Assembly (NCBI RefSeq): GCF_001644025.1
Contig: NZ_LUUK01000032.1
Coordinates: 1-34,004, forward strand
Length of the DNA: 34,004 nucleotides
Direction: 5' to 3'
Source of the DNA: Methylomonas koyamae
GTDB taxonomy: Bacteria; Pseudomonadota; Gammaproteobacteria; Methylococcales; Methylomonadaceae
In this document: positions 1 to 34,004 of the stretch, piece after piece
Position numbering within the stretch: position 1 is the stretch's first letter
How the letters are laid out: each line of letters starts with the position of its first letter
The notes under the pieces: generated by a model
What the model saw: the letters and a program-made list of their open reading frames with translations, nothing else
Told to the model about the DNA's origin: nothing
The model's database searches: none
Position numbers and translations under genes: made by a program

Positions 1-655
1 AAGCCTGATGCAAAGCCACCAGCGAAGAAGAACAAGCGGTATCGATAGAAAAACTAGGGCCTTGCAGACCTAGTTGATAAGACAACCGACCCGAAGCAAA
101 ACAAAATCCGTTACCGGTACCGGTATAAAGTTCGGCGCCGGCCATATCCCCCGACTCACGTAATAGATGTAAATAGTCTTGCTGGCCGATACCAATAAAT
201 ACACCGGTTTGACTGTTCTTCAAGCGTCGGCTGGCAATGCCGGCATGCTGTAAGGTTTCGTGGGCGAGCTCCAGTAACAGGCGCTGCTGAGGGTCCAGGC
301 TGTTGGCTTCGCGGGGAGGAATGGCGAAGAATTCCGCGTCGAAACCGTCGATTTGCTGCAGAAACGCCGCTTCGCCGACATAGGTGCTACCCGGCCTTTC
401 ACCGCTAGGATCGAAAAATAAAGAATGGTCCCAGCGCTCTTTAGGGATGGGACCGACCGCATCCACTTCGTCCTGCAGCATTTGCCAGTATTGCTCGACG
501 GAGTCGGCTTTTCCCGGAAAACGGCAAGCCATACCGATAACGGCAATCGGCTCAGTCTGCGAGCGCTGATAATGTTCTAACTTAGCCTGTAATCTTTCAA
601 TCGCCAAAAAGGCTTTTTGTAAAGGCGTTAGGGAGTGATCCACGTGATTTACCAT
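1..655 (-). CDS. Modular type I polyketide synthase, N-terminal fragment (ketosynthase domain)
   Basis: This frame stays open from an ATG at 655 to the window edge, giving 218 codons of a protein whose rest lies outside. Residues 9-33 form a short N-terminal segment (LTPLQKAFLAIERLQAKL) of the coiled-coil/docking type seen before ketosynthases of multi-protein PKS lines. The ketosynthase domain then opens with EPIAVIGMACRFPG (35-48). DPQQRLLLE (121-129) and the active-site motif DTACSSSL (205-212), with catalytic Cys208, follow. The enzyme would condense acyl units on an acyl carrier protein in the cytoplasm. A purine-rich stretch (AAGAGGG) lies rather far upstream of the ATG, so the exact start is not certain. 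Other domains and the product cannot be judged. The sequence upstream contains only transposon debris, so this looks like the first gene of its transcription unit. Confidence 0.93.
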   Translation of the reverse strand, partial: MVNHVDHSLTPLQKAFLAIERLQAKLEHYQRSQTEPIAVIGMACRFPGKADSVEQYWQMLQDEVDAVGPIPKERWDHSLFFDPSGERPGSTYVGEAAFLQQIDGFDAEFFAIPPREANSLDPQQRLLLELAHETLQHAGIASRRLKNSQTGVFIGIGQQDYLHLLRESGDMAGAELYTGTGNGFCFASGRLSYQLGLQGPSFSIDTACSSSLVALHQA

Positions 656-740
656 GCTACTGATAGCACAACCCTCTTAATTTAAGAAAATCATCGAATA
701 ATTCCGTTAACTTGTAATATCTAGCGTGACAGTATGCGCC

Positions 741-752
741 TCAGTTAACTGA
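741..752. promoter_or_regulatory. Perfect 12-bp palindrome upstream of the PKS gene
   Basis: TCAGTTAACTGA is its own reverse complement and lies about 86 bases before the PKS ATG. A related GTTAAC core occurs again near 703-708. This spacing would suit an operator or upstream activator site, but no regulator is recognised and a chance palindrome in AT-rich DNA is possible. Confidence 0.25.
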
Positions 753-834
753 CAATTAAGGATAGTAAAAATCCTCCGCAAGGCCGGGAAATTTATAATG
801 CGACCACTAACGCGCGTCCTTATCGTTAACTACC

Positions 835-1260
835 AATCGGTGGCGACTCGTGGCCAAAGGTGTATTTACGCCATTCGCGGGTCTTCCCGCCCTTGATGCC
901 GGAAATTTTCCTGATCCATCGCCCCCCTGCCGGCCATCTAAACAAAATACCGTCACGCCCCGTAATGCTGCCGCGCGAAGTCGCGCTTTTTCTCGCGTTA
1001 GAGCCTGGGCAAATGAATCGCCCTCTTGCCTTTGATGTCGTCAATAATCTGCGACATCGAAATTTTTGGCGATTGCAATTTCAGCATATGCACATGGCCC
1101 GGCATCGCTTGCCCGTCCAATGCTCAGCTTTCTATCTGGCTACTACTTGCCAAAACACTTCACGGAACGATCATGAAACAGCTGCATCTCCCCGGCGAAT
1201 GCAAGATGCTGTGCGAGAGGCGGCGGAAAGAGGTCGATTAATTTTTAAGAGGCTAGAGCC
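835..1260 (-). pseudogene. Decayed IS200-type (Y1/HUH) transposase
   Basis: Reading the minus strand, about 1120 to 1003 encodes MPGHVHMLKLQSPKIS followed by SQIIDDIKGKRAIHLPRL, which matches the HUH core (HVH) and the 'IKGKSAIHLAR' block of IS200/IS605-family TnpA. The same frame then carries REKKRDFARQHYGA, a stop, RYFV, a stop and a segment ending FRHQGRED. These correspond to the family's 'ERKRNFxGQHFWARGYFV' and 'YIRxQExED' blocks. The stop codons, a lost catalytic tyrosine and a frame change towards the N terminus (about 1120-1260) show that it is dead. Boundaries are approximate, and no intact terminal hairpins were identified. Confidence 0.65.
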
Positions 1261-1514
1261 CGACACCTAACAATACCCCGTTGGGCTGTGGCTCAGCCAA
1301 GCTCACCGTTTGTGTGGTGTCAGAAAACAATTAGGCGAGTTCGGCAGGCTTAAACAGAGCGGCGCGAGATAGCAATGGATGCGTCGCTTCAGCCGGAACT
1401 CGTTGCGCAAAGCACCGGCATTGAGTGGCAAAGCCCATATGCGGCTTTGGAGTGGCACGGCTCAAGACCAGCCGAGGTCTACGCCAGCCATGTCAAGCAA
1501 AGCACAGGGCAGAA

Positions 1515-1605
1515 ACGGCTGATTACCGCCACATCCCAGAACTTTGGCATCCACAGCCGCCAAAAACCGGCGTTGCCGCTCATCCTGCGCTTCTCGGATT
1601 AGCAC
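1515..1605 (-). pseudogene. Short ISAzo13-like transposase remnant
   Basis: One minus-strand frame encodes DERQRRFLAAVDAKVLGCGG, close to the N-terminal 'LDERQRRLxAAxEAxALGxGG' block of ISAzo13-family transposases as I remember them. The frame loses resemblance and meets a stop within about 35 codons, so only a fragment survives. The identification rests on one short block. The surrounding DNA (1261-1952) has no intact coding frame that I can recognise. Confidence 0.35.
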
Positions 1606-1952
1606 CCAATGTTGGCGAATGCAGAATCAGATACCATGCATCGAAGAATATACGACTACAGGGAGTTGAATAAGCTATTTGTTAACAATACATTAGCGAT
1701 ACAGCAACAAAACGCAAAAGTCATCTACCAATGCTGACGCCGAAAATTCAGAGGTTACCTTTTGATTTGCCATCGACAATTGACAGCTTTGCCGCAGAGC
1801 AGTTACGGGAGACCTAATTTATTAGAGCACCGCGTGCAGGCTTTACAGGGAGGGATTTGTTTTTTAGAAGGCGACGCCAGCAACAGCAATCTATTAAGAT
1901 GCCTGATGGCTTTTTAAAGCGGAGAGCAACACTTGCAAGGCGCTGATTTTAC

Positions 1953-2029
1953 TGGGGTGAACGATGGGGCTCGAACCCACGACAACCGGAATCACAATCC
2001 GGGGCTCTACCAACTGAGCTACGCTCACC
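1953..2029 (-). tRNA. tRNA-His (GTG)
   Basis: The 77-base minus-strand sequence begins GGTGAGCGTAGCTCAG and ends with encoded CCA. The anticodon loop reads ATTGTGATT (anticodon GTG). An extra 5' G faces C73, the histidine identity element. The TpsiC arm (GTTCGAGCC) is intact. Confidence 0.96.
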
Positions 2030-2046
2030 ATAACGTGAATTTGCAA

Positions 2047-2123
2047 TGGCACGCTTGGCAGGACTCGAACCTGCGACCCTCGGCTTAGAAGGCCGATGCT
2101 CTATCCGGCTGAGCTACAAGCGC
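2047..2123 (-). tRNA. tRNA-Arg (TCT)
   Basis: This is a 77-base cloverleaf on the minus strand starting GCGCTTGTAGCTCAG, with anticodon loop CTTCTAA (anticodon TCT), TpsiC arm GGTTCGAGTCC and encoded CCA. It sits 17 bases upstream of tRNA-His in the same direction. Confidence 0.96.
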
Positions 2124-2129
2124 AAAACT

Positions 2130-2206
2130 TGGTCGGGGTAGAGAGATTCGAACTCCCGACATTCTGCTCCCAAAGCAGACGCGCTACCAGACTGCGCTAT
2201 ACCCCG
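2130..2206 (-). tRNA. tRNA-Pro (TGG)
   Basis: This is a 77-base cloverleaf on the minus strand starting CGGGGTATAGCGCAG, with loop CTTTGGGA (anticodon TGG), TpsiC arm AGTTCGAATCT and encoded CCA. It is first of three tRNAs separated by only 6 and 17 bases, so they are probably processed from one transcript. The group lies 143 bases downstream of parC. Confidence 0.96.
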
Positions 2207-2349
2207 AATTGATCTTGTTTTCTCCCCGCCACTCGCATGAGCACCGGAAAGACCGACATCTTACCTATCCATCCAAGCCACGTCAACCACTTTTTACGTT
2301 ACCGAGCGCGGCAGACGTGTCGGTTCCCGAAAACACCACCGCATCTGAA

Positions 2350-4584
2350 TCAAACCACACTTTCCAATCCATCGACTTTTTGAAAGCCTCTAGGCAATAT
2401 ATTTCCGCGGTTGGCGCGGCTGCCGGAGTATTGAGCGATGTCGATGGCCTTCAACGTGACGAACCGCTTGCCGGACAGAATTTTCAGCTCACCGTGGGTC
2501 GCCAAGGCCGTCACCGCGACCACCGCATCCTTACCGGATGCCAGATCGGCGGACGGAATCTGAATCAGCTTGTTACCCTTGCCCTTTGCCAATTCCGGTA
2601 AATCTGCGACCGGGAAGATCAGCAAGCGGCCTTGCAAGGTCGCGACCGCCAGCGACTCGGCGTCCCGCGGAATCGGCGTCGGCGTCATGACTTCGGCCTT
2701 ATCCGGTACGGTCAAGACCGCTTTGCCGGCCTTGTTCTTGCCGTAAAGCTCCTTTAATTGCACCCGGAACCCGTAACCGGCGCTACTGCTCATCAACACC
2801 CAATCCTCGGCCTGCCCGGTAAACACGTCGGTGAAGATGCTGCCTGGAGGCGGATTCAGCCGCCCGGTCAACGGTTCGCCTTGACTACGCGCCGACGGCA
2901 GGTCGTGGGTGGTAATCGTGTACACCCGACCGGTCGAATCGAGCACATAGGCCGGCAAGGTAGTTCGCCCCTTGGCCGACGACAAATAGCCGTCTCCGGC
3001 CCGATAACTTAGGCCCTCGACTTCGATGTCGTATCCTTTTGCCGCGCGAATCCAGCCCTTCTGAGACAAGATGATGGTCACCGGTTCGTTGGCGATCAGC
3101 TCCGTGGTATCCAGGGCTTGGGCGGCTTCGCGGGCCACAATCGGCGAACGACGGGCGTCGCCGTATTTCTCGGCGTCACGTTCTATTTCCTTTCGGATCA
3201 AGCGGTTCAGCAAATGCGCGGAGCCAAGAGTCTTTTCCAACTCCTCCCGCTCCCGCTCCAACTCGTCCTGCTCGCCGCGAATCTTCATTTCTTCCAATTT
3301 CGCCAAGTGGCGCAGCTTCAATTCCAGAATCGCTTCCGCCTGCACGTCACTCAAACCGAAGCGCGTCATCAATACCGGCTTGGGATGATCTTCCCGACGA
3401 ATGATCGCGATCACTTCGTCGATATTCAGGTAGGCGATCAGCAAACCTTCCAGGATGTGCAGGCGCGCCTGGACCTTGTCCAAACGGAATTGCAAACGCC
3501 GACGCACGGTTTCGGTTCGGAACGAAATCCACTCGGTCAGAATTTGCCGCAGATTTTTCACTTGCGGTTTGCCGTTCAGACCGATCATGTTCAGGTTGAC
3601 CCGAAAGTTTTTCTCCAGATCGGTCGTAGCGAACAGATGCGACATCACGGCGTCGACATCGGTACGCTTGGTCTTGGGGATGATTAACAAGCGGGTCGGA
3701 TTTTCGTGATCGGACTCGTCGCGCAGGTCCTCGATCATGGGCAGCTTTTTCGCCAGCATCTGCGCGGCGATCTGCTCCAACAACTTCGCGCCGGACACTT
3801 GATGCGGCAACGCGGTGATGACGATATTGCCGTCTTCGACCTCGTATTTCGCGCGCATTTTCACCGAGCCGTTACCGGTCAAATACAGCTTTTGCAAATC
3901 GGCGGCCGGCGTGACGATTTCCGCGTCGGTCGGAAAGTCCGGACCCTTGATATGCGCCAGCAAGCTTTCCAGCGGCGTCTCCGGCTCGTCGAGCAGTTGC
4001 AGGACGGCGGCGGCCACTTCCCGCAGATTGTGCGGTGGAATATCGGTCGCCATGCCCACCGCGATACCGGTGGTCCCGTTCAAAAGCACATTGGGCAAGC
4101 GTGCCGGCAGCAGCGATGGCTCTTCCAGCGTGCCATCGAAATTGTCCACCCAATCCACCGTGCCCTGGCCCAACTCGCTGAGCAGGGTTTGCGCGTAGGC
4201 GGTCAGCCGCGATTCGGTATAACGCATCGCCGCGAAGGATTTGGGATCGTCGGGCGAGCCCCAGTTGCCCTGCCCGTCGATCAACGGATAACGGTAGGAA
4301 AAATCCTGAGCCATCAACACCATTGCCTCGTAGCAGGCCGAATCACCGTGCGGATGATATTTACCCAATACGTCACCGACGGTACGCGCCGATTTCTTGT
4401 ATTTAGCTAGAGCTGTCAGACCCAGTTCGGACATCGCATAGACGATGCGCCGTTGCACCGGCTTCAAGCCATCGCCGATGTGCGGCAGCGCCCGGTCCAG
4501 AATGACGTACATCGAGTAATCGAGGTAAGCCTTTTCGGTAAAGTCTTTGAGAGGGAGAGTTTCGAAGTTTTCCTGTACGCCCAT
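2350..4584 (-). CDS. parC: DNA topoisomerase IV subunit A
   Basis: At 744 residues this is the usual length for ParC, the DNA-cleaving subunit that decatenates daughter chromosomes together with ParE (not in the window). The winged-helix/tower part has the catalytic tyrosine in [10 protein letters not shown] (Tyr122). The quinolone-resistance region, [16 protein letters not shown], has Ser82 and Glu86, equivalent to E. coli Ser80 and Glu84, so it looks wild type. Short C-terminal beta-pinwheel repeats (for example [19 protein letters not shown]) mark it as ParC rather than GyrA. The ATG at 4584 agrees with the family N terminus ([20 protein letters not shown]). The gene is divergent from dusB across 236 bases. 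Confidence 0.97.
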
Positions 4585-4820
4585 ATCCAGTCGTTTGCAA
4601 TCAATGGCTAGCCGCGGGTTGCGGTGAAGTTTTGTCTTTCTAAAATATCACAGGCGTCGAAACGGGTTAGCGAGAAAACGCGAAAGCGCGCCCATCGCGG
4701 CCCAATAGCGAAAGCCTGACGTCGGCAGCCGCGTTGGGCTCGTCGATTCGACCCGACAAAACATCGTGTCCGGCGCGGTTTTCGAGTATCATTTTCGGCC
4801 TTCCGAAGCCTCCCCAAGTT

Positions 4821-5798
4821 ATGCGCATAGGCCCTTATTCCCTGCCCAACAATTTGCTGCTGGCGCCGATGGCCGGCATCACCGATCAGCCTTTTCGGCA
4901 ACTTTGCCGCCGATTCGGCGCGGGACTGGCGGTATCTGAAATGGTAATCTCCAATACCGAATTGCAACAGCACCCCAGAACACTGCAGAAAACCGATTAC
5001 ACCGGCGAAACCGGCCTCAGAGCCGTGCAAATCTTGGGTAACGATCCGGTGAAAATGGCGGAAGCGGCCAAATTGAATCAACAACGCGGCGCCCACATCA
5101 TCGACATCAACATGGGCTGCCCGGCCAAGAAGGTCTGTTCCACCGCCGCAGGTTCGGCGTTGTTGAAAGACGAGAAGCTGGTGGAAAACATTTTGACCGC
5201 TGTCGTCGCCGCCGTCGACATACCGGTAACGTTGAAAATCCGGACCGGCTGGGACCGTGAAAACCGTAACGCGGCCAAAATCGCCAGTATCGCCGAAAAC
5301 TGCGGCATTCAGGCTCTGACGATCCATGGCCGCACCCGCGCTTGCAAATTCGAGGGCCAAGCCGAATACGACACTATTCGGCAGGTCAAGCAAACCGCGC
5401 GGATTCCGATCATTGCCAACGGCGACATCGACAGCCCCGAAAAAGCCCGACGGGTACTGGCGCACACGGGCGCAGACGCCATCATGATCGGCCGAGCCGC
5501 GCAAGGTCAGCCGTGGATTTTCGCCGAACTGGCCGCCGCGCTCAACGGCGAACATTGGCAATACCCTTCGCTGGCCGACGTCCAGGGCGTAATGAACAGT
5601 CATCTGGAGCATTTATACCGTTTTTACGGTGACGACTGCGGTGTTAGAATTGCCCGCAAACACATCGGCTGGTACTTCGAACGTCTGGGCGGCTTGCCCG
5701 CCGAGCACAAGCAGTCTATCAATCAAGCCCAACATCCCGTGCAACAACTGACGCGGGTTAACGCGTCGTTCAATCATCTCCTACCAAGAGCCGCCTAG
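4821..5798 (+). CDS. dusB: tRNA-dihydrouridine synthase B
   Basis: This FMN- and NADPH-dependent enzyme reduces a uridine in the tRNA D-loop. The 325-residue protein is a TIM barrel with LLLAPMAGITDQPFR at 12-26, the catalytic cysteine Cys100 in INMGCPAKKV, KIRTGWD, HGRTR, and the FMN-phosphate segments ANGDI and MIGRAAQGQPWIF. The open frame extends back to 4734, but family members begin at MRIGPYSL, so the ATG at 4821 is chosen. The upstream codons look non-conserved. The stop TAG is directly followed by the fis ATG, the classic dusB-fis pair of gammaproteobacteria, indicating translational coupling. Confidence 0.95.
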   Translation: MRIGPYSLPNNLLLAPMAGITDQPFRQLCRRFGAGLAVSEMVISNTELQQHPRTLQKTDYTGETGLRAVQILGNDPVKMAEAAKLNQQRGAHIIDINMGCPAKKVCSTAAGSALLKDEKLVENILTAVVAAVDIPVTLKIRTGWDRENRNAAKIASIAENCGIQALTIHGRTRACKFEGQAEYDTIRQVKQTARIPIIANGDIDSPEKARRVLAHTGADAIMIGRAAQGQPWIFAELAAALNGEHWQYPSLADVQGVMNSHLEHLYRFYGDDCGVRIARKHIGWYFERLGGLPAEHKQSINQAQHPVQQLTRVNASFNHLLPRAA

Positions 5799-6062
5799 AT
5801 GGGAAGCCACGACAGCCAAAATGCCAGCGACAGCGTCGATACGTTGTCCGACCACGTCCGCCATTGCGTCGAAGACTATTTTTCGCATCTGAACGGCCAC
5901 GATTCCAGCGGTCTGTACCATTTGGTGCTGGCCGAAGTGGAAAAACCGCTACTGGAAACCACGCTGAAATATTGCGATTTCAATCAAAGCAAGGCGGCGG
6001 TCATTCTGGGTCTCAGCCGCAGCACCTTGCGTAAAAAGCTCGACCACTACGGTATCGGCTAA
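5799..6062 (+). CDS. fis: DNA-binding protein Fis
   Basis: This 87-residue nucleoid-associated regulator bends DNA and controls rRNA, tRNA and recombination sites. Its C-terminal helix-turn-helix ([20 protein letters not shown], 63-82) is the most conserved part, with [11 protein letters not shown] just before it. The N-terminal region is shorter in conservation and acidic, as in non-enteric Fis. The ATG abuts the dusB stop codon with no gap, so its translation probably depends on dusB. purH follows 29 bases later on the same strand. Confidence 0.95.
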
Positions 6063-6091
6063 ATCGATTTTCTTTTGTTTTTGAGGTTTGC

Positions 6092-7654
6092 ATGAAAAAA
6101 CAAGTCAACCGGGCGCTGGTTAGCGTCTCGGATAAAACCGGCGTACTCGAATTTTGCCGAAGTCTCAGCGCGCTGGGCGTGGAACTGCTGTCCACCGGCG
6201 GCACCGCCAAATTGCTGGCCGAGCATAAAATCCCGGTTACCGAAGTGTCCGACTACACCGGCTTTCCGGAAATGATGGACGGCCGAGTGAAAACCCTGCA
6301 TCCCAAGGTGCATGGTGGAATTCTGGGCCGGCGGGGGATCGACGACGCGGTAATGGCCGAAAACGGCATCAAAGCCATCGACATGGTCGTGGTCAATCTC
6401 TATCCCTTCGAACAAACCGTCGCTAAACCGGATTGCGATCTGGAAACCGCGATCGAAAACATCGACATCGGCGGCCCCAGCATGATTCGCGGCGCGGCCA
6501 AAAACCATAACGACGTCGCCATCGTCGTCGACCCGGCCGACTACTCCAGCATTCTGACCGAACTGCAAGCCGAGGCCGGTTCGCTGAGCCACGAAACCCG
6601 CTTTCGATTGGCGCTAAAAAGTTTCGAGCATACCGCCCGCTACGACACGATGATCGCGGCTTATCTAAGTAAGGTTGTCGATGCCGGCCATTTTCCGGAA
6701 ACGCTGAATTTGCAATTCCATCGACTGCAAAGCATGCGTTACGGCGAAAACCCGCATCAGAACGCAGCGTTTTACGGCGAGAAAAACCCGCCGGCCGGCA
6801 GTATCGCCAGCGCCAAGCAACTGCAAGGTAAGGAACTATCGTACAACAATATCGCCGACGCCGATGCCGCGCTGGAATGCGTCAAATCCTTCGACGAGCA
6901 ACCGGCCTGCGTCATCGTCAAGCACGCCAATCCTTGCGGCGTGGCCATCGCCGATAGCCTATTCGACGCCTATAACGCCGCCTATACCACCGATCCGACG
7001 TCGGCCTTCGGCGGCATTATTGCTTTCAACCGGGAATTGGACGAACAAACCGCCGGCGAAATCGCCCGCCGCCAGTTTGTCGAAGTCATCATCGCCCCGC
7101 TAGTTTCCGCCGGCGCCAAGGCCGCGCTAGCAAAAAAACCGAACGTACGGGTTCTGGAAACCGGCCTCTGGTCGCCAAACCAACCCCAGGCGCTGGACTT
7201 CAAACGCGTCGCCGGCGGTCTGCTGGTGCAGGACAAAGACACCGGCAGCATCAGTCCCGCAGACTTGAAAGTGGTCAGCAAGCGCGCGCCGACTGAGCAA
7301 GAGCTGGCTGATTTGTTGTTCGTCTGGAAGGTGGCCAAGTTCGTAAAATCCAACGCTATCGTCTACGGCAAGGGCGGCCAAACCATCGGCATCGGCGCCG
7401 GCCAAATGAGCCGGGTTTATTCCGCCAAGATCGCCGGCATCAAAGCCGCCGACGAGGGCCTGGAAGTGCCGGGCTCGGTAATGGCGTCCGACGCGTTTTT
7501 CCCGTTTCGCGACGGCATCGACGCGGCGGCGGCGGCCGGCGTCACCGCAGTGATACACCCCGGCGGCTCGATGCGCGACCAGGAAGTCATCGACGCGGCC
7601 GACGAACACAACATCGCAATGGTGTTGACCGGCATGCGCCATTTCAGACACTGA
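6092..7654 (+). CDS. purH: Bifunctional AICAR formyltransferase / IMP cyclohydrolase
   Basis: PurH catalyses the last two steps of IMP synthesis: formyl transfer from 10-formyl-THF to AICAR, then ring closure. The 520-residue length is normal. The N-terminal MGS-like cyclohydrolase domain starts [13 protein letters not shown] and includes [10 protein letters not shown] and [14 protein letters not shown]. The formyltransferase part has the catalytic pair Lys277-His278 in [11 protein letters not shown] and ends with the conserved FFPFRDGID and IHPGGSMRD blocks. A GAGG ribosome site precedes the ATG by about 8 bases. purD follows closely, so the two consecutive enzymes of de novo purine synthesis are co-expressed. 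Confidence 0.97.
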
Positions 7655-7669
7655 TTGCGGAGTAAGTAC

Positions 7670-8950
7670 ATGATGAACGTATTGATCGTGGGTAGCGGCG
7701 GTCGCGAGCACGCGCTCGCCTGGAAGGCCAGACAGTCTCCGCTGGCGGGGCAAATCTATGTCGCGCCCGGCAACGCCGGCACCGATTTGGAGAACGGTAT
7801 CGTTAACGTCGACATCCCGGCGGACGACATCGAAGGTTTATTGGGGTTCGCACTGGCCCGCGACATTGGCCTGACCATCGTTGGCCCGGAAGTGCCGCTG
7901 GTAAAAGGCATTGTCGATCGCTTCACGGCGGCAGGCTTGAAATGCTTCGGACCCAAAGCACAAGCCGCGCAATTGGAAGGCTCCAAATCGTTCTGCAAAG
8001 ACTTTCTGGCCCGCCATCGCATTCCGACCGCCGAGTACCAAACCTTCACCGACACCGAAGCCGCGATCGCCTACATTCGCCGCAAAGGCGCCCCGATCGT
8101 CGTCAAGGCGGACGGCCTGGCGGCCGGCAAGGGCGTCATCGTCGCCCAAAACGAGCAACAGGCGATAGACGCGGTCAACGATATGTTGGCTGGCAACAGT
8201 TTCGGTGAAGCCGGACATAGGGTTGTCGTCGAGGAGTTCCTGGTAGGAGAGGAAGCCAGCTTCATTGTCATCGCCGATGGCGAACACGCGCTGGCGATGG
8301 CCACCTCGCAAGATCACAAGGCTCGGGACAACGGCGATCTAGGCCCCAATACCGGCGGCATGGGCGCCTATTCGCCGGCGCCGGTGGTCACGCCCGCCAT
8401 CCATCAGCGTGTCATGGACGAGGTAATTTATCCCACCTTGCAAGGCATGCGCGACGATGGCACGCCCTACACCGGCTTCCTCTACGCCGGCTTGATGATC
8501 GACGCGCGCGGCAACGTCAAGGTGTTGGAATACAATTGCCGATTCGGCGATCCGGAAACTCAGCCCATCATGATGCGGCTAAAATCGGACTTGGTCGAAC
8601 TCTGCTTGGCGGCGTTGGACGGTAAGCTGGACCAAATTACAACCGAATGGGACGACCGAGCCGCGCTCGGCGTGGTGTTGGCGGCCGGAGGCTACCCGGA
8701 CGCATACGCCAAGGGCGAACCGATTTCCGGGCTGGACGGCGTCGATTCAGCAAATGCCAAAGTCTTCCACGCCGGCACGCAAAGCGCCGGCGGCACCATC
8801 GTCACCAACGGCGGCCGAGTACTGTGCGCCTGCGCGCTAGGCGACAATATCGCCGACGCACAACGCGAAGCCTATGCGCTGTGTAAACGCATCAATTGGC
8901 AATCCATTTATTATCGTACCGATATCGGCTTCAAGGCCATCACGGCTTAG
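7670..8950 (+). CDS. purD: Phosphoribosylamine--glycine ligase (GARS)
   Basis: PurD joins glycine to 5-phosphoribosylamine using ATP, the second step of purine synthesis. The 426-residue protein shows the N-domain [16 protein letters not shown], the ATP-grasp segments [13 protein letters not shown] and [12 protein letters not shown], and the substrate/metal region [12 protein letters not shown] and [10 protein letters not shown]. The frame can be opened at a TTG at 7655, but GGAG at 7659-7662 sits 7 bases before the ATG at 7670, so that start is preferred (the ATG at 7673 is possible). It lies 15 bases after the purH stop and ends 15 bases before the A-tract of a strong terminator. Confidence 0.96.
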
Positions 8951-8965
8951 CGCGAACCATCGAAA

Positions 8966-9003
8966 ACAAAAAGGCGCGATTGCCCGGCAATCGCGCCTTT
9001 TTT
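8966..9003. terminator. Bidirectional rho-independent terminator between purD and the RlpA-like gene
   Basis: GGCGCGATTGC (8973-8983) pairs perfectly with GCAATCGCGCC (8987-8997) around a 3-base loop. A run of T follows on the plus strand and a run of A precedes it, which becomes the T-run for minus-strand transcripts. It lies between convergent genes and can stop both. Confidence 0.93.
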
Positions 9004-9008
9004 CCGCG

Positions 9009-9413
9009 CTAAGCTTCGCCCCAGCGCAAGATTTCGATCTTGACTTGAGCCAACCCGGCCTGGACAAATCCCAGCTCCTTGGCGGCTCGTTTGGAGACGT
9101 CGAGCAAGCGCTTGTTATGCCGGCCCGGCCGTCCGTTGACCCGCAGATCAACACTGCGGTTATTGTTGAGATTGACCACCCGTAGCAAGGTCCCGAACGG
9201 GAGATTGGCATGGGCCGCTGTTAACGAATTTTTGTCGTAGATTTCACCGCTTGCTGTCCGCTGACCATGCAGTTTGTCGCTGTAATAAGAGGCGACTCCG
9301 CTATGTGCAATGGACAATAAACCGTGTCTTTCTGTTTTCGCTAAACTTACAGAGCTAAAAGACGCTAGACTCATAGAAACCAGCATAACTGCCGTCCATT
9401 TCGTTTTTCGCAT
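9009..9413 (-). CDS. RlpA-like double-psi beta-barrel protein, exported
   Basis: The 134-residue protein has a typical Sec signal peptide (MRKTKWTAVMLVSMSLASFS, ending near SLA at 23-25), so it is periplasmic or secreted. No lipobox cysteine is visible. The mature part is one RlpA/DPBB domain: GVASYYSDKLHGQRTASGE, TAAHANLPFGTLLRVVNL, then RSVDLRV and RLLDVSKRAAKELG. RlpA proteins are lytic transglycosylases that cut peptide-free glycan strands at the septum. The Glu, Asp and His of GEIYD/TAAH are present, but the usual 'NDRGP' is NGRPG here, so the Asp is gone. There is no SPOR domain. The ATG at 9413 has a strong AAGGAGGG ribosome site; an upstream in-frame start is disfavoured. Confidence 0.85.
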   Translation of the reverse strand: MRKTKWTAVMLVSMSLASFSSVSLAKTERHGLLSIAHSGVASYYSDKLHGQRTASGEIYDKNSLTAAHANLPFGTLLRVVNLNNNRSVDLRVNGRPGRHNKRLLDVSKRAAKELGFVQAGLAQVKIEILRWGEA

Positions 9414-9576
9414 CCTACCCTCCTTTCGTTGAGTATTGACAGGAGGTAGGGAGGTTACCCCAGAAGGCATTGATTTGGCAAGCCTTTACGGCCAAACGGC
9501 TCTAGCGTCGCTCCAAAAACGTGACGATCCGCCAACAAAAATCCAGAGCCGGCAAGGGATAGCCGGCGTCAACCAA

Positions 9577-9942
9577 TCAGCCAAAAAAGAAGAAAACTTG
9601 CTTGGTCACCGCGACTTTCGAAATATAAAACAGACAAAGCAAGGCCACGCCAAACCACCTCCAGCGACTTGCGCCCTCCTCGCGGATAGTCCGAACACCG
9701 GCGATCATAAAGCCAACCAAAACCACTAGTTTCGCGATAATCCACCCGAAGTTGCCGGCAAGCCAGTCGCCTTGAAATACCAAAACCGAGCCACTCAACA
9801 ACAGCACGCCGGCGATGACATGCGGAGCCAGTTTCAGCCATTTCCGCGCCAATAGTTCCGGCTTAAATTGCGCCAGCGCCACCCGCCCAAAAAAACTGAC
9901 CACCAGCAATGCCACGAAAAACAAGTGAATATGCTTAACCAT
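9577..9942 (-). CDS. SirB2 family integral membrane protein
   Basis: This 121-residue protein consists of about four hydrophobic helices: HIHLFFVALLVVSFFGRVAL, HVIAGVLLLSGSVLVF, GWIIAKLVVLVGFMIAGV and WFGVALLCLFYISKVAVTK. The pattern KHxHL...RKWLKLxPHVI...LLLSG...KxxxLVxxxxxG is that of the SirB2 family, whose biochemical role is unknown. The name comes from a Salmonella invasion-regulator locus and says little here. The ATG at 9942 is preferred over one 10 codons earlier because GGAG lies 10 bases upstream and family members begin close to this point. No obvious partner gene is adjacent. Confidence 0.85.
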   Translation of the reverse strand: MVKHIHLFFVALLVVSFFGRVALAQFKPELLARKWLKLAPHVIAGVLLLSGSVLVFQGDWLAGNFGWIIAKLVVLVGFMIAGVRTIREEGASRWRWFGVALLCLFYISKVAVTKQVFFFFG

Positions 9943-10189
9943 GTAAACGTTTCTCCGAATGTAAAAAGACAACCAAACCGCCGAATACCGAAGCTATCCG
10001 CCCGATCAGTAGCGCTGGCGAGCTTAAGATACCCCGAACCGAAGCTAAAACCCACATCCGCCTCGACACCGGTCGCCTGTCTGCAAGCGACGCCTTGCGT
10101 CCCAGCCGCATACAAAACAAATTTTTATCAATCAATTCATAAACATAAGCCTACACCAACGACAATCAGCACAAAAAAAAAATAATGTT

Positions 10190-10218
10190 TTGACACAAAA
10201 CAAATTTAAGTGTAAAAA
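10190..10218 (+). promoter_or_regulatory. Sigma-70-type promoter for the 65-residue membrane protein
   Basis: A perfect -35 hexamer TTGACA (10190-10195) is followed after 17 bases by TAAAAA (10213-10218), four of six matches to TATAAT. It lies in AT-rich DNA and would give a leader of roughly 90 bases before the ATG at 10318. The rest of the 375-base gap 9943-10317 shows no gene. Confidence 0.55.
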
Positions 10219-10317
10219 ATACCCCGTCGACTAAAAAAACACTAAACATTCGACATACAACTCGAGTTGCCCCTGCTAGACGGGCTGATTATTACAACAA
10301 AGATGAGGATTATAAAA

Positions 10318-10515
10318 ATGGCTGAACAAGAAAAAGACAATACCTTTACCGTCGTCGCTGTCGTAACCGCTATCGCTATTGCTGGCGTACTACTTCTGAA
10401 AATGGACGAAACTAAACATTTGAAAATGAGCGGCGAAACCACTGCTCAAGCGGAAGCGCAAGTCTTGGCTAAACACAAAGACTTCAACAACGATATCCTG
10501 AGCCAAGCAAAGTAA
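10318..10515 (+). CDS. Small single-span membrane protein, unknown function
   Basis: The 65-residue product has a hydrophilic start (MAEQEKDNTF), one hydrophobic helix (TVVAVVTAIAIAGVLLLKM, about 11-29) and a Lys/Ala/Gln-rich amphipathic tail with no cysteine. I do not recognise a family. The ATG has GAGGA 8 bases upstream. It has its own good promoter (10190-10218) and a strong terminator directly after it, so it is a single-gene transcript, probably well expressed. An in-frame extension upstream to 10267 is possible but lacks a ribosome site. It could be a small subunit or regulator of a membrane complex, but nothing adjacent identifies the partner. Confidence 0.75.
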   Translation: MAEQEKDNTFTVVAVVTAIAIAGVLLLKMDETKHLKMSGETTAQAEAQVLAKHKDFNNDILSQAK

Positions 10516-10554
10516 TCGTTTTCCATAATAATAATTAAGTTCTTCTTTCGATTA

Positions 10555-10586
10555 GGCGCTGTTTCTATAGAAACAGCGCCTTTTTT
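10555..10586 (+). terminator. Rho-independent terminator after the 65-residue ORF
   Basis: GGCGCTGTTTC (10555-10565) pairs with GAAACAGCGCC (10570-10580) across a 4-base loop, followed by six T. It separates the small gene from tex. Confidence 0.92.
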
Positions 10587-10671
10587 GTGCCTCACGTAAA
10601 CCGGTCCGACGCTTCGACTGGCGCTTAACTACGGTAAAATCACCGGTTTCCAACCATCTCTGCAAAGCTCA

Positions 10672-12960
10672 ATGGATGTCATCAAGCGCATAGCCGCGGA
10701 ACTCTCCGTCAAACCTCAACAAATCTCCGCCGCCGTCGCGTTGCTCGACGAAGGCGCCACCGTGCCGTTTATCGCCCGCTACCGTAAGGAAGTGACCGAA
10801 GGCCTGGACGACACTCAATTGCGGCATCTGGAGGAAAGGCTAACTTATCTACGGGAACTGAACGACAGACGCAATACGATACTCGACAGCATACGTTCGC
10901 AGGGCAAACTGACACCGGAGCTGGAACAGGCCATACTCGACGCAGATACCAAAACCTTGCTGGAAGACTTGTACCTACCTTACAAACCCAAGCGCCGTAC
11001 CAAGGCGCAAATCGCCCGCGAAGCCGGACTGGAGCCGCTGGCCGATGCGCTATTGGACAATCGCGATCTGGTTCCAGAGCAAGTCGCCCAGCGCTATATC
11101 GATGCGGACAAAGGGGTAGCCGACGTCGCCGCCGCGTTGGATGGCGCCCGCCAGATCATCATGGAACGGATTTCCGAAGACGCCGAATTACTTTCCGAAC
11201 TGCGGGAGCGCATTTGGAATAAAGGCATATTGCAATCGACCATCGTCGCCGGCAAGGAAGTTGAAGCCGCGAAATTCAAGGATTACTTCGATTACAGCGA
11301 AGCCATCAACAAAATTCCGTCGCATCGCGCGTTGGCCCTGTTCCGCGGCCGTAACGAGGACATGCTGAATTTAACGCTGAAACCGGCCGAGCTTGACCAG
11401 GAAGAACATCAACTCTGCACCCAATTCGTTTGCCAGCGTTTACAGATCACCGACACCGCTAAACCCGCGGACTCTTGGCTGGCCGATACCGCCCGTTTCG
11501 CCTGGAAGATCAAACTCTTCACCCGCATCGACATGGATTTGAAACTGCGCTTGCGCGAAGCCGCCGAGCAGGAGGCCATCCGCGTTTTCGCCAGCAATTT
11601 GCGCGACTTGTTGCTGGCGGCGCCGGCAGGTCCGAAAGCGACGATGGGTCTGGATCCCGGTATCCGCACCGGCGTCAAGGTGGCGGTGGTCGATGCCACC
11701 GGCAAACTGCTGGCCACCGAAACCGTTTATCCCCACCAGCCGAAAAACCAGTGGGACCAATCCATCGCCACGCTGGCGCGCATGATTGCTCAATTCGGCG
11801 TGCAACTGGTCAGTATCGGCAACGGTACCGCATCCCGTGAAACCGACCAGCTGGTCGCCGATTTGATGAAACGGCATAAAGAACTGCTGTTCCAGAAAAT
11901 CACCGTTTCGGAAGCCGGCGCCTCGGTGTATTCGGCATCGGAATTGGCCGCCAAGGAATTTCCCGATCTCGACGTATCGTTACGCGGCGCGGTATCCATC
12001 GCCCGCCGCTTGCAAGACCCGTTGGCCGAATTGGTCAAGATCGACCCCAAATCCATCGGCGTCGGCCAATACCAGCACGACGTCAACCAAGTGCAACTGG
12101 CTCGCATGCTGGACACCGTGGTCGAAGATTGCGTGAACGCGGTCGGTGTTGACGTCAATACCGCATCGGTCGCCTTGCTGAAACAAGTCTCCGGCCTGAG
12201 TGCCAGTATCAGCGAAAACATCGTCGCCTTCCGCAACCAAAACGGCCCTTTCGCCAACCGCGCGCAGTTGAACAAAGTGCCGCGCCTCGGCGACAAAGCC
12301 TTCGAACAGGCCGCCGGCTTTTTACGCATCATGAACGGCGACAACCCGCTCGACGCCTCGGCGGTGCATCCCGAGGCTTACCCGGTGGTCAACGCCATCC
12401 TGGACGACACCGGCAAATCGATACGCGATCTGATTGGCCAAAGCCAGGCACTACGTAGCCTGAATCCCGCCAACTACGCCAACGCCGACTTCGGCCTGCC
12501 GACCGTCACCGATATTTTGCAGGAATTGGAAAAACCCGGCCGCGACCCGCGCCCCGAGTTCAAAAGCGTGCAATTCAAGGAAGGTGTCGAGAAAATCACC
12601 GATCTGGAACCCGGCATGACACTGGAGGGTGTGGTCACCAATGTCGCCGCCTTTGGCGCCTTCGTCGACATCGGCGTGCACCAGGACGGTCTGGTGCATA
12701 TTTCTCACTTGGCCGACGACTTCGTCAAGGATCCGCGCGATGTCGTCAAAGCGGGCGACATGGTCAAAGTCAGAGTATTGGAAATCGATGTCGCTAGGCA
12801 GCGGATTTCGTTGAGCATGAAAAAGAGTGTCGACGAAGCCGACATCGTGCGCGGCGAAAAGCCGCAAAGGCCCGCGAACAAACCGGCGCTTAAAGGCAAA
12901 CCACAACAGGTTGTGCCGAATACCATGAGCAATGCCTTCGCCAAGGCCTTGAAAAAGTAA
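10672..12960 (+). CDS. tex: Tex family S1 RNA-binding transcription accessory protein
   Basis: Tex is a cytoplasmic nucleic-acid-binding factor related to eukaryotic Spt6, affecting transcription and stress tolerance. The 762 residues show the N-terminal Tex helical region ([21 protein letters not shown]), a YqgF/RNase H-like domain opening at [16 protein letters not shown] (about 324-339), helix-hairpin-helix segments ([32 protein letters not shown]) and an S1 domain near 645-720 ([21 protein letters not shown]). A basic, proline-rich tail ends the protein. Length and order match the family. There is no clear ribosome site before the ATG. It stands alone between a terminator and the exported TIGR04073-type gene. 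Confidence 0.95.
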
Positions 12961-13041
12961 GCACACCCACTGCTATACTTGCTCGCGTACCGTCGACCGC
13001 TTGCGGGCGGCGCCGATTCGTCAACAGATTCAGGATACGCT

Positions 13042-13425
13042 ATGAAAGCAAAGCAAACCGTTTGGGCCTTCAGCTTGATCGCCGCGTTCGCCGCCGCCGC
13101 GCATGCCCAACCCGGTGAAAACGAAAGCTATGGAGAAACGGTAGGCCGCAAACTCAGCTCCGGATTGGCCAATATCGCCACTGCGTCACTGGAAATCCCT
13201 AAGAACATCATCATCATCAATAACCAGAGCAATGTCGTGTACGGTTTCGTTGGCGGCACTTTCAAAGGCTTGATCAATATGGGGGCCAGGATGGGCGTCG
13301 GCGTGCTTGACTTAATCTCGGCGCCGATTCCCACTCAACCCATCGTCAGGCCGGTCTACGTTTGGGACGATTTCAACGCGGACACCACTTACGGCAAAGC
13401 CTTCAAACCGACGCCAAATCCATGA
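13042..13425 (+). CDS. Exosortase system-associated small exported protein (TIGR04073 type)
   Basis: The 127-residue product begins with a Sec signal peptide (MKAKQTVWAFSLIAAFAAAA, cleavage likely after AHA). The mature part, GRKLSSGLANIATASLEIPKNI, VVYGFVGGTFKGLINMGARMGVGVLDLI, PIPTQPIVRPVYVW and DTTYGKAF, fits the family named 'exosortase system-associated protein, TIGR04073', whose role is unknown. The ATG at 13042 is preferred over an in-frame start at 12979 because the signal peptide then starts properly and CAGGA precedes it. The gene lies about 6 kb from the XrtA locus but on the opposite strand, between tex and sbcC. Confidence 0.8.
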   Translation: MKAKQTVWAFSLIAAFAAAAHAQPGENESYGETVGRKLSSGLANIATASLEIPKNIIIINNQSNVVYGFVGGTFKGLINMGARMGVGVLDLISAPIPTQPIVRPVYVWDDFNADTTYGKAFKPTPNP

Positions 13426-13455
13426 ACACCTGAACAGGCCCGACCGCGCCGGCGG

Positions 13456-16400
13456 TCAGGCCACCATTTTCAACTCGCTAAAACCGTTGGTGTTTTTGAC
13501 CAACTCGATTTGGGTCTTAATCCGCTTTTTCACGGCATCTACGTGAGAAATCACCCCGACAATCTTACCTTGGGTTTTCAGGCTCTCCAGCGTCGTCATC
13601 GCCAGATACAGCGCCTCGGCGTCAAGATTGCCGAACCCCTCGTCCAAGAACAAGGAATCGATCGCTCTACCGTTGTTGGCAATTTCCGATAGAGCCAAGG
13701 CCAGCGCCAGGCTGACAACAAAACTCTCGCCGCCCGATAAGGTTTTCGGCAAACGCCGTACGTTGATCTGCTTAGTATCCTCGACTTCCAATGCCAAACC
13801 GTACTCGCTAAAGCCGTTACGTAAATAATAGCGACCGCTCAAGCCTTCCAAGATTCGATTCGCCTGCCGTAGCAGTTTCTCGACCAACAACTGTTGAATC
13901 CGCCGCCGCATCCCGCCCTGCTCGTGGTTGATCAAATTCAACTCCGCTTCCGCTTCGGCGAAAGCCGCTAGTTCCCGCCGCAGTTGTTCTTGCAGTTCGC
14001 CAAAGGTCTCCGCGTAAGTCTGTTGCTTGGCCAGTTTGTGCTCCAAGCTACGGATCTCGTGCTCGGCAATGTCGATTTTTTCAGACAGCGCGCGTTGCAT
14101 GGCTAGTAAATCAGCCGCTGTGTCGGGCCCAGGCAACGCGGCATAGGCTTTTTGCAAGCGTAAATCCAGCTCGGCCAATTCTACGTTCAATGCCGCCAAG
14201 CGCTGCTCCAATTGCACTAGCTTCCCAGACATTTCCGCCCGGCTATCCCACTGCGCCAACACCGCCCGCAAGCTGTCCAGATCGCTGAAACCGCCGGCCA
14301 GCAATCGCTGCAGCAATTGGTCGTGGTCAACCTCGTAATCCGCCTCCAACTCACTGAGCCGGACTTCAAGGTCGGCGATTGACGTTTGTTTCTCGAACAA
14401 TGCCAAATGCAAACCCGACAACTCATGGCTTTGCAAGGCTTCGGACAGTTCGGCAATTTCCGCTTGATAGCGAATAATGCGCGCCTGACCGGATTGCAAA
14501 CCGTCCTGCAAACCGTTGATATCGCCAAGCACACCCTGCTTGCGCAAATCGCGTATTTGATAGTCCTGGCGCCGGACATTCAGGCGATCGAACAAAGCAT
14601 TTTCCTTGGACTTGCCCGGTATTTTCTCCCCCAGAGGCATCAACGCTTTCTCCAGTTTGTCCAACAAGGCCTTTTCAGAAGCTTTCAACGCGGCCAATTG
14701 CTGTTCGCCTTCAATGGCTTCGGGCGGACGGTTGTTCCACGCGGTTTCCAATTGCTCGACGACAGCCGCCAATTTGAGGATTTGCGCTTGTTTCACGCCG
14801 ATTTCGTCGGTCCATTTCCCGATGTTGCGTTGCCACTGGCCGACATCTTTCAGCAGCAGTTTAATTTTTTCGAGTTCTTCGGTTTCCTGGTCCAAACACT
14901 GCTTTTGCAAGCTCAGATTTTCGATCGCCATACCGTCGCGGGCGACATTCAGCCGATTCACCAAAACCCGCCATTGCGCGCGCATTTCCTGCAAGCGCCG
15001 TTCCTTGGCGGACATCTGTGAACTACGTTTTTCCGCCGCGGTCAACTGGGCTTCGATATTGGCCATGGCAGCCTTCAAGGCTTGCATTTTGCCGCGCTGA
15101 TCGACTAACGCCTTTTTCGAGTCGGTCATTACCGGCGGCTTCGACGTGTAAGGATGATACAAGGAGCCGCATAGGAAACAAGGTTTGCCGTCCACCAATT
15201 TCCCGCGATCGGGCGTCATTTTGCGCAACAAGGCCTCGTTGGCGATCGCTTGCTCCAGCGCCGAGCCGATGTTTTCCTCTCGGCCGAATTCGTGTTTCAG
15301 CGCCGCCAATTTGTCGCGCAGTTCGCCCTCGTCGGGAAACTCCGACGACTTGTTCGTCGACAGCCAACCGAACAAGCCCTTTTTGGTCACCTTAGCATTG
15401 ACGCTGGCTAACGAATACAACTCTTGGAAATCGTTGACCCTCGCCTGTTGCTCGGATAACAGCTCGCGAATTTCATCGACGCTTCTACCCTGACCGTGCG
15501 TCGCGATATTTGCCTCGGCTGCCGCGATCCGCTCCTGTAACTCAACCAAGCCGGCCTTGGCATCGGTCAAGGCCGTTTGATTCTTTTTCAAGGCCGCCGA
15601 GGTATTTTTCGACCAAGCCAACTGCGTCTTCTGCTTGGCACCTAGTTCCGCGATCTCGGTTCTGAGATTGCGCAACTGCACGACATCCGGAAAGTCGGTT
15701 AGCAGAATGGCCTCGCTGCGATGCTCTTGCAACCACCCTTCCAGCTCGGTGAGCGCGGCACGTTTGTCGGCCAAGGTTTGCTGGGCCGTTTCCACCGCCG
15801 CCAGTTCCCTGGGCAATTCTAATTTCAACTCGCTGAGCCTGATCTTGATGTCGTCGATAATCCGTTTCTGCGAGGCCCAATCCCGGTCGCCGGCCGGCGG
15901 ATCCAGATCGCTGCCGCCAACACCCAACTGCTGACGCAGGCTGGCCACCTCCCGGCGCAAACTCGCCAACTCGCTTTGGAGTTCGCCGATTTTAGACTGC
16001 TTGGCATCCAATCCCGCCAATTGCTCGTGGTAACTGTCGGCATCGTCGATCGCGGCTATTCGTTGCAAATCCGATTGCAGAGTCTGAATTTGGGTTTGAA
16101 GCTCGGCGGTTTGCCGGGCCAGTTGCCGCTCGTCGGCTTCCAATGCGGCGACGCCTTCCAATTTAAGCTGGTGTTGTCGTAAATAGTCCTGCTGACCGGA
16201 CAATTCGGTGTGTTGATCGAGAAAATCCCGCAGGTCGGCGCGACTGGCGTCGAGTTCCGCCTCTTCGAGCAAGGGAATCGCCGCGCTATCCTGTTGCAAC
16301 TGGCGGACCCGCTCGGCAATTTGCCGATAGCGGTTTTCGGCTTGCTGGCGGTATTGTTCGTAAATGTCGCCGCCGGCAATTTTTTCGAGAATGTCCATGC

Positions 16401-16896
16401 GCTCGCTATCCAGCGCATTTAAAAATGCCGCGAAATCGCCTTGCGGCAACACCATCGATTTGCTGAATTTATGGAAATCCATGCCGGTCAGTTCGGCAAT
16501 CCGGCCGCGCACCGCTGATGGCGTTTCGGCCAACAACTCGTCGCTCTCGCCAAGCTTGGTCAACGACATTTCGGTCTCGGCCCGCGTCTGCTTGTCGTCT
16601 CCGGGCCGCCTGGCATACCAATCGGAACGAAACTTCTCCCCGCCCAACGAAAACTCAACGCTGGCCACGCTCTCGTCGGCCTGCTTGGTCATCACGTGCT
16701 CGGCCGGCTTGTCGAAGCGAAAGGTCTCGCCATAAAGACCGAGTGTAATGACATCAAGGATACTGGTTTTACCCGAACCGTTGGGACCGGTAATCGCAAA
16801 CACGCCGGCCTCGGCGATCGGCCCTTGGTCGAAATCGATCCGCCCTTCGCCGGCCAGGGAGTTGATGTTTTTGTAACGAATATTCAGGATGCGCAT
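13456..16896 (-). CDS. sbcC: Nuclease SbcCD subunit C (SMC-like ATPase)
   Basis: SbcC is the ATPase of the SbcCD (Mre11-Rad50-like) complex that opens hairpins and processes DNA ends. The 1146-residue protein has the Walker A TGPNGSGKTS (36-45), two long coiled-coil arms rich in Leu/Gln/Glu, a zinc hook CFLC (Cys573, Cys576) at the midpoint, and C-terminally the ABC signature LSGGESFV (from 1053) and Walker B SLFLDEGFGNLD. Everything needed is intact. The usual partner sbcD, normally directly upstream and often overlapping, is absent: 187 bases without a gene lie upstream. It converges with the TIGR04073-type gene. Confidence 0.95.
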   Translation of the reverse strand: MRILNIRYKNINSLAGEGRIDFDQGPIAEAGVFAITGPNGSGKTSILDVITLGLYGETFRFDKPAEHVMTKQADESVASVEFSLGGEKFRSDWYARRPGDDKQTRAETEMSLTKLGESDELLAETPSAVRGRIAELTGMDFHKFSKSMVLPQGDFAAFLNALDSERMDILEKIAGGDIYEQYRQQAENRYRQIAERVRQLQQDSAAIPLLEEAELDASRADLRDFLDQHTELSGQQDYLRQHQLKLEGVAALEADERQLARQTAELQTQIQTLQSDLQRIAAIDDADSYHEQLAGLDAKQSKIGELQSELASLRREVASLRQQLGVGGSDLDPPAGDRDWASQKRIIDDIKIRLSELKLELPRELAAVETAQQTLADKRAALTELEGWLQEHRSEAILLTDFPDVVQLRNLRTEIAELGAKQKTQLAWSKNTSAALKKNQTALTDAKAGLVELQERIAAAEANIATHGQGRSVDEIRELLSEQQARVNDFQELYSLASVNAKVTKKGLFGWLSTNKSSEFPDEGELRDKLAALKHEFGREENIGSALEQAIANEALLRKMTPDRGKLVDGKPCFLCGSLYHPYTSKPPVMTDSKKALVDQRGKMQALKAAMANIEAQLTAAEKRSSQMSAKERRLQEMRAQWRVLVNRLNVARDGMAIENLSLQKQCLDQETEELEKIKLLLKDVGQWQRNIGKWTDEIGVKQAQILKLAAVVEQLETAWNNRPPEAIEGEQQLAALKASEKALLDKLEKALMPLGEKIPGKSKENALFDRLNVRRQDYQIRDLRKQGVLGDINGLQDGLQSGQARIIRYQAEIAELSEALQSHELSGLHLALFEKQTSIADLEVRLSELEADYEVDHDQLLQRLLAGGFSDLDSLRAVLAQWDSRAEMSGKLVQLEQRLAALNVELAELDLRLQKAYAALPGPDTAADLLAMQRALSEKIDIAEHEIRSLEHKLAKQQTYAETFGELQEQLRRELAAFAEAEAELNLINHEQGGMRRRIQQLLVEKLLRQANRILEGLSGRYYLRNGFSEYGLALEVEDTKQINVRRLPKTLSGGESFVVSLALALALSEIANNGRAIDSLFLDEGFGNLDAEALYLAMTTLESLKTQGKIVGVISHVDAVKKRIKTQIELVKNTNGFSELKMVA

Positions 16897-17083
16897 AGCA
16901 CTGAGATTTCACACGACTTAATTGACGAGCGCATGCCGGCGATTAGCGAAGCATACCGTGGCGTACCTTGACATGTTACACGATAGGGCTTAGCTAGAAA
17001 ACCTGACTCTGGGCAAGCTCAAAGCTCTAGCCCTGAATCCCTTCTCGAATTCGCCTGTAACAAGAGAATCTTCGGATATGAAA

Positions 17084-19102
17084 TCAATTGTGAGTTTTCA
17101 ACCGGTGTGTATCCATGACTTGCCGCAGCTTAGAAAATTCTTGCCGATCGAAACCGCTCGCCAAATTCATCTTCTCCGCCTGACGAAGCGTTTGTTCCGC
17201 CTCGTCAAATTCGTTCAAAGTTATCAATAAATGGGCTTTTTCCGCATAAAAATACATGCGCCCCGGTGACAATTCGATGGCCTTATCCACATATTCGAAG
17301 GCTTGGTCGATTTTGCCCTGATTGAACACCACCTTGGCTTTAATCAGATACACCATTGCCACATCGTAAAAATCAGGATGCGCTAACGCGGCGTCTATCC
17401 ATTCGATTAAATCATTGCCGATATCGCGACACTCGTAATCTCGGTTAATCAGACAATTCGCGGCACTACGCAGAGTCGCCAGGGTGCGTAACGGATAAGT
17501 TTTGGCGGAAATCCGCCGAAGAATTTCTTGATGCAATAAAGCTTTCAAGGCCTGCATATAGCGGCTATCGAGTATCAGTTCTTCGTCGTAGGTTTGCGGC
17601 AAGGATACGCTTGGTTTATCCAGACCTGCGTCGTGGAAATGCATCAGCCGGTTGAGTTCGTTATAGACCTCCACCAACGACGCGACTTCGTAACTATTTT
17701 GGCGGGCCGCAAGCAGGTAGTGATGGTAGGTCTCGACATTCGGCCCGCGCTTCAACTCCAGAGCGTTGGCGTAAATACTGTTGGTTCTGGGCGAATCTGG
17801 ATGATTGCGCACTTCGAAATAAGCAAAGCTATCCAAATTAGACCATATCGATGCCCGGGTATAAGTAGCCAAACCTAAGCTGACAGCCATTCCGGCATAA
17901 AGCGCATTCAGTAAACCGGCCGAAATCCGACTGGCTAGCGCTTGATAAACCAATACCACCGTTCCTAACACGATGCCGATACTCGGCAAATAATTACGAT
18001 GTTCGAAAACTAACTCCAGCGGATAAATCGTCGATTCCATACTGTGTCCGACAAAGAACCATAGAATCGCAAAACTCAGAAAGGGTAACCTTTTTAAGTG
18101 AACACAAAACATCGCCAAACCGATCAGGAAACTAATGGCGATGCCGGCATACAACGTAGTCAGCGGTTCGAGCAAGCTTTTACTGACCGTAAAATCATCG
18201 TGAAACAGCGCCAACTGCGTATTATCCGGATAGAACAGCAAGCCCAAGTAATATACCAATACCCTGGCTTCGGTCATAAGCCGTTCGGAAGGATTAAATT
18301 CGCGAACCTGATAATCCCTAAGAACGGCTTCGGGATGAAATACCAAGAAAACCGCCCCCATTAGCGCCGGCAAAATGACGGTACCCATGTAAAATCCGTT
18401 GACTTTAAAACGCGCCGCTTTTTCGATGGGCCGCGGTAATAAAGTCACTTCAAGCACGAAAATCAATAGCGGCAGCAATAACGCATTTTCCTTGGCGGCA
18501 AGCCCTAAACCCGTGCCGGCCAAACAACCCGCAATCATCCAAACGAGTCCAGACGATTTGTCGACTTGCAATCGACCGCGTAAAAACAGCAATAAACCGC
18601 CCAGCATGAAAAAACCGGACAGGCTAGTCATGCGTTGCACCACGTATAACACGGTGCTGACCTGCAGCGGATGAATAGCCCAAATCAACGCGACGACAAA
18701 CGCCAATTTAGCCGCAGGGAAACTCGGCGAGGCGACCCGAATCAAAATTCGCGCTATAAAGAACACCAGTATCGAATTGAGTATATGAATACCGACGTTC
18801 GTCAGTTTAAAAGCCATCCGGTCAAACTGCTGACCGGCAAAATAGTAATTGAGGGCGAAACTCAAATGAGACAATGGACGAGTCACTTTGCCGCCAGGAC
18901 TACTGCTCGACGCGCCTAGCAAGCCATGCAAATCCAAGCCTTTTAGCTGAGCTCCGTTATTATCTACAATGTTTGGATAATCGTCGGCTAGAAAGGGCCC
19001 GGAAGTCCCTGGCGAATAAACCAGGAGAGTCATTAGTCCCATTATCAGAATAGCCAGCCCTACCTGAATGGATGAGCGATTTGAAATACTTGTTTTATTC
19101 AC
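17084..19102 (-). CDS. Multi-spanning TPR protein, probable GT-C type glycosyltransferase (TMTC-like)
   Basis: This 672-residue protein has about ten membrane helices in its first 410 residues and a soluble C-terminal part with tetratricopeptide repeats (IDQAFEYVDKAIELSPGRMY, EFDEAEQTLRQAEK). After the first helix comes FLADDYPNIVDN, with paired Asp40/Asp41 in the position of the GT-C catalytic loop. AIHPLQVSTVLYVVQRMTS matches the block of bacterial TMTC/DUF1736-like proteins, relatives of protein O-mannosyltransferases. It lies directly downstream of pilA, past a terminator, so pilin is a plausible glycosylation target by analogy with pilin-linked TfpO/TfpW genes. That is inference. The first codon is GTG (19102) with a poor ribosome site; a later start before the first helix is possible. 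Confidence 0.7.
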   Translation of the reverse strand: MNKTSISNRSSIQVGLAILIMGLMTLLVYSPGTSGPFLADDYPNIVDNNGAQLKGLDLHGLLGASSSSPGGKVTRPLSHLSFALNYYFAGQQFDRMAFKLTNVGIHILNSILVFFIARILIRVASPSFPAAKLAFVVALIWAIHPLQVSTVLYVVQRMTSLSGFFMLGGLLLFLRGRLQVDKSSGLVWMIAGCLAGTGLGLAAKENALLLPLLIFVLEVTLLPRPIEKAARFKVNGFYMGTVILPALMGAVFLVFHPEAVLRDYQVREFNPSERLMTEARVLVYYLGLLFYPDNTQLALFHDDFTVSKSLLEPLTTLYAGIAISFLIGLAMFCVHLKRLPFLSFAILWFFVGHSMESTIYPLELVFEHRNYLPSIGIVLGTVVLVYQALASRISAGLLNALYAGMAVSLGLATYTRASIWSNLDSFAYFEVRNHPDSPRTNSIYANALELKRGPNVETYHHYLLAARQNSYEVASLVEVYNELNRLMHFHDAGLDKPSVSLPQTYDEELILDSRYMQALKALLHQEILRRISAKTYPLRTLATLRSAANCLINRDYECRDIGNDLIEWIDAALAHPDFYDVAMVYLIKAKVVFNQGKIDQAFEYVDKAIELSPGRMYFYAEKAHLLITLNEFDEAEQTLRQAEKMNLASGFDRQEFSKLRQVMDTHRLKTHN

Positions 19103-19122
19103 GAAGTTTGAATATTTATTTA

Positions 19123-19150
19123 CAAATAAAAAGGGGCCTTTCGGCCCCTT
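19123..19150 (-). terminator. Rho-independent terminator after pilA
   Basis: On the minus strand AAGGGGCC, loop GAAA, GGCCCCTT is followed by a T-rich run. It lies between the pilA stop (19174) and the TPR protein start (19102), limiting read-through and favouring a high pilin-to-downstream ratio. Confidence 0.88.
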
Positions 19151-19173
19151 CTAATTAACAGTTATTCCAGCGG

Positions 19174-19641
19174 TTAGGTTTTCGGATGATACTTGCTGCT
19201 CACACCAGAAGCGTTGATATCAATACTCCATTGCATGCCGGCGCCTGGTTTGCACACGCCAGTATAGACTATATCCTGCCCACTGGTGATCGCCGTACCA
19301 ATCGTGGTGTAAACGATCGTAACGGTCGCATGATCCTCCTGATCTGACGTAATATATACAGAGTTTACATATTTACCCTTAATAGATGTCTTATTGGACA
19401 ATCCAAAGTCAAGGTTAGTCAGGCCAGCTGTGCTTGAACCGAGTGCGCCTTCGCTACAGGCCACGCCACCCGCCGTCAGCGCCGGAGACGCCAAACTCGG
19501 GCCTTCGGACACTTTGGATCTGACCGTATAGTCTTGGTAAGCCGGAATCGCGATAGCGGCCAAAATACCGATAATCGCGACGACGATCATCAGTTCGATC
19601 AAGGTGAAACCTTGTTGTGTTTTACGCATTTGAATGTTCAT
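19174..19641 (-). CDS. pilA: Type IV major pilin
   Basis: The 155-residue protein has a type III signal sequence ([11 protein letters not shown]) cleaved by PilD before Phe12. The mature N-terminal helix [20 protein letters not shown] has Glu at position 5, and [17 protein letters not shown] follows. The globular domain contains only two cysteines (Cys62 and Cys130), which would form one disulfide. This is a large loop rather than the short C-terminal D-loop of Pseudomonas PilA. A second ATG at 19629 is possible, but the first keeps the usual leader length. A sigma-54-like promoter lies upstream and a terminator downstream, as expected of a highly expressed monocistronic pilin. Assembly genes are not in the window. 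Confidence 0.95.
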
Positions 19642-19685
19642 AGCGGTATCTCTCTGTCTGATTGAATAACGAACGCATTAATCAA

Positions 19686-19701
19686 TACAAAACTTATGCC
19701 A
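19686..19701 (-). promoter_or_regulatory. Sigma-54-type (-24/-12) promoter candidate for pilA
   Basis: The minus strand reads TGGCATAAGTTTTGTA. It aligns without gaps to TGGCACGN4TTGCW, keeping GG at -24 and TTG at -12, with T for C in the -12 GC. The predicted start would lie near 19675, giving a leader of about 35 bases. Pilin genes in related bacteria are commonly driven by RpoN and PilR, which fits. Confidence 0.5.
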
Positions 19702-19880
19702 GAATTGGCTTTTGCTACTGCGGAATAGCCAGTAATTTTTTAAAAACAAGATCAACAACTTACCTAAAACCCAGCCCTAGACCACTAAATCAAACAGCAA
19801 CCTGCGGAAACCCGGCAAGCCTTGCACCATCGTTCCAAGTCGAAAACTGACGTTTTTTGTCACGCCCCTTGCCGCGAGTA

Positions 19881-21671
19881 TCACGCATTTTGTTTGCCGG
19901 CAAACCACAGTTCCAACATCATCAAAATCCAGATCAGTTCGCCGTAGTAGGCCGCATGTATGCTTTGATGCATCGCAATCGCGTGATCGAGAAATTCCGG
20001 CTTGAAATAACCGCGCTTTTTTAACGCGTTGATCGCGTCGTAGGCCAAGTCCTTCAATGGCTGATGGTCCTTGAGCCAGATACCGAACGGCAGCCCGAAG
20101 CCGTGCTTGGATTTATTGATGATCGCGTCCGGCAGAAAATCCGCCATCGCCTGCTTATAAAACCAACGTAATTTTTGACCGTGCAATTTAGCGGCGGACG
20201 GTATTTGGCAGGACAACTCGACGATACGGCTATCGAGCAACGGATAGCAGACTTCAACGCCGGCCAGTTCGCACATCCGATTGACCTTGACCAAATCGTT
20301 GTCGTGCAGCGTGGCTTTCCAGTCCATATACAGCATTCGGTTCAAGGTGCTCGCCTGATCCGGGCGCCGGTAATTGTCTCGTAGCAGTTGCAGCGGTTCG
20401 CCGGTATCGATTTGCGCCAGAAAATCGCCGACAAAAATGTCGGTAGCAGCATGACGGTGCAAAAAGTTGTAATCCTGCAATCGATCCGGCATCGCGGCCT
20501 TCGCTTGCTCGATATAGCGCTTGGCCTTGAACGGCAATTTAGTATTCGCCAAACCAGCCGGCAAGGCGTTCAACACCCCTTCCAAACCAGCGCCAACCGC
20601 TCGGGGCAAGCGATGATAATGATCGAACAACATCTGCTTGGCGTAGCGCTCGTTGCCGGCGAAGATCTCATCGCCGCCGTCGCCGGCCAGCAAGCGCCCG
20701 ACGCCGTTGTCCTTAGCCAATTTCGCGCAATAGTAGGCCGCCAAGGCCGACGAGTTGCCGAACGGCTCATCGTAATACGCGGCAATCATCGGGACGGCAT
20801 TGACGGTGTCTTCCGGCGTTACGTAATACTCGTGTTGGCGCGTATTAAAATGTTTGACCGCAATGTTGGCATATTCGATTTCGTTGTAACCTTCGACCGG
20901 AAAACCCATCGAAAAAGTCTTGGCCTTTCCAGGAAACACCCTGGCCAGCGTGCCGGCCACGCTGGAACTATCCAAACCACCGCTTAAAAATGCGCCGGTA
21001 TCGTCTTCGCTACCGACCATGCCTCGCACGGTTTCGATCAAGCCGGCTTTCAAGTCCTCGCCGGCCTGCCGCAAATCGAGCGCGGATTCATTAAACGTCG
21101 GCACCCAGTAACGCCGCAGTGCCAATTTGCCGTCTTCGAAACTTAATCGCTGACCGCCTTCCAACTTCTTGACGTTGGTGTAGATGGTGTTCGGGCTAGG
21201 GCAATGGTGATAATAGACGTAGTCGTAAATAGCCTGCGCCGAAATTTCGTTTTCGACCGCCGGATGGCGAACCACGAAATCGGCATTGGAACCAAACACG
21301 ATCGCGGAATCGGCAACCGCGTAATAAACGTGACTCAAGCCGATCGGGTCCATGGCTGCCAACAACAAACGGCGGACGCTATCGATCAAAACCACGCCAT
21401 CGCATGAGCTACCGCCATCGAATAACGCGGCACCGTGCCGCCGATACCGCGCCAAGACTTCCCGCAAATGCTCCGGAGAAGCAGCCGTCTTCAAAGCAAA
21501 CAACAGAATGCCATCGTCTCGGAGCAGCGCCGGCGCTTGACTGGCCAGTCCGAAATGACCGTCGTATTGAAAATCGAAGGCCGACCCGGCCCGACCGACC
21601 AACTCGGTCAGACTCGCGACAGCGCTTTCGTTCCAGGGTCCGCTGCCCACCCATCCCGCGAATTTTGTCAT
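19881..21671 (-). CDS. Asparagine synthase-like amidotransferase lacking the glutaminase Cys
   Basis: The 596-residue protein has the two-domain asparagine synthetase plan. Its N-terminal Ntn-hydrolase-like half starts MTKFAGWVG, so the catalytic Cys2 of true glutaminases is missing. The synthetase half has the ATP-pyrophosphatase loop AFLSGGLDSSSVAG, then DEPFGNSSALAAYY, LLAGDGGDEIFAGNERY and the C-terminal KHGFGLPFGIWLKDH. It should activate a carboxylate with ATP and couple it to an amine or ammonia not drawn from glutamine by this chain, as in lasso cyclases or beta-lactam synthetases. It is last in the XrtA operon, 9 bases after the AMP-ligase gene. Substrate unknown; amidation of a sugar acid or an aminoacyl group is possible. 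Confidence 0.85.
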   Translation of the reverse strand: MTKFAGWVGSGPWNESAVASLTELVGRAGSAFDFQYDGHFGLASQAPALLRDDGILLFALKTAASPEHLREVLARYRRHGAALFDGGSSCDGVVLIDSVRRLLLAAMDPIGLSHVYYAVADSAIVFGSNADFVVRHPAVENEISAQAIYDYVYYHHCPSPNTIYTNVKKLEGGQRLSFEDGKLALRRYWVPTFNESALDLRQAGEDLKAGLIETVRGMVGSEDDTGAFLSGGLDSSSVAGTLARVFPGKAKTFSMGFPVEGYNEIEYANIAVKHFNTRQHEYYVTPEDTVNAVPMIAAYYDEPFGNSSALAAYYCAKLAKDNGVGRLLAGDGGDEIFAGNERYAKQMLFDHYHRLPRAVGAGLEGVLNALPAGLANTKLPFKAKRYIEQAKAAMPDRLQDYNFLHRHAATDIFVGDFLAQIDTGEPLQLLRDNYRRPDQASTLNRMLYMDWKATLHDNDLVKVNRMCELAGVEVCYPLLDSRIVELSCQIPSAAKLHGQKLRWFYKQAMADFLPDAIINKSKHGFGLPFGIWLKDHQPLKDLAYDAINALKKRGYFKPEFLDHAIAMHQSIHAAYYGELIWILMMLELWFAGKQNA

Positions 21672-21680
21672 GTTGCTCGA

Positions 21681-23030
21681 TTAAGGCTTGACGTGGCTGA
21701 TAACGTACCGGAATTTGCCGGAACGCTCCTTGGGTATGTAATCGGTATATTCGATCGCAACGTTGACCGTCTCGCCCAATCGCTTTTTAAATTCCGCGAC
21801 GATGCGTTGTTCGGATTCGGCTCGGTAAGCGTCGGTCTTGACGATTTGCACGCTGGTCTTTTCCAGGCTGTCTTGCGTGATCTTGAAAGCGTCGACACCT
21901 TCTAAATCGCGCAACACATAAATCAAGGCCAGGCCGTGCAGCACGGTGCCGTCCCGCGCCACAACGAAGTCGGTGGTGCGACCTTGTATCTCTTCGAGCA
22001 ACGGCAGCCCTCGCCCGCAAGCGCAAGCTTTGTCGGACAAGATTCCCATGTCGCCGGTGCGGTAGCGGATAAACGGAAAATCGCGCGTCGCCAGATGGGT
22101 GACGACAATCTCGCCCAACTCGCCATTGGGCAGCGGCTTGCCTTGTTTATCGACAATTTCGACGATGATGTCTTCCGCCGTGATGTGCATCGCGCCTTCC
22201 GGACACTGATGAGCGATGAAACCGGCATCGCGGCCGCCATAGCCGTTGGCAACCGGACAACCGAAGACCGCTTGAATCTTGTCACGCTGATAATCGTATA
22301 AGCGCTCGGACGTGACGAAGGCCACCTTGATACCCAAATCGGTCATTGCCACGCCGCGCTTTTCGGCGTGACTGGCAATATGCGCTAACGCCGACGGATA
22401 GCCGAACAGCATTTTCGGCCGGATTTGCCGTATCCTGGCCACGAAGCCGTCCAACTTTTCTTGAGACATCTCGAAAGCCGGTATTAAATGGGTCCGCAAC
22501 AGCTTATCGCGAATCAGCCGAATTTTATCCTGCGCGCCCAGCTCGATCGGCGACCCCCATATCACCGCTTCGGGATCGCCGATGTCGACACCCCACCAGC
22601 GGGTGGCGCGCCATTTGGCGGCCACATCGTGACTGACGCGGCGACTGCCGATGTAAAAAATCAATGGCTCGCCGCTTGATCCGCCGGTGTTGAAGCGGGC
22701 CAAACCCTCGGCATCATCCGCCCGCATTTTATCCAAATTGGCGCGTATCGTCGGTTTGTCCAGCAAGGGGAGGCGCGCCAAATCGGTTAAACTGGCGACC
22801 TGCTCCGGATTGAAGTCTAATGCCGCAAACAATGTCCGATAGTAAGGCACATGCTGGCCAATATCGGTTAGAAACCGTGTCAAGTCCTTGACCTGAGCCT
22901 GGCGAATTTCGTCCACGCCCAACCACTGGCTACGCTCCATCGCCTTGCGCACTCTGACGGTACTGTGTTTTTTTAACGCTTCGTGTAGAGGAAACAGCAC
23001 GGAGGAGCACAGCGAGGTGTAAAGGCTCAT
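21681..23030 (-). CDS. PaaK-like AMP-forming acyl-CoA ligase/adenylating enzyme
   Basis: This 449-residue protein belongs to the phenylacetate-CoA ligase (PaaK) branch of adenylate-forming enzymes. Visible motifs are the P-loop FNTGGSSGEPLIFY (about 112-125), NGYGGRDAG in the substrate region, FIRYRTGDMG, the Cys motif CACGRGLP and a C-terminal lysine in KERSGKFRYVIS. Such proteins occur repeatedly in exopolysaccharide loci with exosortase A; their substrate is not known. It overlaps the preceding glycosyltransferase by ATGA and is followed 9 bases on by the Cys-less amidotransferase. The pair may therefore activate and transfer an acyl or aminoacyl group onto the polymer (inference). Confidence 0.85.
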   Translation of the reverse strand: MSLYTSLCSSVLFPLHEALKKHSTVRVRKAMERSQWLGVDEIRQAQVKDLTRFLTDIGQHVPYYRTLFAALDFNPEQVASLTDLARLPLLDKPTIRANLDKMRADDAEGLARFNTGGSSGEPLIFYIGSRRVSHDVAAKWRATRWWGVDIGDPEAVIWGSPIELGAQDKIRLIRDKLLRTHLIPAFEMSQEKLDGFVARIRQIRPKMLFGYPSALAHIASHAEKRGVAMTDLGIKVAFVTSERLYDYQRDKIQAVFGCPVANGYGGRDAGFIAHQCPEGAMHITAEDIIVEIVDKQGKPLPNGELGEIVVTHLATRDFPFIRYRTGDMGILSDKACACGRGLPLLEEIQGRTTDFVVARDGTVLHGLALIYVLRDLEGVDAFKITQDSLEKTSVQIVKTDAYRAESEQRIVAEFKKRLGETVNVAIEYTDYIPKERSGKFRYVISHVKP

Positions 23031-24235
23031 GATCGATTTACCAGTTGGTTGAATTCCGCCACCAAGACAGCGACGCGTTGATCCCAGCCATTCTGAGCGG
23101 CATAGGCAATAATCGCATGGCGATCCCAGTCGCGCCCTAGCGCGGCATCGAGTGTCTCCAGCAAGGCATCGCGATCGCCGAACGGCACCACCTGCCCCAA
23201 ACTATCGTCGCAAACCACCTCGCGATTGCCGCCAACATCGGTGGTTACAATCGGCAAACCGCAAGCCATCGCTTCCAAGAACACATTGGCCCAGCCTTCG
23301 TTAGCAGTCGCCAATACAAAAACGTCGGCGGCGGACAGAACCTCTTTCAAGGCCGCGGCGGGCATCGCACCCAGAAAACGCACCTGTTCAGCGAGGCCCA
23401 AATCGGCGACTTGCCTTTCCAAACGCTGGCGAATATCACCCTCCGGACTGCCGCCACCGACAATCAAGTAGCGTAAACCGGGATGTTTTGCCAGCAGCGC
23501 CGGCAATATCTCGATGACTCGGTGAAACCCTTTGCGATCGACCAAGCCACCCACTGAAATCAGCACCGGCGCATCGACGTTGAGTTGCAAATTCTGACGA
23601 GTCGAGACTTTATCCAGCGGATAGAAGACATTCGTATCGACGCCATTCCCCACCACCAAAATTTTATCGGCTTCGGCACCGATGCTAACGACATGTCGTT
23701 TAAGCGATTCCGACACAGAGAACACTCGAGCGGCCCTACGAAGCGCCGCCAACAGGCGCGCCCGCCGACTGGCGATTTTGGACAACGGTACTTCGGTGCC
23801 GCGTAACGTGATTGTAACCGGCACGTGGAAACAGCGCCCCAACCATCCTGCCGCGTAGCCGTCCGGATAGGCAAAATGCGCGTCAATCAGATTAAATCCG
23901 AAGTTGCGAGACAATCGGTATAAAGTCCGATAACTGCCCAACGCCATCATCAAACCGTCCCACCGGCGGCCTAATCCTGGCAAGGACAGAAACCTCGGGA
24001 AATAAACGTCGATACCGTCCTGACATTCGTAAGTGGCGGGCTGTGGCCGGTAATTGGGCTTGAATTTGCGGATCACCCCTTGAAACGGGAACCAGGGTAC
24101 CGGCGAGACCACCGCCAACTCACAGTGCGCCGCGACCCTGCGCATGCGCTCCCGGACGAATACACCGGCATTCGGGCGAACCTGACTGGGGTAGAGACTG
24201 CTGAAAACCACCAGCCTGGGATCAGTCCGCGTCAT
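23027..24235 (-). CDS. Family 4 glycosyltransferase of the XrtA exopolysaccharide locus
   Basis: The 402-residue protein is a GT-B glycosyltransferase using a nucleotide sugar in the cytoplasm. It starts VVFSSLYPSQVRPNAGVFVRERM, typical of the Glyco_transf_4 N domain. The C domain has VVGNGVDTNVFYP, ISVGGLVDRKGFHRVIE and, around residue 315, the EX7E motif EGWANVFLEAMACGLPIV. Its ATG overlaps the upstream gene's stop by 14 bases and its stop overlaps the AMP-ligase start by 4, so translation is coupled on both sides. Donor and acceptor sugars cannot be inferred. Confidence 0.9.
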   Translation of the reverse strand: MTRTDPRLVVFSSLYPSQVRPNAGVFVRERMRRVAAHCELAVVSPVPWFPFQGVIRKFKPNYRPQPATYECQDGIDVYFPRFLSLPGLGRRWDGLMMALGSYRTLYRLSRNFGFNLIDAHFAYPDGYAAGWLGRCFHVPVTITLRGTEVPLSKIASRRARLLAALRRAARVFSVSESLKRHVVSIGAEADKILVVGNGVDTNVFYPLDKVSTRQNLQLNVDAPVLISVGGLVDRKGFHRVIEILPALLAKHPGLRYLIVGGGSPEGDIRQRLERQVADLGLAEQVRFLGAMPAAALKEVLSAADVFVLATANEGWANVFLEAMACGLPIVTTDVGGNREVVCDDSLGQVVPFGDRDALLETLDAALGRDWDRHAIIAYAAQNGWDQRVAVLVAEFNQLVNRS

Positions 24236-25442
24236 GCCCGTCCCGTATCAATCCGGCATACACCGCTTGATAACGTGCCACGCTGGTTTGCCAGTTACGG
24301 ATTTGTTCGACATAGTGCCGTCCAGCTCGACGGATGTCGTCCCAATGCGATTTATCGGCCAAGGCATTCAAAACGGTGGACGCCAAGGCCGCTTGGTCGC
24401 CGGCTCGGAACAAATAGCCGGTCCGCCGATCTTCGATCAATTCGTGATGACCGCCGACATCCGAAGCCACCAACAGGCGACCTTGCGCCATGGCTTCGAG
24501 CGGCTTCAGGGGCGTAACCAAATCGGTCAGTCGCATCGACAATCTCGGATAGACGAAAATATCGACCAAATTGTAATACCGTTGCACCTGATCATGGGGA
24601 ACCCGTCCCGGCATCACAACCCAATCCGCCAGCCCTAAGGCTTGAATTTTCTGTTGGATTTGTGCTTGTTGCGGACCACCGCCAACTAACAACAGCCGGA
24701 CATCCGGCCGCTGCCGGACGATCTCCGGCAAAGCATCCAGCAACAACAGCAAACCTTCGTACGCGTAAAACGAGCCGATGAAACCGAGTACGATTTTTCC
24801 CGTCAGGCCTAGTTGATCGAGTAGCGCGGGTTCTGCAACATCACCGAAACTGAATTTTTCGATATCGACCGCGTTGGGAATCACGGTGATTTTTTCGGCT
24901 GGAATACCCCGTCCGATAATATCGTTGCGGAGTCCTTCGCAAATCGTCGTCACAGCATCGGCATTCTTAAACACATACGTTTCCAGGGCTTTGGTAATAC
25001 GGTAACGCAAGCTACCTTCCGCGGTCGTACCGTGGTCGACGGCGGCATCTTCCCAAAATGCCCTGCATTCGTAAACCAACGGCAATCGGTATTTTTTGGC
25101 CATTCTCAAAGCCGCCATCCCGTTTAATGCCGGAGAATGAGCATGGAGGATATCCGGGCGAATTTCCGGAATGATCTGGTCCAACCTTCGCGCCAGAGTC
25201 TGAACAATCGCCCATTGGTTCATAACGGGTAATTTTGCCTGTAAACCGCGCGGTTGGGACGAACGATAAAAATCCAAGCCATCCACCGTTTCGAAATCGC
25301 TACCGGGAGCCTGATGCTTGGCGGAAGTCACATGGAAAGTGTGCCAACCCAGCTTACGTTGCTGTTCGAGTATCGCTCGGGTACGAAAGGTGTAGCCGCT
25401 GTGCAATGGAATCGAGTGATCCAGAATATGTAAGATTTTCAT
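24222..25442 (-). CDS. PEP-CTERM/XrtA system glycosyltransferase (TIGR04063 type)
   Basis: The 406-residue protein begins MKILHILDHSIPLHSGYTFR, the hallmark start of the TIGR04063 XrtA-associated glycosyltransferases, which is why the ATG at 25442 is chosen over an open frame to 25496. The C domain shows ITVIPNAVDIEKFSFG, VLGFIGSFYAYEGL and the donor-binding LVTPLKPLEAMAQGRLLVASD. It would add a sugar to the lipid-linked exopolysaccharide repeat. It follows the nucleotidyltransferase gene after 60 bases and overlaps the next glycosyltransferase. The ribosome site is weak. Confidence 0.9.
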   Translation of the reverse strand: MKILHILDHSIPLHSGYTFRTRAILEQQRKLGWHTFHVTSAKHQAPGSDFETVDGLDFYRSSQPRGLQAKLPVMNQWAIVQTLARRLDQIIPEIRPDILHAHSPALNGMAALRMAKKYRLPLVYECRAFWEDAAVDHGTTAEGSLRYRITKALETYVFKNADAVTTICEGLRNDIIGRGIPAEKITVIPNAVDIEKFSFGDVAEPALLDQLGLTGKIVLGFIGSFYAYEGLLLLLDALPEIVRQRPDVRLLLVGGGPQQAQIQQKIQALGLADWVVMPGRVPHDQVQRYYNLVDIFVYPRLSMRLTDLVTPLKPLEAMAQGRLLVASDVGGHHELIEDRRTGYLFRAGDQAALASTVLNALADKSHWDDIRRAGRHYVEQIRNWQTSVARYQAVYAGLIRDGHDAD

Positions 25443-25502
25443 GTCGAGAAGGTTCTTGTTTAAGACTGTCAAGTCGGCTCGCCATGAAGTGAGCACCCGG
25501 AA

Positions 25503-26582
25503 TTAGTGCTTCTCTTTGCCGGTCAGACGCATCCAGGCCTTGATAGTCAGATGGGGCAATAGCAAATACCACGGCATTTTTAACCAATGCGCCCGCAAAA
25601 ATAATACGTTACGGGCCAAACCTGTCCAGCGGTCGGTGCAACTTGGATGGACCGGCATCAGCGCGCGAATGAACAAAAAATCCATCACCGCGAGAATTGC
25701 CTTGGCGGGCGTCACTTGTTGAAGTTGCCGGGCCAATTCGTCCGACAGCGGTGTACCGAGTATTGTAGTCGAGTAACGCAATGCGTAAAGGACTGGCCTT
25801 GCCAGACCCAATTCGGATGAACGAGAAATCAATCTGACCTGCTGTTCGCCCAAACCGCGAATCAGCGCATCTAAATCGACCAAGTCCCGCAAGCCGTGCT
25901 CCAATTCACCGTCATAAAACAAATGAACCGCGCTGTGTATCACTTGATCGACCGGGGATAATACCGCTAGTCCATCGAATTTCTCCAATGCGCGCGCATC
26001 GGCTAGTAGTAATCCGGCATCGGGACAATCCTTACACGTTATCGGCAGGATGTTATGGTGTAGATCGATGACGCTGCCCCTGGACAGGTGTCTGATTGGT
26101 GGAATTTCATGCATCCAGCGCCGGTAATAACGTTCGTTGTAAACGCCGTTTTGCCCGCCCATCCAACCATGAATCATCAAACGCTTCTCGGCGGAGCCTA
26201 TTTTTTCGCGGGGAACCAGTAAATCAATATCTGAAAAGACCCTACCTCTCGCGGCGGGGTGTTCAGACACTGCATACGCCGCGCCCTTCAACAAGACAAA
26301 AGGAAACTCTAACTGTCGAGCCACTTTTTGCAACTGGCGAATTTCCCAAAATAGGTCGTTGCTTTGTTTTTCGGAAAAACATTTTGCGGAGATAAAATGC
26401 CGACGCGCGGCTTCCGGAATTTCATCCAGTCCGCCACGGCTCTCCACCCAGTGAACCAGCTTCGCCAGTAGCATCGATGCACGTGCCTGCCTGACTAATA
26501 ATCCCCATTCGGGTAAGGACAACTCGGCATGAGACACCTGATCGTTGATCACCTTGACCAACAAGGGCCATTCAAAACTCAT
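25503..26582 (-). CDS. Uncharacterised nucleotidyltransferase family protein (PF14907 type)
   Basis: The 359-residue protein carries the minimal nucleotidyltransferase signature LLKGAAYAV (about 98-106) followed by GRVFSDIDLLVPRE, giving the DxD metal pair. A histidine-containing stretch, VIDLHHNIL, and a helical C-terminal half follow. This is the layout of the 'uncharacterised nucleotidyltransferase' family often found beside PqqD-like and HprK-like genes in exosortase and lasso-peptide loci. Its reaction (nucleotidyl transfer to protein, peptide or sugar) is unknown. It overlaps the kinase gene by ATGA and so belongs to that coupled block. Confidence 0.8.
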   Translation of the reverse strand: MSFEWPLLVKVINDQVSHAELSLPEWGLLVRQARASMLLAKLVHWVESRGGLDEIPEAARRHFISAKCFSEKQSNDLFWEIRQLQKVARQLEFPFVLLKGAAYAVSEHPAARGRVFSDIDLLVPREKIGSAEKRLMIHGWMGGQNGVYNERYYRRWMHEIPPIRHLSRGSVIDLHHNILPITCKDCPDAGLLLADARALEKFDGLAVLSPVDQVIHSAVHLFYDGELEHGLRDLVDLDALIRGLGEQQVRLISRSSELGLARPVLYALRYSTTILGTPLSDELARQLQQVTPAKAILAVMDFLFIRALMPVHPSCTDRWTGLARNVLFLRAHWLKMPWYLLLPHLTIKAWMRLTGKEKH

Positions 26583-27490
26583 TCGGCGCTCTTAAGTTGG
26601 TCGAAAATTTGAACGGCATCGTCTAGGCAGCTGTAACGCAACTGGTAACAGCTTGCCCGGTCCAATACATTGCGCAAGGCGTAAAATCCCGCGTAGCCTA
26701 ACCGACTAAAATTAAACGCGTTATCCGCTACATCAATAAACGTTAACGATTTTGCCTTTGGCGCAAACTCGGTCGCGGAGCCAGCTTCATATTTTGGAAA
26801 TATGACCCAAGCAATCGGACAAGACTCGCTCTGCCGACTGACGCTGGTTTCGGGTGGCTTAAGATGGCAAACAGTGCCCTTCGATGTATCCGTTGACAAT
26901 GGCCCGAACACAAGGCCAGGATAGCGCTTGGCGACGATGTCAATGGATTGATTCTTCAAGCTGACGGGACGGGGAAAGGGGTGTACTCGGAATGTCACTG
27001 GATCAACCAGAGTCAATTCGTCCGATAGTAATCGCCAACCTTCTTGAATCAACGTGGCGGTCAAAGTACTTTTTCCGGATCCCGGCGGCGCCGGTAACAC
27101 AGCCGCCCAGCCATTTTTCTCTATGACAGCAGCATGGATTATCAAAAAAGTATTAATTTGACTAGATACACACCAATTCATCCCCCATTCGATCAAAGCC
27201 GGGGCATGTTGTAGCGGTAAAGGATTGAAGGGCGCGTAGCCATCAAAACGAAATTCAGCGCTTTTACTTATCGAGCTGAACCAATTATGTCCAGAAGTAA
27301 CCGATACGGGGAAATCAACGAACACACTACTATCAAAAACTTCAAAATCGGCATACAAAATCGAAAGACTCTGCGCCACTGAAGCCAATTTAGTCGTGAT
27401 AGCAAAGCAAAACTGACCAAGTTGCAAATTCAAACCGCTATTTCGCAGTCGGCTATTAACCTCCTGGAAAGGCAAATGCTGTAATCTCAA
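26579..27490 (-). CDS. HprK-related kinase A (TIGR04352 type)
   Basis: The 303-residue protein resembles the C-terminal kinase domain of HPr kinase/phosphorylase. LIIHAAVIEKNGWA precedes the Walker A PAPPGSGKSTL (133-143), then GWRLLSDELTLV (151-162) supplies the acidic residues, followed by the FPRPVSLKN block. The N-terminal part (GQFCFAITTKLASVAQSLSILY, FDGYAPFNPLP, EWGMNWCV) is typical of the HprK_rel_A subgroup and not of true HprK. No HPr-like protein is nearby. The start is TTG, overlapping the PqqD-like stop as TTGA; family alignment in memory supports it. Likely a kinase of a peptide or other small partner, as with lasso-peptide kinases, but no substrate is shown. Confidence 0.88.
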   Translation of the reverse strand: MRLQHLPFQEVNSRLRNSGLNLQLGQFCFAITTKLASVAQSLSILYADFEVFDSSVFVDFPVSVTSGHNWFSSISKSAEFRFDGYAPFNPLPLQHAPALIEWGMNWCVSSQINTFLIIHAAVIEKNGWAAVLPAPPGSGKSTLTATLIQEGWRLLSDELTLVDPVTFRVHPFPRPVSLKNQSIDIVAKRYPGLVFGPLSTDTSKGTVCHLKPPETSVSRQSESCPIAWVIFPKYEAGSATEFAPKAKSLTFIDVADNAFNFSRLGYAGFYALRNVLDRASCYQLRYSCLDDAVQIFDQLKSAE

Positions 27491-27759
27491 TTTACCGGCT
27501 CAATTAATTCTTTTTGCAACAAAACCTGTATCAGACTTTCTAAATACCCAGCTTTGTCGCGCGATTTATCCGATAAGTCGAAATTTCCGATGATGTCTTC
27601 AAGCATCGTTTGATCAAATGGCGTAGGCTGAAAACATCGCTGAATCAGCTCTAACGGCATCGCCTCAAACAAAAACGTAGTACCGGAGTTGCGATGATAA
27701 ATCACGACCCCATCACCCCAATCCACGCAATAGACTTCTCCAACTACTCGCCAGAGCAT
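27487..27759 (-). CDS. PqqD-like peptide chaperone of the HprK-related-A system (TIGR04353 type)
   Basis: The 90-residue product reads WRVVGEVYCVDWGDGVVIYH then SGTTFLFEAMPLEL and a helical C terminus ending LLQKELIEPVN, the winged-helix PqqD layout (strands then helices). PqqD-type domains bind leader peptides of ribosomal precursors and hand them to modifying enzymes. The ATG at 27759 is chosen because family members begin at MxWR. The frame is open further to a TTG at 27792, which would overlap the previous gene by 13 bases. It is directly between the Cys-rich protein and the HprK-like kinase, overlapping the latter. Confidence 0.85.
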   Translation of the reverse strand: MLWRVVGEVYCVDWGDGVVIYHRNSGTTFLFEAMPLELIQRCFQPTPFDQTMLEDIIGNFDLSDKSRDKAGYLESLIQVLLQKELIEPVN

Positions 27760-27779
27760 AAAACCAGAAGACTGTTGTC

Positions 27780-28616
27780 TTACGCCGTGCAACCGTCAGC
27801 GATCAAGTGATGGCAAAAGTCAATAATATCCTGGGCTGAACAATCTACTGCACCAACTTTATACTTACCTCCGGTCTTTACCGCCTGAAAACAAGCTTGG
27901 ACATCCGACAGCGAGCTTCCAACCACATGTTTGCCATCACAAGCGTTAACAAACAACCAAGCCATACAGTTATCCAACCCTATATCAGTCCCTTGATCCA
28001 GCTCTTTTATACAATCGTTTAACGTTTTGTTGGCATTGGTGGTAGGCCCTAACGCAGTATCACTGAAGATATAATATCCGTAGGTGGCCTCGTTACGCTT
28101 AAGAGTCGCATAGTCATTCTGGCCGTTGGATCGCAATTCACTCTTCGTTTTCGGCGCTTGAGTGCTTTTAGTCCACACCGCATTTAAGTTCCATTGCCCC
28201 TTTTGAGTGTCGTTCCGGTTTGAGGTCCAAGAGTTTGGCGCCGTTCTATCTCGTCGACACCCAGATCCCCCTTCCAAAGTTCCACCCGTCTCGTGTTTAC
28301 TCGAGTGAGGCTTACATTTGCTTAAAGGCCACTGACTCGGGTTGTCGCAATAATGCTTCGGGGGACGCGGCCCCGGATTAGTCACAATATTACCGGAGTA
28401 CGCAGTTCTATTCGGACCTATTGAATGAAACCCAGAAATGGTACATTCGTCAACGCCACCAGTACCCCCTCCCCATGCAGGACGATTAGCCAAAGTTAGG
28501 ATGACAGGAACCGCAACGCCAGCTTTAGCAAACTTTCTTCTAGATTTATCAATTACTTGCTTGCCCTCTTGCAGTTGACCGTTCTCGATCAGGCTATCAT
28601 CTTCTTCGAATCGCAT
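27780..28616 (-). CDS. Cys-rich protein with twin-arginine-like N terminus, candidate substrate of the PqqD/HprK block
   Basis: I do not recognise a named family. The 278 residues start with an acidic, Gln-rich stretch (1-24), then SRRKFAK (25-31), close to the Tat consensus S/TRRxFLK. A hydrophobic run AGVAVPVILTLA follows, then NRPAWGGGTGG. The remainder is hydrophilic with 11 cysteines (for example CTISG, HYCDNP, SGCRRD, NDCIKE, DNCMAW, NACDGK, DFCHHL, DGCTA) and no PEP-CTERM tail. This suggests export and disulfides, or processing behind the GGG. Such 'RRxFAKAG...P..LTLAxRPAW' proteins recur, as I recall, next to HPr-rel-A PqqD genes. It starts 93 bases after the amidotransferase gene; the ribosome site is weak. 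Confidence 0.75.
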   Translation of the reverse strand: MRFEEDDSLIENGQLQEGKQVIDKSRRKFAKAGVAVPVILTLANRPAWGGGTGGVDECTISGFHSIGPNRTAYSGNIVTNPGPRPPKHYCDNPSQWPLSKCKPHSSKHETGGTLEGGSGCRRDRTAPNSWTSNRNDTQKGQWNLNAVWTKSTQAPKTKSELRSNGQNDYATLKRNEATYGYYIFSDTALGPTTNANKTLNDCIKELDQGTDIGLDNCMAWLFVNACDGKHVVGSSLSDVQACFQAVKTGGKYKVGAVDCSAQDIIDFCHHLIADGCTA

Positions 28617-28709
28617 ATTACACCGCCACTTAGAAAAACTTGAATTGGTTCACACTCTAGCAAATCAATTAATTAATGTCTATTGCCCGCTCGTACAAGT
28701 TAACCAGCG

Positions 28710-30599
28710 TCAAAACCCGGCATTTCTAAGAAACGCCTCGAACATTAACAGCGACCAAATCGCAGCGCTGTAATCTCGCAAACCTGCCTGGTGTTGGGTC
28801 ACCATATGCTCCAAGTAAGTGCGATTAAACCAACCCGTTTGACCAAGCGTATTACCCAACAAGGCCTCCCGTACGCGTTCTTTCAAAGGCCCTCGGAACC
28901 AACTGCTCAAAGGCACGGCAAACCCCATTTTAGGTCGATACAGAATATCGTTCGGAAGATGAGACTCCAGTGACTTTTTAAACAAATATTTGCCTTCTCG
29001 ACCATTGAGCTTATAAGACGGCGGCAATGTCGCCATCCATTCCACCAGTTTGTAGTCCAACAACGGAACCCTGACTTCCAAGGCGTGAGCCATGCTTGCC
29101 CTGTCGACTTTAGTCAGGATGTCACCGGCTAAGTAAGTCTTCAGATCCAGATATTGAACCATAGACAGAGGATCGCTCGGTGCTTTTTCCCGATATCGAT
29201 GAAATACCTCGATTGCGCCGTAACCTTGCAATTCCGCCCTTAGCTGCTCGCTAAATAATTGCTGACGCATGCCATTGGACAGCACCGACACGCTATGAAA
29301 ATAGCCCGCCATAGAATCTCGGCCTATCGACTCCAACGTGGTTTTTGCTCTAAATACCTTCGGTGCCCAGTCGAGTTTTGGGTAGACCCGACCTAAAGTC
29401 GAAAACAAAGGCATCCGCAAACCATCCGGTAATAAAGAACGCATTCTCTCCTCGTAGGTATGCCAGCGATAACGCCGGTAACCCGCTAAATTTTCGTCGC
29501 CGCCATCCCCGGACAACACCACGGTCACTTGTTTTTTGGCTAACTCGCAAACCCGATAAGTGGGTAATGCGGAACTGTCGGCATAGGGTTCGTCATACAA
29601 ACCGGATAAGCAATCAATCAGACTGAAATCATCGGGATCGACTTGTTCGACCCGATGAGCAGTGTGATATCGACCGGCAACTTGAGCCGCGAATTGCGAT
29701 TCATTGAATTTTGGATCGCCGAACGAAATCGAGCAAGTGTTAACCGGATCGTCGGACAAACCGGCCATTAAAGCCACGACCGCGCTGGAATCAACGCCGC
29801 CCGACAGGAAGGCTCCCAAAGGCACGTCAGCCATCATCCGGATTTTAACAGCCTCCCGTAATCGTTCGATCAACTCTTCACCAGCAGCATCCATGCTAGA
29901 GAAATTACCCGGATCGAAAGTCACATCCCAATATTGACGAGGCTTAATCCGTTCGTCTCCGCGCCGAATCGCCAAACTATACCCCGGCTCCAGCTTATAG
30001 ACATCCCGATAAATTGTTTTAGGGTCTGGCACGTAACCGAAACCGAAATAGTCCTCGACCGCCGTCGGATCAATCCGAGTTGGCAGCAGCGGATGCTGCT
30101 TAAGCGCCTTCAACTCGGAACCGAATATGAAATGTCCGTTAGCCAATAGTGAGTAGTACAATGGCTTGACACCCAATCGATCACGCGCAAGGAACAAGGT
30201 TTGTTGTGGTCTGTCCCACAACGCAAACGCAAACATACCCCGTAGTCGGTCCACGCAAGCTTCTCCCCACGCTTGCCAAGCGTAGAGTATTACCTCGGTA
30301 TCGCAGTGAGTTCTGAAGCTGTAGCCCAAGGCTTCCAACTCGCCGCGCAACTCGGGAAAGTTGTATACCTCGCCATTGTAGGTTAGGACGACATTTCTAT
30401 CCGCGCTGTGCATCGGTTGCTGACCACTGGACAAGTCGATGATCGACAAACGACGATGCCCAAAGCCCAAGCCGGGCTCGCTATGCAGACCGCCCTCGTC
30501 CGGTCCACGATGAAACTGGGATTCGTTCATTTTCGACAACAATCCGCGGTCAATTTCCCCGCTGCCTTGCATATCGAATATCCCCACGATGCCACACAT
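28710..30599 (-). CDS. XrtA/PEP-CTERM system amidotransferase (TIGR03108 type)
   Basis: The 629-residue asparagine synthetase-like enzyme has an intact glutaminase domain starting MCGIVGIFD with nucleophile Cys2, plus FHRGPDEGG, GHRRLSIIDLS and YNGEVYNF. The synthetase domain has AFLSGGVDSSAVV, DEPYADSSALPTY, VVLSGDGGDENLAGYRRY and KMGFAVPLSSWFR. FGFGYVPDPKTIYRDVYKL is characteristic of the exosortase-A-associated group. It would use glutamine-derived ammonia to amidate a carboxylate, plausibly a uronic acid of the exopolysaccharide as WbpS-type enzymes do (inference). The ATG has CGGAGA about 9 bases upstream. It contrasts with the Cys-less paralogue at 19881-21671. Confidence 0.92.
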   Translation of the reverse strand: MCGIVGIFDMQGSGEIDRGLLSKMNESQFHRGPDEGGLHSEPGLGFGHRRLSIIDLSSGQQPMHSADRNVVLTYNGEVYNFPELRGELEALGYSFRTHCDTEVILYAWQAWGEACVDRLRGMFAFALWDRPQQTLFLARDRLGVKPLYYSLLANGHFIFGSELKALKQHPLLPTRIDPTAVEDYFGFGYVPDPKTIYRDVYKLEPGYSLAIRRGDERIKPRQYWDVTFDPGNFSSMDAAGEELIERLREAVKIRMMADVPLGAFLSGGVDSSAVVALMAGLSDDPVNTCSISFGDPKFNESQFAAQVAGRYHTAHRVEQVDPDDFSLIDCLSGLYDEPYADSSALPTYRVCELAKKQVTVVLSGDGGDENLAGYRRYRWHTYEERMRSLLPDGLRMPLFSTLGRVYPKLDWAPKVFRAKTTLESIGRDSMAGYFHSVSVLSNGMRQQLFSEQLRAELQGYGAIEVFHRYREKAPSDPLSMVQYLDLKTYLAGDILTKVDRASMAHALEVRVPLLDYKLVEWMATLPPSYKLNGREGKYLFKKSLESHLPNDILYRPKMGFAVPLSSWFRGPLKERVREALLGNTLGQTGWFNRTYLEHMVTQHQAGLRDYSAAIWSLLMFEAFLRNAGF

Positions 30600-30620
30600 A
30601 TTATTATTCTCCGGCGCTAT

Positions 30621-31754
30621 TTATCGCTCGTCATAAACCCGTTGGTAGCGAGACACCATATTATCGATCGAAAACTCCTGGCGGATGCGCTCCAATCCGG
30701 CCGCCCCAAAACGGCGACGCTTGTCGGAATCGGCAACCCACTCCGCTAGCACCCTTGCCATAGCCTCCGGATTTTCCTTTTCGACCAGCATCCCTGTCTC
30801 TCCGTCCAAGATCAGCTCGGGATTGCCTCCAACCCTCGTCGCCAACACTGGAAGCCCCGTTGCCATCGCTTCCAGTATAGTATTGGATATACCTTCGGCC
30901 TTGGATGGCAACACAAAAATATCCAGGCAACGCAAAATATCGGGGATGTCGTCACGATCACCAGACATCCAAGCTTGGTCTAGCAATCCGGCATCCGTCA
31001 ATAGGCCAGCACTCTCTGCTCGTAAAGGCCCATCGCCTATCAACCAAAGCCGAGTCACTCCAGCAAAGCCCGGATACGTTTGGCAAGCATGAATGTACGC
31101 CCTAACCAGTGTCAATTGATCCTTTACTCCATGCATACGACCCACCGTGCCTATGACGACTTTCCCGGACAAAAGCATATCGCAATGCATTGGAGCCGCC
31201 CGATCGCAATCGCGAGGATAAAACCGGTTTGTGTCAACACCGTTACAAATGCGAGTGATTTTAGCTGCCGGAATTTTGACCTTTTCCTGCAAATAATCCT
31301 GCAAATGTTTGGACAATGGAATGAATCGATGAATGATTAGCCCCAACGCTCGACGCAAGCGCTGATACTTTAGGTTATTGCCGTCAGGATCAAACACGTC
31401 CCAGCCGTGTTCCCCGTGAACCCGGTAGGGTATTCGAGCCAACCAGGCGCAAACCTGATATTCGATTGCCCCTAGATTTCGAGTATGCACAACCGCAGGC
31501 TTCCAAGCCTTAAACAACTTATAAACCTTATAAAACGACGCCCAGTCCTGTCCCGGTTTCTTATGCAACTGGTGGACGACGACATCGGACCGGTCGATAC
31601 GCTGGGTAAAATCTGTCGCATCGGCCAAACAAATGATGGCATGCCGATAACGTTCTTTCGGCATTTTGTTAATGATATTAACTAAGCCATTTTCCAAACC
31701 GCCGATGCCGAGACGGTAAATGATATGCACAACCAAAGGCACCGCTTCGTCCAT
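30621..31754 (-). CDS. PEP-CTERM/XrtA system glycosyltransferase (TIGR03088 type)
   Basis: This 377-residue GT-B enzyme begins VVHIIYRLGIGGLENGLVNI, characteristic of the TIGR03088 group, with VVHTRNLGAIEYQV, GEHGWDVFDPDG and ICNGVDTNRFYP. Near the C terminus EGISNTILEAMATGLPVLAT carries the EX7E donor motif. The frame opens at a TTG at 31760, but the ATG at 31754 with AAGG upstream is the better start. The gap to the preceding gene is 8 bases. It probably adds a sugar to the undecaprenyl-linked repeat at the inner membrane. Confidence 0.92.
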   Translation of the reverse strand: MDEAVPLVVHIIYRLGIGGLENGLVNIINKMPKERYRHAIICLADATDFTQRIDRSDVVVHQLHKKPGQDWASFYKVYKLFKAWKPAVVHTRNLGAIEYQVCAWLARIPYRVHGEHGWDVFDPDGNNLKYQRLRRALGLIIHRFIPLSKHLQDYLQEKVKIPAAKITRICNGVDTNRFYPRDCDRAAPMHCDMLLSGKVVIGTVGRMHGVKDQLTLVRAYIHACQTYPGFAGVTRLWLIGDGPLRAESAGLLTDAGLLDQAWMSGDRDDIPDILRCLDIFVLPSKAEGISNTILEAMATGLPVLATRVGGNPELILDGETGMLVEKENPEAMARVLAEWVADSDKRRRFGAAGLERIRQEFSIDNMVSRYQRVYDER

Positions 31755-31762
31755 CGTCAACC

Positions 31763-32953
31763 TTAACCTGCGAGCAAAGTCAAAAGCTTATCGGCATTCG
31801 CGGACCAGCCAAACGCACGTTCGACAAACCGACGGTTGTCTTCGGCGTAAACAGTAGGTTGTTGCAGGTAAGACACAACCCTTTCGGCAAACTCATTTGG
31901 TTCATCGGCGACGGCGACCTGCAACTCTTGACCAGCAGATATCCCTTCCATCGCCGCCGACGTTGCGACCACGGGCTTAGCCATCGCCATGGCTTCCAAA
32001 ACCTTGTTCTGTATGCCTCGAGCAATACGTAACGGTGCCACGATCAAACGGGCGTGAACAATATATGGTCGCACTTCGTCGACTTTGCCGGTAACGATCA
32101 CTGCCGAGTCGTTTTCCGATAACTGCAGTACTTCCTTGGCTGGCTTGGAACCGACTATGTAAAACTTAGCATGCGGGCATTGTCGCTTGATCTCCGGGAA
32201 CACACTCTCGGCAAACCACTTGACCGCATCGACGTTTGCCCAATAATCCATGGCACCTGTAAATACGATGGGGGATTGTCCGCTCGGAAACGGCGAATCA
32301 CCAGCGACTTTCGGATCAAAACGATCAGTATCGACACCGTTATTTACGAAATCGATCTTGTCTTTCGCGATCGGCGCTAGGGCCTTAAACAACGCGGCTT
32401 CCTGTTCCGAAACAAATATCGTCTTCGCCGCCCGACTGGCAATTTGTGTCTCATAACGTAACAAAGTCCGAGCTTCGCGCCGATAGATCCAAGCGGCCGG
32501 CCAGCTTTTACTGTTGGCATACTGGCTCCACTTATCGGAGTCGACATCGACGAAATCCGCGACGACCCTTAACTCGGGGTAACGCTCGACGTACTGAGCC
32601 ATAGGCGACGAGAAAATCAGCGCGCGGTCTATACCCTCGGTACTTATGACCTGATCAACCCAACGACGCAATGCCTTATCTCGATAATACGGAAGACTCA
32701 AGGCCTCGCCGCTGAATAGGCCGCGCGCACTTTTAAGCTTATTGAGGCCGGGCGACAATTCCACACAACATACATCCCTGCAATAAGGCTTGAGCGCTTC
32801 AATATATTGGCGGTCTTCAGGATCATCCACAAAAGTGCCGAGGAATATCTCGTACCGTTTGGCTAGCGCTCGCAGAAAATGAAACGAGCGAATTTTGTCA
32901 CCCTTGTTGGGGGGAAACGGAATCCGATGAACCAGGTATAGCAGTTTAGGCAC
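31763..32953 (-). CDS. PEP-CTERM/XrtA system glycosyltransferase (TIGR03087 type)
   Basis: The 396-residue protein starts PKLLYLVHRIPFPPNKGDKI, the signature of TIGR03087, and continues with FSSPMAQYV, VADFVDVDSDKWSQYA, FVNNGVDTDRFDP, VFTGAMDYWANVDAV and the donor-site region GIQNKVLEAMAMAKPVVATS. The start is GTG at 32953, three bases after the FemAB stop, and agrees with the family N terminus. It works with the TIGR03088 enzyme encoded just downstream in most XrtA loci. Confidence 0.93.
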   Translation of the reverse strand: MPKLLYLVHRIPFPPNKGDKIRSFHFLRALAKRYEIFLGTFVDDPEDRQYIEALKPYCRDVCCVELSPGLNKLKSARGLFSGEALSLPYYRDKALRRWVDQVISTEGIDRALIFSSPMAQYVERYPELRVVADFVDVDSDKWSQYANSKSWPAAWIYRREARTLLRYETQIASRAAKTIFVSEQEAALFKALAPIAKDKIDFVNNGVDTDRFDPKVAGDSPFPSGQSPIVFTGAMDYWANVDAVKWFAESVFPEIKRQCPHAKFYIVGSKPAKEVLQLSENDSAVIVTGKVDEVRPYIVHARLIVAPLRIARGIQNKVLEAMAMAKPVVATSAAMEGISAGQELQVAVADEPNEFAERVVSYLQQPTVYAEDNRRFVERAFGWSANADKLLTLLAG

Positions 32954-32956
32954 GAA

Positions 32957-33976
32957 TTATCCCAAATCCTTGGCCAGCCATGGTCCCACAACCTGACTGA
33001 CTGGCAGCGGCAGCTTCTTCCAGGCTGCAATAAATAATCGATACTTGGGATTCAACGGATTGATGTCCGGAATCTGCTTCGCCTTCACCAAATCGATTTC
33101 GTAGTACAGCGGCTCGGGCTCAAAGCCCCAGTGCTTCTTGAAGCGATAAGAGCCAGTATCGATCTTGCTGCGCCCGTAATCAAACACGCGACAGCCTCTA
33201 TCCACCGCCCGCCGCATGACCTCCCAATACATGAAATCGTTAGCTTTTAAGTCTCGAGCAGCCTCGGTGCCGCCGCCGTAATAAGGCAAAACTTCATCCT
33301 TGAAATAAAAATTCATCACGCTAGCCACTAAACGACCTTCGTGCTCGATCGATAATATCTCGCAATCGTTACCGAAAGCCTCTTTTAGTACTTTAAAATA
33401 ATGCCTCGGAAACACGGGAGTCCCCAAGTTTCTGACGCTTTCGGAATACGCTTGAAACAATCGCTCGACGTCGTTATCGATTACGCCGACTAAACCCGCT
33501 TTGATGCCCGCTCTCACCATCGCTCGCTGTTTTCTGGGAATCGCGTTCAGGTTTTTTTCGTGGTCGGAATCGAGCGTTTTGCGAAATGTTACGTACAACG
33601 CTTTATGCGGCCAATCGCGATGCGTTTGAACGCGATTTCTCATTTCAAGGCAATCAACGTTCAACGTTCTGGCCAATTGTTTGCCTTGCGCCTGTAACGC
33701 ACGGAAAGCCTCGTCGTTACTGGCGACAATGCCGCCGTATACGCAAAAGGCATTCGAAACCAGCGTGTTTCCAAACAGTAAACTGTTGATGTGCGTCAGC
33801 GGTAGAATGCCGGTAATTTCGCCGTCCTGCTCGGCATAATAGTAATAAGTATCGTGACCGAAGGCAGCGGCAATAACGCGTTGCCACGCAGACAAGTGGA
33901 AAAAGGTCGAGTCGGCCGCAGCCATCACATAAGCATCCCAACGCTGGGCTTGCGATGGTTCAAGTAATTTGATCAT
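32957..33976 (-). CDS. FemAB family XrtA/PEP-CTERM system-associated acyltransferase (TIGR03019 type)
   Basis: The 339-residue protein has the double GNAT fold of FemAB-like aminoacyl/acyltransferases: WDAYVMAAADSTFFHLSAWQ near the start, ITGILPLTHINSLLFGN, NAIPRKQRAMVRAGIKAGL, LVASVMNFYFKDEVLPYYGG, and the strongly conserved CRVFDYGRSKIDTGSYRFK and KHWGFEPEPLYYE. FemAB enzymes transfer amino acids from aminoacyl-tRNA or acyl-CoA to cell-wall or exopolymer acceptors. In XrtA loci the acceptor is unknown. The ATG at 33976 leaves only 28 bases before the window end, so whether an upstream gene overlaps cannot be seen. Confidence 0.92.
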   Translation of the reverse strand: MIKLLEPSQAQRWDAYVMAAADSTFFHLSAWQRVIAAAFGHDTYYYYAEQDGEITGILPLTHINSLLFGNTLVSNAFCVYGGIVASNDEAFRALQAQGKQLARTLNVDCLEMRNRVQTHRDWPHKALYVTFRKTLDSDHEKNLNAIPRKQRAMVRAGIKAGLVGVIDNDVERLFQAYSESVRNLGTPVFPRHYFKVLKEAFGNDCEILSIEHEGRLVASVMNFYFKDEVLPYYGGGTEAARDLKANDFMYWEVMRRAVDRGCRVFDYGRSKIDTGSYRFKKHWGFEPEPLYYEIDLVKAKQIPDINPLNPKYRLFIAAWKKLPLPVSQVVGPWLAKDLG

Positions 33977-34004
33977 GGCGGTGTTGTGGATTTCACGGAT
34001 TCCG

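Follow-up and report, generated by a model that had tools for sequence, protein, structure and literature searches.

A conserved HprK/PqqD/nucleotidyltransferase cassette that may modify a dedicated protein before twin-arginine export

Introduction

Linear polyphosphorylated peptides (LPPs) of Bacillota are described by Popov et al. 2026 (PMC13381572) as products of a discrete RRE, an HprK-like kinase and an uncharacterized NTP transferase. LPP precursors are 35-200 aa long and combine a conserved N terminus bearing a YxxPxVLxHQ leader with a variable C terminus and a Ser close behind the leader, and their loci, often situated among polysaccharide genes, encode an SpI-like peptidase (LppS) and an MsbA-like exporter (LppD) (PMC13381572). 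The LPP kinase LppK phosphorylates core Ser3, which an S3A substitution abolishes, and deletion of LppN had no visible effect in the host (PMC13381572); the nucleotidyltransferase step is therefore unproven even in this close relative. Related chemistry is found in the lasso peptides paeninodin and pseudomycoidin, whose loci include a B1-type RRE, an HprK-like kinase and a nucleotidyltransferase (PMC8498205, PMC9266682). In lasso systems, a C-terminal Ser is reported as the target of the HprK homologues (PMC8498205), and PsmN is reported to add hexoses to phosphoserine (PMC9266682). The published RRE-binding motif is [YW]xxPx[hydrophobic]. An HprK-like and PqqD-like pair, named ScmC and ScmD in NCBIfam, also occurs in the SynChlorMet cassette, which has radical-SAM partners.

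The family definitions closest to the present locus are those of the HPr-rel-A system (NCBIfam TIGR04352 and TIGR04353), on which we found nothing when searching by system name, by family and by HprK or PqqD together with exosortase, in literature consisting mostly of papers outside subscription. A search combining RRE with twin-arginine returned a hot-spring community study only; of the terms sought, PMC12710340 contains none and PMC7470986 only 'proteusin'. Here we analyze a locus whose three enzymes resemble those of LPP biosynthesis in kind. In contrast to the LPP systems, it occurs in a range of Proteobacteria and pairs these enzymes with larger proteins carrying a Tat-type signal, in a four-gene unit; neither an SpI-like peptidase nor an MsbA-like transporter appears in the four-gene order or among the family matches for the genes scanned between 17084 and 33976 of the window. 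Unlike the paeninodin and pseudomycoidin clusters, the unit includes neither a macrolactam cyclase nor a small core peptide. To the HPr-rel-A definitions we add a description of the Tat-type family of precursors, of the Ser motif in that family and of a nucleotidyltransferase as constant partner.

Results

Four contiguous genes form a conserved unit

Within the window, the whole 34,004-nucleotide stretch of DNA analyzed, four contiguous genes lie on one strand (Table 1). Profile matches bear out the PqqD-like, HprK-related and nucleotidyltransferase assignments of the first-pass annotation, which also described the last three genes as translationally coupled or overlapping. When read from its TTG start, the PqqD-like ORF shares 13 bp with the precursor gene (the two would be separated by a short gap if translation began at the ATG of codon 12), and the PqqD-like/kinase and kinase/nucleotidyltransferase junctions overlap by 4 bp each.

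Table 1. Coordinates of the cassette genes and precursor features in the window
Feature	Position	Strand	Assignment or basis
Precursor/substrate protein	27780..28616	-	278 aa, with an acidic N-tail, a Tat-type signal and a Cys/Ser motif ahead of a divergent body rich in Cys
PqqD-like RRE protein	27487..27792	-	TIGR04353
HprK-related kinase A	26579..27490	-	TIGR04352
Nucleotidyltransferase	25503..26582	-	PF14907 NTP_transf_5
Conserved twin-arginine signal, precursor residues 24-50 (KSRRKFAKAGVAVPVILTLANRPAWGG)	28467..28547	-	Leader profile
Cys58-x2-Ser61-x3-Ser65 (CTISGFHS), proposed modification site, Ser65 first	28422..28445	-	Alignment A6

To assess conservation we used 101 loci found via the kinase, namely the window, 20 loci from relatives and the best 80 of at least 392 named matches. 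All four genes occur in the same order on one strand at 95 of these loci. The first-pass annotation had offered to judge its reading by whether the Cys-rich gene stays beside the PqqD-like gene; a precursor-family gene lies directly upstream at 96 of the 101, and the N termini align. By record title, and among the at least 392 named matches, the unit is present in methanotrophs, Thiobacillus, Massilia and Nitrotoga. The precursor-type gene is labeled 'hypothetical protein' in two annotated records that name the gene for HprK-related kinase A.

A survey of 274 genomes of the class gave a family match directly upstream of an over-cut-off kinase in 22 of 27 genomes, two of these matches being imperfect (the one in G147 begins behind the signal, and the one in G097 has internal stops); the remaining five comprise three weak leader matches and one borderline leader match upstream, and one contig edge. 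Leader-type matches were observed in only 3 of the 247 class genomes lacking an over-cut-off kinase, two of them beside a divergent HprK-like kinase. Gene order is not universal: among 6 additional divergent loci of the class, 4 have the nucleotidyltransferase gene about 2 kb upstream and on the opposite strand. Collectively, these counts establish the four genes as a conserved unit.

The precursor family combines a Tat-type signal with an invariant Ser

The window precursor had no match in Pfam or NCBIfam at E ≤ 1. It is one member of a divergent family, matching profile A2 (built from 40 of 98 precursors, the window among them) at 2.0e-36. The leader-like N terminus noted earlier is indeed a conserved leader, but its kind had been missed: residues 25-29 read SRRKF, and the segment is a twin-arginine signal with the family consensus SRRxFxK. 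The arginine pair is present in 96 of 98 members, a hydrophobic h-region in 95 and the end pattern, scored by regular expression, in 90. The window precursor matches the leader profile at E 6e-21, as one of the seeds of a profile built from loci within the set later searched with it. The standard Tat models TIGR01409 and PF10518 are absent at E ≤ 1 from the tables for 40 members, to which the HMMER filters apply. Matches to tatC were obtained in all 25 genomes searched, over cut-off in 23 and including the window's genome. We infer from the signal that these precursors are exported folded through Tat.

Among same-genus members (n=17), mean pairwise identity is 58% in the signal versus 21% in the body. 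Behind the signal lies the family motif C-x2-3-S-x3-S, found in loose form in 91 of 98 members, and window Ser65 falls in the sole invariant column of alignment A6, which holds 85 of the 98 precursors, 13 divergent, duplicate or odd rows having been removed before the invariant Ser was read off. Precursors as trimmed are 167-310 aa long (median 217.5) and share a body pattern SPGYW ... LNA. Five other secreted proteins contain relatives of the body domain, and these align only from model position 72-78 onward, behind the signal and the Ser motif. C termini vary widely, the window precursor ending in Ala. Cys-richness, by which the first-pass annotation named the protein, does not hold as a family trait: the window protein has 11 Cys, but the median is 4 and only 6 of 98 members have at least 10.

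Kinase and nucleotidyltransferase retain catalytic-type motifs

The window kinase is a member of TIGR04352 (HprK_rel_A; 351.7 bits, cut-off 200); its second-best match, ScmC, reaches 34.9 bits, far under the ScmC cut-off of 125, and phage records gave no match at E ≤ 1e-5. Walker A residues and a D-E pair are invariant in 38 kinase members; in a weak alignment (E 0.005) with HPr kinase/phosphatase, they pair with its P-loop and ADD. The nucleotidyltransferase scores 152.9 bits against PF14907 (cut-off 31.2), with K-G-x-x-Y, D-x-D, a third Asp and YY-x2-WMHE-x-PP invariant in 38 members. Judged by these residues, both enzymes retain catalytic-type motifs.

The window PqqD-like protein falls just below the TIGR04353 cut-off (30.9 bits against 35), and its gene position and family profile agree with the assignment. 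All 38 aligned PqqD-like members match TIGR04353 at E ≤ 0.01 and one matches ScmD (E 0.005). Among solved structures, the closest are two lasso B1 proteins, TfuB1 (E 0.006) and TbiB1 (E 0.38), neither of them a strong match. The 38-member alignments (A3-A5) each cover 38 of 107 loci. Leader and PqqD distances showed no correlation after removal of the kinase distance (partial r 0.015; n=92).

The exopolysaccharide setting is a statistical association

XrtA is found over cut-off in 22 of 27 kinase-positive class genomes compared to 29 of 247 others (p 4e-14, uncorrected for phylogeny). Of 54 named loci of at least 14 kb, 29 have a detected XrtA-system gene in the flank and 25 do not, absence here meaning that tblastn found nothing above set identities. 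A Vibrio plasmid carries three of the four genes between unrelated genes. The link to exopolysaccharide is thus statistical; the obligate tie implied by the first-pass annotation was rejected on the XrtA-free flanks and the Vibrio plasmid.

The same annotation had placed a Cys-less asparagine synthetase-like enzyme at the end of the operon. Such an ORF exists at 19881-21671, beginning MTKF and lacking the amidotransferase Cys, but the amidotransferase adjoining the cassette (28710-30599) begins MCG and keeps this Cys, and scores 1068 bits as XrtA amidotransferase. An asparagine synthetase-like gene is present at 18 of 100 loci and at only one (L072) of the 76 without window-type XrtA genes, and is not part of the cassette.

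Discussion

The gene for a small, apparently exported protein adjoins genes for a leader-binding protein, a serine kinase and a nucleotidyltransferase, an arrangement that suggests chemical tagging inside the cell before folded export. We accordingly favor, as reasonably probable, a reading in which the cassette serves to modify a single dedicated protein while it is still in the cytoplasm, ahead of its export by Tat. The PqqD-like RRE would bind the precursor's twin-arginine signal through an element in its hydrophobic core, [V/I/L/A]-x-x-P-x-hydrophobic, a variant of the RRE-binding motif of lasso and LPP systems, and the signal so held would present the Ser motif behind it to the HprK-like kinase. 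The kinase would then phosphorylate the invariant Ser (Ser65 in the window), the PF14907 enzyme would place a nucleotide or sugar on the phosphate, and upon release by the RRE the folded, tagged protein would leave via Tat, its signal being cut off near residue 49-50. The first-pass annotation proposed leader-guided phosphorylation or nucleotidylation; such phosphorylation with a further transfer appears to be the best reading and agrees with LPP and lasso chemistry. In favor of the scheme stand the conserved gene order, the better conservation of the signal relative to the body, the invariant Ser, the catalytic-type motifs and the RRE-binding motif in short Tat-like peptides at divergent HprK loci; against it stand the missing correlation between leader and PqqD distances, the lack of matches to the standard Tat models, the family members without the Pro pattern and the exceptions to the gene order. 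The tagged protein probably has a part in the XrtA/PEP-CTERM cell-surface program of many hosts, a program for which we know of no phosphoprotein. A named but orphan enzyme set thereby gains a likely substrate and one testable residue. If this reading is true, RRE, HprK and NTP-transferase chemistry reaches beyond small peptides and, in Proteobacteria, acts on entire exported proteins, and the RRE is predicted to be able to bind a signal peptide, thereby coupling modification to Tat export.

Given that LPP loci share the same three enzyme kinds, the conserved N terminus, the variable C terminus and the polysaccharide setting (PMC13381572), the system might instead be a true LPP-like RiPP, with cleavage of the precursor yielding a small peptide that is phosphorylated and glycosylated. 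The short Tat-like peptides encoded at divergent HprK loci and an upstream trypsin-like protease gene (PF13365, 15 of 85 loci) point the same way, but main-family precursors reach 167-310 aa with a conserved body common to other secreted proteins, and most loci lack the protease, which was not detected in the window either; we give this alternative a small though real chance. The PqqD-like protein might also be a Tat proofreading chaperone, the kinase and nucleotidyltransferase acting on a sugar, lipid or regulator much as HPr/HprK control carbon use or exopolysaccharide. In its favor, the kinase is HprK-related and XrtA is enriched in kinase-positive genomes, but linkage to the kinase is tighter for the substrate gene than for the XrtA genes, similar enzymes modify peptides in the LPP and lasso systems, and at two loci (L185 and L195, with weak PqqD matches) the PqqD-like domain and the kinase share one frame, which together render it unlikely.

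With regard to the modified residue, the C-terminal Ser used by lasso HprK homologues (PMC8498205) raises the prospect that this kinase, as in paeninodin-type systems, modifies a C-terminal residue and not the Ser behind the signal. The widely varying C termini, the terminal Ala of the window precursor and the invariance of the Ser behind the signal make this very improbable. A variant lasso cluster using the asparagine synthetase-like enzyme as cyclase can hardly be correct: although the 19881-21671 product has no amidotransferase Cys and scores 128 bits with the lasso cyclase model, this is far under the cut-off of 525, the XrtA amidotransferase model fits better (279 bits), and the gene is confined to a minority of loci. 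The lasso reading was rejected on gene content, and the earlier view that this is not a standard lasso cluster stands, there being no macrolactam cyclase and the precursor being too large; the four-gene unit also includes no B2 leader protease.

The trypsin-like protease gene that recurs near the unit in some genomes, at 15 of 85 loci just upstream and on the same strand, has no place in the proposed scheme of modification before Tat export.

A broader extension of the favored reading, which we put forward tentatively and with less than even confidence, is that RREs were recruited to read Tat signals and that modification is a licence for export, a principle that would apply to the HPr-rel-A proteins and equally to several further families of short Tat peptides found beside divergent HprK kinases. 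Because the RRE-binding motif would lie within the signal, an RRE-bound precursor would not be exportable, and the RRE would let go after phosphorylation and nucleotidyl or glycosyl transfer. If true, this would join RiPP-style enzymology to the quality control of a protein export pathway. In the main family, the aromatic motif occurs in 4 of 98 members, the window precursor having no [YW]xxP up to residue 62, and the x..Px[hydrophobic] form occurs in 74 of 98, so that the Pro pattern is absent from 24.

For the short Tat-like peptides at divergent HprK loci (46-137 aa), the peptide filter was designed with the peptides already known, and two of them prompted a widening of the loose motif, which makes the strict count the fairer one; counts of 12/12 and 10/12 on peptides picked by eye were not used. 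Six short ORFs without the motif resemble chance ORFs and were kept among the 17 peptides counted, and the peptides at L185 and at L165, whose contig shows no kinase, were left out. The controls were the best TIGR01409 and PF10518 matches in 94 genomes, giving 56 rows of which 51 were resolved. The strict motif [YW]xxPx[LVIFA], located within or just behind the signal, was observed in 9 of 17 short peptides compared to 1 of 51 ordinary Tat signals (p 4e-6), the latter belonging mostly to long enzymes to which the peptide filter was not applied and becoming 1 of 46 without about five rows that look misread.

A conserved four-gene unit

Searching outward from the HprK-related kinase, we gathered 101 loci: the window, 20 from relatives and, out of at least 392 named matches, the 80 best, the named ones being by title chiefly gamma- and betaproteobacteria plus one Magnetovibrio. 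The first-pass annotation had described a contiguous block of four genes and named conservation of the precursor gene beside the PqqD-like gene as a test. Both points held up, as the genes adjoin on the minus strand of the window with overlapping ends, the one-strand order precursor, PqqD-like protein, kinase, nucleotidyltransferase is kept in 95 of the 101 loci, and a leader protein lies immediately upstream in 96. The PqqD-like and nucleotidyltransferase genes were each present in 100/101. In gene content, order and conservation, the original finding is confirmed and widened. In the window, the precursor and PqqD-like frames overlap by 13 bp, given a TTG start for the latter, and the two following junctions by 4 bp each; genome searches returned one kinase, one precursor-family member and one PF14907 match for the whole genome.

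The six exceptions to the order comprise three contig edges (L068, L089, L110), two loci with the precursor on the opposite strand 2.2 kb away (L088, L122), and a Nitrosospira MAG (L094) that has kinase and nucleotidyltransferase, in which the sequence upstream of the kinase, although unmasked, showed no precursor and no PqqD-like gene. Six extra loci, drawn from class genomes on the ground of a weak or absent precursor match, are less regular: in four (L166, L169, L170, L171) the nucleotidyltransferase gene lies on the opposite strand about 2 kb upstream.

Coordinates of cassette genes, neighbors and related features
Feature	Location	Strand	Remark
XrtA amidotransferase	window 28710-30599	minus	TIGR03108, 1068 bits; first of this row in transcription order
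Precursor	window 27780-28616	minus	follows XrtA amidotransferase
PqqD-like protein	window 27487-27792	minus	follows precursor
HprK-related kinase A	window 26579-27490	minus	follows PqqD-like gene
Nucleotidyltransferase	window 25503-26582	minus	PF14907; follows kinase
Glycosyltransferase	window 24222-25496	minus	TIGR04063; follows nucleotidyltransferase
Pilin and TPR-protein pair	window 17084-19641	minus	PF07963, PF00114 (pilin)
Three cassette genes on plasmid pVa1	L187:7875-10942		Vibrio alfacsensis
Trypsin-like protease (examples; further loci exist)	L034:6043-6840; L072:5364-6161; L078:5238-6080		PF13365
Weak PqqD-like match and HprK-like kinase in one frame	L185:9137-10345; L195:2098-3312	minus	
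Short Tat-like peptides	L163:4446-4706; L164:4576-4746, 6212-6388; L174:679-816; L186:3238-3585, 3827-4150; L196:2853-3065; L200:8045-8212; L202:1964-2233; L203:4277-4687; L207:6375-6680		beside divergent HprK-like kinases

The precursor family combines a Tat-like signal with an invariant serine

No Pfam or NCBIfam model fits the precursor family consistently, and no solved structure matched it at E<=1. As trimmed, members span 167-310 aa (median 217.5) with 2-12 cysteines (median 4), and run from a poorly conserved acidic tail through a segment like SRRxFxKxGxxAPVIxTLASRPVLG to C-x(1-3)-S-x3-S-GN-x-S, a second Cys, and SPGYW and LNA further along. Of these regions, the signal shows the highest mean pairwise identity among 98 precursors (41%), followed by the Cys/Ser stretch (38%), the remainder (22%) and the tail (15%); among 17 genus members the corresponding values are 58%, 35%, 21% and 20%. 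The segment looks like a Tat signal: RR occurs in 96/98, a hydrophobic core in 95/98 and an end pattern resembling T/S-L-x-x-[RKQP] in 90/98. Counting against this reading, the two standard Tat models are absent from the match lists of the 40 members scanned. The sole invariant column of an 85-row alignment is a serine, Ser65 in the window. We infer the reactions, modification site, RRE binding and Tat export: the family is probably a dedicated, Tat-exported substrate of the HPr-rel-A enzymes, likely modified on the invariant serine in the cytoplasm.

The body domain (SPGYW...ALLNA type) also occurs in other, mostly larger, secreted proteins (L190-L194). All five match the family profile solely from model position 72-78 on, behind the signal and Ser motif; by eye, the signal resembles an ordinary Sec signal in the three with a visible N terminus (L191-L193), L190 and L194 being cut there, and the C-x-S-x3-S of L194 is a chance occurrence within a repeat. 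Few as they are, the five cases are consistent with signal and Ser motif moving together with the enzymes and not with the body domain.

Precursor and kinase co-occur across genomes

We sampled 274 genomes of the class independently of kinase presence, and 27 carried the kinase over cut-off. A precursor-family match lay directly upstream in 22 of these (beginning behind the signal in G147, with internal stops in G097); the others had a weak leader match at that place (G131, G174, G252), a borderline one of E 0.001 that was absent in a larger search (G055), or a kinase at a contig edge (G298). A leader-type match occurred in 3 of the 247 genomes without a kinase over cut-off (p 1e-24, without correction for phylogeny), two of them adjoining a divergent HprK-like kinase. 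In a set of 41 relatives, 21/22 genomes with the kinase over cut-off and 0/19 others have the precursor; in the single miss (G037) the kinase lies close to where a contig of 4.3 kb ends.

Genomic setting

Exosortase A (XrtA) was over cut-off in 22/27 kinase-positive class genomes vs 29/247 others. In 15/16 congeners the cassette is flanked by the XrtA amidotransferase on one side and the TIGR04063 glycosyltransferase on the other; the remaining one (L050) has no XrtA amidotransferase at that place. Outside the genus the flanks vary, and among 54 named loci of at least 14 kb an XrtA-system gene was detected in the flanks of 29 and none in 25. On plasmid pVa1, precursor, kinase and nucleotidyltransferase stand amid unrelated metabolic genes; the gap at 8688-8973 has no annotated PqqD gene, and the single frame translated there contains stops. 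A trypsin-like protease gene occurs in 23/85 cassette flanks; in 15/85 loci it closely precedes the precursor gene in the same orientation. It could be an optional partner of the cassette, for example in maturation.

The window also has a type IV pilin gene close to where the XrtA-type gene row ends, followed by the gene for a 672-aa protein carrying TPR repeats at its C terminus; a link of this pair to pilin glycosylation is a guess.

Enzymes and relation to known systems

The kinase retains Walker A, and its RLLSDE, whose D and E are invariant, aligns weakly (E 0.005) to RLIADD of HPr kinase/phosphatase. The nucleotidyltransferase, without a match among solved structures, retains K-G-x-x-Y, D-x-D, a third Asp and YY-x2-WMHE-x-PP. 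Among solved structures, the PqqD-like family comes closest to two RREs of lasso systems, TfuB1 (E 0.006) and TbiB1 (E 0.38). At L185 and L195, one open frame joins a weak PqqD-like match to an HprK-like kinase beside a PF14907-type gene.

In the linear polyphosphorylated peptides (LPPs), restricted to Bacillota according to PMC13381572, an HprK-like kinase phosphorylates core Ser3 and the cluster also has an RRE and an NTP transferase; the same source describes loss of phosphorylation in S3A and, in that host, no visible effect of deleting the transferase. Pseudomycoidin receives a phosphate on a C-terminal Ser from its kinase, and PsmN attaches one or two hexoses there, a step that nucleotidylation may precede (PMC9266682, PMC8498205). 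The cassette would work like an LPP or phosphorylated lasso system; however, because it has neither the LPP leader motif nor a lasso cyclase and short precursor, we regard it as a variant apart from them.

A candidate RRE site within Tat-like signals

Lasso RREs recognize [Y/W]xxPx[L/V/I/F/A] (PMC13381572). At 37 loci whose HprK-like kinases are more distant, a filter for short Tat-like ORFs, written post hoc with the peptides already seen, yielded 17. The strict motif lay no more than 45 residues from the twin arginine in 9/17, vs 1/51 ordinary Tat signals (p 4e-6; per locus 7/14 vs 1/51, p 4e-5), and a looser form in 11/17, spread over 9 loci. Among the 11 peptides in the table, 9 carry [YW]xxPx[hydrophobic] within or just behind the signal, as in SRRKFIKAAAYTAPVVMTL (L163) and SRRALLQAGWAIPVILATE (L174), or, placed behind the core, KKWTRPVVDSVVLPAHA (L186). 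Our reading is that the RRE site is part of the signal itself, in which case RRE binding and Tat export would exclude each other. Two results count against such a site: 28/37 loci yielded no motif-bearing short Tat-like peptide, and in the main family leader and PqqD distances showed no extra correlation (partial r 0.015). Few members of that family (4/98) have the aromatic residue; x-x-x-P-x-hydrophobic occurs in 74/98, its first place being A, V, L or I in 63/74, and reads VAVPVI in the window precursor. Several of the short Tat-like peptides resemble separate families without names.
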